Assembly (NCBI RefSeq): GCF_013170705.1 | Contig: NZ_CP033334.1 | Coordinates: 4,937,501 to 5,001,500, forward strand | Length of the DNA: 64,000 bases | Source of the DNA: Mesorhizobium loti | GTDB taxonomy: Bacteria > Pseudomonadota > Alphaproteobacteria > Rhizobiales > Rhizobiaceae | Direction: 5' to 3' | Shown: positions 1 through 64,000 of the stretch, piece by piece | Layout: every line of letters begins with the position of its first letter | Numbering within the stretch: the first letter of the stretch is position 1 | The notes under the pieces: generated by a model | Told to the model about the DNA's origin: nothing | Databases searched by the model: none | The model's input: only the letters and a program-made list of their open reading frames with translations | Position numbers and translations under genes: made by a program

Positions 1-225
1 GCCCGCGGCGTTGACAACCGCGTCCATGCCCGCAACCACCGGCAGCCAGTCTTCAGCGGCGAGCAGTTTCGACATGTCCGCCGCGATCCAGCGAACCGCC
101 GGCCGGCGCCGCCCGGCATCCCCGACTTCGCGACCGAGACCGGTCACCTGATGACCGTCGCGAAGCAAACGGCCAATGACGGCGTCCCCGATCAAACCAT
201 AGCCGCCGAGGACGAGTATTTTCAT
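1..225 (-). CDS. NAD(P)-binding epimerase/SDR-like protein, N-terminal part only
   Basis: Seventy-five codons are present and the gene continues off the left edge. The N-terminus is MKILVLGGYGLIGDAVIGRL, a Rossmann beta-alpha-beta with the GxxGxxG nucleotide-binding motif. Further on lies MDAVVNAAG, the usual NNAG-like turn of extended SDR/epimerase folds. It starts 10 bases after the alaS stop on the same strand, so it is probably co-transcribed with alaS. Substrate and pathway cannot be judged from this fragment; relatives include nucleotide-sugar epimerases and NmrA-like proteins. Confidence 0.75.
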   Translation of the reverse strand, partial: MKILVLGGYGLIGDAVIGRLLRDGHQVTGLGREVGDAGRRRPAVRWIAADMSKLLAAEDWLPVVAGMDAVVNAAG

Positions 226-235
226 GTCGCGGCTT

Positions 236-2902
236 TCAGGCGGCTTCGAGTGCCGCCCTGACCGCCGCAATCGCATCATTGGCCTTCGAGGCGTCAGGGC
301 CACCGGCCTGGGCCATGTCGGGCCGGCCGCCACCGCCCTGCCCGCCCAAGGCGGCGGAGGCGACGCGCACCAGGTCGACAGCGCTGAAGCGGCCGACGAG
401 ATCGTCGGTGACGGCAACTACGACGCTTGCCTTGTTATCCTCACCGGCACCCACGAAGACGACGACGCCGGAGCCGAGCGAGGTCTTGCCGGCATCGGCC
501 AGCGGCTTCAGGTCCTTCGGCGAGACGCCGGAGACGGCCTTGCCGAGGAAGCCGATGCCCGCGACCGTCTCGTTCTCCGAGGGCGCGCCGGCCGCGGCAC
601 CGCCGCCCAGCGCCAGTTTCTTGCGCGCTTCGGTGAGGTCCTTCTCGAGCTTCTTGCGCTCCTCAAGCAAAGCCTCGACGCGCGCCGGCACGTCGGCGGG
701 CGAGATCTTCAGCGTCGCTGCCGTCGCCTTCAGACGCCGATCCTGCTCGTCGAGATGTTTTCTGGCCGCCTCGCCGGTCAATGCCTCGATACGGCGCACG
801 CCGGCGGCAACCGCGCTGTCGGAAACGACGCGCACCAGGCCGATGTCGCCGGTCGCCCTGACATGGGTGCCGCCGCAGAGTTCGACCGAATAGGGCCGGT
901 TGGCCTTGGCGCCGTGCAGCCCGGTACCCATCGACACGACGCGCACTTCATCGCCATACTTCTCGCCGAACAGCGCCATGGCGCCCTCGGCAATGGCGTC
1001 GTCGACCGACATCAGGCGCGTGTTCACCGGGCCGTTCTGCACGACGATTTCATTGGCCATGCGCTCGACCTCTTCGAGTTCTTCGGCCGAAATCGGCTTG
1101 TTGTGCGAGATGTCGAAGCGCAGGCGCTCCGGCGCTACCAGCGAGCCCTTCTGCGCGACATGGGTGCCCAGCACCTCGCGCAGCGCCTCATGGATCAGGT
1201 GGGTGGCGGAGTGGTTGGCGCGCAGCCTGGAGCGCCTGTTATGGTCGACCTTGAGCTCAACGGCAGCGCCCGTCTTGACCGTGCCGCTCGCCACCTTGCC
1301 CAGATGCACGAACAGCCCATCCGCCTTCTTCTGCGTGTCGGAGATCTCGATCGAGAAGCCTTCGCCCGAAATCACGCCAGTATCGCCCATCTGGCCGCCT
1401 GACTCGCCATAGAATGGCGTCTGGTTGACGACCACCGCAACCGCGTCACCCTTGCCGGCGCTGTCGACGGTCTTGCCGTCCCGGACCAGCGCCTGGATGA
1501 GGCCTTCCGCGGCTTCAGTCTCGTAGCCGAGGAATTCGGTGGCACCGGTCTTTTCGCGCACCGAGAACCACACCGTCTCGGTGGCAGCCTCGCCAGATCC
1601 CGCCCAGTGTTTGCGCGCCTCGGCCTTCTGCTGCTCCATCGCATTGGTGAAGCCGGCAAGATCAACCGAGATGTTGCGCTGGCGTAGCGCGTCCTGCGTC
1701 AAGTCGAGCGGGAAGCCGTAGGTGTCGTAGAGCTTGAAAGCCGTTTCGCCATCCAGCATGTCGCCGGCATGCAGCGTGTCCGTCGCCTCGGAGAGCAGGC
1801 CGAGGCCGCGCACCAGCGTCTTGCGGAAGCGCGTCTCCTCGAGCTTCAACGTTTCCGTGATCAGCTGTTCGCCGCGCAGCAATTCGGGATAGGCTTGGCC
1901 CATCTCGCGCACCAGGGCCGGCACCAGCTTCCACATCAGCGGCTCGCTCGCGCCGAGCAGCTGCGCGTGGCGCATGGCGCGGCGCATGATGCGGCGCAGC
2001 ACATAGCCGCGGCCTTCGTTCGAAGGCAGCACGCCGTCGGCGACCAGGAAGGAGGACGAGCGCAAATGATCGGCAATGACACGGTAGGACGCCACCGTTT
2101 CGGCATCCGGCGCGCGCCCAAGCGCGGAAGACGCCGCATCGATGAGGTGACGGAACAGGTCGGTTTCGAAAACGCTTTCCACGCCCTGCAGGATGGACGC
2201 CATGCGCTCCAAACCCATGCCGGTGTCGATCGAAGGACGCGGCAGGTCGATGCGCTCGTCCTTCGTCACCTGCTCATATTGCATGAACACCAGGTTCCAG
2301 AATTCAAGGAACCGGTCGCCGTCTTCCTCGGGACTGCCGGGAGGGCCACCCCAGATGTGCTCGCCTCGATCGATGAAGATTTCCGAGCACGGCCCACAAG
2401 GACCGGTGTCGCCCATCGCCCAGAAATTGTCCGAGGTCGGGATGCGGATAATGCGATCGTCCGAGAAACCGGCGATCTTCTTCCAGAAGCCCGCCGCCTC
2501 ATCGTCGGTGTGGTAGACGGTGACCAGCAGCTTGTCCTTCTTCAGCCCGAATTCCTTGGTGATCAGGTTCCAGGCAAGCTCGATGGCGCGCTCCTTGAAA
2601 TAATCGCCGAAGGAGAAATTGCCGAGCATCTCGAAGAAGGTCAGGTGACGCGCGGTGTAGCCGACATTGTCGAGATCGTTGTGCTTGCCGCCGGCGCGAA
2701 CGCTCTTCTGGGCAGTGGTGGCGCGCGAATAGGTCCGCTTCTCCAAACCGGTGAAGACGTTCTTGAACTGCACCATGCCGGCATTGGTGAACATCAATGT
2801 CGGATCGTTGCGCGGCACGAGCGGGCTCGAAGCCACGACCTCGTGGCCCTCCTTGCGGAAATAGTCGAGAAATGTCGACCGGATCTCGTTCACGCCACTC
2901 AT
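236..2902 (-). CDS. alaS: Alanyl-tRNA synthetase
   Basis: The 888-residue protein charges tRNA-Ala and edits mischarged Ser and Gly. It has the full class II catalytic N-terminus ([16 protein letters not shown], then [15 protein letters not shown]), the editing-domain zinc-site residues HxxxH at 564-568 and CxxxH at 676-680, and a glycine-rich C-terminal oligomerisation domain. The length is normal for the family. An upstream extension in frame is possible, but the chosen start gives the conserved [12 protein letters not shown]-terminus. It lies downstream of recA, a common alphaproteobacterial order, with the recA terminator between them, so it likely has its own promoter in 2903-3165. Confidence 0.97.
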
Positions 2903-3034
2903 GACTGCTGCCTTTTCGCGAAAACCGCCGGCGCGGCCGGCGGAAACTGGTCTCTGCTTTTTAGAAGATTGACTTGGCCTTTTAGCGGGCACACCGCACC
3001 CTGTCCAGAAACACGGAATTGGGCCAATCCAATG

Positions 3035-3105
3035 CACGTCGCCCAAAACGACCTCGGTTTTGGCATAGCGACATGCATGCGGATAAAGACCTGAAGCGTG
3101 TCGCG
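3035..3105 (-). repeat. Dispersed intergenic repeat, copy A
   Basis: Read on the minus strand, this stretch closely matches the copy at 8031-8113: a CGCTTCAGG/CGCTTTAGG lead, TGCATGTCG, then CCAAAACCGAGGTC...TTTTGGGCGAC. The CCAAAA and TTTTGG arms can pair. It sits in the alaS upstream region and codes for nothing. Its function is unknown; such elements are typically scattered between rhizobial genes. Confidence 0.75.
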
Positions 3106-3165
3106 TGAATCCGCTCAGACGCGAAGCGCTTCAGGAGCTTGTCAGCCCCACACTGTCCAAAAACA

Positions 3166-3195
3166 AAAACCGCCGGCTCGAAGGCCGGCGGTTTT
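3166..3195 (-). terminator. recA transcription terminator
   Basis: A perfect 12-bp stem, AAAACCGCCGGC with GCCGGCGGTTTT, closes a 6-base loop. On the minus strand it is followed by a T-rich run. It lies about 76 bases after the recA stop and before alaS, so it should end recA transcription. Confidence 0.9.
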
Positions 3196-3271
3196 GAACG
3201 CGGTACGAAAGAACTCGATTACTTAAGCATCAGGTCATAGGCCGGCTTTATGGCCGAACTCTGGCAGTGTC

Positions 3272-4372
3272 CTACATCGCGCCGGCTTCGTCCTCAAAAC
3301 CGTCGTCGCCGTTGCCCTCGGAGCCGCCATTCTCGAGGAATTTCTCGGCGATCAGCCCGGCATTCTGTCTCAGCGCCAGTTCGATCTCGCGCGCGGTATC
3401 GGGATTGTCGCGCAGGAACAGTTTTGCGTTTTCGCGGCCCTGGCCGAGACGCTGCGAATTGTAGGAGAACCAGGCGCCCGACTTCTCGACCACGCCGGCC
3501 TTGACGCCGAGATCGACGAGTTCGCCGGTCTTGGACACGCCCTCGCCATACATGATGTCGAATTCGACCACCTTGAAGGGCGGCGCCAGCTTGTTCTTGA
3601 CGACCTTGACGCGGGTCTGGTTGCCGACGACCTCGTCGCGATCCTTGACCGAGCCGATGCGGCGGATGTCGAGGCGCACCGACGCGTAGAATTTCAGCGC
3701 GTTGCCGCCGGTCGTGGTCTCGGGCGAACCAAACATGACGCCGATCTTCATGCGGATCTGGTTGATGAAGATGACCATGGTGTTGGAGCGCGAGATCGAG
3801 GCGGTCAGCTTGCGCAGCGCCTGGCTCATCAGGCGGGCCTGCAGGCCGGGCAGCGAATCGCCCATCTCGCCCTCGATTTCCGCACGCGGCGTCAGCGCCG
3901 CGACCGAATCGACCACCAGCACGTCGATGGCGCCGGAACGCACCAGCGTGTCGCAGATCTCCAGCGCCTGTTCGCCGGTGTCGGGCTGCGAGATCAGCAG
4001 GTTTTCAAGATCGACACCGAGCTTGCGGGCATAGACCGGATCGAGCGCATGCTCGGCATCGACGAAGGCGCAGATGCCGCCCTTCTTCTGGGCCTCGGCC
4101 ACCGTATGCAGCGCCAGCGTCGTCTTGCCCGAGCTTTCCGGCCCGTAGATCTCGATAATGCGGCCGCGCGGCAGGCCACCAACCCCGAGGGCGATGTCGA
4201 GGCCGAGCGAACCGGTCGGCACCGTTTCGATCTCGACGACCTGCTCGTTGGCGCCGAGCCGCATGATCGAGCCCTTGCCGAAAGCCCGCTCGATTTGCGA
4301 CAGCGCCGCATCCAGAGCCTTTGATTTGTCCACTGCCTTATCCTCTACAAGCCGCAAAGAATTCTGAGCCAT
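3272..4372 (-). CDS. recA: DNA recombinase and SOS coprotease RecA
   Basis: This 366-residue ATPase catalyses strand exchange in homologous recombination and triggers LexA self-cleavage. Walker A is GPESSGKT at residues 77-84. The conserved L1/L2 regions and an acidic C-terminus ([10 protein letters not shown]) are present, and the length is typical. It is monocistronic, with LexA-like boxes upstream at 4431-4511 and a strong terminator at 3166-3195. No unusual residues were noticed. Confidence 0.98.
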
Positions 4373-4430
4373 GATACATCACCCCTTGGTCGTCAATGAA
4401 GGCCGGACAATCCGCAATCCCTGGCATTTT

Positions 4431-4511
4431 GTACCTTTTTTGTTCTCATTTGGCAAGAGGCAACAACCGTTTGAAAAATAAACGATATCCTGATTTGTTC
4501 TTTTTTCGTAC
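4431..4511 (-). promoter_or_regulatory. recA control region with two LexA-like boxes
   Basis: Two 15-bp elements on the plus strand, GTAC-N7-GTTC at 4431-4445 and GTTC-N7-GTAC at 4497-4511, resemble the alphaproteobacterial SOS box GTTC-N7-GTTC, each with one half-site changed by a single base. The nearer one is about 60 bases from the recA start. A third partial site begins at the GTTC at 4442. This fits LexA repression of recA; exact operator usage is inference. Confidence 0.6.
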
Positions 4512-4653
4512 CAGAAACGCGAGCAGCAACCCGCCTCCCATTGGGCCAGCCGGCGCCGTTGTCCCGGCCTGCCGAATCGCTGCCTTGCATGCGAAGCTCT
4601 CTCGCGCAGCCTAGCGCTTGTGCGGCTGCAACAACAAAGGTCATATCGCCGCC

Positions 4654-5598
4654 ATGGTGAAATCCGCAAAGATACTGGCCGTGGGAGGGGCCCACATCGA
4701 CCGGCGCGGCCAGGTGTCCGGCCTCTACGTGCCGGCCGCGTCCAACCCCGGCACGATGCGCGAGGATGTCGGCGGCGGCGTCTTCAACGCGCTGCGCAAC
4801 ACAGTGTTGCGCGGCGTCTCCGCTTCGCTGCTTTCGATGCGCGGCGGCGATGCGGCGGGCGACACCGTTTCACGCGCCATAGCGAAGGCAGGGATTGCAG
4901 ATCTGTCAGCGGTGTTCCTTGACCGCACGACACCAAGCTATACCGCGTTGATCGATCGCGAAGGCGAGTTGATCGTCGGCTTTGCCGACATGGCGCTGTA
5001 CGACCTGGCGTTTCCCAAGCAGATCCGCCGATCCAAGGTGCGGGAGGCGATCGCGGCCGCCGACGCCATCCTGTGTGACGCCAATCTGCCGTCGGCGGCA
5101 CTGGAGCGACTGGTTTCGCTTGCCGCCGGCAAGCCCGTATTCGCCATTGCCATTTCGCCGGCCAAGATCGTGCGCCTGAAGCCGGTGCTCGGCAATCTGG
5201 CCGTCGTCTTCATGAACCAGCGCGAGGCCCTCGCGCTGGCAGGCCTGGACGGCACGGCTTCCCAGCGCGGCATCGTTGACGGTTTGAGACGCTCCGGCCT
5301 CACCAGCGCGGTGGTAACGGCGGGCGGCGGCCCGGTGCTGGGTTTCGATCGCGACGGCATGTTCGCCATCATGCCGCCCGCCCCGAGGAAAGTTGTGGAC
5401 GTCACCGGCGCGGGAGATGCGCTGGCGGGGGCAACGGTCGCCGCCTTGCTGCGCGGCATACCCTTGCGGGCGGCGTTGCGGGAAGGCGTCGCCGCGGCAA
5501 CCCTGGTCATCGAGAGCGCCGACGCCGTTCCCGATTTCACCGCGGCCGCCTTCATGGAAGCGCTGGCCCTTGTGCCCGATGTGCAGGAAGTGGCATGA
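4654..5598 (+). CDS. psuK: PfkB-family carbohydrate kinase, probable pseudouridine kinase
   Basis: The 314-residue protein has the ribokinase/PfkB fold: an N-terminal VGGAHIDRRG motif and a C-terminal DVTGAGDAL signature with catalytic Asp at residue 255. The next gene is a clear pseudouridine-5'-phosphate glycosidase, so this kinase most likely phosphorylates pseudouridine to feed that enzyme. The start at 4654 was chosen because the protein then begins just before the conserved kinase N-terminus. An upstream in-frame start exists but lacks conserved sequence. The pair probably forms an operon (76-base gap). Confidence 0.85.
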   Translation: MVKSAKILAVGGAHIDRRGQVSGLYVPAASNPGTMREDVGGGVFNALRNTVLRGVSASLLSMRGGDAAGDTVSRAIAKAGIADLSAVFLDRTTPSYTALIDREGELIVGFADMALYDLAFPKQIRRSKVREAIAAADAILCDANLPSAALERLVSLAAGKPVFAIAISPAKIVRLKPVLGNLAVVFMNQREALALAGLDGTASQRGIVDGLRRSGLTSAVVTAGGGPVLGFDRDGMFAIMPPAPRKVVDVTGAGDALAGATVAALLRGIPLRAALREGVAAATLVIESADAVPDFTAAAFMEALALVPDVQEVA

Positions 5599-5673
5599 GA
5601 CCGGCAAATTCATAGTACCGGAGTGCCGCCGCGCGTCTTGATGGATGCAACGCATACCGGTTGGAGATTAGAG

Positions 5674-6591
5674 ATGACGCCAGAGACCGCACGCCCCTTC
5701 ATCGATATCCACGCGCCGGTGGCGCAAGCCCTGGCCGCCGGACGCCCGGTGGTGGCGCTGGAAAGCACCATCATCACCCATGGCATGCCCTACCCCGACA
5801 ATGGCGCCATGGCGGCGAACGTCGAGAAGATCATCAGCGACGGTGGTGCCGTGCCGGCGACGATCGCCGTGGTCGGCGGGCGCATCAAGATCGGCCTTTC
5901 CGACGGCGAACGCGAATCGCTCGCCATGACCGGCGACGCCATGAAGCTGTCGCGCGCCGACCTCGGCTTCGCCGTCGCGCAAGGACGTACCGGCGGCACC
6001 ACGGTCGCCGCGACGATGATCGCCGCCCATATGGTCGGGATAAAAGTGTTCGCCACCGGCGGCATTGGCGGCGTGCACAAGGGGGCGGAAACGAGTTTCG
6101 ATATTTCGGCCGATCTCGATGAGTTGGCGCGCACACCGGTCATCGTCGTCTCGGCCGGCGCCAAGGCCATTCTCGATATCGAAAAAACGCTGGAAGTGCT
6201 GGAGACGCGCGGCGTGCCTGTTGTCGGCCATGGCTGCGAGACCATGCCCGCCTTCTGGTCGCGGCAGTCGCCGTTCCGCGCGCCTCTCACCTTGTACAAG
6301 CCGGAAGACATCGCGCATTTCCACCAGACCCGGGCTGCGCTTGGGCTCGGCGGCGGCATGCTGATCGCCAACCCGGTGCCGCAGGACCACGAAATCCCGG
6401 CCGAAGAAATGGCGGGCTATATCGAAGCGGCACAAAAGGCCGCCGAGGCTCTGCACGTGACCGGCAAGGCGGTGACGCCGTTCCTGCTGTCGAAGATACT
6501 CGAACTCACCGGCGGCCGCAGCCTGAAGACCAACATCGCGCTGGTCGAAAACAATGCGAGGCTGGCGGCCGAGATAGCAAAGGCGCTGTAG
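5674..6591 (+). CDS. psuG: Pseudouridine-5'-phosphate glycosidase
   Basis: This enzyme of about 305 residues splits pseudouridine 5'-phosphate into uracil and ribose 5-phosphate. Family landmarks include ALESTIITHGMPYP near the N-terminus, GRTGGTTVAATM, FATGGIGGVH and ISADLDELARTPV in the middle, and RSLKTNIALVENNA near the end. Length matches the family. A GGAG sits 8-9 bases before the ATG at 5674, which decides the start over an upstream in-frame ATG. It works with the preceding kinase in salvage of RNA-derived pseudouridine. Confidence 0.95.
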   Translation: MTPETARPFIDIHAPVAQALAAGRPVVALESTIITHGMPYPDNGAMAANVEKIISDGGAVPATIAVVGGRIKIGLSDGERESLAMTGDAMKLSRADLGFAVAQGRTGGTTVAATMIAAHMVGIKVFATGGIGGVHKGAETSFDISADLDELARTPVIVVSAGAKAILDIEKTLEVLETRGVPVVGHGCETMPAFWSRQSPFRAPLTLYKPEDIAHFHQTRAALGLGGGMLIANPVPQDHEIPAEEMAGYIEAAQKAAEALHVTGKAVTPFLLSKILELTGGRSLKTNIALVENNARLAAEIAKAL

Positions 6592-6600
6592 GTTCGGCGG

Positions 6601-6924
6601 CTACTTGCCTGCGCGCCTTCCAGCCTCATGGGCGCGGCGTGCCCACACCGTCATCTCGTCCGGATCGTCAAAGGCACTGTCGGGAATGCTCCAATAGGGC
6701 ATGGCGACCAGCTTGCCGTGGCGCGAGCCGGTATAGGTCCATTGCTTGCAGCCCTCGGCTTCGAAGTCGGGGACGCTTTGCTCGTCGGCCTTCATCAGCA
6801 ATTCGCCGCGCAGCACGATGGCGACGATGACGCCGTCGAAATAGATGCCCTTGCCGCCGAACAGCCTGCGGATGCTGACCGGGCCAAGGCCGGCGAACAG
6901 TTCGGCGATGCGTTCATTGTCCAT
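6601..6924 (-). CDS. TfoX/Sxy N-terminal domain protein
   Basis: This 107-residue protein is a lone TfoX N-terminal domain. It has the typical start (ELFAGLGPVSIRRLFGGKGIYFDG) and the later MPYWSIPDSAFDDPDEM segment. The domain was named for a competence regulator, but single-domain versions are widespread and their role is unclear. It converges on psuG with only 9 bases between stops. No competence genes are nearby, so I do not infer a competence role. Confidence 0.85.
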   Translation of the reverse strand: MDNERIAELFAGLGPVSIRRLFGGKGIYFDGVIVAIVLRGELLMKADEQSVPDFEAEGCKQWTYTGSRHGKLVAMPYWSIPDSAFDDPDEMTVWARRAHEAGRRAGK

Positions 6925-7013
6925 GCCGCGATCATGTCACCGGCATTTGACATTGTCACCGCGCAACCAAGATCATGCTGACAGGTTGAGATCATTCAGT
7001 CGGAGTTTTTGTC

Positions 7014-7511
7014 ATGCCGCTTCTGCTCAAGGGATCCTGCCGCTGCAACGCCGTGCGTTTCGAGGTGGAGAGCCACACGCCCGTCCCGTTCATGCTCTGC
7101 TACTGTTCGATCTGCCGCAAGCAGCAGGGCGGCGGCGGTTTCGCCATCAATCTCGGTGCCGACTACGAAACGCTGAACATCAGGGGCAAGAGGAGCCTTG
7201 GCGTCTACCGTGCCGAGATCGAGGACGACGAGCGTCCGCATTGCGAGGTCTCGACCGGCGAACGCAATTTCTGCCGCAAATGCGGGGCGGCGCTCTGGCT
7301 CTACGATCCGACCTGGCCGGAACTGGTGCATCCCTTCGCCTCGGCGATCGACAGCGACCTGCCGAAACCGCCTGAAAAGGTGCATCTTATGCTGAAATAC
7401 AAGGCAAACTGGGTCGAACCTGTGATCGGCAAGCGCGACAAGGTGTTCGATATCTACCCGGAAGAGTCGATCGCCGACTGGCACAAGCGGACGGGTATGT
7501 GGGTGGAGTAG
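7014..7511 (+). CDS. GFA-family zinc protein (CENP-V/Gfa fold)
   Basis: The 165-residue protein has the GFA zinc-site cysteines: C9 and C11 in SCRCNAVRF, C29/C31/C34 in CYCSICRK, and C87/C90 in CRKCG. The fold is shared by glutathione-dependent formaldehyde-activating enzyme and many uncharacterised proteins. Nothing here, such as a nearby formaldehyde pathway, supports the formaldehyde function. It converges on sufA across a strong hairpin. Confidence 0.85.
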   Translation: MPLLLKGSCRCNAVRFEVESHTPVPFMLCYCSICRKQQGGGGFAINLGADYETLNIRGKRSLGVYRAEIEDDERPHCEVSTGERNFCRKCGAALWLYDPTWPELVHPFASAIDSDLPKPPEKVHLMLKYKANWVEPVIGKRDKVFDIYPEESIADWHKRTGMWVE

Positions 7512-7543
7512 TTTCCTTCGCCCCGCAAGCAGGGCGAAGGAAA
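7512..7543. terminator. Bidirectional hairpin between convergent genes
   Basis: TTTCCTTCGCCC (7512-7523) pairs perfectly with GGGCGAAGGAAA (7532-7543) around an 8-base loop. It fills the whole gap between the GFA-family gene and sufA, which converge here, so it likely terminates both transcripts. The T runs are short. Confidence 0.75.
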
Positions 7544-7545
7544 GA

Positions 7546-7926
7546 TCAGGCCGAGGCGCGTGCCTCTGCCAGCGCTTTGAGGTCAGCCGGCTTCAGTTCG
7601 ACGGACTCGCCGCAGCCGCAGGCCGAACTCTGGTTCGGGTTGTGGAAGGTGAAGCCGGTGCGCAGCGTCGTCTGCTCGAAATCCATCTCGGTGCCGAACA
7701 GGAAGAGCGCCGCCTCCGGCGCGACATAGACATGGGCGCCGTCGCGCTCGATATGGTCGTCCTTGGTGTTGGGTTCAGTCACCAGGTCTACCGTGTATTC
7801 CATGCCGGCGCAGCCGCCCTTCTTGATGCCGAGGCGGATGCCATGCGCGTTGTCACGGGTAGCCACGATCTCGCGCACCCGGTCGGCGGCCTTTTCGGTC
7901 ATCGTGATGACGGCAAAGCGTCCCAT
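7546..7926 (-). CDS. sufA: Fe-S assembly A-type carrier, SufA/IscA family
   Basis: This 126-residue A-type scaffold carries the three invariant cysteines, C39 in GGCAG and C103/C105 in ACGCGES, which bind the iron-sulfur cluster or iron in transit to target proteins. Starting at MGRFAVITMT matches family length; an in-frame ATG 18 codons upstream has no conserved sequence. It is the last gene of the suf cluster, separated from sufT by a repeat-bearing gap of about 180 bases, so it may also have its own promoter. Confidence 0.92.
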   Translation of the reverse strand: MGRFAVITMTEKAADRVREIVATRDNAHGIRLGIKKGGCAGMEYTVDLVTEPNTKDDHIERDGAHVYVAPEAALFLFGTEMDFEQTTLRTGFTFHNPNQSSACGCGESVELKPADLKALAEARASA

Positions 7927-8030
7927 TCTCTTTCCTTCTCCATTCCATGCAGGTTCAAGGCCTGCCGAATGATTCCTCACCTAAAATGGTGAACTTTTAC
8001 CACTGGCGCAAGTGTACCAGGCTCGACCTG

Positions 8031-8113
8031 CTAAAGCGTGACGCGCTTTAGGTTTTTGGTTTATGCATGTCGTTGTCCCAAAACCGAGGTCACTTTTGGG
8101 CGACATGCTTTAG
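8031..8113 (+). repeat. Dispersed intergenic repeat, copy B
   Basis: The element contains CCCAAAACCGAGGTCACTTTTGGG, in which CCCAAAA and TTTTGGG pair, flanked by a CGCTTTAGG/GCTTTAG pair. It matches copy A at 3035-3105 and shares the AAAACCG...CACTTTT core with copies near 20.1 and 21.6 kb. It lies between sufA and sufT and slightly overlaps the sufT stop. Confidence 0.8.
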
Positions 8114-8514
8114 TACCAGCCCACCGCCACCTGTGCCTCTTCCGACATGCGGTCGGGCGACCAGGGCGGGTCGAAGGTCATGTTGACCTCGACGCCGGAC
8201 ACGCCTTCGACGGCGCCGACGGCATTTTCCACCCAGCCCGGCATTTCGCCGGCCACCGGGCAGCCCGGCGCGGTCAGCGTCATGTCGATCTTGACCGAGC
8301 GGTCGTCCTCGATGTCGATCTTGTAGACGAGGCCAAGCTCGTAGATGTCGGCCGGGATTTCCGGGTCGTAGACCGTCTTCAGCGCCGAGACGATATCGTC
8401 TGTCAGCCGCGCAAGTTCGTCGGCGGGAATGGCGGAGGCCGATACGATGCCATCTGCAGCCGTTCCCGGCGCGGTCTCAGCGGTTGTGCTCACATCGTCC
8501 ATGGTCGTCATCAC
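8110..8514 (-). CDS. sufT: SUF system protein SufT (MIP18/DUF59 family)
   Basis: The 134-residue protein has the MIP18/PaaD domain: DDIVSALKTVYDPEIPADIYELGLVY, then TAPGCPVAGEMPGW with the conserved cysteine, then FDPPWSPDRM. SufT helps mature iron-sulfur proteins, especially under high demand. It overlaps sufS by 4 bases (translational coupling). The low-complexity first 30 residues make the exact start uncertain among several close ATGs. Confidence 0.88.
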   Translation of the reverse strand: MMTTMDDVSTTAETAPGTAADGIVSASAIPADELARLTDDIVSALKTVYDPEIPADIYELGLVYKIDIEDDRSVKIDMTLTAPGCPVAGEMPGWVENAVGAVEGVSGVEVNMTFDPPWSPDRMSEEAQVAVGWY

Positions 8515-9755
8515 CCAAAGAACTTTCGCGCTTTTTCGAGCGCCTCGGCCAAAGCGTCGACTTCGGCCCTGGTATTATACATGCCGAACGATGCCCTGCA
8601 TGTGGAGGTTACGCCAAAGCGTTTCAACAGCGGCTGGGCACAATGGGTGCCCGCGCGCACGGCAACGCCCTGCCTGTCTATCACCATCGACACGTCATGG
8701 GCATGAATGCCTTGCAGTTCGAAGGAGATGATCGCGCCTTTACCCGGCGCGTCGCCGAAGATACGCAGCGAGTTGATCGCGCGCAGCCGCTCATGCGCAT
8801 AGGTCTTGAGGTCTTCCTCATGCGCCGCGATGCGCTCGCGGCCGATCTTTTCCATGTAGTCAAGCGCGGCACCGAGCCCGATCGCCTGGACGATCGGCGG
8901 CGTGCCGGCCTCGAAGCGATGCGGCGGCTCGTTGTAGGTGACGATGTCTTCCGTCACCTCCTCGATCATCTCGCCGCCACCCATGAAGGGCCGCATACCC
9001 TGGAGAATGTCCTTCTTGCCGTAGAGCACGCCGATGCCCGAGGGGCCATAGACCTTGTGGCCGGTGAAGACGAAGAAGTCGCAGTCGAGATCCTGCACGT
9101 CGATCGGCATGTGCACGGCGCTCTGGCTGCCGTCGACGAGTACGGGAATGCCGCGCGCATGCGCGATGCGCACGATCTCCTTGATCGGCGTCACCGTGCC
9201 CAGCGCATTCGACATCTGGGTGATGGCGACAAGCTTGGTGCGGTCTGTCAGCCGCTTCTCGAATTCCTCGATATGGAAGACGCCGAGATCGTCGACCGGC
9301 ACCCAAACCAGCTTGGCGCCCTGCCGCTCGCGGATGAAATGCCAGGGAACGATGTTGGAGTGGTGCTCCATGATCGACAGCACGATCTCGTCGCCCTCGC
9401 CGATATTGGGCATGCCATAGCCATAGGCGACCGTGTTGATCGCCGAGGTCGTGTTGGAGGTGAAAACGATGTTGTCGGTGCTCGGTGCGTTGAGGAAGCG
9501 GCGCACCGTCTCACGCGCTTTTTCATAAGCGTCGGTCGCGGCATTCGACAGGAAATGCAGGCCGCGATGGACGTTGGCGTATTCCTGGGAATAGGCGTGC
9601 TGGATCGTATCCAGCACCACCTGCGGCTTCTGCGCCGAGGCGCCATTGTCGAGATAGACCAGCTTCTTGCCGTACACTTCCCGCGACAGGATCGGAAAGT
9701 CGCGACGGATCGCCTCGACGTCGTAGAAATCTCCGATCTTGCCTGGAGCGTTCAT
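8511..9755 (-). CDS. sufS: Cysteine desulfurase SufS
   Basis: A 414-residue group II PLP enzyme that removes sulfur from cysteine for cluster assembly. K234 in FTGHKVYGPSG is the PLP lysine and C372 in RAGTHCAQP is the persulfide cysteine. The gene order sufB-C-D-S and the RAGTHCAQP context mark it as SufS rather than IscS. Its sulfur acceptor (SufE or SufU) is not encoded next to it. Confidence 0.96.
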   Translation of the reverse strand: MNAPGKIGDFYDVEAIRRDFPILSREVYGKKLVYLDNGASAQKPQVVLDTIQHAYSQEYANVHRGLHFLSNAATDAYEKARETVRRFLNAPSTDNIVFTSNTTSAINTVAYGYGMPNIGEGDEIVLSIMEHHSNIVPWHFIRERQGAKLVWVPVDDLGVFHIEEFEKRLTDRTKLVAITQMSNALGTVTPIKEIVRIAHARGIPVLVDGSQSAVHMPIDVQDLDCDFFVFTGHKVYGPSGIGVLYGKKDILQGMRPFMGGGEMIEEVTEDIVTYNEPPHRFEAGTPPIVQAIGLGAALDYMEKIGRERIAAHEEDLKTYAHERLRAINSLRIFGDAPGKGAIISFELQGIHAHDVSMVIDRQGVAVRAGTHCAQPLLKRFGVTSTCRASFGMYNTRAEVDALAEALEKARKFFG

Positions 9756-9759
9756 TATT

Positions 9760-11052
9760 TCACCCGTGTGTCAAAAACCAGTCGTCCAGCCGTGCTTCCA
9801 GCGCCTCGACGATCGCCTCGTCATCCAGTTCCTCGATCACCTCGGCGACGAACGCCTTGACCAGCAGGCCACGGGCCGACTTCTCGTCGACGCCGCGCGC
9901 CATCAGGTAGAACAGATGGTCGTGGTCGATTTCGGTGACGGTCGCGCCATGGCCGCAGACGACGTCGTCGGCGAAGATTTCCAGCTCCGGCTTGGTCGAG
10001 AACTCGCCGTCGTCCGACAGGAGCAATGTGTTGCAGGCCATCTTGGCGTTGGTCTTCTGCGCGTATTGGTGGACGTTGATGCGGCCCTGGAAAACGCCGC
10101 GCGCCTTGCCGGTCACCACATTGCGGATGATCTCGGTGGAGGTCGTGTGCGGCACCGCGTGGTCGAGCACCATCGTCACGTCGCTATGGGTGTCGCCAGC
10201 GAGCAGGTTGATGCCGCGCAGCTTGAAGTCGGCGCCTTCGCCCGTCGTCCTGACCATGACCTCCTGGCGCACAAGCTTGCCGCCGGCGTTCATCACGAAC
10301 AGGGTCAGTTTCGCATTCTTGCCGATATGGGCCTTGAACTGCGCCAGATGGGTCGCCGTCTCCGGCTGTTCCTGGACGATCAGCCACGTCACCTCGGCAC
10401 CCTCACCCAGCACAAGCTGGCTGACCGAACTGACCAGGGCAGCCCCGTCACCCGCCTGACGCTCGACGATGACCGCCTTGGCCCCAGCGCCGACGCGCAC
10501 CGGCAGACGCACATGGGTCTGGCCGCCGGCCTGTATATTCTGCAATTCGATCGGCTTCTCGAGTTCCGTACCATCGGCGATGTCGACAAAGTAGCCATCG
10601 GCGACGAAGGCGGTGTTCAGCGCGCCGATCGCATCATCGGCGCCGTAGGGATCGAGCCCGGGCGCGATGCTGCCGTCGATCAGCTTGTCCGACAGGCGCT
10701 GGATGGTGACACCCTCGATATCAGGCACCTTCGCGTCGGACTTGCCGTTCAGGACCGGCAGAACGGCGGAGCCTTCGACGATCGGGGCGACGGCCTTGGC
10801 CATGGCGGCCGGATCGAAGTCCGGCACCGCATTCAACAGCCGGCGCAGGTCGGTGTAGTGCCAGGATTCGACGCGCCGCGTCGGCAGGCCGTGCTTGATC
10901 GCCTCGATCGCGTCGTCGCGCTTCAGCATTACCGCGCCGTCGCCCGGCAGCAGCGACAGCCGGTCGCCGAACGCGTCGATCAACGCCGTCTCGGCCGGTG
11001 TCCGCTGCGGCTGTGTGTGCATGTTCATCAGTTTGACCTTGCCTTCTGGCAT
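9760..11052 (-). CDS. sufD: Fe-S scaffold subunit SufD
   Basis: The 430-residue SufD paralogue of SufB forms the SufBC2D scaffold. Recognisable parts are the N-terminal VESWHYTDLRRLL, the beta-helix core, the GVFQGRINVHQYAQKTNAK segment and the C-terminal DDVVCGHGATVTEIDHDHLFYLMARGV with the conserved Cys/His. It starts one base after the sufC stop. An internal ATG at 11028 is an alternative start. Confidence 0.95.
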   Translation of the reverse strand: MPEGKVKLMNMHTQPQRTPAETALIDAFGDRLSLLPGDGAVMLKRDDAIEAIKHGLPTRRVESWHYTDLRRLLNAVPDFDPAAMAKAVAPIVEGSAVLPVLNGKSDAKVPDIEGVTIQRLSDKLIDGSIAPGLDPYGADDAIGALNTAFVADGYFVDIADGTELEKPIELQNIQAGGQTHVRLPVRVGAGAKAVIVERQAGDGAALVSSVSQLVLGEGAEVTWLIVQEQPETATHLAQFKAHIGKNAKLTLFVMNAGGKLVRQEVMVRTTGEGADFKLRGINLLAGDTHSDVTMVLDHAVPHTTSTEIIRNVVTGKARGVFQGRINVHQYAQKTNAKMACNTLLLSDDGEFSTKPELEIFADDVVCGHGATVTEIDHDHLFYLMARGVDEKSARGLLVKAFVAEVIEELDDEAIVEALEARLDDWFLTHG

Positions 11053-11053
11053 C

Positions 11054-11809
11054 TCACGCGGCTTCGCCGATCACGCCCGCATAGCCATTGGCCTCGAGGT
11101 CGAGCGCCAGCGACTTGTCACCGGACTTGATGACTTGGCCCTTGTAGAGCACGTGCACGCTGTCGGGCACGATGTGTTCGAGCAGGCGCTGATAATGGGT
11201 GATGACCAGGAAAGCCCGGTCCGGCGCGCGCAGCGCGTTGACGCCGTCGGAAACGATCTTCAGAGCATCGATGTCGAGGCCGGAATCGGTCTCGTCGAGC
11301 ACGCACAGCTTCGGCTCCAAAAGCTTCATCTGCAGGATCTCGGCGCGCTTCTTCTCGCCGCCGGAGAAGCCGACATTGAGCGGCCGCTTCAGCATGGCCA
11401 TGTCCATGCTGAGCGAGGCGGCGGCTTCCTTCACGCGCTTGAGGAATTCCGGGATCTTCAGCGGCTCCTCGCCGCGCGCCTTGCGCTGCTCGTTCATCGC
11501 CACTTTCAGGAATTCCATGGTCGCCACGCCCGGTATCTCCATCGGATACTGGAAAGCGAGGAAGATGCCCGAAGTCGCGCGTTCGGCCGGATCCATTTCG
11601 AGGATCGACTGGCCATTGTACAGGATGTCGCCTTCGGTCACCTCATAGTCCTCGCGGCCGGCGAGGATATAGGACAGTGTCGATTTGCCCGAGCCGTTCG
11701 GCCCCATGATCGCGGCGACCTCGCCGGCTTTCACCGTCAGGTTCAGGCCGCGGATGATTTCGGTGCCGTCATCGACGATGCGGGCGTGCAGGTTTCTGAT
11801 TTCAAGCAT
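11054..11809 (-). CDS. sufC: Fe-S assembly ATPase SufC
   Basis: An ABC-type ATPase of 251 residues that powers the SufBCD scaffold. Walker A GPNGSGKST spans about 36-44, the signature reads FSGGEKKRAEIL, and Walker B is followed by LDETDSGLDIDAL, the SufC-specific ETDSGLD motif. There is no membrane segment, consistent with a soluble complex. Confidence 0.97.
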   Translation of the reverse strand: MLEIRNLHARIVDDGTEIIRGLNLTVKAGEVAAIMGPNGSGKSTLSYILAGREDYEVTEGDILYNGQSILEMDPAERATSGIFLAFQYPMEIPGVATMEFLKVAMNEQRKARGEEPLKIPEFLKRVKEAAASLSMDMAMLKRPLNVGFSGGEKKRAEILQMKLLEPKLCVLDETDSGLDIDALKIVSDGVNALRAPDRAFLVITHYQRLLEHIVPDSVHVLYKGQVIKSGDKSLALDLEANGYAGVIGEAA

Positions 11810-11836
11810 TCTTTTGTTTCCTGAATATCTGTCCGG

Positions 11837-13354
<1,518 letters not shown>

Positions 13355-13541
13355 ATGCGTTCTCCATCCACGCCGGGGTCAAGGCCCGACAGTTTTCAAA
13401 CTATGGCACCGCCGAAATGAACGCCCAAGAAGCGCTCGCGGCAGCGTAAGTTCCATATAGTGCGCCTCGACCGGAAATTCACCCGGCCAGCATGAAACGC
13501 ACGGCTCTACCAGGCCGAAAGGCCCAAAATCGTCCAACCGC

Positions 13542-14705
13542 TCAAGCGGCCTTTTCCTTACCCGCCCTACGAGCGGCAATACCCGCCAGCGCACTGCGGA
13601 ACAGTTCGACGTCCTCGGCACCCGTCGCCGGGCCAATAGACACACGCAGGGCGCCGAGACTATCGCCGTAGCCCATGGCCTTCAGCACATGGCTCGGTCC
13701 GACCTTGCCCGACGAACAGGCTGAGCCGGCCGACAGCGCAACGCCGGCGAGATCAAAGGCGATCTGCGCGGTTTCGGCCTTGACGCCCGCAATAGCGAAG
13801 AATGTCGTGTTGGCAAGCCTTGGCGCGCCGGTTCCAAAGATTTCCGCGTCCGGGACCAGCATTTTGACGATTGCCTCGATCTCGTCACGACGCTCGCGCA
13901 CCATATCGATCGTCGGCAGTCCGGCCACGGCCTCGCATGCGGCGGCGCCAAAGCCTGATATGGCGGCGAGGTTTTCCGTGCCCCCGCGATGGCCCTTTTC
14001 CTGGCCACCGCCATTGATCAGGGGCTTCGGCATCATCAGATCGGCGGCAGCAACAATGGCGCCGACGCCCTTGGGGCCGCCAATCTTGTGCGAAGACAGA
14101 ATCAGATAATCGGCGTAACCCGCTGACATATCGATGGAAACGCGGCCGGTGGCCTGAACCGCGTCGACAACCAGAATGCCGCCTGCGGCTTTGACAATCG
14201 CCGCGATCCGATCTATCGGCTGGATGACGCCGGTCTCGTTGTTGGCGGCATGGATCGCCACCAGCGGCAGGCCATCGGCCTTGTCATGACCGGAAAGCGC
14301 CGTCGCCAAGGCCGCAAGATCGGCAATGCCATCGGCGTCGACGCCGATGCGCGTCATTTGCGCCGCCGGAAAGCGCCCGCCATTCAACAGACAGGGATGA
14401 TCGGCCTCGCAGACGTAAAGCCGGCTCATGCGCACGCTGCCGCGCCCCATCCGCCAATCGGGGGAGAGCAGCGTCGAGGCCGCCTCCGTCGCGCCGGAGG
14501 TGAACACGACATGTTCGGGCCTGGCATTCACCAATGCCGCGACCTCGCGCCTTGCCGTCTCGATCAAGCGCCGCGCGGCCCGGCCCTCGGCGTGAACAGA
14601 CGAAGGGTTGGCCGCCACATCAAGTGCCGCGACCATGGCCTCGCGCGCCGCTGCAAGCAGCGGCGCACTGGCATTGTAGTCGAGATAGGCACGTTTTGCG
14701 GCCAT
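13542..14705 (-). CDS. Second cysteine desulfurase (NifS/IscS-type) leading the suf operon
   Basis: A PLP-dependent desulfurase of about 387 residues with the group I layout: MAAKRAYLDYNASAPL start, PLP lysine 207 in SSHKIGG, and the mobile cysteine loop SAGSACSSGKVG with C330. Starting at 14705 gives the conserved N-terminus; an ATG 10 codons earlier is possible. It precedes sufB, so this cluster carries two desulfurases of different type. It may supply sulfur to SufBCD or to tRNA thiolation; the sequence cannot say which. Confidence 0.9.
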   Translation of the reverse strand: MAAKRAYLDYNASAPLLAAAREAMVAALDVAANPSSVHAEGRAARRLIETARREVAALVNARPEHVVFTSGATEAASTLLSPDWRMGRGSVRMSRLYVCEADHPCLLNGGRFPAAQMTRIGVDADGIADLAALATALSGHDKADGLPLVAIHAANNETGVIQPIDRIAAIVKAAGGILVVDAVQATGRVSIDMSAGYADYLILSSHKIGGPKGVGAIVAAADLMMPKPLINGGGQEKGHRGGTENLAAISGFGAAACEAVAGLPTIDMVRERRDEIEAIVKMLVPDAEIFGTGAPRLANTTFFAIAGVKAETAQIAFDLAGVALSAGSACSSGKVGPSHVLKAMGYGDSLGALRVSIGPATGAEDVELFRSALAGIAARRAGKEKAA

Positions 14706-14836
14706 TTTCGTCCAGTTGATCCCGTCAGAGGCCATTCGGTCGTCGTATGGCGTTATTTCCTTGAAATTCCAAGGCGAGCCGTCCTATTTACGCGGCTTGC
14801 GGCGCGGGTGGCCGGGCTCGACGTCTGGCCACTCAG

Positions 14837-14853
14837 TTTTGAATAGTTCTAAA
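14837..14853. promoter_or_regulatory. Iron-control-element-like palindrome (Irr/ICE type)
   Basis: TTTTGAA-TAG-TTCTAAA is a 7-3-7 palindrome with one mismatch, resembling the rhizobial iron control element bound by Irr (consensus recalled, not looked up). It lies about 130 bases upstream of the desulfurase-suf operon and about 95 bases before the divergent hydrolase gene. Iron control of suf genes by Irr/RirA is known in rhizobia; use of this site is inference. Confidence 0.5.
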
Positions 14854-14946
14854 CTAGCTTCTAAGAAGACGCTCGCCCTGCGTCAAGGCCAGAGGAAGAC
14901 ACGTTCCCGGGCGCCGCGCATTCGTATTACCTAAGTGGAGTATTTC

Positions 14947-15621
14947 ATGCCTGAGGTCATTTTCACCGGTCCGGCCGGTCGCCTGGAGGGACGCTACCAG
15001 CCCTCCAAGGAAAAGAGCGCGCCGATAGCCATCGTTCTGCATCCGCACCCGCAATTCGGCGGCACGATGAACAACAAGATCGTCTACGACCTCTTCTACA
15101 TGTTCCAGAAGCGTGATTTCACCACGCTGCGCTTCAATTTCCGCGGCATCGGCCGCAGCCAGGGCGAGTTCGACCACGGCACCGGCGAATTGTCGGATGC
15201 GGCGGCCGCACTCGACTGGGTCCAGTCGTTGCACCCGGATTCCAAGAGCTGCTGGGTCGCCGGCTACTCCTTCGGCTCGTGGATCGGCATGCAGCTTTTG
15301 ATGCGCCGTCCGGAGATCGAAGGCTTCATCTCGATCGCGCCGCAGCCCAACACCTATGACTTCTCGTTCCTGGCGCCCTGCCCGTCATCGGGCCTCATCA
15401 TCCATGGCGATGCCGACAAGGTGGCGCCGCCGAAGGATGTGCAAGGCCTGGTCGACAAGTTGCACACGCAGAAGGGCATCACCATCACGCAAAAGACGCT
15501 GCCCGGTGCGAACCACTTTTTCGCCAACGACGCCGACCTGCTGATCGAGGAATGCGCCGACTATCTCGATCGCCGGCTGGCGGGCGAATTGTCCGATCCG
15601 CGGCCGAAGCGGCTGAGATAA
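14947..15621 (+). CDS. Alpha/beta hydrolase (COG2945-like)
   Basis: A serine hydrolase of about 224 residues. The oxyanion segment LHPHPQFGGTMNNKIV, the nucleophile elbow GYSFGS (S108) and late GDADKVAPPKDV and GANHFF segments supply Asp and His. A GGAG 7-9 bases upstream favours the ATG at 14947 over one four codons earlier. The physiological substrate is not known for this group. It is divergent from the suf operon and may share the iron-responsive region. Confidence 0.82.
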   Translation: MPEVIFTGPAGRLEGRYQPSKEKSAPIAIVLHPHPQFGGTMNNKIVYDLFYMFQKRDFTTLRFNFRGIGRSQGEFDHGTGELSDAAAALDWVQSLHPDSKSCWVAGYSFGSWIGMQLLMRRPEIEGFISIAPQPNTYDFSFLAPCPSSGLIIHGDADKVAPPKDVQGLVDKLHTQKGITITQKTLPGANHFFANDADLLIEECADYLDRRLAGELSDPRPKRLR

Positions 15622-15642
15622 ACCGGGAAGGCGCCAGCGCCG

Positions 15643-16293
15643 ATGTACGAGCCTCCTCATTTCCAGGAAACCCGACCCGATGTCCTGCACGGACTGATCC
15701 GGTCGCATCCGCTCGGCATGCTGATCTCGAACGGCCCTGACGGTCCGGTCGCCGACGCCATTCCGTTCCTGCTCGACGCCGGGGCGTCGCCGAACGGCAG
15801 GCTGCGCGCCCACCTGGCCAAGGCCAACCCGCACTGGAAACTTATTGTGGGAAACCCGTCATCACCGGTGCTGATCGTCTTCCAAGGCACCGACGCCTAT
15901 GTGACGCCCTCCTGGTACGAGACCAAGCGCGAGACCGGCAAGGTGGTGCCGACCTGGAACTATGCCATCGTCCAGGTGCGCGGCACGGCAAAGGTGATCG
16001 ACGACCAGGACTGGCTGGCACAGCAGATCGCCGACCTGACCATATCTCAGGAAGGCCCCCGCGAAGCCCCTTGGGCGGTGACCGATGCGCCGCCGCCCTT
16101 CATCCAGTCACAGATCAAGGGCATCATCGGACTGGAGATCGAGATCAGCGAGATCCATGGCAAGTGGAAGGTCAGCCAGAACCGTCCCGTCGCCGACCGC
16201 GCGGGCGTCGCGCAAGGGCTCGAAAGCGAAACGGCCAATTCGTCCGACATGGCTCGCCTGGTGAGATCCTACGGCGGACTGGACAGCAATTAG
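15643..16293 (+). CDS. PaiB-like FMN-binding protein
   Basis: The 216-residue protein matches the PaiB family (split-barrel flavin-binding fold): MYEPPHFQETRPDVLHGLIR at the start, HLAKANPHWKL and GTDAYVTPSWYETKRETGKVVPTWNY in the middle, KVSQNRP near the end. PaiB was named a transcriptional repressor in Bacillus, but most homologues are better read as heme/FMN-binding proteins of unknown role. It follows the hydrolase by 21 bases, likely one operon. Confidence 0.85.
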   Translation: MYEPPHFQETRPDVLHGLIRSHPLGMLISNGPDGPVADAIPFLLDAGASPNGRLRAHLAKANPHWKLIVGNPSSPVLIVFQGTDAYVTPSWYETKRETGKVVPTWNYAIVQVRGTAKVIDDQDWLAQQIADLTISQEGPREAPWAVTDAPPPFIQSQIKGIIGLEIEISEIHGKWKVSQNRPVADRAGVAQGLESETANSSDMARLVRSYGGLDSN

Positions 16294-16311
16294 ACCAATC
16301 CACCCTGCGAT

Positions 16312-17133
16312 TTATCTTTCCGGAGCAACCAACCGGAACGATGCTTTGCGGACCGGCAATCCCGACTGCGTCGGCCGGAAGATGAAGCCGAGACGAGCAA
16401 ACACCACCCCGCAGGCGAGCGCGAAGGCGCAGCCGAGGCCGAAGCCGGCGACCGTGTCGCTCGGATAGTGGGCGCCAACGAAGACCCGGGTCGAGGCGAT
16501 GCAGGCCGTCACCGCAAGCGCCATATACCAGCGTCGCGGAAACAAGAGCAGAAGAACGCCGAACACCGCGCCCATCGTCGTGGCATGGCCGGACGGAAAG
16601 CCGGCGAAGCGTGCATCGAAAGCAAAGGGATGCAGGGCCAAGACACCAAAATCCTGGAAGTAGAGCGGGCGGGCCCGGCCGATCGCGTATTTCAGGACAT
16701 TGACCGTCAGGCCGGACAGGCCGACGGCGCTCAGCACCAGGAAAGCCAGGCAGGTCCAGTTGTAGGCCAGCATCAATGATCGCCTCGAGAGACTTCGCCA
16801 ATCGATCAGATTGGCCGCGACAAGCAAAAGCGCGGGCGGAATGAGATACCAGCCGCCGAGGCCGAACTGCGTGAAAAAGTCGGCCAGACGGACGAATCCC
16901 GGCGACCATTGATCACGGAGCATCCCCGCCGGGGTGTCGAGACGGACAAACGCGGCCGCCGTCAGCAGAACCCAGCCCAGGCCCCAGACCGACCATACTA
17001 TGTTCGGGTATCTGGCGGGGCGGGCAGCAAAGCGCCCTCTCACGATCCGCATCGTGTCGAGAAAATTGTCGACCGACCGGCGCCCTGTCCCCAGGAGCCT
17101 GCCAGAAACGGGTGGGCGCGATTTCACGAGCAT
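16312..17133 (-). CDS. PAP2-family membrane phosphatase, possibly lipid A 1-phosphatase (LpxE-like)
   Basis: A 273-residue integral membrane phosphatase with the three PAP2 motifs: KYAIGRARP (KxxxxxxRP), PSGHA, and STRVFVGAHYPSDTVAG (SRxxxxxHxxxD). Several hydrophobic helices surround them. It is followed by a GT39, a LAB_N protein and a GT2, a set expected for replacing a lipid A phosphate with a sugar acid, which suggests LpxE-like activity at the periplasmic face. Undecaprenyl-pyrophosphate phosphatase is the main alternative. Confidence 0.75.
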   Translation of the reverse strand: MLVKSRPPVSGRLLGTGRRSVDNFLDTMRIVRGRFAARPARYPNIVWSVWGLGWVLLTAAAFVRLDTPAGMLRDQWSPGFVRLADFFTQFGLGGWYLIPPALLLVAANLIDWRSLSRRSLMLAYNWTCLAFLVLSAVGLSGLTVNVLKYAIGRARPLYFQDFGVLALHPFAFDARFAGFPSGHATTMGAVFGVLLLLFPRRWYMALAVTACIASTRVFVGAHYPSDTVAGFGLGCAFALACGVVFARLGFIFRPTQSGLPVRKASFRLVAPER

Positions 17134-17158
17134 TGGGAAGTCGACCTCATCGCCGAAG

Positions 17159-18808
17159 TCATTGCGCGATACGATAAAGGCCGAGCGACAATTTGTCTCC
17201 CGACGAATAGTTGAGGCCGTCGATTTCGGCGACGCGGTTCACCGATTTGCCTCGCACCGACAGCATGCCATTCAGCTTCTGCTCATCCTCGATCGGCGCC
17301 AGCCCCAACGCGCAGCCCGGATCGGCAAGCAGATGTTCCGCCACCCCGCCAATATCGGTCAGCACCGTCTTGGTGCCGACCAGGAAGACCAGGCTCGGTT
17401 CCTGATAGCGCGCCGAGGCCAGCACCGTCGTGTCGCAAGCCTTGTTGGCAAGCACCGCCTGCCTGATCGCCGGGCTCAGCCATATCGGCTTCAGGGATGG
17501 AGCGATGACGCCGAACAGCAAGGCATAGGTGATGCCGGCACAGGCGGCGGTGGCTCCGATGCGAGGCAGCGGCACCTGCAACTGTCGCGAAAAACCCAGG
17601 TAGCCAGTGCCGAGCGCGGCAGCGGCGGCCGGAATGCTCCACCAGGAAAATGTGTGGGTGAGATAGATCGGCGCTCCCATACAAACCGCCGCCAGACCAA
17701 GGCTGACCACGGCCAGACCGAATGCGGTCGACCACCACAGCCATTGCTGCCAGCGCCTGAGCGGTGCATTGGCATCCTGCGGCTGCAGCGTCAGCAGCCA
17801 GCCGATCAGCAGCGCCATGCCGGGATATGCCGGCAGGACATAGTGCGGCAGCTTCGTCGGAATGAGCTCGAATACGAGCCAGAAAGGGATGTACCAGGCG
17901 AGGCAGAAGCGCAGCCTGGGATCGTCGCGCAGACGGTTGAGGGCCTGGAGGCCGGCGCTGACCGCGATCAAGCCGAAGGGCCACATGAACAGCGAATAGG
18001 TCAGCATGTAAAAGCCCGGCGGCAGGCCGTGCGATTCCTCGCCCGACGCGACCTTGCCAAGCATGTCCTTGCCGACAGCCTGCTGCAGGAAAGCACCATG
18101 GCTTTTCCAGGTGATCGCGGCGAGCCAGGGCAGCGCAATCACCACGACCAGCAACAGGCCGCGTCCAATCCTGAGTTTCGACAGCCAGCGCCCATCGCGC
18201 TCGAAGGCGAACAGCACCGCGATGGTCAGCGCCGACAGCAACGGCGCAATCGGCCCCTTGATGAGGATCGCCGCCCCTTGCGCGATCCAGAATATCCACC
18301 AGAGGTGGCCGGCGACCGGTTCGTTGCGGCGCGCTGACAGGTAGATCTGCGCCAGTGCGCCTTGCGCCGCCACACAGCAGGCAAGCAGCATCGCATCGGT
18401 CTTGGCATCGCGGCCCTCGAAGGCCGTGGCGAAGATCGCCGCCATCACCAGGCCGGCGGCGAGGCCGGCATTGGCGCCGAAAAGATTGGTCCCTGTCCAG
18501 GCGATCGCCAGCACCGCAATGGCAATGCCGAGCGCCGAGACCGTGCGGTAGACCCAGATCGGCGCTTCGGCCCCCTTGCCGCTCAAGGTCACGGCGGCAG
18601 ATTGCAGCCAATAAATACCGATCGGCTTCTGGTAGCGCGAGGCGTCCTGGAAGCGGATGTCGACATAGTCGCCGCTCTCCGCCATCTGCTTGGTGGCCTG
18701 GACGAAGCGCGACTCGTCCCGGTCGATCGGCGGCAGGGACGCCAGCCCCGAAACCGTCATCACCAGGCTGAACAGGAAGAGAAAAATGTAGTTCCTGTTC
18801 AACGCCAT
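17159..18808 (-). CDS. GT39 glycosyltransferase, ArnT/RgtD-like
   Basis: This 549-residue multi-pass protein has the GT-C/ArnT N-terminus: a first membrane helix, then SLPPIDRDESRFVQATKQM with the conserved acidic pair of the first periplasmic loop, then FQDASRYQKPIGIYWLQS. About a dozen hydrophobic helices follow, with a short C-terminal periplasmic tail. GT39 enzymes use polyprenyl-phosphate sugars. The adjacent GT2 and LAB_N proteins would make and present such a donor, so lipid A glycosylation, perhaps with galacturonic acid as in rhizobia, is likely. Confidence 0.82.
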   Translation of the reverse strand: MALNRNYIFLFLFSLVMTVSGLASLPPIDRDESRFVQATKQMAESGDYVDIRFQDASRYQKPIGIYWLQSAAVTLSGKGAEAPIWVYRTVSALGIAIAVLAIAWTGTNLFGANAGLAAGLVMAAIFATAFEGRDAKTDAMLLACCVAAQGALAQIYLSARRNEPVAGHLWWIFWIAQGAAILIKGPIAPLLSALTIAVLFAFERDGRWLSKLRIGRGLLLVVVIALPWLAAITWKSHGAFLQQAVGKDMLGKVASGEESHGLPPGFYMLTYSLFMWPFGLIAVSAGLQALNRLRDDPRLRFCLAWYIPFWLVFELIPTKLPHYVLPAYPGMALLIGWLLTLQPQDANAPLRRWQQWLWWSTAFGLAVVSLGLAAVCMGAPIYLTHTFSWWSIPAAAAALGTGYLGFSRQLQVPLPRIGATAACAGITYALLFGVIAPSLKPIWLSPAIRQAVLANKACDTTVLASARYQEPSLVFLVGTKTVLTDIGGVAEHLLADPGCALGLAPIEDEQKLNGMLSVRGKSVNRVAEIDGLNYSSGDKLSLGLYRIAQ

Positions 18809-18848
18809 GCTCGAGCCTCTCTGGTCATTTCTTGATGGGACAGGCCGC

Positions 18849-19181
18849 TCAATCGACCTTGGTCATCGCCGCCTTGCGCTCATTGGCGATCAGCCAGAGA
18901 TTCCTGATGTAGATGAACATGCCCATGGCCTGGCCGGCGATGAACACCGGATCCTGGCGCTGGATGGCATAGATCAGAAGCAGGCCGCCGCCGAACAGGG
19001 AGAAGAACCAGAAGGCCACCGGCACCACGCTGCGCTTGGCCTTTTCCGAGGCGAGCCACTGCACGACGAAGCGCATGGTGAAGAAGAACTGGGCAATGAA
19101 GCCGAGCAGGACCCACGCATCGAATTGCTTGATGAAAACCTGGTGAAGCCACGTCGCCAGTTCCTGAAGCACGTTAAACAC
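18849..19181 (-). CDS. LAB_N (lipid-A-disaccharide synthase N-terminal domain) membrane protein, RgtF-like
   Basis: A 110-residue protein with about three hydrophobic helices and the LAB_N signature: AWVLLGFIAQFFFTMRFVVQW, PVAFWFFSLFGGGLLLIYAI, DPVFIAGQAMGMFIYIRNL. Despite the name it is not the LpxB enzyme. In Rhizobium a similar small protein (RgtF) modulates a dodecaprenyl-phosphate-galacturonate synthase. It overlaps the GT2 stop by 8 bases, supporting joint function. Confidence 0.82.
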   Translation of the reverse strand: MFNVLQELATWLHQVFIKQFDAWVLLGFIAQFFFTMRFVVQWLASEKAKRSVVPVAFWFFSLFGGGLLLIYAIQRQDPVFIAGQAMGMFIYIRNLWLIANERKAAMTKVD

Positions 19182-19908
19182 GCTTGATTTCCTCTACTTT
19201 TGGCATTCTGCGGCGCCTGCGGCGCAGCCACCAGACACCGCCGAGATCGAGCGCGCCCTGCAGGCCACGGTCGAAAATGCCGTAGTTCGACTTGCCGTGC
19301 CGCCGCGAGCGGTCGACGACGTCGCAATGCACGACGCGATAGCCCTCCTGGATGACCAGGGCCGGAACGAAGCGGTGCGTGCCGTCGAAAAACGGCAGCT
19401 TGCGCAGGATATCGGTGTGTACAGCCTTCAGGCCGCAGCCGGTATCGCGCGTCTCATCATGCAATATGGCGTTTCTCAGCCAGTTGGCGAAGCGCGACGC
19501 CAGCTGCTTGACCTTGCTGTCGCGGCGCTTGAGGCGCTGCCCCTGGGCGGCGCCGAAATCGGGGCCGGCCCGCCGCAAGGCGTCCACCAGCACGGGGATG
19601 TATTGCGGATCGTTCTGGCCGTCACCGTCGATCGTGGCAACGATGCCGCCGCGCGCCGCCCAGGCGCCCGAACGCACGGAGAGGCTCTGGCCGGCGGATT
19701 TCTGGTGCCGCAATTCCCGTACCGGAAAGGAGCGAAGGGCCGCCTGCTCGGTCAGCACGGCAGCCGTCTCGTCGGTCGAGCCGTCGTTGACGATGATCAG
19801 TTCGAAGTCGCGCCCGGCCATCGCCGTCTCGATCTCGTCGATCAGCAGCGGCAGGTTTGCCGCCTCGTTCCTGCAAGGAATGACGATGGATATCAATGCG
19901 TCCGGCAT
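19174..19908 (-). CDS. GT2 polyprenyl-phosphate glycosyltransferase, DPM/RgtE-like
   Basis: A family 2 glycosyltransferase of about 244 residues: ISIVIPCRNEAANLPLLIDE, FELIIVNDGSTDET, and IDGDGQNDP with the metal-binding DxD. GCGLKAVHTDILRKLPFFDGTHRFVPAL is typical of the dolichyl-phosphate-mannose-synthase group. There is no C-terminal membrane pair, so the neighbouring LAB_N protein may supply anchoring. It probably loads a sugar on a polyprenyl phosphate for the GT39. An in-frame ATG 11 codons upstream is an alternative start. Confidence 0.88.
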   Translation of the reverse strand: MPDALISIVIPCRNEAANLPLLIDEIETAMAGRDFELIIVNDGSTDETAAVLTEQAALRSFPVRELRHQKSAGQSLSVRSGAWAARGGIVATIDGDGQNDPQYIPVLVDALRRAGPDFGAAQGQRLKRRDSKVKQLASRFANWLRNAILHDETRDTGCGLKAVHTDILRKLPFFDGTHRFVPALVIQEGYRVVHCDVVDRSRRHGKSNYGIFDRGLQGALDLGGVWWLRRRRRRMPKVEEIKRV

Positions 19909-20119
19909 GTCGCGTCGGGGCTCTGTCGTCGGATATGGCATTCCTGGATGCCGTGCGGTGCCGCTCGAGGTCGTGGGCTGCAAGAACCTTTGGCGCGGCG
20001 CCTCATTACGCCAGCCGAAACGATGAAGCAAGCATTGGTGCCGGACGGCGCGACGCGCCGTTTCAACAACCGGTGATCATCAGGACATCTTGTGGTCCTT
20101 CGGGCGCAGGCGAGCGGAT

Positions 20120-20199
20120 GCAAAACCGGATTCCACTTTTGCTGATCGCGAACTCCTGGTTGCCGCGCGATCGAACGCAAAACCGGATTCCACTTTTGC
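20120..20199. repeat. Two tandem copies of the AAAACCG...CACTTTT repeat
   Basis: An identical 23-base element occurs at 20120-20142 and 20177-20199, beginning GCAAAACCGG and ending CACTTTTGC, each followed by TGATCGCG. The GCAAAA and TTTTGC ends pair. The 369-base divergent gap between the GT2 gene and tyrS (19909-20277) contains these copies and presumably both promoters; I see no gene in it. Confidence 0.85.
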
Positions 20200-20277
20200 T
20201 GATCGCGCTTGGATGCTAAACGCGCCCGTTCACATACGCCCGCGCCGGACCGGGCGGACGCTTTCGGGAAAGAAACC

Positions 20278-21531
20278 ATGCCTGCCTTCAAATCCGATTT
20301 CCTGCGCACGATGAGCGAGCGCGGCTTCATCCACCAGATTTCGGATGAGACCGGCCTCGACCAACTTTTCGCCAAGGAAACGGTCACCGCCTATGTCGGC
20401 TACGACGCCACCGCCACCAGCCTGCATATCGGCAATTTGATCTCCGCGACCATGCTCTACTGGCTGCAGGAGACGGGGCACCGGCCGATCGCTCTGATGG
20501 GCGGCGGCACGTCGATGATCGGCGACCCGTCCTTCCGTGACGACCAGCGCAGCCTTTTGACACCCGAGGCGATCGCCACCAACATCGAGGGCATCAAGCG
20601 CATCTTCGGCCGCATCCTGCGTTTCGGCGACGGCCCGAACGACGCCATAATGGTCAACAATGCGGACTGGCTGATGAAACTCAACTATGTCGAGTTCCTG
20701 CGCGACGTCGGCCGGCATTTTTCCGTCAACCGCATGCTGACCTTCGACAGCGTCAAGCTTCGGCTCGACCGCGAGCAGTCGCTGTCGTTCCTCGAATTCA
20801 ACTACATGATCCTGCAGGGCTATGATTTCGTCGAACTCGCCCGGCGCCAGAACTGCCGCCTGCAGATGGGCGGTTCAGACCAGTGGGGCAACATCATCAA
20901 CGGCGTCGATCTCGGCCATCGCATGGGCACGCCGCAGCTTTACGCTTTGACCACGCCGCTGCTTACGACATCGTCGGGCGCCAAGATGGGTAAATCGGCG
21001 AAGGGAGCGGTCTGGCTCAATGGCGACCTCTTCTCGCCATATGATTTCTGGCAGTACTGGCGCAACACCGAGGACGCCGACGTCGAGCGCTTCCTGAAGA
21101 TATTCACCCGCCTGCCCCTCGATGAGATCGCGCGCCTGGCGGCGCTCGGCGGCTCCGAGATCAACGAGGCCAAGAAGGTGCTGGCCACGGAGACGACGGC
21201 GATCGTCCATGGCCGCGAAGCGGCGCAGCTGGCCGAGGAAACCGCGCGAAAAACCTTCGAAGAAGGGGCGCTTGCCGACACATTGCCGACCGTCAAGGCC
21301 GACAAGGCAGCGCTGGAGGCAGGCGTCGGCATCCTGTCGCTGCTGGTCACGGCCGGGCTGGCATCGTCCAATGGCGAAGCGCGCAGGCACATCCAGGGCG
21401 GTGCGGTTCGCATCAACGACCAAACGGTCAGCGATGATCGCCGCATGGTCACGCTTCAGGATCTGAGTCCGGAAAACGTCGTAAAGCTTTCACTCGGCAA
21501 GAAAAAACACGTTCTGGTGCGGCCAGGCTGA
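20278..21531 (+). CDS. tyrS: Tyrosyl-tRNA synthetase
   Basis: The 417-residue class I synthetase has HIGN at 50-53 (HIGH motif), [12 protein letters not shown] for tRNA/tyrosine recognition, and KMGKS at 236-240 (KMSKS motif). A C-terminal S4 RNA-binding domain starts near residue 350. The ATG at 20278 gives the conserved [20 protein letters not shown] start. It stands alone, with the repeat pair upstream and a hairpin downstream. Confidence 0.97.
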
Positions 21532-21568
21532 GGCCGCCTGCAGCCGTTCACCATTTCACGGAATCCCA

Positions 21569-21619
21569 GGGGAAAGCGCCAAGCGCTTTTCCCGGAAAAA
21601 ATCCGTTTCACACTTTTCC
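21569..21619. terminator. Convergent hairpins, one a repeat-family member
   Basis: GGGGAAAGCGC pairs with GCGCTTTTCCC (21569-21593, one bulge). A second hairpin, GGAAAA...TTTTCC with the repeat core (ATCCGTTTCACACTTTT), spans 21594-21619. They fill the gap between tyrS and the convergent AsmA-like gene, so they may terminate both. Confidence 0.65.
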
Positions 21620-21629
21620 TGGAATTGTT

Positions 21630-24600
21630 CTAGCGATACTCGAAGATCGACCGGAAGATGCCCGGCGCGATCACCGACAGCGGGTTGACGTCGAGCACCG
21701 GCTTGTTGGCATTGCCCCTGAGCCGGTAGGTGACGCCGATCAGGCCGCGATCGCGGCCGTTGCCGAGAAGCGCGCCGACGATGGGCAGTTCGCCGAAGAT
21801 GCGGTTGAGGCCATAGACCGGCATGAAGGTGCCGGTCATGTCCATATTGTTGTTCTGGTCGTAGAGGATGCCCTGGAACGTCGTGCCGATGCGGGGGCCG
21901 CGCAGCACGCCATTGGCCAGCTTCAGATAACCGCTGCCTTTCTCGATCTCGGCATAGCCGCGCTCGAACTTCACCCGCGACGTATCGAGATTGCCCTTGA
22001 CCGCCTGGTTGAGGCTGCGGTTGTCCCCGGCCGGCGTGGTCGAGACGATAGAGGCCAGTTTCGGTTCATTGACGATGAAGAAGTTGCTGGTGTCGACCTT
22101 GCCCCTCATCGGTCCGTCGCCCGCTCCCGCCAGCGCCAGGGTGATCGACCCACCTTCCATATGCTCGTATATGTTGAGAAATCTCAGGATAGCGCCGGCA
22201 TCCGCCGACTGCACGTTGAGCGAGCGCCGACCGTCGCCGGCAGTGTTGCTGACTGCTATGGCCGCGCCAGAACTGGCCGTGGCGCTGACCTTCAGGCCGT
22301 TCACCCTTGAACCGGCCGCGCTGTAGTCCAGCTTCAGGTTGGACAGTTGTTCGTCGTGGAAACCGGTAAGCTGCCCGACGTCGGCGCTGACGGAAATGTT
22401 GTCTGTCCCCGTGGTCTTGGTTGCGGTGTCCACATCCGACATGAACTGCTTGATGAGCGATCGGGCGTCGAGCGCATTGCCATTGATGTCGACCGCGTAG
22501 CCCTTGCCCGACCGCTTCACCGAAATCGCGACATCGTCACCCCTGTTCAAGGTGACCTTGCTGAATTTTGCCGACGACAGGGCGCCGTTGACCAGCACGA
22601 TGCCGCCGTCGATGGAGAATGTTTTGCCATCGAGGTTGAAATCGGACAGTGTCGTGGTGTCACCGGACTTGGTCATGACGAAGGTGACACTGGCCGGGAC
22701 CCCTGCCCCCTTGCTCCAGCCGGCCCAGGGAATGTCCAGCCTGGCATTGGTCAGGTCGGCCGACACATTCTGATTGCCGCTGCCGCTCTTGTCGATCGCG
22801 ACTTTCACCGTTCCGCCCAGCATCGGCGTCAGGCCGGGCATGGCGGCGGCGCGGATCTTGTCGTCAAGCACCAGGGCCACCTTGCGGCTGCGCGGCGGCC
22901 CGTCATCCGCCAACGGTTCGACGAGGTCGAGTTCGGCAGGAATGTTGTTCAGCGACGCCTTGGCGGAAATCACCGCCTTTACAGGGTCGACCGTGATCGA
23001 GCCGTCGGCATCGGTGACGGTCTGTCCCTCGAACGGCTTGGCCAGCGACAGGCCGGTGTAGTCGAGGGACACCAGCCAGTCGAGCTTCGAGGTGTCGACG
23101 CCGGACTGCAACGGAATGTCGGCCCTGACATGGCCGGTAACGCTGCCGGACAGGTCCTCCGGCAGGAAGCCGACATGGCGCATGGCGTTGATCGGTTCGT
23201 ATGAGGCGAGTTCCGCGACAGCCGACGCCTCTCCCTCCACGTCAATGTCGAGTGCGCCGATGACCGGCGGGTGGTTCGCCGCCTTGACCGACAGTGTGCC
23301 GTTGCTGGCCGCCACGGTGCGGCCGCTGGGCATGAAGACGGTGCCCGATGAGAGCGAAATGTCGACGTCGTTGCCGTGGAAGGCGACGACGCCGACCGCG
23401 TCGCGTATCGGCGGAATGCGGCCTGCCGTGTCGAAGCGAGCCCCCTCGATCTGGAAGCGGCCGAACACTTCGTCGGCCGAAAGCGGAACGCCGTTGCCGA
23501 GGCGATCCGGCACGACCTGGAACTGAAGATTGGCATCGACGACGCGGCCGCCGAATAGATTGTCCAGCACCCAGAGCCGCGCGTTGCGCGCCGAGAACCA
23601 CGGCCACAACTGCTTGACGTGCGAGACCAGCATGTCATGGACGTTGAGCGCAAGATTGACACCGGGAGCCTTGCCGTCAACGAATTCAACGGCCGCGGTG
23701 CCAAGCACCTCGCCGGAAGCGTCGGATCGAACCGCGATCTGCTCGGCCACCAGCTTATGGCTCTTGGTCTGATAGACGCCGGCAATGCGGGCGATGAATG
23801 GCAGCGCGGGCTCGGGCGATTCCGATGGCGCCAAGGTCGAACCGTCGCTGGTCAGGTCATAACGATAGGAGGGTTCCTCGCCCGCCTCCCCTGTCGCCGG
23901 CTTTGGCCCTATAGAGCCGCCGAAATTGAAAGAAGACCGGCCGGTTTTCAGAAGCAGCCTGTCGACCTGGATCTTGTTGCTGCCATGGACAAGCGTGGCA
24001 TCGACATCGAAATCGGCCGGCAGCAGGCCGCGCGTGCCAAGATCAAGCACGGACCCGGCGGACGAGATGGCGGCTGTCAGCCGCGATGCATTCGCGCCGG
24101 ATCCTTCAGAGCCGGTCAGCTTCAATGCGACCGCACCCAGCTTCCCGGCACCGGCCGCGGTGTTGTCGGCAGCCGCCAGGTCGATGTTCGCGGTCAGCGC
24201 CGTCACGCGGTGCGCCGCGATATCACGGGTGGCGGAAGCGGCAAGGGTAACCTTTCTGCCGTCGACATTCGCCTCGGAGGAAAACTCCATACCGCCCGGG
24301 CCCGACTGCACGACGGTGGCGTCGGTGATCGTGACCAGCTTGATCGCCCCGGTTTCGGGCAACACGAATTCGACATTGCTGAGATCGATCCGGCGCAGCG
24401 AATCTTCCCGCACGGCGTCGAGCGCCTGATGGATGTTGCCGAACACCGCGTCGGACAGTTTCTCGGGATCGACGAGGCCATCCTCATTGCGCAAGCCGGC
24501 TGTCCAGTCACCGCCCGACGGCATCGCGGCCGTGACGATGCGCGCGTCGGAGATCCTGGCGCTGGTCAGCCGCACCTCCCCCCACAGCAGTGGTATCAGG

Positions 24601-25010
24601 CGCATGCCGAAGCGAACACGGCCGGCATCCGCCATCGGCTTGCCATCCGATGTCTTCAGGCTGACGTCGCTGACCTGAAGCGCGACGAAGCTCGAACTGT
24701 CGAGCGTGATGCGCGCCGGCCCGACAGCGACATGGACATCGACGCCGGCAAGTCTCTCGATGGCGATCTCGGCTTCCGCCCGAAGCCGCTCGGAGCCGAT
24801 GCCGGACGCCCCGACCAGATAGACGACGACCGCTGCCAGCAGCACGAGGCTGACAACGCCGGCGAACACGCGCGAAAGGATGCGGAAGCCGCGGCCGATC
24901 GACGCCTGACCGAGCGGCGGCACGCGGCACGCGGACGGCAAAGCCCCCAGGTCGGTGATTTCATCCCGCCTGAACCTGATCTTCTCGTGCTGCGGTTGCT
25001 CCTGATCCAC
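21630..25010 (-). CDS. YhdP/AsmA-like envelope protein (DUF3971 and AsmA C-terminal domains)
   Basis: A protein of about 1,126 residues with one membrane segment near residues 40-65 (GFRILSRVFAGVVSLVLLAA) and a very long beta-rich region. The C-terminus reads YLKLANGVLRGPRIGTTFQGILYDQNNNMDMTGTFMP, typical of AsmA_2/DUF3971 proteins. Relatives in E. coli (YhdP, TamB, YdbH) bridge the periplasm and move phospholipid to the outer membrane. I favour a GTG start at 25010, which leaves room for a promoter towards the divergent peroxiredoxin; an ATG 27 codons upstream is the alternative. Confidence 0.82.
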   Translation of the reverse strand: MDQEQPQHEKIRFRRDEITDLGALPSACRVPPLGQASIGRGFRILSRVFAGVVSLVLLAAVVVYLVGASGIGSERLRAEAEIAIERLAGVDVHVAVGPARITLDSSSFVALQVSDVSLKTSDGKPMADAGRVRFGMRLIPLLWGEVRLTSARISDARIVTAAMPSGGDWTAGLRNEDGLVDPEKLSDAVFGNIHQALDAVREDSLRRIDLSNVEFVLPETGAIKLVTITDATVVQSGPGGMEFSSEANVDGRKVTLAASATRDIAAHRVTALTANIDLAAADNTAAGAGKLGAVALKLTGSEGSGANASRLTAAISSAGSVLDLGTRGLLPADFDVDATLVHGSNKIQVDRLLLKTGRSSFNFGGSIGPKPATGEAGEEPSYRYDLTSDGSTLAPSESPEPALPFIARIAGVYQTKSHKLVAEQIAVRSDASGEVLGTAAVEFVDGKAPGVNLALNVHDMLVSHVKQLWPWFSARNARLWVLDNLFGGRVVDANLQFQVVPDRLGNGVPLSADEVFGRFQIEGARFDTAGRIPPIRDAVGVVAFHGNDVDISLSSGTVFMPSGRTVAASNGTLSVKAANHPPVIGALDIDVEGEASAVAELASYEPINAMRHVGFLPEDLSGSVTGHVRADIPLQSGVDTSKLDWLVSLDYTGLSLAKPFEGQTVTDADGSITVDPVKAVISAKASLNNIPAELDLVEPLADDGPPRSRKVALVLDDKIRAAAMPGLTPMLGGTVKVAIDKSGSGNQNVSADLTNARLDIPWAGWSKGAGVPASVTFVMTKSGDTTTLSDFNLDGKTFSIDGGIVLVNGALSSAKFSKVTLNRGDDVAISVKRSGKGYAVDINGNALDARSLIKQFMSDVDTATKTTGTDNISVSADVGQLTGFHDEQLSNLKLDYSAAGSRVNGLKVSATASSGAAIAVSNTAGDGRRSLNVQSADAGAILRFLNIYEHMEGGSITLALAGAGDGPMRGKVDTSNFFIVNEPKLASIVSTTPAGDNRSLNQAVKGNLDTSRVKFERGYAEIEKGSGYLKLANGVLRGPRIGTTFQGILYDQNNNMDMTGTFMPVYGLNRIFGELPIVGALLGNGRDRGLIGVTYRLRGNANKPVLDVNPLSVIAPGIFRSIFEYR

Positions 25011-25105
25011 GCCATCTTCCGTTGTACAAATTCGCTCGTGGACGAATCCCCGCTCGACACTATATCGGTGTGGCTTCGCGCGTAACCTCAAACAAGGGCA
25101 TCGAT

Positions 25106-25573
25106 ATGGCTGACCTCGACGTGGGCGATCTTGCGCCGCAATTCGACCTGCCGCGAGATGGCGGCGGTTCGCTCAACCTGGCCGCATCGGCCGGCAAACC
25201 CGTGGTGCTCTACTTCTATCCGCAGGACGACACCACAAGCTGCACGCAGGAGGCGATCAGCTTTTCACAGCTGAAGCCGGACTTCGAGAAGGCCGGTGCC
25301 GTCGTGATCGGCCTGTCGCCCGATCCCGTCAAGAAGCATGACAAGTTCAAGTCGAAATACAATCTCACCATCGATCTCGCCGCCGACGAGGAACGCAAGG
25401 TGATCGAAGCCTACCATCTCTGGGTCGAGAAATCGATGTATGGCCGCAAATACATGGGCGTCGAGCGCGCGACGTTCCTCATCGGCCGCGACGGGCGGAT
25501 CGCCAGGATCTGGCGCAAGGTCCGGGTCAAGGGCCATGCCGAGGAAGTGCTGGAAGCCGTTCGCGCGCTTTGA
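25106..25573 (+). CDS. bcp: Peroxiredoxin, BCP/PrxQ type, with a single conserved cysteine
   Basis: The 155-residue protein has the BCP layout: VGDLAPQFDLPRDGG, KPVVLYFYPQDDTTSCTQEA with peroxidatic C46, then VVIGLSPDPVKKHDKFKSKYNL. It reduces hydroperoxides with thioredoxin or another thiol. The resolving cysteine five residues after the peroxidatic one in E. coli BCP is absent here (CTQEAIS), so it should work as a 1-Cys enzyme. It is divergent from the AsmA-like gene. Confidence 0.92.
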   Translation: MADLDVGDLAPQFDLPRDGGGSLNLAASAGKPVVLYFYPQDDTTSCTQEAISFSQLKPDFEKAGAVVIGLSPDPVKKHDKFKSKYNLTIDLAADEERKVIEAYHLWVEKSMYGRKYMGVERATFLIGRDGRIARIWRKVRVKGHAEEVLEAVRAL

Positions 25574-25604
25574 ACGCGCGATGGCAGGTTCACACGAGCC
25601 GACC

Positions 25605-26747
25605 TTACTCGTCTGACGCCTCCGCCTTCGGCTGCCGCCGCGCCCGCCAGGATTTCGCAACATGGTTCGCATGATCGGCCAGCGCGGCGAGATGGCCGCG
25701 CAGACCACGCGCGCCCATCATCGACCACAGCGTGACTGATTCAGTGGCGAAGCGGCGCTTGAAATCCTCGCCGCCGCAGAGAAAATCAACCTTGGCCAAG
25801 CCACGGTCGAGCGACCACTGGATGTAGTCCATCATCAGTACCATGCCCGGTGAGGCGCGCTCGTATTCGGGATCGTAGGTGGTGACGAAAGCCATCATCG
25901 TGCCATGCTGCTCGAAATTGATGGAGACGGCGATGATCGTGCCGTTAAGCTCCAGCACGAAGATGCGCAACAGCCCGAGTTTGGCCAGCACGGAAACAAG
26001 CGCGGCAAGAACGGGCGAGCCCTCGTCGAACAGGTCCGAGACGCGGCCATGCCGGGCAAGCCAGAGGCGCTTGAGCGCAGCAACCCGCGCGAGCACGGGC
26101 TCGCGCGGCTCGTCCGCATCCAGCAGGCGGAAACGCAATTCGCCGCCTTCCTCCATGAACTTGCGGCCACGGCGGTAGTTCTGCCGGGCCTTCTTGGACA
26201 GTGTCTCGAACCATTTCGCCCCACCCTGCCAGGGACCGGCGACGCGATAGCTGATTTCACTGCGGTGGTTGGGCCGTAGTGCCTTGCCATGGCGCGAGGC
26301 CGGGTCCAGCAGAGCACCAACACCGGCATCCGGCAGCAGACGGTTGAGATAGACCAGGTCGAAGCCACCCTGATCAAGGACGTACTGCCAGAGCCGGGAG
26401 AGCGCCTGCGGATTACAGTCCGGGGCCAGCAGCGCGTCGCCATAGTCACTGTGATCCTTCGCCGCCCATTCGAGCATGCGGATCCCGGAGCGCTTGAAAG
26501 TGGCGAGCGCAATCACGCCATCGAGCCGGTCGCCGTTCCAGGCCAGCCCGATCCTGAGCGTGCGCAGTTCCTGCTGCGGGGTCGTGCGCCACCAGGCCGC
26601 GATCCATTCCGGGTGCTGGAAGACCAGCCCGTCGACGCGCCGCCAAAGTGCGCTCCAGGCCGGCGTGATCTCGGCCAGCCGCTCCGCCGATGTCACGACT
26701 TCGAAGGTGCGTGTCCGCGGGATGGCGAGCACGAAAGGAGCGTTCAT
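25605..26747 (-). CDS. GNAT-family acetyltransferase, CelD/BcsL-like
   Basis: A 380-residue protein of the GNAT_6 (CelD-like) group, recognised by WSALWRRVDGLVFQHPEWIAAWWRT early, ETLSKKARQNYRRGRKFMEEGGELRF in the middle, and FVTTYDPEYERASPGMVLMMDYIQWSLDRGLAKVDFLCGGEDFKRRF late. Members are linked to cellulose and other polysaccharide or lipid modification, but no polysaccharide genes are here. It overlaps the sterol-desaturase-like gene by 4 bases, so the two are coupled. Confidence 0.8.
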   Translation of the reverse strand: MNAPFVLAIPRTRTFEVVTSAERLAEITPAWSALWRRVDGLVFQHPEWIAAWWRTTPQQELRTLRIGLAWNGDRLDGVIALATFKRSGIRMLEWAAKDHSDYGDALLAPDCNPQALSRLWQYVLDQGGFDLVYLNRLLPDAGVGALLDPASRHGKALRPNHRSEISYRVAGPWQGGAKWFETLSKKARQNYRRGRKFMEEGGELRFRLLDADEPREPVLARVAALKRLWLARHGRVSDLFDEGSPVLAALVSVLAKLGLLRIFVLELNGTIIAVSINFEQHGTMMAFVTTYDPEYERASPGMVLMMDYIQWSLDRGLAKVDFLCGGEDFKRRFATESVTLWSMMGARGLRGHLAALADHANHVAKSWRARRQPKAEASDE

Positions 26748-27751
26748 GGCCGTGTTCCCTCAGATGACCGTGAGGTCCTTGGTTTTCCAGGCCGCATGCG
26801 CCTGGCGATATGCCTCCACATCCGCTTCAGCGGCATGAGATAGAGGCCGGCGAGTGACTGATAATCGCGCACATCGCGGTCGATCAGTCCGAACTTGAAG
26901 TCCTCGTCGGGCTTCGGCACGCACAATGTTCCGAACAGCCGGTCCCAGAACGAGAACAGCAGGCCGAAATTCTTGTCGTAATGGCGTGGATCGGTGCTGT
27001 GATGCAACTGGTGCCAATGAGGACACAGGATCACATTGTTGAGCGGGCCGAACGAGATCTTGAAATGCGTGTGCCTGACGAAATCCATCATCAGGATGTT
27101 GCGCATGACATAGACGTTAACGCCAAAGACGGTCAGTTCGACAAGGTTAAGCGAAATCAACGACCAGATGCCGAAGCAGACGCCGACGATGAGGCCATCC
27201 CAGGCCCGATTCATCAGCTCGTCGAGCGGATGGACCCGATCCTTGGTGATCCCGACCATCACCTCGGCCGAGTGATGCACCTTGTGCAACTCCCAAAGCA
27301 GCGGATAGCGATGCTGGGCAACGTGATAGAGATAGTAGGAAATATCGTAGGCGAGCAGCATGGTGATGGTGAAGACCAGCACCGTCACCGGCCCCGCCGG
27401 CCCCTCGATCAGGGGCGGCTGGAACTGGAAGAGTGTCGAAAACAGCCAGTTGGTCGCGTAGCCAACCGCGGTGACGAAGACAATGCCGGCAGGCAGCATC
27501 AGGAAGGGCATCAGGGCCTTCTTCGTTACCCAGAACAGCAGATCGGCCTTCGCCGAGGGATGGGTGATGGCCTCGTGCGGGATGGCGAACTCGAAAAACT
27601 CCTTCCAGCTCTTAGTCTCGACCGTGCGCCAATAGGCCACGAGCGCGCTGACAAAGGCAGTCAGCAGCAAAAGCCCCGTCGCCAGCAGACCAGTGCCCGA
27701 AATCTTGTCGAGGATCTTGCCAACCAGATCGCTCAGCATTCCCATAACCAT
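26744..27751 (-). CDS. Sterol desaturase/fatty acid hydroxylase superfamily membrane enzyme
   Basis: A di-iron membrane oxygenase of about 335 residues. Histidine clusters HVAQHRYP, HKVHHSAEVM and HWHQLHHSTDPRHYDKNFG carry the ligand histidines, set among four or more hydrophobic segments. Superfamily members hydroxylate or desaturate lipids; the substrate here is unknown. With the coupled acetyltransferase it may modify a membrane lipid, which is inference. The start near 27751 is one of three close ATGs. Confidence 0.85.
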   Translation of the reverse strand: MVMGMLSDLVGKILDKISGTGLLATGLLLLTAFVSALVAYWRTVETKSWKEFFEFAIPHEAITHPSAKADLLFWVTKKALMPFLMLPAGIVFVTAVGYATNWLFSTLFQFQPPLIEGPAGPVTVLVFTITMLLAYDISYYLYHVAQHRYPLLWELHKVHHSAEVMVGITKDRVHPLDELMNRAWDGLIVGVCFGIWSLISLNLVELTVFGVNVYVMRNILMMDFVRHTHFKISFGPLNNVILCPHWHQLHHSTDPRHYDKNFGLLFSFWDRLFGTLCVPKPDEDFKFGLIDRDVRDYQSLAGLYLMPLKRMWRHIARRMRPGKPRTSRSSEGTRP

Positions 27752-28042
27752 AATGAATCCCAAACCCCGGCACGCTTTTACTCGAAAACCGTCAACTAAA
27801 AGCAATCGAAGACAGTTAAGAAACTAACCTCTAACGCGCGAGCGTCAGTCGCTTCTCCTGCCAGCAAGTTGATGCCGATTGCCAGGGATTTCGCGACACC
27901 GGGCCTCAACTTGGCGGTTTTCATGCAACTTCCCGCCCGTTCCGCGTGCATTCGCCTCCGCGCATTCAATCCCGCAAAGCTTTGTTAACCTTAATAATGT
28001 GTAGTCCGACCGTCGTGATGTCGTAAACGAAAGCTTGGTCCC

Positions 28043-29347
28043 GTGAACGCAACCGGTCAGTCCGCAGTCTTCGGCAGGCGCAAGGAACCTCACACCGTCA
28101 TCATCGCGCGCGGCAACGAGATCAGGCATTTCACGATCCGGCCCTGGCTCGCGGCATTCATCGGTTCGGCACTCGCCGCCATTGCCATCGGCTACCTGCT
28201 GGCCACGTCCTATCTCGTGCTGCGCGACGACCTGATCGGCGCCACCACCGCGCGCCAGGCGCGCATGCAGCAGGCTTATGAAGACCGCATCTCGGCACTT
28301 CGCGCCCAGGTCGACCGCATCACCAGCCGCCAGCTGCTCGACCAGCAGCTGATGGAAACCAAGGTCAGCGAACTGCTCGAACGCCAGACACAGCTCAGCC
28401 AGCGGCACGGCCGCCTCGGCCCGCTGCTCGAACGCGCCGAGAATGAGGTTGGAACGGAACCCGTGGAGGATCCCGCAACGGCTGCCAAGCCCGACAAGCA
28501 CGCCGACGTGACCGGCAGCATCAGCCAGCCGGCGCCGAACTACGCGGTCGCCAGCCTGGGCGTCGACCTGGGCGCCGCCGACACCAGGCCGTTCTCCTTG
28601 TGGTCGACCCGTACCGATCCACTGCCCAGCGATTCCGCAGCGGATCGCGCGGACAAGCTGTTCGTTTCGATCAACCAGTCGCTGAAATCCATCGAGAACG
28701 AACAACTCACCCGCATCAGCACGCTCGCCGACAATGCCTACAAGAGCGCGGATGCCATCCAGCAGGCGCTGGCGGCGGCCGGACTGCCGGTCGACAGCGA
28801 TTTCGGCAAGAACGAGAGCGATGTCGGCGGCCCGCTGATCCCGCTCGACAGTTCGATGATCTTCGACAGCAAGGTCAAGGAACTGGACGAAGCCCTGGAT
28901 ACGCTTGACCAATTAAAGAAGGAAGCGCGCCGGCTGCCGCTTGCCAACCCCGCCCCTGGCCACTCCGTCACCAGTCCGTTCGGCGTGCGCACCGATCCTA
29001 TCCTCGGCACCGCCGCGCTGCACTCGGGAATGGACTTCAGGGCTCCCATCGGCATGGCGGCCAAGGTCACGGCGCCCGGCATTGTCACAAAGGCGGGCTG
29101 GAACGGGGGCTATGGCCGCATGGTGGAGGTCGACCACGGCAATGGTTTTGCGACCCGCTATGGACATCTGAGCGAAATCGACGTGACCGTGGGCGAGAAG
29201 CTGGACGCCGGCGCCATCGTCGGCAAGACCGGCAGCAGCGGCCGTTCCACCGGCCCGCATCTGCACTACGAAGTGCGCCACAACGGCGAAGCGATCGATC
29301 CCCTCCGCTTCCTCACCGTCGGCAAGAAAGTTGCCCAGTATCTCTGA
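28043..29347 (+). CDS. M23 family zinc endopeptidase, membrane-anchored
   Basis: A 434-residue envelope protein starting at GTG. A membrane helix lies at about 35-57, followed by a coiled coil (about 75-130) and a linker. The C-terminal LytM domain has HSGMDF with H327 and D331 and HLHYE at 406-410, all zinc and catalytic residues intact, so it should cleave peptidoglycan cross-links. The topology resembles rhizobial cell-division peptidases. The 291-base region before it holds AT-rich TTAACCTTAA, which could be a regulator site, but I do not assign one. Confidence 0.88.
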   Translation: MNATGQSAVFGRRKEPHTVIIARGNEIRHFTIRPWLAAFIGSALAAIAIGYLLATSYLVLRDDLIGATTARQARMQQAYEDRISALRAQVDRITSRQLLDQQLMETKVSELLERQTQLSQRHGRLGPLLERAENEVGTEPVEDPATAAKPDKHADVTGSISQPAPNYAVASLGVDLGAADTRPFSLWSTRTDPLPSDSAADRADKLFVSINQSLKSIENEQLTRISTLADNAYKSADAIQQALAAAGLPVDSDFGKNESDVGGPLIPLDSSMIFDSKVKELDEALDTLDQLKKEARRLPLANPAPGHSVTSPFGVRTDPILGTAALHSGMDFRAPIGMAAKVTAPGIVTKAGWNGGYGRMVEVDHGNGFATRYGHLSEIDVTVGEKLDAGAIVGKTGSSGRSTGPHLHYEVRHNGEAIDPLRFLTVGKKVAQYL

Positions 29348-29439
29348 GGCGCGCAAGCCCGGGTTGGATCAGCAATATTGAACATGCATCTCAAGGGCTG
29401 TCATGAAAGCCATGCATGAACCGGTCTTTGATCGTCTGA

Positions 29440-30678
29440 TCAGTCTGTGCTCCCCGGCTGTATCGACAGAAATCCGGTCGCCGCCGCAATCAGCGTGGCC
29501 GCACCAATCTTCAAGGCGGCCTCGTCGACGCGAAATTTGGGATGGTGAAGCGGAAAGACCGAGCCAACCTGCTCATTACGGATTCCGAGCCGGAAATAGA
29601 CCGATGGGCGCTTCTCGCTGTAGTAGCCAAAATCGTCGGCAATGGCCCATCCGGGCGTGTTGAGGACATTGTCGGCGCCGATGCAGGCCTTGCCGCTGGC
29701 GACAACCAGTTCGGCCATCTCGGCGTCGTTGACGACCCCAGGTTCGCCCTTGTGTATGGCGAGTTCCACACTGGCGCCGTGGCTCGCTGCCGTGCTCTCG
29801 AGGATTTCGCGAACACGCCGCCAAGCCCGCTCGCGGGTTGCATCGCTGCCACTGCGGATGGTCCCTTTCAAGGTGACCTTGCCGGCGATAACATTGTAAG
29901 CGCTGCCGCCGTTGATACCGGTGACTGAAATGACCAGCGGATCGTAGGGATCAATCTCGCGCGAGACGATCTTCTGCAACTCGCTCACCATGGAGCAGGC
30001 CACGGCGATCGCATCGATGCCCTCATAGGGCTTTGCCGCATGGGCCGCCTCGCCGATGACGACGGCATCGAACGTATCGCACGCCAGCGTGTAGGGACCA
30101 GAGCGCACCGCGATCTTGCCGGATGGCGTATACGGATCGACGTGAAGGCAGATCGCGGCGTCGATATCGTCGAGCAGCCCCTCCTCCACCACACGTTTGC
30201 CGCCCGAGGGCGAGTCCTCCTCGGCCGGTTGAAAGATGAGACGCACGGTGCCGCCAAAATCGGCCCTTGATTGATGGAGGTGCGCGGCAACCGCGAAGCC
30301 CATCGATGCGTGGGCGTCGTGGCCGCACGCATGCATCACGCCGGGATTTGTCGAGGCGTAGTCGACGCCGGACTCTTCTTCGATCGGCAAGGCATCGATA
30401 TCGGCGCGAATGGCAATCTTTCGATTTGACGGTTTGCCGGTGCCGACAATATCGACGGCCAGGCCAAAGCCCGCGACATCACGAATATCGGTTATTCCCT
30501 CGCCGGCCAGCTTTTGCCTGAGATAACGCTGCGTGTCGGCCTCGCGGTTCGACAGCTCGGGATTGCGGTGCAGATGGCGCCGTATTTCGATCATGCGGTC
30601 GAGAAGCCCGGCGTCGATGTCGACCGCGCCGGGACCGGCGACATCGCCTGCCATGGCCGAACCCTCAGGATTTGACAT
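29440..30678 (-). CDS. doeB2: M20 amidohydrolase, probable N-acetyl-diaminobutyrate deacetylase (DoeB2-like)
   Basis: A 412-residue M20D metallohydrolase. The metal site shows HACGHDAHASMG and QPAEEDSPSGGKRVVEEG, and the dimerisation domain and the late ANDFGYYSEKRPSVYFRLG-like segment follow the family. The gene overlaps by 14 bases an upstream M24 gene that looks like ectoine hydrolase. In ectoine breakdown an M20 enzyme (DoeB2) removes the acetyl group from the product of DoeA, so this function is inferred from pairing. A general N-acyl amino acid hydrolase is the alternative. Confidence 0.7.
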   Translation of the reverse strand: MSNPEGSAMAGDVAGPGAVDIDAGLLDRMIEIRRHLHRNPELSNREADTQRYLRQKLAGEGITDIRDVAGFGLAVDIVGTGKPSNRKIAIRADIDALPIEEESGVDYASTNPGVMHACGHDAHASMGFAVAAHLHQSRADFGGTVRLIFQPAEEDSPSGGKRVVEEGLLDDIDAAICLHVDPYTPSGKIAVRSGPYTLACDTFDAVVIGEAAHAAKPYEGIDAIAVACSMVSELQKIVSREIDPYDPLVISVTGINGGSAYNVIAGKVTLKGTIRSGSDATRERAWRRVREILESTAASHGASVELAIHKGEPGVVNDAEMAELVVASGKACIGADNVLNTPGWAIADDFGYYSEKRPSVYFRLGIRNEQVGSVFPLHHPKFRVDEAALKIGAATLIAAATGFLSIQPGSTD

Positions 30679-31843
30679 GGATCTCTCGCGGGAACTTCGT
30701 CAGGGTCTCATGGCCGGTTTCAGTCACCAGGATGGTCTCGGAGACCTCGATGCCCCAGCCATCCATCCACATTCCGAGGATGGAATGAAGGACGTTGCCG
30801 GGTTGAAGTACCGTCTTGTCGCCGGGCCTGAGGCTGATCGTGTGCTCGCCCCAATCCGGCGGATAGGCAACGCCGATGGAATAGCCGATGCGCGATTCCT
30901 TCTTCAATCCGTAGCGCTGGATGACCTTGCGCCACGCACCCTCGACCGCTTCGGCCGATGTACCCGGCCTGACCGCATCGAGAACCGCATCCATGCCCTC
31001 GATCACCGCCTTCGCCGTGTCCGAGACACGCGCCGGCGTCTTGCCCAGTTGCATCGTTCTTGCCAACCCGGCCGCATAGCGGCGGCAGACACCGGCCAGC
31101 TCCAGCGCAATCGTCTCGTTGTCTCCAAACCGCCTGTCGCTCCACATGATGTGCGGGGCCGAGGCATTCTCGCCGCCGAGGATTGTCGGCGGAAGAGCGG
31201 TGATGTCGCCCGCGAAATCCCGGCTGCCGGCGATCTGCGCGGCCTGGATGGCAGCAATGGCATCGCATTCGCGCACGCCAGGAGCGATCACCTCGAAGGC
31301 CCGCGTCACGGCCGCCTCGGCCAGGATCGATGCCTTGCGCAGATAGGCGATCTCGGGTGCCGATTTGACCGCGCGGATCCAGTTCACCAGAAGGTCTGCA
31401 TCGTGCCATTTGGCGTTGGCAAGGCCGGCGACGAGCCTGGCATGTGCCTTTGGCGAGAAATAATAGGCTTCGAGCTCGATGCCGATATGTCTGGCACCCC
31501 ATCCCCTGGCGGCGATCCAGTTCGCGATCCAGTCCATGGGGTGGCGATCGGCCCGCTGAACATGATCTTCCGGGAAGCCAACCACGTTCTCGGGCTTCAT
31601 CCATGCCGTCAGAAGACCACCAGCCGCATCCATGGCGCGCCCGATCCAGACCGGCTCGACCTCTTCCAAGGGAACCAGCACCACCTGCGGCGTGTAGAAT
31701 GACCAGCCATCGTAGCCGGTGATGTAATGCTGGCTGGCAACGTCGTTGACGACAAGTAGCTCGAGACCGCGCCTCGCCATCTCGGCGCGGATCTTGCGAA
31801 GCCGCTGCTGGTATTCGTCGCGGGCAAACGGCAGTTCGATCAT
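30665..31843 (-). CDS. doeA: M24 family hydrolase, probable ectoine hydrolase (DoeA/EutD)
   Basis: A 392-residue pita-bread-fold protein. The segments ITGYDGWSFYTPQVVLVP, VWIGRAMDAAGG, RHPMDWIANWI, GVAYPPDWGEHTISLRPGD and MDGWGIEVSETILVTE match what I recall of DoeA/EutD rather than ordinary Xaa-Pro peptidases. The usual M24 metal ligands are partly replaced, as in non-peptidase members. It would open the ectoine ring to N-acetyl-diaminobutyrate. No ectoine transporter or further doe genes are nearby. Confidence 0.7.
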   Translation of the reverse strand: MIELPFARDEYQQRLRKIRAEMARRGLELLVVNDVASQHYITGYDGWSFYTPQVVLVPLEEVEPVWIGRAMDAAGGLLTAWMKPENVVGFPEDHVQRADRHPMDWIANWIAARGWGARHIGIELEAYYFSPKAHARLVAGLANAKWHDADLLVNWIRAVKSAPEIAYLRKASILAEAAVTRAFEVIAPGVRECDAIAAIQAAQIAGSRDFAGDITALPPTILGGENASAPHIMWSDRRFGDNETIALELAGVCRRYAAGLARTMQLGKTPARVSDTAKAVIEGMDAVLDAVRPGTSAEAVEGAWRKVIQRYGLKKESRIGYSIGVAYPPDWGEHTISLRPGDKTVLQPGNVLHSILGMWMDGWGIEVSETILVTETGHETLTKFPREIHVKS

Positions 31844-32061
31844 CTCTACTCCATGCTCTGTTCAACGGGTTGCGAGGCTTGCCCACCATTGAAGCGTTTT
31901 CCCATGACGGCAATCGGCCAAGGGCGACAGGTGAACAGGTCCTAGGCCGGGTATGCCTACGCCCCATCGGGCGCTTGGGATGCCGCTTCGATTTATTTTT
32001 GAATTCCATTTGACTGAAAAAATCTTTGGTGCGAACCTTGCGTCAACCGAGGGCGCAAGGC

Positions 32062-33228
32062 ATGGCATTGCGGGGGACCAATCAGGAGTTCGGGCGGCCG
32101 TACAACCGGCGCATCGTGCTTGAGTCCATCCGCCTTCATGGACCGATCGCCCGTGGCGAGATCGCCAACCGCGTCGGGCTTACCGTCCAAACGGTCTCGA
32201 CCATCGTTCGTGAATTGGAAGAACAGGGCTACATCCTCTCGGTGCGCGAAGAGCCGAAGGGGCGCGGCCTGCCTCCTGCGACGCTGCGGATCAATCCCGA
32301 GGGCGGCTATGCAGTCGGCATCCACATCACCCCGCTGGGCATCAATGCCGCCTTGATCAATCTGAGTGGCGACGTGATCGAGAGCACCTATCGCGAAGCC
32401 CCGAACGCGACGCCGGACCATGCCTTCGACCTGATCGGCGCGATGGCGATCGAATTGACCAGGTTGCGGGCTGGAGGACGGGTGCTTGGAGTCGGCCTGG
32501 CCCTGCCCGGACCATTCGGCGTCGAATCCATGAGTTTTGTCGGCCCGACCACCATGAGCGGCTGGAAGGATGTGGCGCTGCGCGAGCGGCTGGCGGCCTC
32601 GACAGGGCTGCCGGCCTTCTTCGAAACCGACATGGCTGCGGCGGCCATGGGCGAGCGGCTCTACGGCCTCGGCGCTCAATTCTCTGAATATTACTATCTC
32701 TATTTCGGCGTCGGCCTAGGCGGCGTCATGGTTCATGACGGCAGCCCGCTGCGTGGCGCCTGGGGAAATGCCGGCGAGGTCGGGCACATCCCTGTCGTTC
32801 CCGGGGGCGAGGCCTGTCCTTGCGGCAACCGGGGTTGTCTCGAAAGATACCTCTCGCTCGAGGCGCTCCGACGCTGGAACGGCAGCGAGGCCGATTGGGT
32901 CGCGGAAGTCGCACCGATCTTTCACAATGCCATTGCCGTCATCGAGAATCTCTTCGACCCCGAAACGGTCATCCTCGGTGGGCTGGCATCCACCGACCTG
33001 CTCGAACGGCTGGCTGGCTCGACCGAAGGTCTCCACAACTCCGTTTCCGCGCGCGAGGACCGCACGACGCCCCGGGTCATGGTCGCACGGGGCGGCCAGC
33101 ATTCGGTATTGCGCGGTGCCGCCGCCCTGGCGGTTTCCGGAGTGCTGTCGCCCCGCTTCGGCCAGATGTTCACGGCCGAGCGCGAACGCGGCCGCGATCT
33201 CCTCGCGCCCAAGGAGATTGCCGCATGA
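32062..33228 (+). CDS. ROK-family transcriptional regulator
   Basis: A protein of about 388 residues with an N-terminal winged helix-turn-helix (NRRIVLESIRLHGPIARGEIANRVGLTVQTVSTIVRELEE) and a ROK sugar-kinase-like domain. The latter includes the zinc motif CPCGNRGCLE. It heads an operon with a sugar ABC transporter, overlapping the ATPase gene by 4 bases, so it probably senses the transported sugar or a derivative. A GAGG 9-12 bases upstream supports the ATG at 32062; a GTG at 32026 is possible. The 218-base gap to the divergent doeA gene should contain both promoters. Confidence 0.88.
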   Translation: MALRGTNQEFGRPYNRRIVLESIRLHGPIARGEIANRVGLTVQTVSTIVRELEEQGYILSVREEPKGRGLPPATLRINPEGGYAVGIHITPLGINAALINLSGDVIESTYREAPNATPDHAFDLIGAMAIELTRLRAGGRVLGVGLALPGPFGVESMSFVGPTTMSGWKDVALRERLAASTGLPAFFETDMAAAAMGERLYGLGAQFSEYYYLYFGVGLGGVMVHDGSPLRGAWGNAGEVGHIPVVPGGEACPCGNRGCLERYLSLEALRRWNGSEADWVAEVAPIFHNAIAVIENLFDPETVILGGLASTDLLERLAGSTEGLHNSVSAREDRTTPRVMVARGGQHSVLRGAAALAVSGVLSPRFGQMFTAERERGRDLLAPKEIAA

Positions 33229-33989
33229 GCGAACCGCTGCTGGTACTCGACAACGTCACCAAGAATTACGGCGCGATCGAAGCGCTCAAGGGAATCAGTT
33301 TCTCCATCGGCAAGGGTGAGGTCGTCGCGCTGCTCGGCGATAACGGCGCCGGCAAGTCGACGCTGGTCAAGATCATCGCCGGCGGGCTGGAGCCGACCTC
33401 CGGCCGCATGCTGTTCGAGGGCAAGGAGTTTCTTGCCAGGTCGCCGGCCGAGGCGAAGGCGGCGGGCATTGAAACCGTCTACCAGGACCTGTCGCTGTGC
33501 ACCAATGTCGATGTGGTGGCGAATTTCTTCATGGGCCGCGAGATCACCAGGAAAGTCCTGGGCATTCCCGTGCTCGACGAGCGCGCCATGGAGGCCGTCG
33601 TCGCGAAGGCGCTGGCCAGCGCCGGCACCCGCATTCCATCACTGCGCACCAATGTCGAGCACCTCTCGGGCGGCCAGCGGCAAGCCATCGAACTCAACCG
33701 GTTCGTGCATTGGGGCGGCAAGCTGGTGCTTCTCGACGAGCCGTTCGCCGCCCTTGGCGTCGAGCAGACGCGGCGCGGCCTCGACATGATCCGCCAGGTG
33801 GCGAGCCAGGGCATCGGCGTCGTCATCATCACCCACATCATGCAGCAGGCTTTTCAGGTCGCCGACCGAATCGTGGTGATCCGGCAAGGTGTCGTGGCCG
33901 GCGATGTCGCCAGAAACAAAACAAGTCCCGATGCGGTGATCAACATGATCACCGGCGAGACGCTTGCCGGTGCCGGACCGGCTGGCTGA
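33225..33989 (+). CDS. Sugar ABC transporter ATP-binding protein (CUT2-like, single domain)
   Basis: A 254-residue ABC ATPase: Walker [11 protein letters not shown] near residue 38, signature [11 protein letters not shown], Walker [13 protein letters not shown], switch histidine in [10 protein letters not shown]. Many CUT2 ATPases (RbsA type) are double-domain; this one is a single domain, so two copies would form the dimer. It is coupled to the ROK gene upstream and the binding protein downstream. Confidence 0.93.
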
Positions 33990-34029
33990 GGGACAAAAAG
34001 AGGGGTCCGGCTCAACAGGAGCGAACGAC

Positions 34030-35070
34030 ATGAAGCGAATACTTCTTGCTGTCTTCGGTATCCTGGCACTGGCCTTTGCCACGCTCACGCCGGCATTCGC
34101 CCAGTCCAAGGGGACCGTCTACTATATGGTGCCGACATTGCTGGACGAGTTCCAGACCGGCTCGGTGACCGCGCTGGAACTGTTCCTGAAACAGGTCGGC
34201 TACGAGATAAAGACGCTGAACGCCGACAACAAGACGGACGCCCAGCAATCGCAGATGAACGACGTCATCGCGCTGAAGCCAAAGGCGATCATCCTGGCGG
34301 CGGTCGATTTCAACGCGTTGAAGCCGTCCATCGAGGCCGCACGCGCGGCCGGCATCCCGGTGGTCGAGTTCGACCGCCAGATCACGTCGACGCCTTCCGA
34401 CTTCACCTCGGTGGCGGGTACCGTCGAGATCGGCCATATCGCCGCCGACCAGGCGGAGAAGCTGCTGAAGGCGAAGAACGGTTCGGTGAAGGGCAAGGTG
34501 CTGCAGGTGCTCGGCGATCCCGGCGATCCCTACACGCTCGACATCCAGAAGGGTTTCGAGGAGAAGATGAAGGCGTTCCCGGACGTCAAGATCATCTCGC
34601 TGCCGGCCATGCAATGGGAAGCCAGCAACGCCGGCACCATCGTCGCCGACCAGATGCTGGCCAACCCCGACATCGACCTGATCTTCAGCCATGCCGCGCA
34701 TCTCTCGGTCGCCGCCGTCGCCTCGCTCGAGGCCGCCGGCAAAAAGCCGGGCGACGTCATGCTGATGAGCTCGAATGGCGCGCCGGTCGGCCTCGACCTG
34801 ATCCGCAAGGGTTGGCTCAACGTCGAAGTCGAGCAGCCGCTCTACGCGCAGGCCGCGGCCGTCGCCATGTTCATGGACAAGGTCGCCAACAAGCAGGAGA
34901 TCAAGCCCGGCGACTATGACGTGCTGGGCCTGAAATCGACCGTGACCAAGGAAGCGTGGGGGCCGAACATCAAGATCCCGGGTGCCGCCATCACCAAGGA
35001 AAACGTCGACAATCCGGCCTTCTGGGGCAACCAGAAGGCGCCGACGGATACCGTCAAACCGGTCGAATAG
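34030..35070 (+). CDS. Periplasmic sugar-binding protein of ABC transporter
   Basis: A type I periplasmic binding protein of 346 residues with a clear signal peptide (about 1-24, cleavage after PAFA). Domain segments include [36 protein letters not shown] and [14 protein letters not shown], as in ribose/xylose-type binders. An AGGAG stands 9 bases before the ATG. Ligand not identifiable; the operon's SDR suggests a sugar or polyol. Confidence 0.92.
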
Positions 35071-35086
35071 GCCGACCGCATAAGGT

Positions 35087-35111
35087 GCTCCGGACCAAGC
35101 TGGTCCGGAGC
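35087..35111 (+). promoter_or_regulatory. Intra-operon hairpin between binding-protein and permease genes
   Basis: GCTCCGGACCA pairs perfectly with TGGTCCGGAGC around a 3-base loop. No T run follows, so it is unlikely to stop all transcription. Such hairpins downstream of binding-protein genes often protect the upstream mRNA and lower permease expression. Confidence 0.7.
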
Positions 35112-35170
35112 CGCTTCTCCGCAACATCAATCCGCGCAAGATCCTCGCCGAAATCGAGTTTTCGGGGTTC

Positions 35171-36187
35171 ATGCGCCAGCCGGATCAGCTCATGAACCCC
35201 CGCACCCGCCAAGCCCTGGAGTTCGTCCTCGACAACCTTGTCTGGTTCATGCTGGTCTTCGTGCTGGTGGTCTTCTCCATCTTCATCCCGAACTATTTCC
35301 AACTCGGCATCTTCGCCAACATCATCGAGGCCTCGAGCGTGCTCGGCGTCATGTCGATCGGCCTGGCGCTGGTCATCATCGCCGGGCACATGGACCTTTC
35401 GGTCGAATCCGTCGCGGCGCTCAGCGCCATGGCGGTGGGCATCCTGTTCTGCTCGTCGGGCATCGGCCTTGGCATCCAATTGCACCCGGAATGGCTGATG
35501 GTCCCTGTGTCGCTGCTGCTGGCCCTGGCCGTCGGCGGTCTCATCGGCGCCTTCAACGGGTTTCTGGTGGTCAAGGTCAAGATGAGCGCCTTCATCATCA
35601 CGCTGGCGTCCTACATCTGGGTGCGCGGCCTGGTGCTGGTCATTTCGGGCGGCCGCTCGGCTCAGGATCTGGCACCCGCCATCCGCTGGTTCGGCATCCA
35701 GCGGCTGATCGGCCTGCCGCTGACGGCCTGGATCGCCATCGCCTGTTTCGTCGTCTTCTCGCTGATCATGGCCAAGACGCCGTTCGGCCGGCACCTCGTG
35801 ATGATCGGCGGCAACGAGACGGCGACCTTCCGCGCCGGCATCCGGGTGAACCGCAACCTCATCATCGCCTTCGTGCTTGCCGGCGCCATCGCCGGCCTTG
35901 CCGGCTGGCTGCTGGCGATCCGCACCTCCGGCGCCACGGCAAACCTCGGCGTCGGGCTGCTGTTCAACGCCTTTGCCGCGGTCGTCATCGGCGGCGTCAG
36001 CCTGAAAGGCGGCGTCGGCACCCTGCCCGGCGTCTATGCCGGCGTGCTCCTGCTCTCGGCCATCAACACGGCGATCAACCTGATGGGACTGCCGGCCAAC
36101 TTCACCCAGGTCATCCATGGCCTCCTGGTGCTGGCCGCGGTGCTGCTCGACGCATTCAAGCAAACCATTCGCCAAAGACTCGCATGA
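35171..36187 (+). CDS. Sugar ABC transporter permease (RbsC family)
   Basis: A 338-residue inner-membrane protein with about nine hydrophobic helices and the BPD_transp_2 signature: SIGLALVIIAGHMDLSVESVAALSAM and the GVSLKGGVGTLPGVYAGVLLL segment near the end. It forms the channel for the ATPase and binding protein upstream. An internal ATG 7 codons in (MNPRTRQ) is a plausible true start. Confidence 0.92.
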   Translation: MRQPDQLMNPRTRQALEFVLDNLVWFMLVFVLVVFSIFIPNYFQLGIFANIIEASSVLGVMSIGLALVIIAGHMDLSVESVAALSAMAVGILFCSSGIGLGIQLHPEWLMVPVSLLLALAVGGLIGAFNGFLVVKVKMSAFIITLASYIWVRGLVLVISGGRSAQDLAPAIRWFGIQRLIGLPLTAWIAIACFVVFSLIMAKTPFGRHLVMIGGNETATFRAGIRVNRNLIIAFVLAGAIAGLAGWLLAIRTSGATANLGVGLLFNAFAAVVIGGVSLKGGVGTLPGVYAGVLLLSAINTAINLMGLPANFTQVIHGLLVLAAVLLDAFKQTIRQRLA

Positions 36188-36200
36188 CAGGACGGCTCGC

Positions 36201-36971
36201 ATGACCGGAAGACTGAAGGACAAGGTGGCGCTGATCGTCGGCAGCGCGCGCGGCATCGGCAAGGGAATCGCGCTGCGCTTCGCCGAGGAAGGCGCAAGTC
36301 TGGTACTGGCCGACACCGAGACCGAGGCCGGGCAAGCGACAGGCGACGAACTGGGCGTCCCCTTCATCCGCACCGACATCTCGCAAATGGCCGACGCTGA
36401 GGCCGCGGTGGCACTGGCGCTGAAGCATCACGGCCGCCTCGACATCATCGTGCAGAATGCCGGTATCTATCCCTGGCAGCTGATCGAAAACACCAGCGCC
36501 GACGACTGGGACCGCGTGATGGCCGTCAATCTGCGCGGCACGTTCAATGCCAGCCGCGCCGCACTGGTGCCAATGAGGGCGCAGCGCTCCGGGCGCATGC
36601 TCTACACCTCCTCCATCACCGGCCCGCACGTGACCAGTCCCGGCCATGGCCATTATTCGGCCAGCAAGGCCGGCATCAACGGCTTCATCCGGGCGGCGGC
36701 GCTGGAATTCTCCGGCTACGGCATCACCGTCAACGGCGTCGAGCCCGGCAACATCCTCACGGAGGCCATCCAGCAGCATCGCGGCGCCGCCTATGTCAAG
36801 AACATGGAGGATTCCATCCCGCTCGGCCGCCTCGGCAGTCCGCGCGACGTCGCCAATGCCTTCCTGTTCCTGGCCTCGGACGATGCCAGCTACATCACCG
36901 GCACGACCATCGTCGTCGACGGCGGGCAGTTACTGCCCGAAGGCAAGGATTTCCGGATGGCGCCGCCGTGA
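36201..36971 (+). CDS. Short-chain dehydrogenase/reductase
   Basis: A 256-residue classical SDR: cofactor motif GSARGIG (14-20), NAG at about 86-88, and catalytic Ser137/138, Y152 and K156 in HYSASKAG. Asp38 after beta-2 (VLADTE) favours NAD over NADP. Being last in the ABC operon, 13 bases after the permease, it probably oxidises the imported sugar or polyol. Confidence 0.92.
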   Translation: MTGRLKDKVALIVGSARGIGKGIALRFAEEGASLVLADTETEAGQATGDELGVPFIRTDISQMADAEAAVALALKHHGRLDIIVQNAGIYPWQLIENTSADDWDRVMAVNLRGTFNASRAALVPMRAQRSGRMLYTSSITGPHVTSPGHGHYSASKAGINGFIRAAALEFSGYGITVNGVEPGNILTEAIQQHRGAAYVKNMEDSIPLGRLGSPRDVANAFLFLASDDASYITGTTIVVDGGQLLPEGKDFRMAPP

Positions 36972-37036
36972 TTCCTTAACCCGCGAGGAAAAGTCGCCGC
37001 TCTTTCCGTCGCCGTTCCGCGGCTTCCTGCAAAGGC

Positions 37037-37714
37037 TTACCGAAACCAGTTGAACAGCTGTTCGAGCATTCCGGGCGGTTCCAGCGAGAACACGGCGCGA
37101 AATGTCGTCGGCCGATCGCTGGAAAATGCCGATGCAAGCGGTCGAGAATAGGATGCCGTGCGTCCGTCATCCGATATCGTGCCACTTGTCTCGATGATGC
37201 GCGGAGCCGTCACCGTCCATGCAATGTGCCTGCCTGACATCTTCGCCAATATGAGCGTCTGCAGCCCTTGCGCCATCGGATCGTCGGCATACTTGTCGGT
37301 TGGCTTGAGACTGGGGAAATTGACGACGAATTCGTAATTGTCCCCTACTCGATTGAGCTGCACGCCCTGCTTCTGGTCTCCTCCGATATTGGCGTTCGAA
37401 AGAGCCGCAACGAGATCGTCCGTCTTGCCGGAGAAAAACAGCGAGCAGACCTCATCGCTGCCCTCGGTTTTCTGCTCGGCGGTTCCGGTTATGCCCGGCG
37501 ACGACAACAGCTTGTCGGAACTGCACCATTTGCCGTTCGCGTTCTTGGCCATCGCCAACAGCGAGGCATCCACCGCTATCCGGATATTGGCCGTCGCGGT
37601 CCCATCGCGCCGGAATGCCAGATCCTGCTTCACGTCGAAGCAGCCCGCCACCAACAGACATCCGACCAGCGAGACGACGATGTTACGACGAACAGGGAAT
37701 ATCCAAAAACGCAT
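37037..37714 (-). CDS. Predicted lipoprotein of unknown function
   Basis: A 225-residue protein with a lipoprotein signal: positively charged MRFWIFPVRRN, a hydrophobic stretch, and lipobox LVAGC at about 21-25. The mature part is beta-rich, with cysteines in KWCSSDKL and DEVCSLFF that could pair. I do not recognise a characterised family. It is convergent with the SDR gene and ends 82 bases left of the prophage boundary. Confidence 0.75.
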   Translation of the reverse strand: MRFWIFPVRRNIVVSLVGCLLVAGCFDVKQDLAFRRDGTATANIRIAVDASLLAMAKNANGKWCSSDKLLSSPGITGTAEQKTEGSDEVCSLFFSGKTDDLVAALSNANIGGDQKQGVQLNRVGDNYEFVVNFPSLKPTDKYADDPMAQGLQTLILAKMSGRHIAWTVTAPRIIETSGTISDDGRTASYSRPLASAFSSDRPTTFRAVFSLEPPGMLEQLFNWFR

Positions 37715-37795
37715 CACATCTACGTTCAAATCTTGGCCCGGAGTCTCTTTTCGCGGCACCCTTCACAAAAAGCGGCCAGCCGATGATGCGAAATC

Positions 37796-37843
37796 TGGTG
37801 GGCGATGACGGACTCGAACCGCCGACATCTTCGGTGTAAACGA
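37796..37843 (-). tRNA. 3' fragment of tRNA-Val(UAC), prophage attachment site (attL)
   Basis: On the minus strand the sequence reads anticodon loop TTTACAC, stem CGAAG, variable region, T arm GGCGG-TTCGAGT-CCGTC, acceptor ATCGCCC, discriminator A and CCA. The anticodon is TAC. The 5' half is absent: to the right the sequence departs from the expected anticodon stem after three bases, and no acceptor complement GGGCGAT follows. The complete gene should lie at the far right end of the inserted element, where the phage supplies a 3' half. Confidence 0.85.
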
Positions 37844-37916
37844 GCGTTCAAACAGTCGAAACCTCGCATTTCCGGGCTTTTCCATGCCGTTTGTGCCCGG
37901 ATATTCCAATCGAAAC

Positions 37917-37956
37917 TGGGCGCTGGAGCGGGTTATCTGGGCGCTTTCTGGGCGCA
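37917..37956. repeat. Three direct TGGGCGCT/A repeats near attL
   Basis: TGGGCGCT at 37917, TGGGCGCT at 37938 and TGGGCGCA at 37949 lie 75-115 bases inside the element. Short direct repeats here are what integrase arm-type sites look like, but this is only positional inference. The rest of the 187 bases up to the first gene shows nothing else. Confidence 0.45.
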
Positions 37957-38030
37957 AGTGCGCCGGGGTTTCGCCTCTCTACATAGGGCGATTTCCGTCG
38001 TCAATTGCCATGGTTTGAATCTAAGCGAGC

Positions 38031-38408
38031 TTAGCTCGGCAAGTCCGCACCCACCACCCGGCGGGTATAGGCGACCTCGACAGCAGCCACAGCCTCGTCC
38101 TTGGATTCAACCCGTCCTCGCGCGCCGCCGTCGTAGCACGTCCAGAACCAAGTGCCCGCAGAGGGGCCGTGCTGCTCCTTCATGATGCGCCCGACACCTG
38201 TGTCCTGAAAGCTTCCGTCGAAGTCGAAATGCAACATCTTGCCGCCGATCACGGTCCGGCCCCAGGACAGCCGGACGCGGGCGCCCCTGGCAAGTACGAA
38301 GTTGAAGGCCTCGGGCTTGCTGTCGAAGGTCTCGATCGCGCGGTTATTGTCGACGACCTGCCAACCGCGCTGGTAGGCGAACCGAACCACGAGCCGTTCG
38401 CTACCCAC
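38031..38408 (-). CDS. Hypothetical protein
   Basis: A 125-residue soluble protein, GTG start, overlapping the stop of the upstream gene by 8 bases. It has beta-strand-like repeats (VRLSWGRTVIGGKMLHFDFDG) and a Trp/Phe-rich centre (GTWFWTCYDGGARGRVESKDEA). No family recognised. With the next gene it forms the leftmost two-gene operon of the prophage. Confidence 0.55.
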   Translation of the reverse strand: MGSERLVVRFAYQRGWQVVDNNRAIETFDSKPEAFNFVLARGARVRLSWGRTVIGGKMLHFDFDGSFQDTGVGRIMKEQHGPSAGTWFWTCYDGGARGRVESKDEAVAAVEVAYTRRVVGADLPS

Positions 38409-38694
38409 GAAAGCGCTCCGTGTACCATGTGATCTTGCCGTCGACCTTCATCGGCTTATGGATCATCAGGCGCTTGGGCAGGTGTTCGGGATGCACCTCG
38501 AGGAGCGTGATCTTGATCTCCGGCTTGCACCGGCTGCAGTCAAACTTCAGCTTCATTGGATCGACGCCGCCACCATAGACCATCATGAGGTCGGCAGAAC
38601 GGCAATAGCGGACGTTGCCGCAGCTGCATTCTGCTTTCACAAGCATGTTGTGCCGGGTCGCCTTACCCAGCGTGTCGATCGGATCGTGCGCCAT
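38401..38694 (-). CDS. Small zinc-ribbon-like hypothetical protein
   Basis: A 97-residue protein with CSCGNVRYC and, about 28 residues later, CSRCKP: a likely four-cysteine zinc ribbon. The remainder is basic. It may bind DNA or RNA; the role is unknown. It is divergent from the SOS-boxed operon, and a palindrome (AGGAACATATTCCT) lies just upstream of its start. Confidence 0.65.
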   Translation of the reverse strand: MAHDPIDTLGKATRHNMLVKAECSCGNVRYCRSADLMMVYGGGVDPMKLKFDCSRCKPEIKITLLEVHPEHLPKRLMIHKPMKVDGKITWYTERFRG

Positions 38695-38705
38695 ACCTTA
38701 GAAAG

Positions 38706-38719
38706 AGGAACATATTCCT
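38706..38719. promoter_or_regulatory. Small palindrome, possible operator
   Basis: AGGAACATATTCCT has 5-bp arms (AGGAA/TTCCT) around CATA and lies 12 bases upstream of the minus-strand zinc-ribbon gene, 28 bases from the LexA box. It could be an operator for the divergent region. Confidence 0.35.
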
Positions 38720-38735
38720 GCTGGTCAAGACCCTC

Positions 38736-38764
38736 TTGACTCTTTTGTTCTCATTTCGTTCACT
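38736..38764 (+). promoter_or_regulatory. SOS promoter: LexA box inside a sigma70 promoter
   Basis: A perfect alphaproteobacterial LexA box, GTTC-TCATTTC-GTTC (38747-38761), sits between a good -35 (TTGACT, 38736-38741) and a weak -10 (TTCACT, 38759-38764). LexA bound there would block RNA polymerase. The downstream operon includes an SRAP gene, which fits SOS control. Confidence 0.8.
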
Positions 38765-38787
38765 GTTGGCAAAATGGAGACAGACCG

Positions 38788-39075
38788 ATGAAAACGATGC
38801 GAGCCACTGAAGCGGAGCAACCTGAACTGTTCGCCGAGGTCAGGCGAGAGATGCCCGCTATACACCGTGCCGCCGCGAAGATGGCGAAGCAATTGCGGGG
38901 GCTGAGCGGCGTCAGCCAGAAGCAGGCCATCGCCGAGGTGACGACATGCTGGATCATGGCGCTCTATCCCAATGACTTGAAATTGGCGCTCTCGTTGTCC
39001 GATGCGATCCGTGACCAGGTAGACATTAATTTGCAGGAGTGCTGGAGGACGCGCGACCTTCAAAAGCAGCATTGA
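38788..39075 (+). CDS. Hypothetical protein, first gene of the SOS-boxed operon
   Basis: A 95-residue mostly helical protein (REMPAIHRAAAKMAKQLRGL, QKQAIAEVTTCWIMALYPND). A GGAGA lies about 7 bases before the ATG. It begins 27 bases after the LexA box and ends 4 bases before the SRAP gene, so it is the first gene induced by DNA damage. I do not recognise it. A minus-strand frame over it was rejected because this frame has the ribosome site, promoter and operon context. Confidence 0.65.
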   Translation: MKTMRATEAEQPELFAEVRREMPAIHRAAAKMAKQLRGLSGVSQKQAIAEVTTCWIMALYPNDLKLALSLSDAIRDQVDINLQECWRTRDLQKQH

Positions 39076-39079
39076 AGCC

Positions 39080-39772
39080 ATGTGCGGTCGCTACACTCGA
39101 TATCTCTCATGGTCGGAAATCCACCGGCTCTACCGGCTGACAGCGCCAGCCGAGACCGGCCGCAACGACGAGCCGCGCTATAACATCGCCCCGACGCAGG
39201 ACGTGCCTTTCGTCACCGCCGGCGAGAATGGAAACCACCGCCTGCGCGAGGGGAGATGGTGGCTCGTTCCGTTCTGGGCGAAGGAAATCCCCAAGGCGGC
39301 CATGTTCAATGCCAGGATCGAGGGTGTCGATACGGCGCCGGCCTTCCGTGACGCCTTCAAATCAAAGCGCTGCCTGATCCCGGCCGATGGCTTCTACGAA
39401 TGGACGATATCGCCGGCCGACGGCAAGAAGGATCCCTGGCACATCTACCAGCCCGGCCACGCGCCCTTCTCGTTCGCCGGACTGTGGGCCTACAATTCCA
39501 ATCTCGACATCACCAGCTGCACCATCATCACCGAGCCCGCCGGCGAGCCGATGAAGAACCTGCACGATCGCCAGCCCGTCATTCTCGACCCGGCCTATTA
39601 CGATGCCTGGCTCGACCCGTCGACGCCGAAGGAATATCTAAAGGACATCCTCAGCCACGACATCGACGGCCAGCTGCAGTTCAATCGCGTCGGCCGTGAG
39701 GTCAATTCGACGGTCATCAACAAGCAGCCCAACGACCACCCTGCCCTGGTCGGGCCGATCAATCCGCTGTGA
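39080..39772 (+). CDS. SRAP-domain protein (SOS-response-associated peptidase, YedK/HMCES family)
   Basis: The 230-residue protein has all SRAP catalytic residues: C2 (MCGRYT; exposed after Met removal), N77 in FNAR, E107 in PADGFYEW and H162 in LHDRQPVIL. These bind abasic sites in single-stranded DNA and form a stable thiazolidine crosslink that shields the lesion. A LexA box lies upstream of its operon. It probably protects phage or host DNA during SOS induction. Confidence 0.93.
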   Translation: MCGRYTRYLSWSEIHRLYRLTAPAETGRNDEPRYNIAPTQDVPFVTAGENGNHRLREGRWWLVPFWAKEIPKAAMFNARIEGVDTAPAFRDAFKSKRCLIPADGFYEWTISPADGKKDPWHIYQPGHAPFSFAGLWAYNSNLDITSCTIITEPAGEPMKNLHDRQPVILDPAYYDAWLDPSTPKEYLKDILSHDIDGQLQFNRVGREVNSTVINKQPNDHPALVGPINPL

Positions 39773-39957
39773 GTGACGAACCCGCGAGGCTTGCCGAAGG
39801 CATGACGCCAGCACCGCGCGACCGCGCCAAGGTGCTGGGCCACACATGCGAGCATGATGGCTGCGGGAAGGTTGCCGGCTGGGGATTTGCTCGGCCCCGA
39901 ACGGAATCGCACTGGTTTTGCTTCGAGCACCGCGGCAACGGCGATCCGTGTCTGTGA
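39769..39957 (+). CDS. Small cysteine/histidine-rich protein downstream of SRAP
   Basis: A 62-residue protein starting at a GTG that overlaps the SRAP stop by 4 bases. It has CEHDGC near the middle and CFEHRGNGDPC near the end, suggesting one bound zinc. Third gene of the SOS-boxed operon, so possibly an accessory of the SRAP protein. No characterised family recognised. Confidence 0.65.
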   Translation: MSDEPARLAEGMTPAPRDRAKVLGHTCEHDGCGKVAGWGFARPRTESHWFCFEHRGNGDPCL

Positions 39958-40002
39958 GGTTCGTGATGGCGAAGCCACCGAAAAATCAGATGTTGTCAGC
40001 CG

Positions 40003-40179
40003 TCAAGCTTGCCTTCGCCTCCAGTCCTCAGACCGCTCATTATTGAAGGCGACCGCTTGCTCGAGTGACGGAAACGGCCGAGCAGTTATGGAACCGTCCG
40101 GCATCATCTCGACCGCCAGGAAAGGCAGCCCCTTGATAGGCGGCGGGTAAATAATGAAGGCGGGCGCAATCTGTTTCAA
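40003..40179 (-). CDS. 58-residue hypothetical protein with TTG start, downstream of DUF768
   Basis: The frame starts at TTG within the DUF768 stop (TTGA overlap) and encodes KQIAPAFIIYPPPIKGLPFL and so on to SEDWRRRQA. The sequence is protein-like: proline-rich hydrophobic start, then a helical end. No ATG is available, so translation would rely on coupling to DUF768. It continues the DUF768 operon; function unknown. Confidence 0.55.
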   Translation of the reverse strand: MKQIAPAFIIYPPPIKGLPFLAVEMMPDGSITARPFPSLEQAVAFNNERSEDWRRRQA

Positions 40180-40397
40180 TCAGGGAGACCCGGGTCAAAA
40201 TGCACGATCGCGTCAAGGATCGTGCGATACAGGCTGTCAACCTCTTCGTCGATCTCAGGGCGTTTGATGCCCAGCGCCTTTGCATCAGCGATCAGCTTGT
40301 GCGTGAGTTCGTCAATCGAGACGACATCACCTGTCGCCGTCTCGCGGATGTTGTTCGCGATCCATCGGTGGAGAAAATTGATGCCGCGTGTGCTCAT
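40176..40397 (-). CDS. DUF768 family protein
   Basis: A 73-residue protein starting MSTRGINFLHRWIANNIRET and ending in an acidic helix (EIDEEVDSLYRTILDAIVHFDP). This family is abundant in Mesorhizobium and has no known function. It overlaps by 4 bases the stop of a decayed upstream frame and by 4 bases the next 58-residue gene. A truncated paralogue lies at 43016-43114. Confidence 0.85.
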   Translation of the reverse strand: MSTRGINFLHRWIANNIRETATGDVVSIDELTHKLIADAKALGIKRPEIDEEVDSLYRTILDAIVHFDPGLPD

Positions 40398-40504
40398 TCA
40401 GCCTTAAGCTCGCTCGGCGAATTGAGTTCCAGCAACACCTGCTGGGTCGCCTCCTTGAGCCGCAGCTGAGGAGCGGCAGTGAAGATACGGCGGGGATTGG
40501 TGCG
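40394..40504 (-). pseudogene. C-terminal remnant of the gene that normally precedes DUF768
   Basis: Thirty-six codons remain open (NPRRIFTAAPQLRLKEATQQ, then VLLELNSPSELKAE and stop), closing with an ATGA overlap on DUF768. An in-frame TGA lies just upstream and no start or ribosome site is visible, so only the tail survives. The same ELKA-stop/MSTRG junction occurs at 43111-43114. The Crp/Fnr gene now occupies the space. Confidence 0.5.
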
Positions 40505-40525
40505 TCAAACGTGCTAGGGTCAGCG

Positions 40526-41281
40526 ATGTCCAGTTTGACAACGCCGCTGATCCGAAAGCTCGAAAGCCTAGGTCGACTTTCGTCAGATGAACGCGAGAGC
40601 GTCGAAGCGATGCCGCTTTTGGAAAAGGCGTTGATGCCTGGTGAGCAGATCGCGCTGGAAGGGAATGTACCAAGCCACTGCTGCTTGGTCGTTGAAGGGC
40701 TCCTGCGGCGATACAGCACTTTGAGCAACGGCACTGTGCAAACACTCTCAATTCACGTCGCCGGCGATATACCCGATCTGCAAGGTCTGCACCTTAGAAG
40801 CATGGATCACACTCTCGCATCGATCGGTAGAAGCAAGGTTGGCCTCATCGCGCACCGCGACATCCTCGAAGTTCTCCGCAAATCACCTCGTCTGGCAAAT
40901 CTATTTTGGCGTGAAAGTTTGGTTGATGCAGCGGTCGCGCGCGCCTGGGTCAAGGTTTTGGGGGGCCATGATGCGTTCGGCAAGTTAGCTCACCTCGCCT
41001 GCGAGCTTTACGTGCGCATGGAGGTCATGGGGCTGGTAAGGAAGAATTCTTATCCCTTACCGCTAACTCAGGTTCAGCTCGGCGAGACTATCGGGGCGAG
41101 CGTCGTTCACGTAAATCGCATTTTGAAGAAACTGCGCGGTGACCGCCTTTTGGAGCACAAAAACGGGCGGCTGGTAATCATGAACTGGGACGGCCTAAGC
41201 GAGGTGGCAGATTTCGATCCGGCATACCTGAACCTGCGAGATCCACACTATTTGAATTTAAAGCCAGCGGCTGGGCGTTAA
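40526..41281 (+). CDS. Crp/Fnr-family transcriptional regulator
   Basis: A 251-residue regulator. The N-terminal cyclic-nucleotide-binding-like fold includes LMPGEQIALEGNVPSHCCLVVEGLLRRYSTLSNGTVQTLSIHVAGDIPDLQGL. The C-terminal winged helix-turn-helix has LPLTQVQLGETIGASVVHVNRILKKLRGDRL. Fnr iron-sulfur cysteines are absent. Similar short Crp-like regulators are common in rhizobia. It faces a set of small stress-like genes, but its targets cannot be deduced. Confidence 0.88.
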   Translation: MSSLTTPLIRKLESLGRLSSDERESVEAMPLLEKALMPGEQIALEGNVPSHCCLVVEGLLRRYSTLSNGTVQTLSIHVAGDIPDLQGLHLRSMDHTLASIGRSKVGLIAHRDILEVLRKSPRLANLFWRESLVDAAVARAWVKVLGGHDAFGKLAHLACELYVRMEVMGLVRKNSYPLPLTQVQLGETIGASVVHVNRILKKLRGDRLLEHKNGRLVIMNWDGLSEVADFDPAYLNLRDPHYLNLKPAAGR

Positions 41282-41422
41282 CAGTATCGATTCACTCCTC
41301 CCGAAGTCTCGACAAGGGTCGGCATAACTGGAGGACAGAGCATCAAAAACGGAGACGCAGCCCGCAATTGCTCGGGCCAAGGATCGGCGCCGGGAAGTCT
41401 CTTCGGCAGACGATGGCGGTAC

Positions 41423-41773
41423 CTATATCGTGCTTTCTGCGATCCGCCACATAAGAAGACAAAGGGCCGCACCGAACGCAAAGAGCGTATAGATAACAAG
41501 AATTAAAAGAACAGGGAAATAGTCACTGCGGTAGGATGCCGCGATCGCTCGGATTAGAGGATTCTGGAATACATCCTCGTTGTTTGCTGCAACTCCGGTG
41601 CTCGGAGTTCTACTCTCATCCATCGGCTGTGTCGGCGCCGGCTTCGCAGTCGTCTTAGTCTCGGCCGCCTTTAAAATTCCGTTTGATATACGGGTCGCCG
41701 CCGCCAACGGATCACCGGCGAGCTGGTCCTGCGTGACCGGTTTGGCGACGATTTCAGCCGCGCGCGTGCCCAT
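41423..41773 (-). CDS. Small membrane protein, C-terminal helix
   Basis: A 116-residue protein: polar, Ala/Thr/Pro-rich first 80 residues, then one membrane helix (FPVLLILVIYTLFAFGAALC) near the C-terminus. Third gene of a minus-strand operon of small membrane proteins, 56 bases after the previous gene. No family recognised. Confidence 0.6.
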   Translation of the reverse strand: MGTRAAEIVAKPVTQDQLAGDPLAAATRISNGILKAAETKTTAKPAPTQPMDESRTPSTGVAANNEDVFQNPLIRAIAASYRSDYFPVLLILVIYTLFAFGAALCLLMWRIAESTI

Positions 41774-41829
41774 GGCGTCTTCGTACCCCTAAGTTCCATC
41801 GGATTCGACGGCAGTCTCGACTGTTGCGT

Positions 41830-42141
41830 TCATATTCCATGGACCAGCACAAGGTAGATGGCGGGGATTAACATCAACCAGCCGCCCGTTCCCAGGATCA
41901 CCCAAATAGCCGTGCGCTCGGTCTGCCTGATAAGATCGCTGATGTATTCCTCGGCACTCAAAGACACGGCGTCTGGCCACCCAGGCTCAGGCGCATGATT
42001 GTCATTCGCCGGATCGTTAGCGTCGCCAGCCTCACTCGATCTCCCGGCCAATGCCAATTGGGAGATAGAGGACCCGCCAGACCACCGTGGCAGCCCGCGG
42101 GTCCTCTCAGCACAGGAAGGGACATAGGGGTGCCGAACCAT
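41830..42141 (-). CDS. Small membrane protein, C-terminal helix
   Basis: A 103-residue protein with a disordered N-terminus (GDANDPANDNHAPEPGWPD) and a C-terminal membrane helix (AIWVILGTGGWLMLIPAIYL). The same layout as the following gene suggests related function. It starts 6 bases after the stop of a 30-residue membrane peptide. The true start may be an internal codon. Confidence 0.55.
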   Translation of the reverse strand: MVRHPYVPSCAERTRGLPRWSGGSSISQLALAGRSSEAGDANDPANDNHAPEPGWPDAVSLSAEEYISDLIRQTERTAIWVILGTGGWLMLIPAIYLVLVHGI

Positions 42142-42147
42142 GAGATG

Positions 42148-42240
42148 TCAACCAAGCACAATGCCCATCACCAGAAAGGTGACGGCTGTCGCGAAAATAG
42201 GTGCTAGCAACCAGCGTGCCTGACCAACACTTTTATCCAT
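42148..42240 (-). CDS. 30-residue membrane peptide
   Basis: This short frame reads MDKSVGQARWLLAPIFATAV followed by a hydrophobic end: one membrane helix. A GGAG stands 7-10 bases before the ATG, and an EcfG-like promoter is centred about 38 bases upstream. It leads the operon with 41830-42141 and 41423-41773. Membrane miniproteins often adjust larger complexes; function unknown. Confidence 0.6.
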   Translation of the reverse strand: MDKSVGQARWLLAPIFATAVTFLVMGIVLG

Positions 42241-42265
42241 TCACTTTCTCCGCATTTGGATAAGC

Positions 42266-42290
42266 AACATCCTCCGCTCTGAACCGTTCC
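42266..42290 (-). promoter_or_regulatory. EcfG-type promoter for small membrane protein operon
   Basis: On the minus strand, GGAAC (42290-42286), 17 bases, then GTT (42268-42266) fits the alphaproteobacterial general-stress sigma consensus GGAAC-N16/17-CGTT apart from the C. Transcription would begin about 18 bases before the 30-residue gene. Confidence 0.5.
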
Positions 42291-42370
42291 CCTAGTCCCA
42301 GGAGGCAAGACTTTTGCGTTTTGCGACCGGACTTTGGTCTCTTCCGAGATCAGACTGAAGTCCCGCCATA

Positions 42371-42395
42371 GGAACCATGCGGCTGGCGGCAAGTT
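42371..42395 (+). promoter_or_regulatory. EcfG-type promoter for DUF1236 gene
   Basis: GGAAC (42371-42375), 17 bases, then GTT (42393-42395) matches the general-stress sigma pattern, 58 bases before the DUF1236 start. It is divergent from the similar site at 42266-42290 in the same 212-base gap. Confidence 0.5.
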
Positions 42396-42452
42396 CGGCA
42401 CGTCGGCGGGCAGAAAGTCCTGCTGTCACCAGATTAGGAAAGGAGAAAAAGT

Positions 42453-42752
42453 ATGAGAATGCACGTAACCAGCGCCGCAGCGGCGCTCGTCCTGCTTGCT
42501 GGCGTCGGCGCAGCGGCGGCAGAGGATGTTATCATCACACCGGAGCAGGACACCGTAGTGCGGGAATACGTCAAGAAGCAGCCGCTGGCTTCAGTCAAGA
42601 TTCCGGGAGTGGAGCTGAAGGTCGGCACCGCTCTGCCGGACACGGTCGAGCTCCACGAGGTTCCGAACGTCAAATATCGTTATGTGGTGGTCGACAAACA
42701 CACAGTTCTGGTCGACCCGGGAACCCGCAAGATTGTCAAAGTCTACGACTAA
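42453..42752 (+). CDS. DUF1236 exported protein
   Basis: A 99-residue protein with a signal peptide (about 1-23, ending AAAAED) and a DUF1236 domain (VVREYVKKQPLASVKIPG, then VPNVKYRYVVVDKHTVLVDPGTRKIVKVYD). AGGAAAGGAG precedes the ATG. DUF1236 proteins are rhizobial periplasmic proteins of unknown role; an EcfG-like promoter suggests stress induction. Confidence 0.85.
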   Translation: MRMHVTSAAAALVLLAGVGAAAAEDVIITPEQDTVVREYVKKQPLASVKIPGVELKVGTALPDTVELHEVPNVKYRYVVVDKHTVLVDPGTRKIVKVYD

Positions 42753-42815
42753 GACCCGAACGAAAGCACGCCCCGCCGCCAACCGTTGCGGCGGGGCAGA
42801 TCACCAATCGGACAA

Positions 42816-43022
42816 ATGAAGATGCAGAACCCAGAGGTCGAAACGACTGAATCCCTGGTCGCGCGCGTGGCCGATTTCCAGGCGAGAATGCGGGCAGCGC
42901 GTATAACCGAGGCCGAACTTAAAACCTTTCAAAAGGTCGCGGCCATCATGGACGTCGGTCACGGTCAGATTGCTGGCGACGACCTGATCGCTGCGTCTTT
43001 CCTCTCCGAAGCTGATCAATGA
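42816..43022 (+). CDS. Hypothetical small helical protein
   Basis: About 68 residues, mainly helical (ESLVARVADFQARMRAARITEAELKTFQKVAAIMD). It follows the DUF1236 gene by 63 bases and may share its transcript. It converges on the DUF768 remnant with a 7-base overlap. The start is uncertain between 42786, 42816 and 42822. No family recognised. Confidence 0.5.
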   Translation: MKMQNPEVETTESLVARVADFQARMRAARITEAELKTFQKVAAIMDVGHGQIAGDDLIAASFLSEADQ

Positions 43023-43114
43023 GTAGGATAGCGTAAGCAATTACAAAGCCTCGCGATGTCCGACAGGTTATCGCTTATCCATTCATGCAGAAAGTTGGCG
43101 CCGCGTGTGCTCAT
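43016..43114 (-). pseudogene. Truncated DUF768 gene
   Basis: The frame begins MSTRGANFLHEWISDNLSDI, clearly DUF768 for about 20 residues, then departs and stops after 32 codons. The intact copy is at 40176-40397; both share the upstream ELKA-stop overlap. This is the decayed end of a second DUF768 cassette. Confidence 0.7.
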
Positions 43115-43138
43115 TGAGCCTTAAGCTCGACCAGGGCT

Positions 43139-43369
43139 TTAGGTTCCGGCCGGCCCGTCGACTGCGTCTTCATCCACTTCGGCCTCCATGTCGGGGCTTA
43201 CTGGCTTCGGCTGGTCGCCGAACGCCACGCCGTCGAAGCCCTGCAGCCAGGCGTCGGCGTTTTCTTGCCAGAACTCAGGCACGGCCCGATCCTTGCCGTC
43301 CTTGCGCGCCTGGGCGCCGTACATCCAGGCGTAGTTCGCGCGCTCCTGGTCCTTCTTTGCGACTGCCAT
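43139..43369 (-). CDS. Hypothetical protein
   Basis: A 76-residue protein (KKDQERANYAWMYGAQARKD, VPEFWQENADAWLQGFDGVA) with an acidic tail. It follows the 68-residue gene by 11 bases. Just after its stop, another frame ends ...ALVELKAQ into the DUF768 remnant, so its original C-terminus may have been lost by a frameshift. No function known. Confidence 0.55.
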   Translation of the reverse strand: MAVAKKDQERANYAWMYGAQARKDGKDRAVPEFWQENADAWLQGFDGVAFGDQPKPVSPDMEAEVDEDAVDGPAGT

Positions 43370-43380
43370 CTGCGTTCCCG

Positions 43381-43587
43381 TTACCGGCCGAGCGGTTGCT
43401 TCGACAGAGTGAGCAATTCGATCTCGTCTTTGATGCCTGCCATGTAATTGGCGATGATCCGGGACGCGAGCGCGTCGCGCTCCTCTGTCCGAAAATCCGT
43501 CTTGAGTTGGTCGAAAACACGCCCCAGCAGTTCAACCTCGGATGGATCAAAGCTACCAGCCTCATGGGCCTTGTGTCGGATTGGCAT
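43381..43587 (-). CDS. Hypothetical protein
   Basis: A 68-residue helical protein (SFDPSEVELLGRVFDQLKTD, ERDALASRIIANYMAGIKDE) of a type I recall as frequent in rhizobia and of unknown role. A GGGGGT stands just upstream of the ATG. First gene of the decayed DUF768 operon. Confidence 0.65.
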   Translation of the reverse strand: MPIRHKAHEAGSFDPSEVELLGRVFDQLKTDFRTEERDALASRIIANYMAGIKDEIELLTLSKQPLGR

Positions 43588-43794
43588 CGGTCACCCCCAA
43601 CAACCTGAAGCCCCGATAAAATCACAGCGCCCGCCAAAGGCAAGCCGTTGAAACGGTCTCGCCTGCCGCAGCTTCTCTTCGCCCTTGAGCGTTTTCACGC
43701 GGCCGACCGGTGTCCGCGACATCGCAAGTTAGTGTGCGCCAATAGCACTGACCAGACCAAAGTCGGACACAAATGCGCAAAGGTCCTAGCTCGG

Positions 43795-43820
43795 GGAACA
43801 TGTCGGGCACTCAGCAAGTT
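43795..43820 (+). promoter_or_regulatory. EcfG-like promoter for zinc-ribbon gene
   Basis: GGAAC (43795-43799), 18 bases, then GTT (43818-43820). It places transcription start about 20 bases before the gene at 43848. The spacing is one base longer than in the two copies at 42.3 kb. Confidence 0.4.
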
Positions 43821-43847
43821 AGCCCCCAGCCGATGAGAGGCCTGCCC

Positions 43848-44087
43848 ATGCCGTTGTCATTTGAATTTCGCGATCACCTTTTCGAACTTCGTTGCCCGAC
43901 CTGTTCCCATCCAACGCTCAGAAAAGGTTCCTGGGTGACAACGATCCGCAATTTCAAATGCGCGAGCTGCGGAGCAAAGGTCCAGATCGGCTACCAAGAG
44001 AAGGTCAAGATGTTCGAGAAGTGCGTCAAAGCGATCAACTCGTCAGCCAGCCAAGTGCAATCCGCCAACGAACTTAAACCCGTGTAG
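43848..44087 (+). CDS. Zinc-ribbon protein
   Basis: About 79 residues, beginning MPLSFEFRDHLFELRCPTCS. CPTC and, 17 residues on, CASC form a four-cysteine ribbon, followed by a helical end. A GAGAGG 7-12 bases upstream supports the ATG at 43848 over earlier in-frame starts. It could bind nucleic acid; role unknown. Probably co-transcribed with the next gene. Confidence 0.65.
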   Translation: MPLSFEFRDHLFELRCPTCSHPTLRKGSWVTTIRNFKCASCGAKVQIGYQEKVKMFEKCVKAINSSASQVQSANELKPV

Positions 44088-44097
44088 ACAGTTCGCT

Positions 44098-44310
44098 ATG
44101 ACAAAACTATCCGATCTCGGACCACCGATCCCGTGCAAGCTGCACGGCGGCAAGCCGGAGCGAGAAGAAGACAATTTCTATTCGTGCCCCTACTGTGGCC
44201 AGATCGTCGATCAGCGCGTCTTGCGCCAAGTGATGTGGCACGAAGGCCCGGGCCACGAGCCTCTGGAGCCGGAGGATGGGGCAACAATCCTGATGGAGGT
44301 CCGCAACTAA
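44098..44310 (+). CDS. Small zinc-binding hypothetical protein
   Basis: A 70-residue protein with CKLH and CPYC separated by about 15 residues (a likely mixed Cys/His zinc site), then a helix. It starts 10 bases after the zinc-ribbon gene. No family recognised. Confidence 0.6.
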   Translation: MTKLSDLGPPIPCKLHGGKPEREEDNFYSCPYCGQIVDQRVLRQVMWHEGPGHEPLEPEDGATILMEVRN

Positions 44311-44324
44311 CCCCCGATGACACA

Positions 44325-44356
44325 CAAAAAAGCCCGCCGGCCGGAGCCAGCGGGCT
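44325..44356 (-). terminator. Terminator of the RiPP-like peptide gene
   Basis: On the minus strand, AGCCCGC pairs with GCGGGCT with a further CGG/CCG stack in the loop, followed by a run of six T. It lies 20 bases after the stop of the 32-residue peptide. Confidence 0.85.
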
Positions 44357-44376
44357 GACATTGTTTAATGCCGACG

Positions 44377-44475
44377 TCAGTCGATAAGTGGCGGTGGCGG
44401 CGATACGGCCTGCGCCACAACGTTCGACAACTTCTCACGCTTGGTGAGTTCTGGCTTCTGGTAAGCTTTCTTCAT
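44377..44475 (-). CDS. 32-residue peptide resembling a RiPP (lasso-type) precursor
   Basis: The peptide starts MKKAYQKPELTKREKL, a YxKPxLxKRExL pattern like the leader bound by RiPP recognition elements, and ends in a proline-rich segment (AVSPPPPLID). A GGGGGA lies 6-11 bases before the ATG. It has its own -35 box (TTGACA) and a terminator, so it is an independent small gene. No modification enzymes are nearby. If it is a RiPP precursor, the enzymes act in trans; it might instead be an unmodified regulatory peptide. Confidence 0.6.
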   Translation of the reverse strand: MKKAYQKPELTKREKLSNVVAQAVSPPPPLID

Positions 44476-44506
44476 GCGTGTCCCCCGGTTGTCCCTCAAG
44501 CCGGCA

Positions 44507-44535
44507 AAGTGTCTTCCGCAACGAGAATTTGTCAA
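44507..44535 (-). promoter_or_regulatory. Sigma70-like promoter for the RiPP-like peptide
   Basis: A consensus -35 TTGACA (44535-44530) and a weak -10 (GACACT/ACACTT at about 44513-44507) lie upstream of the peptide start at 44475. The -35 overlaps the stop of the preceding 35-residue frame. Confidence 0.5.
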
Positions 44536-44639
44536 CCCGGCAGCTCTGTTGCTTGGCCGACAAGCACCAGCTCGGCTGCTAGCCAAAAGCCCGATGCCAT
44601 AAAAAGCCCTATCACGATTGCAAATACTATCAGCCGCAT
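44532..44639 (-). CDS. 35-residue membrane peptide
   Basis: The short frame starts MRLIVFAIVIGLFMASGFWL and is one membrane helix with a polar tail (VGQATELPG). GAGG lies 9-12 bases before the ATG. It sits between the terminator at 44686-44720 and the RiPP-like gene. A membrane-acting or immunity role for the neighbouring peptide is conceivable but unsupported. Confidence 0.45.
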   Translation of the reverse strand: MRLIVFAIVIGLFMASGFWLAAELVLVGQATELPG

Positions 44640-44685
44640 ACTTCGCGCCCTCAATCGGGCGCCTGGTAACATGTCAGATAAAGAC

Positions 44686-44720
44686 AAAAAAGCCCGCCAC
44701 CGCGAAAACAGTGACGGGCT
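44686..44720 (-). terminator. Terminator of an upstream short transcript
   Basis: AGCCCGCCAC (44691-44700) pairs with GTGACGGGCT (44711-44720), one mismatch, and is followed on the minus strand by six T. It ends whatever is transcribed from 44.7-44.9 kb. Confidence 0.75.
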
Positions 44721-44922
44721 TCCATCTGATCGCAAACTTGGAGTAACCGAACCAGACCAACCACAATCTGCTGGCTTGCTAATTGTTCCCGGATGGAGTG
44801 GCCCGCGCCACTCGGGGAAGCGCGGGCCGACCAAGATTTGGGTCTTTGGTCAGCGGCCGCCCGCTGAAGACGGCTGCCTTTGGTCAAACAAACGGTAAAG
44901 ACTGAGGTTCCGCTTCACGACG
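44721..44922 (-). ncRNA. Candidate small RNA between two terminators
   Basis: This 202-base stretch has no convincing reading frame on the minus strand. It contains a strong hairpin (GGCCCGCGC with GCGCGGGCC around TTCCCCGAGTG) and two copies of GACCAAAG, and ends at a good terminator. A short regulatory RNA is possible. No promoter is evident. Confidence 0.3.
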
Positions 44923-44951
44923 AAAAAGCCCGCCACCTTTCGGCAGCGGGC
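44923..44951 (-). terminator. Third GC-rich hairpin with T run
   Basis: GCCCGC pairs with GCGGGC, with an inner CC/GG, followed by five T on the minus strand. The 150 bases to its right (44952-45101) hold no convincing gene. Confidence 0.65.
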
Positions 44952-45101
44952 AGACACCATGAGCGAGATGCACTGCAAGGGCGGCGGTGCGGCCTCCTAC
45001 GTAGACCACACCGAGGTTGTTGACACCTGCGCTACGAGAGGCGTAAGTCGCTGCTCGCACCCCGCGTCCAGGGCGCGCTTTTACCCGACGAGGTACAGAA
45101 A

Positions 45102-45404
45102 ATGGACGACAAATATTCCGATGCTCGTGAACACTTCTTCGCTGCGATCCGAGCGCTGGCAGCTTCCGGAGATAGCATTCAGGCCAGGCTGATCGAGGCG
45201 AATGGGAACATCCTGAATGTCACGATCGACGAATTCAACGGCGACCGCGAACTCAAAATCAAATTTGCAAAATTGCTGGACCTTCTAGCGATCGATCAGG
45301 ATGATTTGGAAACAGTCGCTGTTGAGAACGCGGCGCACATGACCGACTTCGAAGCCGTGAAAGTCGCCGATCTGATCTGCGATTTCTATTACGAAATCAC
45401 ATAA
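45102..45404 (+). CDS. Hypothetical acidic protein
   Basis: A 100-residue acidic helical protein (DDKYSDAREHFFAAIRALAA, IKFAKLLDLLAIDQDDLETV). GAGGT stands about 8 bases before the ATG. It converges on the lysis region with a 13-base gap. No family recognised. Confidence 0.6.
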   Translation: MDDKYSDAREHFFAAIRALAASGDSIQARLIEANGNILNVTIDEFNGDRELKIKFAKLLDLLAIDQDDLETVAVENAAHMTDFEAVKVADLICDFYYEIT

Positions 45405-45417
45405 CGCGGTGCGTTGG

Positions 45418-45819
45418 CTAGCCACCACGCAGCACGCGCCAGATGTCATGCCAATAGGCGGTAACCAGCGACGCCAGTGCCGCCGCTGCCATCCCCGTTA
45501 CACCCAAGGCACCAAGCCCCATAAGCTTCCAGCGCGTCACCTCGGCCGTCACTTCCTTGACGCTGGTCATGTCGGCATTGAGCTTGCTGACCGCGCTTTC
45601 GGTGGCGCTGACGCGCTCCACCAGCTCGTCGGTCTTCTGATACATCTTCGCGCGGCTGGCGGCGGCGCGCTGTTCCGACTGCTCGTAGCTCAGGGCGGCG
45701 CGGGAATCGCTGTCCTTGATGTCGCGACGGATCTCGGTGATGTCGCGTTGCATGTTCTGCGTCGCCTCGAGGAGACCGCCGATCATCATTTCGAGGCTTC
45801 TGTTGGATGGTCCCGGCAT
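45418..45819 (-). CDS. DUF1515 family phage protein
   Basis: A 133-residue protein: a long helical or coiled-coil N-terminus (MMIGGLLEATQNMQRDITEIRRDIKDSD, TDELVERVSATESAVSKLNAD), then a C-terminal membrane helix (LMGLGALGVTGMAAAALASL). DUF1515 proteins lie in rhizobial prophage lysis regions. A holin or holin-partner role is inferred from place and topology only. Last gene of the late operon. Confidence 0.75.
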   Translation of the reverse strand: MPGPSNRSLEMMIGGLLEATQNMQRDITEIRRDIKDSDSRAALSYEQSEQRAAASRAKMYQKTDELVERVSATESAVSKLNADMTSVKEVTAEVTRWKLMGLGALGVTGMAAAALASLVTAYWHDIWRVLRGG

Positions 45820-45837
45820 GTCCCGCCCTTCGCTGCG

Positions 45838-46104
45838 CTATTTCAGTTCGGCCCGGCGCGCGGCGCTGGCCTTGGTATGCAGATCGCATTCAGCCCTGGT
45901 GTAGAGCTTCACGGCACAGCCGGGCGCCACGGTGCGGTCGATCCGGTTCTGATCGGCCACCGTCTTGCCTTGTGCGCCGGGAAGGCTGTTACCGAGGGCC
46001 TGTCGTAGCGGCGCTACACCGCTGACGTCCGAAGTCGTACACGCCGCCAGCGTCAATGCACTCGTCAAGAGACATGCGAGCGTCGATGCCCTTGTGAATC
46101 GCAT
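45838..46104 (-). CDS. Small lipoprotein nested in the preceding gene, o-spanin-like
   Basis: An 88-residue protein with a lipoprotein signal (MRFTRASTLACLLTSALTLAAC, lipobox LAAC). Its first 116 bases overlap, in another frame, the end of the membrane-protein gene 45989-46282. This nested arrangement is typical of phage Rz/Rz1 spanin pairs, suggesting the outer-membrane spanin subunit. The mature part has three cysteines and is not proline-rich, unlike classic Rz1. Confidence 0.65.
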   Translation of the reverse strand: MRFTRASTLACLLTSALTLAACTTSDVSGVAPLRQALGNSLPGAQGKTVADQNRIDRTVAPGCAVKLYTRAECDLHTKASAARRAELK

Positions 46105-46282
46105 CCTGATTTCCCTTCTCGATGTTGGCGCGGACCTCGTCGGCGCCTTTGTGCTTGATGAATTCGTAGACCCCGAGCACAGCGCCCGAGGCGACGAGGG
46201 CGATGGCCGACCAGCCGATGACGCCGCTGACCAGGCGCGAGACGCCAAGCCGGTCGGCAAGGAAGGTGATGAGCAAGCTCAT
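45989..46282 (-). CDS. Single-pass membrane protein of the lysis cassette, i-spanin- or holin-like
   Basis: A 97-residue protein with one strong hydrophobic segment (VSGVIGWSAIALVASGAVLG, about 18-40) and a charged periplasmic part (ADEVRANIEKGNQDAIHKG) ending with two cysteines. It overlaps the endolysin stop by 4 bases and contains the lipoprotein start. It would be the inner-membrane half of a spanin pair; a holin is the alternative. Confidence 0.65.
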   Translation of the reverse strand: MSLLITFLADRLGVSRLVSGVIGWSAIALVASGAVLGVYEFIKHKGADEVRANIEKGNQDAIHKGIDARMSLDECIDAGGVYDFGRQRCSAATTGPR

Positions 46283-47130
46283 GCCGGAGCCGTCCCAAGC
46301 GCCGCGGCAAGCCGCTTGGCCTTTCGGTTGGCATACCAGCGGTAGCCGGCACCGCCGAGCAGCAGCACGGCACTGAGGACGGCCAGGGCCATCACGACCT
46401 TCATGATGAACTCGCTGCCGTATGACATCGGGGAAAGCTGGTTCTGGAGATCCTGCAGCGTGCCGGCGATGCCGCCGCTGCCGATGCCGGCGCCGATCGC
46501 CGCGTCGGCCGGCGCGGTCGAGGGTGGCGCCTCTGCGTCCTCGACGAAAGCCTTCGCCTGGCCGCCGACGTAAAAGCTGGCGGCTTGCGGCACCTGGCCG
46601 GTTGCCCACGCCTGACCGATCGAGCGGACTTCGGCGACACGGGCCGTCCAGCCACGGCCAAAGGTGGCGAAGGTGCCGAGGCGCTTCAGGAAGGCCATGC
46701 GCGCGTTGCAGATGCGATCGATCAGCGCGTCGTTGTTCTTGTCGGCCTTGAGCGCCGCCAGCGTGCCGACGCCCATGACGCCGTCAATACGCCCGGTGTA
46801 GGCAGGCCGTAGTGCCTGCTGAAGCCACATGATCGAGCGGCCAGGGCCGGAGTTCACAGCGCCATCGAACAGAACGTAATCGACGCCGGCCGGCAGCAGA
46901 TCGCCCTTCACGGCATCCCAGTACTGCCTGTCATAGATTTCGTTCAGTTCATCCGTGGTGATGCCCTTGACCGAGCGCACGGCAAGGCCCTTGCCCTTGC
47001 GATAGCCGTCATAGACCCGCTGGGTGACACCCTTCATGGTGGCGCCGCCGGGATCCTTTGGATGGTTGCTGTAGCCGCCCTCATGCGCGAGCACGCGGGC
47101 AAGCGATTCCTTTTCACGGGACGCTGCCAT
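46279..47130 (-). CDS. GH108 endolysin with peptidoglycan-binding domain and C-terminal membrane helix
   Basis: The 283-residue protein starts with a GH108 muramidase domain; E17 in HEGGYSNHPKDPGGATMKG is the catalytic acid. A peptidoglycan-binding_3 domain (about 95-175: YDRQYWDAVKGD, then GRIDGVMGVGTLAAL) follows. A membrane helix near residues 240-262 (IMKVVMALAVLSAVLLLGGA) and a basic tail end the protein. It cuts the host cell wall at lysis. AAGGAAA precedes the ATG. Confidence 0.9.
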   Translation of the reverse strand: MAASREKESLARVLAHEGGYSNHPKDPGGATMKGVTQRVYDGYRKGKGLAVRSVKGITTDELNEIYDRQYWDAVKGDLLPAGVDYVLFDGAVNSGPGRSIMWLQQALRPAYTGRIDGVMGVGTLAALKADKNNDALIDRICNARMAFLKRLGTFATFGRGWTARVAEVRSIGQAWATGQVPQAASFYVGGQAKAFVEDAEAPPSTAPADAAIGAGIGSGGIAGTLQDLQNQLSPMSYGSEFIMKVVMALAVLSAVLLLGGAGYRWYANRKAKRLAAALGTAPA

Positions 47131-47183
47131 GATGTTTCCTTTCGGGTGATGATTTGGCTATGGTCGGCGCCGGGGGCGGGCCG

Positions 47184-47387
47184 ATGAAACGAGACTGGGT
47201 AAAGCTGCCGAAGCCGTGGGCTGAACTGCGCCCCAGCCTACGCGACGAGGTCGCGGCCAAGGCGGGCGACATCCACACCTATGATGGCGGGCACGTCAGC
47301 CTGGTTGATGGCCTATGGCAGGTTGTGTTCAGCGGGGGCGCGAACGACGCCGATCTGGTGCTGAATGCGCTGAGGAAGCCGAACTAG
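47184..47387 (+). CDS. Small plus-strand gene inserted between lysis and tail-fibre genes
   Basis: About 67 residues: KRDWVKLPKPWAELRPSLRD, then VSLVDGLWQVVFSGGANDADLVLNALRKPN. It is the only plus-strand gene in this late region and converges exactly on the next minus gene (stops overlap by a few bases). The ribosome site is unclear. It could be a moron expressed in the lysogen; function unknown. Confidence 0.45.
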   Translation: MKRDWVKLPKPWAELRPSLRDEVAAKAGDIHTYDGGHVSLVDGLWQVVFSGGANDADLVLNALRKPN

Positions 47388-47812
47388 AGCTTTACCGCCG
47401 CCACGAACAAGCCGTCGACCTGCTCATCGGTCAGCCCGACCTCAATGGCGAGCGCCTGCAGGTAGGCATGGCCGCGCGAAATATAGGTTGCCTTGCGCCA
47501 CCAAATTCGGACCGGCTCATAGGGAAAAGCCTCGATCACGGCATTGACGTCGGCAAGCAGACCGCCATTGTCGAAATTGAACAGGGCTATCTCTGCCTGT
47601 GCTGGAGACACCCTGTCGGGCACCCGTACGACTGGCCCCGGCAGGCCGTAGGCCGTAAGCACCTCTGTGAGTTCATCCTCGTTCAGGATGTGCGTGAAGC
47701 CAGCCTCCTCGGGCAGGTCCGCGACATACGCACCGGTCGCGCTTGACCAGAAGCGGTTGTCGTCGCCACCGACCATCCAAAACCAATTCTCGGGCATTTG
47801 AAAATCGGTCAT
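47384..47812 (-). CDS. Hypothetical protein after tail fibre, possible fibre-assembly factor
   Basis: A 142-residue protein with an N-terminal Trp-rich part (MPENWFWMVGGDDNRFWSSATGAYV) and a helical end (RIWWRKATYISRGHAYLQALAIEVGLTDEQVDGLF). It overlaps the fibre gene stop by 4 bases. The position suggests a tail-fibre assembly chaperone, but the sequence alone does not prove it. Confidence 0.55.
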   Translation of the reverse strand: MTDFQMPENWFWMVGGDDNRFWSSATGAYVADLPEEAGFTHILNEDELTEVLTAYGLPGPVVRVPDRVSPAQAEIALFNFDNGGLLADVNAVIEAFPYEPVRIWWRKATYISRGHAYLQALAIEVGLTDEQVDGLFVAAVKL

Positions 47813-49263
47813 CAGCTGTACACTCCAAGGGCATCGGTCGTTCCGGCGATGCTGCCGGGGTAGTAGCTGACACCGCCGCCGTTTGAGAAAATTGTTCCGA
47901 GGGCGCCGACTGCGTAGCGTTTTCCGGTAGCTGAACCGACGAATGTGTTGCTGTAGTATTCGATCAAACCACCGCCACGACCCGATTGAGCAAAACTCGC
48001 TGAAAAAGCGGGCGCCCCGATGAGCGTTACGGTTGTAACAGTGCACCGAATGTAGCCGCCCGCACCAACCGTTGCATGAAATTGACCGCCGCCCGAAATC
48101 GTCATAGTCGGGCCGCTTGAGAGAATGGACGAGCCCCCGCCAGACGCGCTCATCTGGTAGTTGGTGACCTGTCCAAAATCCATGTTGGAGTGAGTAATGA
48201 CCCCGCCTGTTGCGGCGTAAAGCCCCAGACCAATAGGTCCGCTCGCCGTGACCTTGAAGTTTTGAACCGTGATGCGGCCACCGCTCAAACACTGAATGAC
48301 ACCGTTCTGCGAAGTGGTGGTCTGCATGAGCACGTTGGCCGGTGTCGCGGCGTTTCCGTTGATCGTGACAGTTCCGCTGCCGATCCAGGCCCCGTTGACG
48401 ATGACTGTGCCGGTGTAGGTTCCGTCCGCCACCTGAATGGTGACGTTGTAGATGGAAATATCCAGGGCAGCGACGACGTTGATCGCCTTCTGGACAGTCA
48501 GAAAGGCACCGCCCGCACTGTTAACGAGGCCTGTGTTTGCGTCATTTCCGTCTGTCCGGACATAATACGTCCGGTTGGCGGTGAGAACATCGCGGATCAC
48601 GGTGGTCGAAAGCAGCAACGCCTTCAATTGCGCAATGGTCAAATCCTCCGGAGCGCCAGTCCCGGCTGTCGTGCGTCCCTTGATAGTGGCATTTGCCATG
48701 TTGGCCAGTTTCACCACCGGCACGGCTGGATTGATGCTGTCGATGTTGATGCCGGCGCCGGCAACCAGGCTGCTTACCGGGCCGCCAGCCGCCGCATCGG
48801 CGACCGGGAACGGCCCGATCCACGCCAGCGTCGGCCCGTCCCACCGGTAGAAGGCAAACTCAACGCCGAGTTCGGCGCGCAGGAACAGGTAATTGTCGTC
48901 GTCGGCCGTCAGCGTCAGCGCGTTACGCTTTGCCAGCGAGCCGGAATTGTTCGGGTGGATGCCGGCCAGCGACAACGTGACGAGGACGCGCGTCAGCTTG
49001 TCATAGAGGTCGACGACATTCGCGGCGTCGGAATCCTCACGCACGATGGCATAGGAATACGTGCCGCTCGCCCCGGTCCACTTCACCGCTCCGCTCAGGT
49101 GCGTGTTGTCCGTCACCGCAGCAATCGGCATCGGGTTGCCAGGCGCCTCGATGTTGAGCGTGCCGCCCGTGACCAGGGAGACAGCCCAACCCGTGCCGGT
49201 GCCGACAACCGCGGCACTGCCGTTCGTCACCGTGACGGTGCCGGTGTTGTATATCGATGTCAT
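47812..49263 (-). CDS. Tail fibre/tailspike-like protein with beta-helix features
   Basis: A 483-residue protein. The N-terminus (MTSIYNTGTVTVTNGSAAVV) resembles phage fibre attachment domains. The centre has a pectate-lyase-like start (YYVRTDGNDANTGLVNSAGGAFLTVQKAI) and then repeated short beta strands (TVTINGNAATP, ITVQNFKVTAS, GGVITHSNMDFG), typical of right-handed beta-helices. It probably contacts the host surface; an enzymatic role is unproven. Confidence 0.75.
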   Translation of the reverse strand: MTSIYNTGTVTVTNGSAAVVGTGTGWAVSLVTGGTLNIEAPGNPMPIAAVTDNTHLSGAVKWTGASGTYSYAIVREDSDAANVVDLYDKLTRVLVTLSLAGIHPNNSGSLAKRNALTLTADDDNYLFLRAELGVEFAFYRWDGPTLAWIGPFPVADAAAGGPVSSLVAGAGINIDSINPAVPVVKLANMANATIKGRTTAGTGAPEDLTIAQLKALLLSTTVIRDVLTANRTYYVRTDGNDANTGLVNSAGGAFLTVQKAINVVAALDISIYNVTIQVADGTYTGTVIVNGAWIGSGTVTINGNAATPANVLMQTTTSQNGVIQCLSGGRITVQNFKVTASGPIGLGLYAATGGVITHSNMDFGQVTNYQMSASGGGSSILSSGPTMTISGGGQFHATVGAGGYIRCTVTTVTLIGAPAFSASFAQSGRGGGLIEYYSNTFVGSATGKRYAVGALGTIFSNGGGVSYYPGSIAGTTDALGVYS

Positions 49264-49272
49264 GATTGATCC

Positions 49273-50883
49273 CTAGAGGCTCTGGGGGATGCCGAAGATG
49301 TAATAACGGAGGCCCTTCAACTGGCTGTTGAAGAAATTGGCGCTCGGCTGGATGTTGTCCGGGTTATTGTTCGAACCGAATATATCGACACTGGTTGATG
49401 AGAGCACGTTTGCCCATGTAGACCATCCCGTGCTCTGCCCCTGCCACGTGGCATTGTTGACAAACACGCCATGCTCACCCCAAACAGCAGACGGCTCCCC
49501 ACTACCTGAAGGGATCGGGTTGGCGTTGTAAACCGCACCAACCTTGGGGAAGAGAAACAGCCCATTCGGATTCGGGATCGTCAAATTCGCCTTGCGCACG
49601 CCCTTAAAACGATCGCTGCCAGACAGGACGGCCGGGAAGTCGCTCGACCAATTGAGGAACCCCTCCGCCAAAATCGGCAGATAGGTGAGGCGCGTGTCAA
49701 GCATGATGTCGTTGAGATTTGGGCCCAGGTCGGAAGAGCCGGGCCTCTTTATCTGCACGAAATCACCTATGCCGTCATTTCCTTTCAGAAATATTTTCTT
49801 GCCGCCACTTGTCGGTGCTTCCCCTGAATCCGCATAAACTACATATGTGATATCGATGGGAAAGCCGCAGGTACTCGTGATCGAGAGTGTAGTGCCAGAC
49901 ATCGTGTAGATGAAGCTGTTGGCATTCGAAGTGAAGCTATTGATGTATGGCGGATGCCAGTACGTCGTTTCACTGGTCTTCTTGCACATGTAATCCATGT
50001 ACGTCAGTTCGGTCATCGGCAGGCGCGTGTTGATATTGACTGTCGCGCCTGCCGCAACTGTCACCTGCCCAGAAGCCATCACCTTGGCCGGTATCCTGTC
50101 TTCATGCAGGATGTAATGCGCGGAATCGGTATCGGTAACGGTACGGCCAGCCAACGCAACGCGCGCAATTCCGGGTGATGTCTTGTCGAACCTGACGACC
50201 TCCTGCCCCGACGACGACATGGTTGAATTATCCGGTATGCCCTCGTCGTGCATTGGCAGGTCGAATACGGCAACAAGGCACCTCTTGGTTGGAGGCGTTG
50301 CCGTATTGTTATCTGTAAGACCGCTGTTTTCGTTCGGAACAATAATTGCGGCTCTATTTCTACCGGGAGGGCCGCCTGAGCCGCTATCTGGGATCAGTCT
50401 TGTTCTGGACGAACAGCTTGTGTACGAAAATATTGTTCCATTGCTTGTGCCGCCTCCGGATATGTCGATGTAAGGGCCACGGAACTTGTTGACCGTGAAA
50501 TCCAGGCATGGGCGAACTTCAATTAGCGGATAGAAGCTATACCCATATTGTGCAGCAAAGTATTCCTTATAGAAGAACCACTGTTGAAAATTTCGGCCGC
50601 CAGCCTGCCAGCAACCGACGTATATTTGACAGGTGTTCTTGTTCGAGCCGGCAGGAATATAATACTGCCGTGGAGAAAATACGGTGCCGCCACTCGCCGG
50701 GAATGTCACGAAGTCAGCATCGACGGCAAAAATATCCTTGATATAGCCCACCTTCTGGAATTCAGAGTTGAAATAGAACTTCCCCGTATCCGTGTTCGGC
50801 GTCGTCAGCGGATCATCGCTGTTGTCTTTCATGATCTTGGCGAAAGGAACGCTGCCCCGCCTGCCCGTCACAAGGTTTGGCAT
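49273..50883 (-). CDS. Putative tail tip/receptor-binding protein of unknown family
   Basis: A 536-residue protein starting MPNLVTGRRGSVPFAKIMKD, overlapping the host-specificity gene by ATGA. Gly/Ser/Thr/Asn-rich and beta-strand-like throughout; several Cys (KNTCQIYVGCW). GC is visibly lower than in the neighbours, as expected of exchangeable receptor-binding genes. I recognise no domain. Confidence 0.6.
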   Translation of the reverse strand: MPNLVTGRRGSVPFAKIMKDNSDDPLTTPNTDTGKFYFNSEFQKVGYIKDIFAVDADFVTFPASGGTVFSPRQYYIPAGSNKNTCQIYVGCWQAGGRNFQQWFFYKEYFAAQYGYSFYPLIEVRPCLDFTVNKFRGPYIDISGGGTSNGTIFSYTSCSSRTRLIPDSGSGGPPGRNRAAIIVPNENSGLTDNNTATPPTKRCLVAVFDLPMHDEGIPDNSTMSSSGQEVVRFDKTSPGIARVALAGRTVTDTDSAHYILHEDRIPAKVMASGQVTVAAGATVNINTRLPMTELTYMDYMCKKTSETTYWHPPYINSFTSNANSFIYTMSGTTLSITSTCGFPIDITYVVYADSGEAPTSGGKKIFLKGNDGIGDFVQIKRPGSSDLGPNLNDIMLDTRLTYLPILAEGFLNWSSDFPAVLSGSDRFKGVRKANLTIPNPNGLFLFPKVGAVYNANPIPSGSGEPSAVWGEHGVFVNNATWQGQSTGWSTWANVLSSTSVDIFGSNNNPDNIQPSANFFNSQLKGLRYYIFGIPQSL

Positions 50884-53597
50884 CACGGCACCGAGATCGA
50901 GAAGAAGCCGTTGTTCAGGTCGAGCTTGACCGAACCATCGGCGCTTTGGAGCAGGCCGGCTGTCACCGTGCCAAGGTTCGCGATGAGGGATTTCAGCACA
51001 CCTCCCTCGAAAGTCAGCGGCGTGCCTGTGCTCGTGCCGTCCGTGACGACGAACTGGCTGGCCTTGATGACAAAGCGCGAGAATGGCGCCATGGGGTCGC
51101 CCCCGGTGAAGCCGGCCTCCATGACGTAGCCGGCATCGACCCACGCATCCCCAGTCGTCGCCCTCACCTGGGCCACCAGCCGTGACGTGACATCGCCACT
51201 GCCAGCCGTCGCCACGAGCTGGAACAAACCGCTTGCCGAGACCAGGCCGACAGAAGCTTGCACGCCGAGGATGGCCGCCGCCTGCGCCGAGAGCACGCCA
51301 TCGATTTCGTCAATGTTGGCGTCCAGTTCCAGGAAGGCCGCCGCGCTCGCATCGCGGAATCGCCGGGCGACGGCATTGTCCTGGACTTGCCGGCCGGCGG
51401 CATCGCTCGCCGATGCGGCCAGTTGAGCCAGCTTGCCGCGCGCGTCCTGTAGCCCGGCCGAAAGGCTGGTCAGGAACGCAATCATGTCGGCCTGCTGCTG
51501 CGCCAGCCCCACCGAAACGTCGATCACCTCGCCGGGCGTCGAGACCTGCCCCCACGCCGTGAAGAAAGTGGTGCGCGGCGGATCGGTGATGATGCGGTGC
51601 CGATACTCATAGGTCTTGTTGGGCAACACGCCTTCCGAGACGGTCAGTACCTGCACAGGCATCTCCGCGCGCTTGACGATGCTGGCGACATAGCCGCTGA
51701 GGATGCCGGATTGCGCGCCCGTTGTGACGATCGCCGCGCCGCCAGGTGTCAGCGATGCCGTGAATGTGCCTGGCGTCAGCACCGTCTTGACGTAGAGCGG
51801 GCTGTCGGGCGTCAGGCCTGTCGGCAGCGCGCCTGTCGTCGCGAGGTAGAACAGGTCGTTGGCCGCCAGATTGTGGTTCGGCCAGGTGATGACGGCGGGA
51901 TTGGCGATCGTGACCGTGACGCCGACCGCTTCAGGCCGGTATTCCACATCGATGGCCGAAACGGTGTTGTCGTCGAACGCATCCCATTGGAAGCGGATGC
52001 CGGTCTTGCGCTCATCCGAACCTTGCACCTGTATCTGGATGCCGTTGGCGACGAAGCCGCTCGCCTGCGTGGCATAGTCCGGATCGCCGGGCGCCACCGG
52101 GATAACGGGCACGGTGACATAGGCGGTCGGGTCGAAGATGCTGTCGTCGACCTGCTGAAGCGTCAGATAGATGTTGCGCGCCGCCTTGTCGCCGAGCGGC
52201 CCGAGCCGCTTCTCCAGGATCTGGAATTTGAACGTGCCGTATTCGGCGGAAGTCCATTGCACCCAGCGCCCGACCTTGGCATCGGCGAGGAATTTCGGAT
52301 GGATGCAGATTTCGGCATTGCCCTGGAAGCGGCTGGCCTTGAAGGCGATGTCGGCTAGCCGGTCGGCAACATCGGACCGATTGACCGCGCCATAGGGCAC
52401 CGACACGGCCAGGCGCTCGCCATCCTCGGCCAGTGCGGAGGCATTGATGCGCACCGCGAACGGCGTCTGCTCATAGAAATTGTCCGGCTCCAGATAGGTA
52501 CCGGCCAGCGTGTTGATCAGTTCCGACTTGGTGCGCTTGGTCGAAAAACGGAGGGTTTCGTCGACCATGATGTCGTCATCGCTGAAGGTCATGACGATCG
52601 ACTGCGCGGCGCCTGCGATCGGGTATTCGCCCGAAGCGTCCTCGACCCACGTCGAAGCTGACGCCTCAAGCAGAGGCTGCAGGTTCTGGTCATGCGTGAC
52701 ACCGGAACCGGCCGCCGCGATCAGGCCGGCCGTGTAACGCTTTCCAGCGCCGACAGTCTCGTCGCTGACGTTTGCGGCCAGCGTCCACATGTCGAGCGGC
52801 AGGCGCGACGCCGGCACGCCCTTGCCAACCATCATTTCCGTGCCGTTGAAGATGCCGCGCTCAAGCGCATAGGCCATCAGGACCGGGTTTTCGGTGAATT
52901 CCCATGTCGTCTGGTCATTCCACCGGTGCGACCCCGAACCGCCGACGGTGGTATCCTTGCGCCAGTCGTAGAGCGGCGCGCCCTGTACCTCGAAGAACGC
53001 GTCCCACGGCTGCTGCAGATGCTCGCGATCAAGGATGCTGGTGACGACGGCATAGGCGATGCCGGCGCCGCGATGGTTCGTCGTCCAACGGCCGACAGGA
53101 TTGGAGCGCGAAATCAGGCCGGCGTCCGCCGTCTGTGTCATCGTGCCCTTGTAGAGCTTGACCCAGACCTCGCCGTCGATGCCCTGGACGCGGAAACCCT
53201 TCATCGCATCCTCTGGGCCGCCGAGCGTTGCCCACGCCCCTTTGTAGCGAACGCGCGTGATGCCGGTGATCAGGAAGTTGGACAGGATCCGGACATCCTG
53301 GACGCGCCGGTTCCCCGAACCGTAGGCATTGCGATAGACAAGCTGGCCAGCGGTGCCGTAGCGGCCCAGGCCGACCGAGCGCGCCAGATCCTCGCCATAG
53401 GTCGTGTCGAGCTGCGAGGCCTGCGCCTGCGCCTTCTGGCCCCCGCCAAACAGAGAGCCGAGCGCGTACTTGGCCGCCAGCCCAAGGCCGAAGCGTGCCA
53501 GCCCGGCAAGGATGGTCGAGCCGCCCAGCCAGGAGGCGACACCACCAAGACCGACCGCGCTGAAGACGGTGGTGAAAAGCGGGACAAGAAAACCCAC
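50883..53597 (-). CDS. Tail tip/host-specificity protein (J-like)
   Basis: A 904-residue protein at the place of the tip attachment protein. N-terminal hydrophobic segments are followed by LARSVGLGRYGTAGQLVYRNAYGSGNRRVQDVRILSNF, typical of GpJ-like hub proteins. A fibronectin-like middle and a C-terminal part (LVAQVRATTGDAWVDAGYVMEAG) like DUF1983 of lambda J complete it. It determines adsorption and links tail tip to fibres. Confidence 0.8.
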   Translation of the reverse strand: MGFLVPLFTTVFSAVGLGGVASWLGGSTILAGLARFGLGLAAKYALGSLFGGGQKAQAQASQLDTTYGEDLARSVGLGRYGTAGQLVYRNAYGSGNRRVQDVRILSNFLITGITRVRYKGAWATLGGPEDAMKGFRVQGIDGEVWVKLYKGTMTQTADAGLISRSNPVGRWTTNHRGAGIAYAVVTSILDREHLQQPWDAFFEVQGAPLYDWRKDTTVGGSGSHRWNDQTTWEFTENPVLMAYALERGIFNGTEMMVGKGVPASRLPLDMWTLAANVSDETVGAGKRYTAGLIAAAGSGVTHDQNLQPLLEASASTWVEDASGEYPIAGAAQSIVMTFSDDDIMVDETLRFSTKRTKSELINTLAGTYLEPDNFYEQTPFAVRINASALAEDGERLAVSVPYGAVNRSDVADRLADIAFKASRFQGNAEICIHPKFLADAKVGRWVQWTSAEYGTFKFQILEKRLGPLGDKAARNIYLTLQQVDDSIFDPTAYVTVPVIPVAPGDPDYATQASGFVANGIQIQVQGSDERKTGIRFQWDAFDDNTVSAIDVEYRPEAVGVTVTIANPAVITWPNHNLAANDLFYLATTGALPTGLTPDSPLYVKTVLTPGTFTASLTPGGAAIVTTGAQSGILSGYVASIVKRAEMPVQVLTVSEGVLPNKTYEYRHRIITDPPRTTFFTAWGQVSTPGEVIDVSVGLAQQQADMIAFLTSLSAGLQDARGKLAQLAASASDAAGRQVQDNAVARRFRDASAAAFLELDANIDEIDGVLSAQAAAILGVQASVGLVSASGLFQLVATAGSGDVTSRLVAQVRATTGDAWVDAGYVMEAGFTGGDPMAPFSRFVIKASQFVVTDGTSTGTPLTFEGGVLKSLIANLGTVTAGLLQSADGSVKLDLNNGFFSISVP

Positions 53598-53600
53598 GGT

Positions 53601-54017
53601 CTAGCCGACCTTGAAGGCGGTCTTGATGGCCGATTGGGGCAGGATGAACACGCCGGTCTCCGTCCGTGCCATGAAGCCCCGATCGCACATGAAGCCGGCG
53701 CAGAGCTGGCCGTCCTGGTCGACCACGCCGACATCGCCTCGTTGCGCCATGAGGCGGCCGACAGGCGCAAACAGGCTGGCGAGCGCCATCTCGACATCAT
53801 CGAAGCCGCGCTTGCGCAGGATCCTGGCCGCGCCGGCTTCGGTCTTGTACTTGCCCCGTATGTCGGCGGCCGGATCGAAGCCGGTGATCTCGGCAACGAC
53901 GTCCATGACGGTGAGAAGGCAATCGGATTGCCCCCATACGCCAGGCGTGGCGGCGATCGCCGGGACCAGGCGCGCAAGGCGGCGGTCCCAGTCAGGCAAC
54001 CGGGTGAGTTGGAGCAT
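53601..54017 (-). CDS. DUF6950/NlpC-P60-like tail protein
   Basis: A 138-residue protein with WGQSDCLLTVMDV (candidate nucleophile C33), an N-terminal LTRLPDWDRRLARLV and a late CDRGFMARTETGVFILPQSA. This fits DUF6950, a small NlpC/P60-like family in tail operons, matching the gp14 position of gene transfer agents. Likely a tail-tip peptidase or plug. Confidence 0.78.
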   Translation of the reverse strand: MLQLTRLPDWDRRLARLVPAIAATPGVWGQSDCLLTVMDVVAEITGFDPAADIRGKYKTEAGAARILRKRGFDDVEMALASLFAPVGRLMAQRGDVGVVDQDGQLCAGFMCDRGFMARTETGVFILPQSAIKTAFKVG

Positions 54018-54023
54018 GATGCC

Positions 54024-54590
54024 TCAGTCGAACTTGATGTCGAAGGTTTCGTGTTTCACCTTCGAGGCGTACTGGAAGAACTGGTCGCCGGGCGAAACGA
54101 GCTGCTGGTCTTCGTGGCTGGCCGTGCGGTAGCCGTCGCGATGGTTGGCGATGGCCCCGGAGCGGACATTGGCGATCAGCTTCTTTTCGCCATTGTCACG
54201 GGAATGGTCGATCGTGTCGATGAAGCCGTAGGCGCCAGGCTCGGCATGCAGGAAGGACCGGTCATCGGGATCGATATAGAAGTCGAAGACCGTGACCGGC
54301 GCATCCTTGTAGCCTTCGCTCTCAATCAGGGCGAGCTTGTCAGGCGTCAGGCCGGAATCGCGCTTGGCAATCAATTCCACCGTGAAGGTCGATGCGGCGG
54401 TGCCAAGGCCATAGACGGGCTCGGACACGGTGATCAGCGAGTTCGGCCAGTAGAGTTGGCCAGCGACGGTGATATCGCCCTTGCCATTCCAGAAGCCGTA
54501 TGTGCCGGTCGTGCACACGATCTTGATGCCGGAGCGAATGACCGCCCTACCCTCGGATAGCACCGTCTGCAGGCGGGTCGGAAAGCTCAT
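54024..54590 (-). CDS. Tail protein, DUF2163/BR0599-like
   Basis: A 188-residue beta-rich protein. RSGIKIVCTTGTYGFWNGKGDITV and SVYGLGTAASTFTVEL-like strands are followed by YRTASHEDQQLVSPGDQFFQYAS near the end, as seen in this tail-tip family. It overlaps the next upstream gene by 4 bases. Corresponds in order to gp13 of gene transfer agents. Confidence 0.68.
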   Translation of the reverse strand: MSFPTRLQTVLSEGRAVIRSGIKIVCTTGTYGFWNGKGDITVAGQLYWPNSLITVSEPVYGLGTAASTFTVELIAKRDSGLTPDKLALIESEGYKDAPVTVFDFYIDPDDRSFLHAEPGAYGFIDTIDHSRDNGEKKLIANVRSGAIANHRDGYRTASHEDQQLVSPGDQFFQYASKVKHETFDIKFD

Positions 54591-55198
54591 TTCGGAATCT
54601 CGACAAGCGTGAAGGTCGCGACCGGTTTTGGCTCGTCGGGAATCGAGAACGAGCCGGGGTAGAGCCGCATGTTGGCGACAGGGTTCTTGAACGTGATGAC
54701 AGCGCCGGCGGTGAGATAGGAGGGCACGGTCGGCTCGACCGTCACGGTGATCTGGTTGCTCGACGCCACGCCGCCGGTCTGGACGCGGAACAAGGAATTG
54801 TAGTCATCGTTCGTCGCGGAGATCAGATCGCCCGGGCCAAGCGTCAGGCCATTGTCGACGCTGTTGATGACCAGCGAATTGCCCGTGATGGAAACCAGGT
54901 TGCCGGCATTGGCCAACGCCGCCGCGCCTGGGTTGCCCCAATAGGCGCGCGGAAGGCACATGTGCTTGGGCGTATAAAGCACCGTCTGCAAGCCACCGCG
55001 GCAGGCGTCCTTGAAGGCTTCGACGAGCAGCCGTTGCGACGCCTTCAGCGGCTTCGTACGCATCTGGATGGTCCAGTAACTGTCGGCATACTCGACGAAG
55101 GCCATGGCGCGCGTGCCGGAGCGCGAGACCGAGACGGATTCGGTCAGTTGCGGATACGCGACTTGAAAGCCGACGGCCGGCAACGCGATCGCTGTCAT
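54587..55198 (-). CDS. Tail tip component
   Basis: A 203-residue protein (YADSYWTIQMRTKPLKASQRLLVEAFKD, LGPGDLISATNDDYNSLFRV) lying directly after the tape measure gene with a 4-base overlap. Position matches distal tail proteins (gp12 in gene transfer agents), but I cannot assign DUF2460 from the sequence. Confidence 0.65.
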   Translation of the reverse strand: MTAIALPAVGFQVAYPQLTESVSVSRSGTRAMAFVEYADSYWTIQMRTKPLKASQRLLVEAFKDACRGGLQTVLYTPKHMCLPRAYWGNPGAAALANAGNLVSITGNSLVINSVDNGLTLGPGDLISATNDDYNSLFRVQTGGVASSNQITVTVEPTVPSYLTAGAVITFKNPVANMRLYPGSFSIPDEPKPVATFTLVEIPK

Positions 55199-57207
55199 GA
55201 CATCAGTCCCGTCGTCTTGGCTTCACGAATGGCCTTCACCACGCGGCCGGTGAATTCCTTCTCGAACTTCTTCAAGGCGGCGGTGACCTGTTCGCCGGAA
55301 TCGCCCTGGCCGCCATCCATGTTGATCGTCGGCGCGAAAACCGGGCTGATGACGGAGGATTGCGAAGATCCGGCCGCCACGCGCTCGCTTACGTCGTGCG
55401 GCAATACCTGGCTGCCTCTGGGCAGGTTGATGAGTTCGCGGCCCTTCTCGCCGACCCACGCCAGACCACCCGGATGATTACTGGTGCCGCTGGCATAGCC
55501 AGGAAGGCCAAGCATCTCGGCGAAACCGCCCGGCGTGCCAAATGACGACGCGCCGCTACCACCCAGCCCAATGGCGCCCAGCAAACCGCCGAGAAGGCCG
55601 CCGCTCCCGCCGCCGGCGTTGTTCGCTTGCAGGATGGCGTCGACCAGGTCGTTTTCGATCTTGTCGATGATCTTGTCGAGCGCGTTGATGGCTATATCGC
55701 CGAGGTCTTTCCAGTCCAGCTTGCCATCGTCGAGCGCGGAACGCAGATCGCAGAAAGCGCCTTGCAGGACGTCGCGCTGCAGGGCCTGCGCCTCGCGGGC
55801 ATCCTTGAGTTGCTGCGCCTGTCTGGCATAGGCCTCGGCAACCGCGTTGATCGAAGCGACCTGCTGCGGCGAAAGCTGGATCGACGAAACGTCGGTCTGC
55901 CCCTTCTTGAGCGCTTCCTCGCGGAGCTGCTTGAGTGCGGTCTGCTCGAGGTCGAGCGCGACCCTGCGCTTCTGCTGTTCCTCGAAGGACAGGCCGATCA
56001 TCGACGCTTCCTGCTCGAGCGCGGCGGTGCGATCGCGGATCGCCTGGATATCCTCGCCGATCTTGTCGTCGGCGGTCAGGCGCTGGCCACGCGATGCGCG
56101 GCGTGCAGCCGCAGAGGCAGCTTTTTCTTGAGCGGCGAGTACATCTTCGCGGTTCGGGGCGTTGTCCGGCGTCGGTGCGTTGTCGGGCAAATTGAAACGC
56201 GGATCAAACCCGAGCGTTTTACCTGTCGGAGATCTGCCGTTCGGCGACCCTCCGCCCCCGAACACCTTGTCCACTTCGCCTGCCAGCGAAGCCATGGTCG
56301 GAATCAGCGACGACGCTTGGCCGGCGAGGTTCGTCAACATAGTGATGAAGCTGTCGCCATTGACCTTAGCGGCTGCAAACGTCGCTTTGGCGCTATCTAC
56401 GACATCATTGAAGTCCTGTTGCGTAACAGTGCCGCCCGCCACCTCCGTCTTGAGTTCCTCGAATTTGTCACGGAGCTCTTGCGCAGCGGTGTTCTTGCCT
56501 AAGGTGTCCAACTGATACTGGAGGTCCGCAAGTACACTGGTAGCCTCGACGAAGCCCTCAGTGAGAGGGGCTCCAGAGTTCTCGCGAGCAGCCAGAAGAG
56601 CATTGAGCTTGCTCTGCTGGTCGGCAAGCGCAGCCTGCTCATCTGCGTACGCTTTGAGCGCGGGCAGGGCCACGCCCCACTGCGCCGCAACCTTTTGGAT
56701 GAGGTCGGCTTCCTGCTTCAGCGTTTCGGCCGATTTCTCTCCATTAGAGAGCAGACCGGTGAAGTACTGAACAGCAACGCCACCCAAGGTGATGATGGCG
56801 ATCGTTGCGAGACCGACCGGATTGACCAGAGAGGCAAAGGCACCTCCTAGCGCCGTTATGGCACCTCTTGCGCCGGCTGAGCCAAGCGCCTGGTTGATTT
56901 GCGTGCCCTGCTGGAGAGCGATCAGAAATGGCGACTGCCCTCCGGCGAGCTGAACACCGATATCGTTCAACTGGGCCGCAAGATTTCCGGTCTGAATCTT
57001 TGCTCCCTGTATGGATTTCGCCATCTTGTCAATGCCGGGTGTGCCCCGCGCACCGATCTTAGAAAGGGCATTCTCGACACGAGTGCCATCAGCCTCAATG
57101 CCGGCGAACGATGCTCCGGCATTCGCGCGCGACTTGGCCAAGGCCTTGTCAAGCGCATCGAACTTCGCTTCAAAGATCGCGAGCAACCGCTCGGCTTCGA
57201 TGGCCAT
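55195..57207 (-). CDS. Tail length tape measure protein
   Basis: A 670-residue, mostly helical protein. GNLAAQLNDIGVQLAGGQSPFLIALQQGTQINQAL is the lambda-type tape-measure N-terminal signature; hydrophobic helices follow near residues 135-175. A coiled coil (EEQQKRRVALDLEQTALKQLREEALKKG) and a Gly-rich C-terminal segment complete it. Its length sets the tail length. No strong ribosome site precedes it. Confidence 0.9.
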   Translation of the reverse strand: MAIEAERLLAIFEAKFDALDKALAKSRANAGASFAGIEADGTRVENALSKIGARGTPGIDKMAKSIQGAKIQTGNLAAQLNDIGVQLAGGQSPFLIALQQGTQINQALGSAGARGAITALGGAFASLVNPVGLATIAIITLGGVAVQYFTGLLSNGEKSAETLKQEADLIQKVAAQWGVALPALKAYADEQAALADQQSKLNALLAARENSGAPLTEGFVEATSVLADLQYQLDTLGKNTAAQELRDKFEELKTEVAGGTVTQQDFNDVVDSAKATFAAAKVNGDSFITMLTNLAGQASSLIPTMASLAGEVDKVFGGGGSPNGRSPTGKTLGFDPRFNLPDNAPTPDNAPNREDVLAAQEKAASAAARRASRGQRLTADDKIGEDIQAIRDRTAALEQEASMIGLSFEEQQKRRVALDLEQTALKQLREEALKKGQTDVSSIQLSPQQVASINAVAEAYARQAQQLKDAREAQALQRDVLQGAFCDLRSALDDGKLDWKDLGDIAINALDKIIDKIENDLVDAILQANNAGGGSGGLLGGLLGAIGLGGSGASSFGTPGGFAEMLGLPGYASGTSNHPGGLAWVGEKGRELINLPRGSQVLPHDVSERVAAGSSQSSVISPVFAPTINMDGGQGDSGEQVTAALKKFEKEFTGRVVKAIREAKTTGLMS

Positions 57208-57219
57208 GAGGAGGAAACC

Positions 57220-57504
57220 TTGGATAGTTGGTTGAAAGGGCTGGTCACAGTTACCTGTCTGGCGGTGCTCGCAGCAGCAGGATTTTACATCACGGCAGAG
57301 ATCAGCAAGAAGAAGATGGACGATCCCGGCGGCACGTCAAATCTCGTTCGATCTGAACTATTCTATCTTGCGGGCGCCAAGGCTGATGATGTGTCGGGTG
57401 TAAGGGGATACTGTCAATTGCTTCAGACACGGCAGCAGGGCGGACAAAGCGATGATAAGACAACACGCCTCCTTAGAAATTGCCGTGCGCTCGGTTTTCT
57501 TTAG
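57220..57504 (+). CDS. Moron-like membrane or exported protein, TTG start
   Basis: Ninety-four residues from a TTG at 57220, with AGGAGG ending 6 bases before it. One N-terminal hydrophobic segment (LVTVTCLAVLAAAGFYI) and a soluble remainder with two Cys. It is antisense to the structural operon, fits exactly between the tape measure start and the chaperone stop, and has lower GC: the pattern of a moron expressed from the prophage. Function unknown. Confidence 0.6.
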   Translation: MDSWLKGLVTVTCLAVLAAAGFYITAEISKKKMDDPGGTSNLVRSELFYLAGAKADDVSGVRGYCQLLQTRQQGGQSDDKTTRLLRNCRALGFL

Positions 57505-57657
57505 CTAATGCAGTCCCCTCGCCCTCGCGATCGCGGCCTCAAACTCATCACGTGATGGCGGAGCAATCGCATCGGCCGGCGCGTGCGCCTGGTTCCACAT
57601 CCTGACGACAGCAACCCACTGGCCGATCGACAGATCACCGACATTGCCGACGCCCAT
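57505..57657 (-). CDS. Tail assembly chaperone, second part (possible -1 frameshift product)
   Basis: The frame encodes MGVGNVGDLSIGQWVAVVRM and on to FEAAIARARGLH. Its ATG overlaps the stop of the preceding chaperone (TGATG). However, residues just upstream in the same frame (RLDFGAIRGNAVL) also look conserved, suggesting that the product is made as a -1 frameshift extension of the first chaperone, as in lambda G/GT. It corresponds to gp10.1 of gene transfer agents. Confidence 0.6.
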   Translation of the reverse strand: MGVGNVGDLSIGQWVAVVRMWNQAHAPADAIAPPSRDEFEAAIARARGLH

Positions 57658-58064
57658 CAGGACGGCATTGCCACGGATGGCGCCGAAGTCGAGGCGTTTG
57701 ACTTCGGCGCCTGCTGTTCCCCCGGCTCGTCTTCCTCCAGCGCCGCCGAGTGCACCCGCTCCATCGCCGCGCGCAGGATGACCTGGCCAAGCGCGATGCT
57801 TTCCATCAGCGGTCGTTCGTCGACATAGCGCTTGACCAGCATGCGCGCCTCGATCGGCTTCATGCCGCCGCCGATCAGGCCAATCCGGATCGTCTCGGAA
57901 TAATGTTTGATCCGCGCGAAAGGCAACTCCGCGCTCATCGCCGCATGCAACAGAAAAACCGACATGTCGACGGCTGACTCCAGTTCCTCGATCTGATCGA
58001 GGCCAAGCCGGAAGGTGTGCGACCCTCCGGCCCAATCGATGTCGATCGCACCGTGGCGGTTCAT
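57657..58064 (-). CDS. Tail assembly chaperone, GTA gp10-like (Phage_TAC_11)
   Basis: A 135-residue protein: MNRHGAIDIDWAGGSHTFRL, LDQIEELESAVDMSVF, GLIGGGMKPIEARMLVKRYVDERPL. This is the gene-transfer-agent gp10 type of tail chaperone, which coats the tape measure protein. Overlaps the tail tube gene by ATGA. Confidence 0.82.
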   Translation of the reverse strand: MNRHGAIDIDWAGGSHTFRLGLDQIEELESAVDMSVFLLHAAMSAELPFARIKHYSETIRIGLIGGGMKPIEARMLVKRYVDERPLMESIALGQVILRAAMERVHSAALEEDEPGEQQAPKSNASTSAPSVAMPS

Positions 58065-58498
58065 CAAACCGCCGTCCAGGTTACAGCGCCGTCGGAAACC
58101 AGCGTGACGGTGGAGGTCGCGGTGTCCTTGTTGCCGTCCGACGTCACCTCGAACTGGGTGAGCTTGAAAGCGCCCTGCCAATAGCCGGCCGGCGTGACGT
58201 TGAAGCGGACGTTCTTGGCGTCGTCGCCATTGTACCAGTCCCACCATTCGCCGAGTGACGCGGCATAGAGCATGCCGGCGCCCGAAATCGTGGCCTGCAA
58301 GCCATCCTTGGTGACGGATTTCCAGGCAGGATCCTCCGGATTGTCGCAATCCGGCATGATCGACTCGTTGGTTTCCGACGTGAACTGCACGCCACGCTTG
58401 GTGTTGATGAGGCAATCGTGGTCGAAGGTTTCGGGATCCGCGCCGTTGCCGATCTGGACGAGCAGCTTCGACCCGGTGACGCGAGGTACAGCGGTCAT
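58064..58498 (-). CDS. Major tail tube protein
   Basis: A 144-residue beta-rich protein of the TP901-1/GTA gp9 tube type: GSKLLVQIGNGADPETFDHDCLINTKRGVQFTSETNE, then WDWYNGDDAKNVRFNVTPAGYWQGAFKLTQFEV. It polymerises into the non-contractile tail tube. GGAG lies 9-12 bases upstream of the ATG. Confidence 0.85.
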   Translation of the reverse strand: MTAVPRVTGSKLLVQIGNGADPETFDHDCLINTKRGVQFTSETNESIMPDCDNPEDPAWKSVTKDGLQATISGAGMLYAASLGEWWDWYNGDDAKNVRFNVTPAGYWQGAFKLTQFEVTSDGNKDTATSTVTLVSDGAVTWTAV

Positions 58499-58534
58499 GA
58501 TAGTTCTCCATGGTTGAGTGCCCGTCCGGGCCGG

Positions 58535-58924
58535 TTAGGCCGGGTCGATCAAGGCCCGGAAGGAAACGACGGCATGTTCGGTCAAGCCGTCGGGATCGCG
58601 GAAAACGCGTGTCGTCTGATGCTCGATGGAAACCAGCGAGAAGCCGGAGATCGTCGTGATCGCGCGCACGGCGTCGACCACCTGACCGGCCAGCGTCTTG
58701 ACTTCGACCTTCGAGCCATTGTCCGGGCGCGACCAGCAATGGACATCGGAGAACACCTCCCAGCCATCCTGGCAGGTGTTGCCGTCGTCAAGTAGCTGCT
58801 CGTCGCCGATGGTGATGCGCGGGAATGGGTTGCTCGGCGGCACCTGGTCGAAAACGTTGGCGCCGGCATCCGTCGCGCCATCAAGAGCGGCGAAAAACGC
58901 CCTCTGGACTTCCGCGCCGATCAT
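58535..58924 (-). CDS. DUF3168 tail completion protein
   Basis: A 129-residue protein with the DUF3168 pattern: VFDQVPPSNPFPRITIGDEQLLDDGNTCQDGWEVFSDVHCWSR and a late TTRVFRDPDGLTEHAVVSFRALID. It caps the tail at the head junction (gp8 of gene transfer agents). Confidence 0.88.
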   Translation of the reverse strand: MIGAEVQRAFFAALDGATDAGANVFDQVPPSNPFPRITIGDEQLLDDGNTCQDGWEVFSDVHCWSRPDNGSKVEVKTLAGQVVDAVRAITTISGFSLVSIEHQTTRVFRDPDGLTEHAVVSFRALIDPA

Positions 58925-59346
58925 TTGCCGAAAGCCTTCTTGGCGCCATTGCGGATCGCGCGCCCGAGCCGGGCCTTTGCCCGTTTCTTGCCGAAGCGAA
59001 AGCCCGGATAGAAGAACGGGTTTGCCGACATGTCGACGGTGCCGAATTCCTGAAAGCGGGCGTAGAAGGCTTCCCCACCCCCGGCATACATGGTGACGGA
59101 CAGCCCGGTTTCGCCCTTGGCCGCTCTGGCGTTCGCCGCGGTAGAGAGCGAGGCACCCTTCGGCGCTTCGCCAAAGCCGTATCCGATGCTGGCCGCGAGC
59201 CGACCCGTCTTCTTTGGCGCAAACCTTTTCATCAGGTCCGTCGTTTCTTCCGCCGAGACAGTCAATGACTTGGTGACCTCGTCGCGCATGGCCTGTGGCA
59301 GCGCGGCGATCTGCGCCAAGAACTTATCCTTGCCCTTGATCTGCAT
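58921..59346 (-). CDS. HK97 gp10-like head-tail protein
   Basis: A 141-residue basic protein: MQIKGKDKFLAQIAALPQAM, APKKTGRLAASIGYGFG, FYARFQEFGTVDMSANPFFYPGFR. This is the HK97 gp10 pattern (KTGxLxxSI, then EFGT). Overlaps both neighbours by ATGA. It helps join head and tail. Confidence 0.88.
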   Translation of the reverse strand: MQIKGKDKFLAQIAALPQAMRDEVTKSLTVSAEETTDLMKRFAPKKTGRLAASIGYGFGEAPKGASLSTAANARAAKGETGLSVTMYAGGGEAFYARFQEFGTVDMSANPFFYPGFRFGKKRAKARLGRAIRNGAKKAFGK

Positions 59347-59690
59347 CAGGCCGCCACACCCTTCTGGCACAGGAAATCGATGAATTGCCGGTCGAGGCCG
59401 GGCGTGATGTCGCGGATATTGAAGACGTCGCCACTTCGCACGTCCCGTATCCGCCAGTCCGTCGTCACGTTCCGCGTGAGCGATGACGAGCGCACGCGGA
59501 TAATCTGCGGATGCTGGCCCTGCAGCCGCGCCGCCTGGACGCTCTCGCCGCCGCGCAGATGGACGAAACCAGCGCGGCACTGGAACTGCTCGCTGAAGGC
59601 TGTCGTCGTCCCGCCTGCGCCGTCCGACGCCATGCCCTTGACGTCGAAAGCGACGCGATAGACCAGGTCACCGGCTGTCGGCTTCGGCAT
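59346..59690 (-). CDS. Head-tail adaptor (SPP1 gp16/phage head-tail joining family)
   Basis: A 114-residue protein: GDLVYRVAFDVKGMASDGAGGTTTAFSEQFQCRAGFVHLRGGE and WRIRDVRSGDVFNIRDITPGLDRQFIDFLCQKG, the typical adaptor layout. Seals the connector; gp7-like in gene transfer agents. Confidence 0.85.
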   Translation of the reverse strand: MPKPTAGDLVYRVAFDVKGMASDGAGGTTTAFSEQFQCRAGFVHLRGGESVQAARLQGQHPQIIRVRSSSLTRNVTTDWRIRDVRSGDVFNIRDITPGLDRQFIDFLCQKGVAA

Positions 59691-59877
59691 CCGCCTGCTC
59701 CATGAACGGTGCGTCCCTGCGCGGCTTTCGGCCTCTCACCGCCTTGCCCGCGGCGACGGCGAGATCGGCGCATTCGCGGGTGACGTTCATCTCCATGCCG
59801 GCGCGATAGGCGGTGGTTGACCGGCCGCCAAGCGCGGCCGGCGAGAAGTCGAAATCACCCGTAAAGCGCACCCACAT
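59668..59877 (-). CDS. Small hypothetical phage protein
   Basis: A 69-residue basic protein (MWVRFTGDFDFSPAALGGRS, YRAGMEMNVTRECADLAVAAGKA). It overlaps the adaptor gene by 23 bases and lies 2 bases after the upstream gene. Similar small proteins occur in HK97-type operons of rhizobia; function unknown. Confidence 0.65.
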   Translation of the reverse strand: MWVRFTGDFDFSPAALGGRSTTAYRAGMEMNVTRECADLAVAAGKAVRGRKPRRDAPFMEQADAEADSR

Positions 59878-59879
59878 GG

Positions 59880-60290
59880 TCAGTTCGAGACGTTCGGGAA
59901 CTGATAATCGAGCGTCATCACGGTTGCGGACTTGGCGATGCCGACCATGCAGACGTATTCGCCGGCGCCGACATCCGCGATCGGGCAGACGCCACCGGGC
60001 GTGTCCGACAGGAAATAGGGAACGCCGGGCGTGAGCGTGGCGCCGAAAACGAGATCGCCACCCTTCTGATACTTGATCGGCTGGTCGAGCGCGCCGCCGT
60101 TCAACGCCGTGCCGATAGCCTTGCGCGCTTCGACCGTTGCCGAGTTGGAATCGGCAAGCATCAGCTTTTTCGTGGTGCTCGACAGGTAGATTTGCTTGCC
60201 TGCCGCGATCGCTTCGCCGGCGGACGCGGAATCGGTAATGGCATTGGCGCCCGCGACCACACTGGTCGCGGTAATGACAAGATCGGTCAT
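59880..60290 (-). CDS. Probable capsid decoration protein (DUF2190-like)
   Basis: A 136-residue small-residue-rich protein: GEAIAAGKQIYLSSTTKKLMLADSNSATVEARKAIGTAL and LTPGVPYFLSDTPGGVCPIADVGAGEYVCMVGIAKSATVMTLDYQ. The AGEAI...G..VYL...G... pattern resembles DUF2190 capsid cement proteins, but the position after the connector gene is unusual. Ribosome site GGAG is good. Confidence 0.55.
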   Translation of the reverse strand: MTDLVITATSVVAGANAITDSASAGEAIAAGKQIYLSSTTKKLMLADSNSATVEARKAIGTALNGGALDQPIKYQKGGDLVFGATLTPGVPYFLSDTPGGVCPIADVGAGEYVCMVGIAKSATVMTLDYQFPNVSN

Positions 60291-60316
60291 GGGAGGTCTC
60301 CGGTTGAAGGGAACGA

Positions 60317-60886
60317 CTAGACGCCGACTTTCTTGAAGGGCCAGATCAAGGCCTCATAGCCGAGCGGCAGGAAATTCGAGACCGCATCGACCGTCACAGC
60401 CTCACGGTTCTGGTAGAGATGCCCGACATGCAACAGGATGGCCGCCTTGAGCGACAGCGGCACCTCGTCGACAGGCGTGCCGGCCACGAAGAAAACCGAC
60501 ACGGCATCCGGGCGGCGATAGACCTGCGGCCACTGCGAGCCCGGCTCAACCGCCACGTAGGAACTCTGGCTGTCGGCGAGCAGCCTGTAGGTCGAGCTGG
60601 ATAACGTCTGCTGTTGGTTCTCGGCGTCTCGATATTCAACGATCAAGCCGTCTTCCTGAACAGGATCCTTCGGCAGTCGCAGATATTCGAAGCTGCCGAA
60701 GTCCTGCCGCCAGGACTGGGTGACGATGGCGATGTCCAGGATCTTTTCGAGATGCGCCGTGGCCGCACCGATGAGCGCCTCGAGCAGCAAATCGTCGTCA
60801 TCGAAATCGACGCGACAGTGCAGCTTCACCTCGTCGAGAGAGACGGGTGTTTCGTCAGGCGCTTCGGTGCGGACAGGAGCAAGCAT
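60317..60886 (-). CDS. Head-tail connector protein (gp6-like)
   Basis: A 189-residue protein: PVSLDEVKLHCRVDFDDDDLLLEALIGAATAHLEKIL is the typical connector N-terminus; VPLSLKAAILLHVGHLYQNREAV is the C-terminal helix. It forms the ring under the portal. The start gives the standard family length. Confidence 0.87.
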   Translation of the reverse strand: MLAPVRTEAPDETPVSLDEVKLHCRVDFDDDDLLLEALIGAATAHLEKILDIAIVTQSWRQDFGSFEYLRLPKDPVQEDGLIVEYRDAENQQQTLSSSTYRLLADSQSSYVAVEPGSQWPQVYRRPDAVSVFFVAGTPVDEVPLSLKAAILLHVGHLYQNREAVTVDAVSNFLPLGYEALIWPFKKVGV

Positions 60887-60890
60887 GGAA

Positions 60891-61265
60891 CTAGGCGACC
60901 AGGATGTGGAACGCACCCACCTTGGTCGCGCCGCCCGAGGCGATGCTGATCTTGACGCGGTCGTTGGCCAGGCCGGGACGGGCGAGGACAGCAGTACCTG
61001 CGGCAGCGTAGAGCGCTGCAACGCCGGCGGTGGAATGCGTCGGAACGCGAGGCGCGCGAGCCGCCGATGCGTTGACGTCGTTCTCCGCCCAGAGGGTCTT
61101 GCCCGTCGCCTCCGACGTGATGGTGAAATCGACGCCGTTGGCGAAGGGATTGGCACCCCCATCCTTGATGTATTCGATTTCATGGATTTCGCCGGACAGG
61201 CGCGGCGTATAGGCGACGGCATTGCCGGAGCCGTCAGTGGTAACGGAAACCTTGTAGCGCTTCAT
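60891..61265 (-). CDS. Hypothetical virion-region protein
   Basis: A 124-residue beta-rich protein (KRYKVSVTTDGSGNAVAYTP, FTITSEATGKTLWAENDVNA, NDRVKISIASGGATKVGAFH). A good GGAG precedes the ATG. The position between capsid and connector suggests a minor head protein; no family recognised. Confidence 0.65.
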   Translation of the reverse strand: MKRYKVSVTTDGSGNAVAYTPRLSGEIHEIEYIKDGGANPFANGVDFTITSEATGKTLWAENDVNASAARAPRVPTHSTAGVAALYAAAGTAVLARPGLANDRVKISIASGGATKVGAFHILVA

Positions 61266-61314
61266 GATAGTGCTCTCCTGTGGTGGCGCGCGCGCCGGTT
61301 GATGGCAGTCAGGA

Positions 61315-61545
61315 TCAGGCTTTCGCCTTGCCCCTCTTACCGGTTGCGGCCTTGTTCGCCGGGGCGGCGGACTCGGCCTTGTTTTTCGGAGCCGGCTCGG
61401 ATTTCTGGTCGGTCGCGTCTGCCGGGCCGATCAGGGTCAGCGACTTGCCGACCAGGTGCGCGACCGTGGCTTCGTCGGCCTCGCGGATATCGCCTTCAGC
61501 GAAGGCGCCGTGTTCGCGGATGACGCGGTATTTCATGATGGACAT
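61315..61545 (-). CDS. Hypothetical small phage protein
   Basis: A 76-residue protein: a small folded N-terminus (YRVIREHGAFAEGDIREADEATVAHLVGKSL) and a Lys/Ala/Pro-rich tail. GGAGAG stands 7-8 bases before the ATG. Such proteins follow the capsid gene in many HK97-like operons. Confidence 0.65.
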   Translation of the reverse strand: MSIMKYRVIREHGAFAEGDIREADEATVAHLVGKSLTLIGPADATDQKSEPAPKNKAESAAPANKAATGKRGKAKA

Positions 61546-61611
61546 GCTTACTCTCCTTCGGTTCGGAGAGCGGGCGGCACAGTGCCGCCCGCCTTGCCGA
61601 GCCGAACGCCG

Positions 61612-62922
61612 TCAGGCAGCGAGCGCGGTGTCGAAGTCGCCGTAGATGAATGCCTCCGGCCGGTAGACGGCCAACGCCAGACGCTCTTCAGCCAGAACCG
61701 TCACCAGGTTCTTGATGAAGTCGTCATTGACGTAGCCGGTCTCGACGCGCGCATCCCAGCGGTCGAACACCTGGGCGCCGAGCTTGAAGGCGCCGGTCAG
61801 GAACTTGCGCACCGTCATCGCCTGGGTGGCGACCACCGGCAGGCCCCAGAGGGTCGGGCCGGTCGTGCCCTGCGGATTGCCGATGATGTAGCGACCCTGG
61901 CTGTCCTTCAGCGTTTCGATTCCGGCCCAGTCGGTCGGGTGCATGACGTGACCTGTAGCCGGATACTCGGCGAGAGCCGCCTGCAGCATTGCGAGCCGCA
62001 GGACGTCCATGATGTTCAGGTCCGCAAGGTTGATGGGAGCCGAGTACGCGGTAGCCTGGGGAATGATGCCGTTCAGGTTCTGGCCGGTGCCGTCCCCCTT
62101 GAGCAGTTGCGCTTCTTCCACGTAAGCCAGGCCGTAGATCAGGCGCTGGTCGATCAGCGAGCGAAGCTGGCTGATGTCGGAAAGAACCTGCTTGGAGGCC
62201 TTGGTCCAGTGCGCGATGACCTTTGCAGAAGTCGTGACCAGATCGAACTGGATGTCGGACTCCGGCTTGGTTGCGGCTTCGGCGACGGGAGCGGCATTGT
62301 TGTTGAACCCGGTTTCCTTGACGTATTCCAGCGTGTTGCCGTCCATGCGGCCTTCGGAGAGAAGGTCGCGGACCGTCAGGCGGCGCTGCGGCAACGGCAG
62401 GATGCCAGGCAGGCGCGTGCTGTCGATGGCATCGCCGACCGAGCCGGCCGCATTGGTCGTTGCCGACGTCAACGTCGTCTTGATGCGCAGGTCGGACCCG
62501 CGACCACTCTTGGAAAAGCCACTTTCCTGCCACGCCTTGAATTCGTCGGTCTCTGTGAACATCTCGCCGATGGTCTTCTTCGGCTCGTCGTCATTGCCGC
62601 CCTTCGCCCGCGCAAGCTTCTGCTCGATCTCGGACACTTGCGCCTGGAGGCCGTTCATCTTGGTCAGGGTTTCGTCGGCCTTGGCCTTTTCGCTTTCCGT
62701 CATGTCGATGCCCTTCTTGGCATCGGCGACAGCCTTTTCAGCGATTGCCTTCACCTCGTCGAAGGACTTCTGGAACTTGGCGGTAACGTCCTTGGCCAGC
62801 GCCTCGATGTCGACGCCGCCGTCGTTCGGCTTGTCGAATGCGATGCGCGGAGCGAAGCGGGAATAGGCCATGCCGGCGACAAGCGCGGCGATGCCCCCCG
62901 CAAGGATGCGGTGGTGAGTCAT
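61612..62922 (-). CDS. HK97-family major capsid protein
   Basis: A 436-residue protein with an N-terminal hydrophobic stretch and a helical delta domain (about 35-115, KAIAEKAVADAKKG, TLTKMNGLQAQVSEIEQKLA), which the prohead protease should remove. The HK97 fold follows: VRDLLSEGRMDGNTLEYVKETG, AKVIAHWTKASKQVLSDISQLRSLIDQRL, TLWGLPVVATQAMTVRKFLTGAFK. AGGAG lies before the ATG. Confidence 0.95.
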   Translation of the reverse strand: MTHHRILAGGIAALVAGMAYSRFAPRIAFDKPNDGGVDIEALAKDVTAKFQKSFDEVKAIAEKAVADAKKGIDMTESEKAKADETLTKMNGLQAQVSEIEQKLARAKGGNDDEPKKTIGEMFTETDEFKAWQESGFSKSGRGSDLRIKTTLTSATTNAAGSVGDAIDSTRLPGILPLPQRRLTVRDLLSEGRMDGNTLEYVKETGFNNNAAPVAEAATKPESDIQFDLVTTSAKVIAHWTKASKQVLSDISQLRSLIDQRLIYGLAYVEEAQLLKGDGTGQNLNGIIPQATAYSAPINLADLNIMDVLRLAMLQAALAEYPATGHVMHPTDWAGIETLKDSQGRYIIGNPQGTTGPTLWGLPVVATQAMTVRKFLTGAFKLGAQVFDRWDARVETGYVNDDFIKNLVTVLAEERLALAVYRPEAFIYGDFDTALAA

Positions 62923-62950
62923 TGAAAGTCTCCTGTATCGGTTAAGGGCT

Positions 62951-63619
62951 TCAGCCGGCCTTCAGCATTTGCAGGAAGCGCTCGGCCTGTTCGTTCGCCT
63001 TCTCGCCCTCGGACTCGCTCCGAATGGCCTTTGCATAGCCGACAGAGGCGATCTGTACGGCCATGGCCTTCGGGACCCCTGCCTCGCGCAGGAGATCCTC
63101 GAATTCCTTGACAGGCATGGGGTCGCCATCGCGCAATCGGCAGGCGAACTCTTCCATGCGTTCCGATTTGACGGCCTCGATCCGCGCGCGGCGGTTGGCC
63201 GGGAAAGTGACAGGGCTGATCTCATAAAGGTCGAGCTTCTTGAGAAGGCGCACGGCGCCATCCTGATCCGTGTCGGTCTCGCGGTAGCCGATCGACAGGC
63301 CGCCTATGGCCTTGGCTTTGGCAAGCGTGTGAACCTCGCGCGCCTTCTGAATATCGAGCAGGAACCTGCCCTTTCCCCACAAGCCTTTCGCATCCTCGGC
63401 GAGATCATCCCAGACACCGATCGGCTGATAGGAATCGTGGTTCCAAAGCATGAGGACATTCGAGCCCTCGCGCTTGTGGCGCGCCAGGCTCTCAACGAAG
63501 GCGCCCGGCATGACCTTCTCGCCGTAGACGTCGACATTGCCGAAGACGGAGCCATAGCCTTCGAACGTGCCGTCATCCGACAGGTCCTTGACCTGCAGGG
63601 CGAAATCCTTGGTTTTCAT
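62951..63619 (-). CDS. HK97-family prohead protease (S78)
   Basis: A 222-residue serine protease: FEGYGSVFGNVDVYGEKVMPGAF, catalytic H61 in LWNHD, S109 in GGLSIGY, then LYEISPVTFPANRRARI. It trims the capsid delta domain during maturation. Overlaps the portal gene by ATGA. Confidence 0.95.
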   Translation of the reverse strand: MKTKDFALQVKDLSDDGTFEGYGSVFGNVDVYGEKVMPGAFVESLARHKREGSNVLMLWNHDSYQPIGVWDDLAEDAKGLWGKGRFLLDIQKAREVHTLAKAKAIGGLSIGYRETDTDQDGAVRLLKKLDLYEISPVTFPANRRARIEAVKSERMEEFACRLRDGDPMPVKEFEDLLREAGVPKAMAVQIASVGYAKAIRSESEGEKANEQAERFLQMLKAG

Positions 63620-64000
63620 TTCGGACCTCCGATCAGGGGATGTTCGTCTGGTGTTGCGGTGATGGGCACGTTCTGCATCTGCATTCGCGGCACATCGCCG
63701 CCTTCGACCTTCGGCAGGTTTTCGAGCGCCCGCACCTCATTGATGGTCATGGCGCCAATGGACGTCATCTCGCGATAGAAGGCCGAGCGACCGGCACTGT
63801 CGGCGCGCAACAGACCTTCGATGCTGAATTCGATCGACACGCCCGCGGCGCGATCCTGCGGCGTCAACAGTTGCTGTTCCAATGCCTGCTCGATGCGCTT
63901 GAGACGACGGCGCAACGTGAATTTCTGCAGGATCAGGCCTTGCTGCTCGACACCGGTCGGCCAGCTGGTGGTTTTCGACGTGTGACCGATCATGACAGGC
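63616..64000 (-). CDS. Phage portal protein, C-terminal part only
   Basis: The frame stays open to the right edge (about 127 codons). PVMIGHTSKTTSWPTGVEQQ, LRRRLKRIEQALEQQLLTPQ and MTSIGAMTINEVRALENLPKVEGGD are typical of the HK97-type portal C-terminus. The protein forms the dodecameric DNA channel of the capsid; the N-terminal two thirds lie outside the window. Confidence 0.92.
   Translation of the reverse strand, partial: PVMIGHTSKTTSWPTGVEQQGLILQKFTLRRRLKRIEQALEQQLLTPQDRAAGVSIEFSIEGLLRADSAGRSAFYREMTSIGAMTINEVRALENLPKVEGGDVPRMQMQNVPITATPDEHPLIGGPK

Follow-up and report, generated by a model that had tools for sequence, protein, structure and literature searches.

In the Bacillota, linear polyphosphorylated peptides (LPPs) are made by an SpI-like peptidase, an RRE, an HprK-like kinase, an NTP transferase and a transporter, as set out in the main text of a 2026 study (PMC13381572). 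That text places the phosphates on Ser3 of the core, reports that LPP and lasso pathways occur side by side and distinguish between leaders, and calls LPPs restricted to the Bacillota; the words Mesorhizobium, Pseudomonadota, Proteobacteria and Rhizobi- are absent from it. Of the phosphorylated lasso peptides, pseudomycoidin is phosphorylated by PsmK and receives a hexose from PsmN (PMC9266682, passages cited). For the prochlorosins and SyncM lanthipeptides, the corresponding passages of PMC10783134 and PMC9872173 describe one promiscuous enzyme that acts on many precursors, up to 79 SyncA substrates.

Here we analyze a peptide gene in a 64,000-nucleotide stretch of the Mesorhizobium loti genome (NZ_CP033334.1, positions 4,937,501 to 5,001,500; hereafter the window). 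Sequence comparisons point to a RiPP-type precursor of a scattered family, with a strong tie to a remote, cyclase-free cluster of RRE, B2 peptidase, kinase and nucleotidyltransferase genes. The gene is best read as a stand-alone RiPP precursor carried on a prophage and belonging to a hypervariable, multicopy family that would extend over chromosome, plasmids and phages. The system, in turn, is best read by analogy as the alphaproteobacterial equivalent of the Bacillota LPPs, with B2 as its processing enzyme and with dispersed, phage-borne precursors; the chemistry of the cluster is presumed from that of its homologues.

As in the LPP systems of the text cited (PMC13381572), there is a discrete RRE, an HprK-like kinase and an NTP transferase with no cyclase in the core set, a YxxP leader, variable C-termini, a Ser near the core start and, often, a lasso cluster in the same genome. 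The compact and lasso clusters of M. loti lie ~30 kb apart, and LPP and lasso clusters often co-localize in Bacillota. By contrast, the peptidase here is a lasso-type B2 instead of the SpI-like (SipW-type) enzyme, the block lacks the MsbA-like transporter of the LPP core set, and the leader lacks VLxHQxIxFETxxS, so that only YxxP of the LPP consensus YxxPxVLxHQxIxFETxxS is common to both. Furthermore, the hosts are Alphaproteobacteria with 4-14 mostly scattered precursor genes per genome and phage-borne copies, compared to one to three precursors per cluster described for LPPs. We suggest that the Mesorhizobium system works like LPP systems, but because it departs from them in these three tested features (peptidase, transporter and leader consensus), we do not file it as a member of that class.

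The phosphorylated lasso peptides paeninodin and pseudomycoidin, as presented in the cited parts of PMC9266682, likewise involve an RRE/B1, a B2, a kinase with a His-Lys-Asp-Asp motif and a nucleotidyltransferase homologue; however, no macrolactam cyclase accompanies the cluster here, most cores lack a ring acceptor, and the Ser falls at core position 4-5 instead of C-terminally. The prochlorosin and SyncM systems resemble this one in combining one enzyme set with many precursors (PMC10783134 and PMC9872173, same passages) and differ in their lanthionine chemistry, compared to an RRE, B2 and kinase here and precursors that also occur on phages and plasmids. Members of the family already carry NCBI labels or the models PF19397, NF033521 and NF033528, which are labels only, with no enzyme partner attached in the records examined. 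We found no paper on this Mesorhizobium system in the open-access literature, judged by title or abstract start.

The precursor gene and its expression signals

The preliminary description had proposed, from the letters alone, a 32-residue ORF with TTGACA, a strong ribosome site and a terminator, and all of these elements were confirmed (Table 1). The ATG at 44475 starts the peptide MKKAYQKPELTKREKLSNVVAQAVSPPPPLID, and the stop lies at 44377 on the minus strand.

Table 1. Features of the precursor gene and its carrier in the window.
Feature	Position	Strand	Basis
Precursor peptide gene, 32 aa + stop	44377..44475	-	ORF translation; family profile E 1.8e-15
Predicted leader MKKAYQKPELTKREKLSNVVA, presumed cut after VA	44413..44475	-	Conserved family block; cut from lasso B2 precedent
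Predicted core QAVSPPPPLID, putative kinase target Ser4	44380..44412	-	Hypervariable part; enrichment of Ser at core 4/5
TTGACA, -35-like element common to the family	44530..44535	-	60 nt upstream of ATG
CACTTT, putative -10-like block (family CATYYT-like), 18 nt after TTGACA	44506..44511	-	Positional alignment
GGGGGA ribosome site	44481..44486	-	SD-like motif in 77/83 family genes
Intrinsic terminator, 11-pair G+C-rich hairpin then T-run	44331..44356	-	Terminator scan
Prophage late genes beside the peptide gene (carrier, no enzymes)	45418..62922	-	PHROGs; homologous phage contig L151

The arrangement of TTGACA, spacer and ATGAARAAR occurs once in the window, compared to 0.01 occurrences expected from shuffles. 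A strict sigma-70 scan called no promoter at the precursor gene, because the -10-like block is far from TATAAT. Of the 86 family genes with enough flank, 52 have TTGAC at 52-68 nt upstream of the start (1.1 expected from shuffles), followed 18 nt later in the positional alignment by a weaker CATYYT-like block. The element is present in 51/67 genes from loci numbered below L230, which are Mesorhizobium relatives and viral contigs almost throughout, versus 1/19 genes from other genera, and it is therefore a Mesorhizobium feature. Since these upstream regions are partly related by descent, the pattern reflects conservation and not independent recurrence. A downstream terminator was found in 15/83 family genes, compared to 9/249 shuffled downstream stretches; we therefore rejected the terminator as a family hallmark and regard it as a local trait of the window copy. 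Only copies that fit a strict motif and have 100 nt or more of flanking sequence were counted for promoters, cores and terminators, and residue 22 was taken as the first of the core.

A conserved unit so short, and with a conserved promoter element, might in principle be an RNA or a promoter-linked repeat whose ORFs are not translated. However, conservation tracks codons and residues across diverged genera, the start codon and ribosome site are kept (77/83), and the presence of peptide genes follows that of the peptide enzymes, which together make this explanation scarcely credible.

Two other features of this region were noted. Three strong minus-strand terminators lie within ~620 bp of the window (44356-44331, 44723-44688 and 44951-44928) and suggest further short transcripts, and a possible ORF within 44532-44834 (-) encodes a small membrane peptide, MRLIVFAIVIGLFMASGFWLAAELVLVGQATELPG.

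A scattered peptide family with a fixed leader and a hypervariable core

The peptide had been described as an orphan, which is wrong: it belongs to a multicopy family whose members NCBI already labels 'putative RiPP precursor'. In the 6.87-Mb genome of M. loti itself, tblastn with the window peptide gave 13 matches at E<=10, and the family profile gave 14 at E<=1e-3. These copies are single genes or close pairs amid unrelated neighbours, and two look decayed (an in-frame stop at 1581342; no start at the usual place at 2226173). Every copy is at least 1.3 Mb from the enzyme cluster described below (window, 4.94-5.00 Mb; cluster, C1:238-241 kb). A protein search returned 476 relatives; the named ones among the matches listed are nearly all from Mesorhizobium, and their labels include 'lasso RiPP family leader peptide-containing protein', with two marked as plasmid-borne.

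The leader MKKxYEKPxLxKRExLSxV(T/V)A is common to the copies, and the core that comes after it is hypervariable. In an alignment of 120 sequences, namely the window peptide and the best 119 of the 476 relatives, which are thus the highest-scoring and most canonical members, the leader is nearly fixed: Tyr, Pro, both Leu and the last Ala are invariant (Ala closes the leader in 120/120), and the core varies. The lasso-type element YxxPxL is present. Residue -2, Thr being the lasso-type residue, is T in 34, V in 29, A in 16 and another residue in 3 of the leaders of 82 unique cores, and V in the window copy. Core lengths range from 5 to 18, with 73/82 unique cores at 7-12 residues. Despite this variability, Ser occupies core position 4 or 5 in 59/85 unique cores (permutation mean 24.9, maximum 41 in 2000), and Ser or Thr falls within positions 2-6 in all 85 (permutation mean 65.2, maximum 77). 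This constraint suggests that the core Ser/Thr is the likely kinase target. Asp or Glu occurs at core 7-9 in 15/82 unique cores; in the window core these positions are Pro7, Pro8 and Leu9.

Single-sequence family scans of the window peptide gave only lasso-type profiles, below threshold, and its scores lie below the curated cut-offs of PF19397, NF033521 and NF033528. PF19397 found nothing above its cut-off over the whole M. loti genome. At E<=1, NF033528 matches 20 and NF033521 matches 9 of 31 family members. A second precursor form, MTKKxYxAPVLRKAGKLSxV, is encoded beside the cluster, beyond the nucleotidyltransferase gene, at L081, L083, L086, L087, L095, L098, L100 and L102. It keeps the lasso-type Gly in its leader and is possibly closer to the ancestral precursor.

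A compact, cyclase-free cluster and a separate lasso cluster

The M. loti genome has two Transglut_core3 (B2) genes, one in a compact cluster and one in a lasso cluster. The compact cluster (C1:238-241 kb) consists of PqqD/RRE, B2 and HprK-like kinase genes and a convergent PF14907 nucleotidyltransferase gene. Its B2 (C1:240107-240538) scores 44.8 bits with PF13471 and 66.9 bits with NF033537 (cut-off 33), its PqqD matches PF05402 (E 4.8e-12), and its nucleotidyltransferase matches PF14907 (E 6.6e-28), although fold matches to a model of the latter are weak (best E 0.028). The kinase is only remotely related to HprK (TIGR04352, 29.8 bits; cut-off 200), and its catalytic-type residues are invariant in 23/23 sequences; its 50 listed fold matches include PEPCK and no HprK entry.

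The compact block of M. loti contains no detectable cyclase, transporter or precursor. A macrolactam cyclase was found beside the cluster in 0/41 genus loci, 0/74 loci from named genomes and 0/18 loci from other genera, where the sets of 41 and 74 overlap in genomes and are not additive. With the lasso ABC transporter as query, the only match in the 41 genus loci was a 56-aa edge match at L075, and ABC transporters of 26-40% identity to the lasso one lie 4-6 kb from the enzymes in 4/18 other-genera loci (L237, L241, L245 and L246).

The lasso cluster (C1:269-275 kb; L053:6961-12868) encodes its own precursor, PqqD, B2, a cyclase (NF033535, 776.7 bits; cut-off 525), an HprK-like kinase, a PF14907 protein and an ABC transporter assigned by reading of the sequence. 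The precursor, MEQNVEKHEYETPSLTVHGSIETITQ followed by GGGG... at the presumed cut, is visible in the DNA, and a precursor-less reading of this cluster was rejected; its predicted core is GGGGSTATDASFPAHTPIGDLTFS. The compact and lasso enzyme sets are distant paralogues (25-31% identity over aligned parts). Among the RRE, protease and cyclase genes initially suggested as partners, RRE and B2 thus occur in the compact cluster, but the cyclase of the genome belongs to the separate lasso cluster.

The PqqD, B2, HprK and nucleotidyltransferase genes occur together, with an acs-like gene nearby, in 41/41 clusters (that of M. loti and 40 relatives), and a dhaK-like gene is found in 40; the names acs and dhaK come from reading the sequences and not from a family search. 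This set leaves out L014, G007, G040 and G043, where the clusters are on short contigs. The cluster also occurs in M. ciceri WSM1271 (L174). In three genomes that lack the compact-cluster B2 (G016, G017 and G020), the flanking gene pair has no cluster between, and in four others (G005, G006, G013 and G035) the stretch examined gave no dhaK. A weak B2 match in the G016 stretch (E 0.002) lies inside another gene.

A family precursor lies within ~6.5 kb of the enzymes in 14/41 clusters and in 33/74 loci from named genomes, a set that overlaps with the 41. In eight of the 14 linked clusters a precursor precedes B2 by 465-532 nt, and in eight the second form is present once or twice just beyond the nucleotidyltransferase gene. 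In other genera, arrays of several precursors adjoin the enzymes, in addition to scattered ones. PqqD is present in 16, HprK in 17 and the nucleotidyltransferase in 16 of the 18 other-genera loci; the parts not found are PqqD, HprK and nucleotidyltransferase at L244, PqqD at L247 and nucleotidyltransferase at L235.

Peptide genes co-occur with the compact-cluster B2

The compact-cluster B2 is present in 45 of 61 genus genomes, M. loti included, and the peptide profile finds 375 copies, 4-14 per genome, in exactly those 45. Peptides were found in 0/16 B2-negative genus genomes at E<=1e-3, and the best match at a looser limit has E 0.07. Single-sequence matches in G042 (E 0.34) and in four other-family genomes (one each, E 0.23-0.48) were treated as noise. 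Among 394 genomes of the bacterial family, 24 carry the compact-cluster B2, 18 of them in nine other genera. All 18 of these have peptides (best E 3e-14 to 8e-4), compared to 0/18 B2-negative genomes at E<=1e-3, the latter being the first 18 of the list and not a random draw. Three of the B2-negative genomes gave weak matches at E 0.004-0.011, near the weakest B2-positive matches (E 8e-4).

On an rpoB-region tree of 58 genomes, the trait needs five changes, compared to a mean of 13.4 and a least value of 8 after shuffling. Peptides and compact-cluster B2 change together in five of five independent tree pairs; with only five pairs, the sign test falls short of significance (p 0.0625). The tree and pair tests cover 58 of the 61 genomes, 15 of them B2-negative; G007 was left out, as were G013 and G043, in which PF00562 found nothing within the limit used. 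Fisher tests gave 5e-15 and 2e-10; they take no account of phylogeny and serve only to indicate scale.

Conceivably, the ordinary lasso cluster of the genome could mature the scattered peptides in trans into lasso peptides. The family leader aligns gap-free to the leader of the lasso-cluster precursor, YETPSLTVHGSIETITQ, and lasso B2 is found in 44/45 peptide genomes, so that raw overlap alone would mislead. The case against lasso B2 comes from the tree and four discordant genomes: G035, G046 and G060 carry lasso B2 but no peptides, the reverse holds for G040 (a draft of 190 contigs), and lasso B2 tracks the peptide trait in one of the five independent pairs, with that of G020 (33% identity) scored as absent. 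Moreover, few cores have a ring acceptor at positions 7-9, and peptide genes adjoin the cyclase-free cluster and were not seen beside a cyclase. We therefore rejected the lasso reading, which the cyclase-free clusters, the discordant genomes and the tree pairs render highly improbable. The window peptide itself is probably not a lasso peptide, given that its linked cluster has no cyclase and that 67/82 cores lack Asp/Glu at core 7-9.

Instead, we consider it quite probable that the scattered peptides partner with the one remote PqqD/RRE-B2-HprK-like kinase-PF14907 cluster. The original proposals of a RiPP precursor with a lasso-like leader, of a stand-alone promoter and of processing by enzymes encoded elsewhere gain genetic support from the exact co-occurrence with this cluster and from the precursors that adjoin it in relatives. 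Two checks suggested at that stage, for conservation of the leader and for an RRE partner, likewise came out in its favour: the leader recurs at 4-14 copies per genome in 45/61 genus genomes, and the PqqD/RRE cluster was found, with its B2 in all 45 peptide-carrying genus genomes.

A proposed path from precursor to product

By analogy with the homologous systems, the RRE would grip the YxKPxL segment of the leader, the HprK-like kinase would phosphorylate the core Ser/Thr, and B2 would cleave after (T/V)-A. The phosphate may in turn be modified by the nucleotidyltransferase, in the way that PsmN attaches hexose in pseudomycoidin. The expected product is a short linear phosphorylated peptide, mostly of 7-12 residues, which here would be QAVSPPPPLID.

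The cluster might instead cut or modify the peptides by chemistry other than Ser/Thr phosphorylation, for instance by nucleotidylation or by simply removing the leader, in which case the kinase would act at a different step. The low score of the kinase as an HprK relative, the annotation of PF14907 as a nucleotidyltransferase and the finding, in the LPP text cited (PMC13381572), that LppN was without visible effect are all consistent with this idea. We nevertheless regard it as unlikely, since Ser/Thr is constrained in every unique core, the catalytic-type kinase residues are invariant, and LPP and lasso kinases are described as phosphorylating a core Ser (PMC13381572 and PMC9266682, passages cited). 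On balance, we lean slightly toward phosphate on the core Ser/Thr.

The family may form part of a distributed RiPP system. In such a system, one chromosomal RRE/B2/kinase/nucleotidyltransferase set would mature a hypervariable repertoire encoded gene by gene on the chromosome, on plasmids and in temperate phages, with a separate promoter element for many of the genes, and a lysogenizing phage would add a new phosphorylated peptide to its host by trans-complementation; we find the arguments for and against this full scheme about evenly balanced. If it is true, it would represent a RiPP class distinct both in chemistry (linear phospho-peptides cut by B2) and in genetic layout. Because the cores vary and copies ride on mobile DNA, our guess is that the products mediate signalling, or conflict, among strains or phages.

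Genome mining for RiPPs searches next to enzymes for the precursors, and most family members lie far away or on phages; such repertoires are therefore missed. If the link to the compact cluster holds, hundreds of natural cores are available for testing the maturation cassette of the Rhizobiaceae, these bacteria have a B2-cut equivalent of the Bacillota LPPs, and phages carry precursor genes that the host alone can mature. Two questions become accessible to experiment: the function of linear phosphorylated RiPPs, and the means by which two YxxP-guided pathways, one lasso and one linear, are kept separate within a genome.

Prophage and other mobile copies

Phages and plasmids may add peptides to the chemical repertoire of their host. 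The late genes of the window prophage include, by PHROGs, an endolysin (46279-47130), tape measure (55195-57207), major head protein (61612-62922), tail fibre and tail tube. An independent IMG/VR contig, L151, which is closely related to this prophage, encodes an identical peptide in DNA 98% identical over 3.4 kb. Of the 13 IMG/VR contigs matched in a pattern scan, eight contain genuine family members; the remaining five matches (L143, L144, L146, L147 and L149) are other peptides and were rejected. L148 and L152 encode other family members together with an endolysin from the PHROG family found in the window prophage. In L153, the peptide gene lies between a phrog_3742 gene and the major head protein gene, in antisense orientation, and in L150 it comes after genes that include one with a weak tail match. 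In L145, L152 and L155, the peptide gene is near the end of the available stretch and could stem from either phage or host. A tblastn search of annotated phage records gave no match to the peptide, and weak matches were found on four Mesorhizobium plasmids (E 0.04-3).

Mobile copies could alternatively be decoys, leader mimics with which phages or plasmids tie up the host RRE and thereby keep host peptides from being matured. Phage contigs indeed carry the identical leader with short cores, in one case antisense between structural genes. However, the eight phage-borne sequences retain the Ser/Thr pattern of the core, the same promoter element precedes copies at L145, L148, L152, L153, L154 and L155, and most copies are chromosomal, which makes a decoy function very unlikely.

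Several other small proteins were seen on these elements. Small zinc-ribbon-like proteins with CxxC pairs and similar sequence are encoded near the peptide gene in the window (43773-44087, +) and in viral contig L154 (5176-5466, -). Repeated small proteins starting with MSTRG(A/I)NFL occur in the window prophage (40176-40397 and 43016-43114, both -) and in L154 (8655-9038, +). Finally, L144:298, L147:268 and L149:5284 encode a different YEKP-type peptide that ends in C-x-QCS-x-CHGCR and looks like another, cysteine-rich RiPP precursor.
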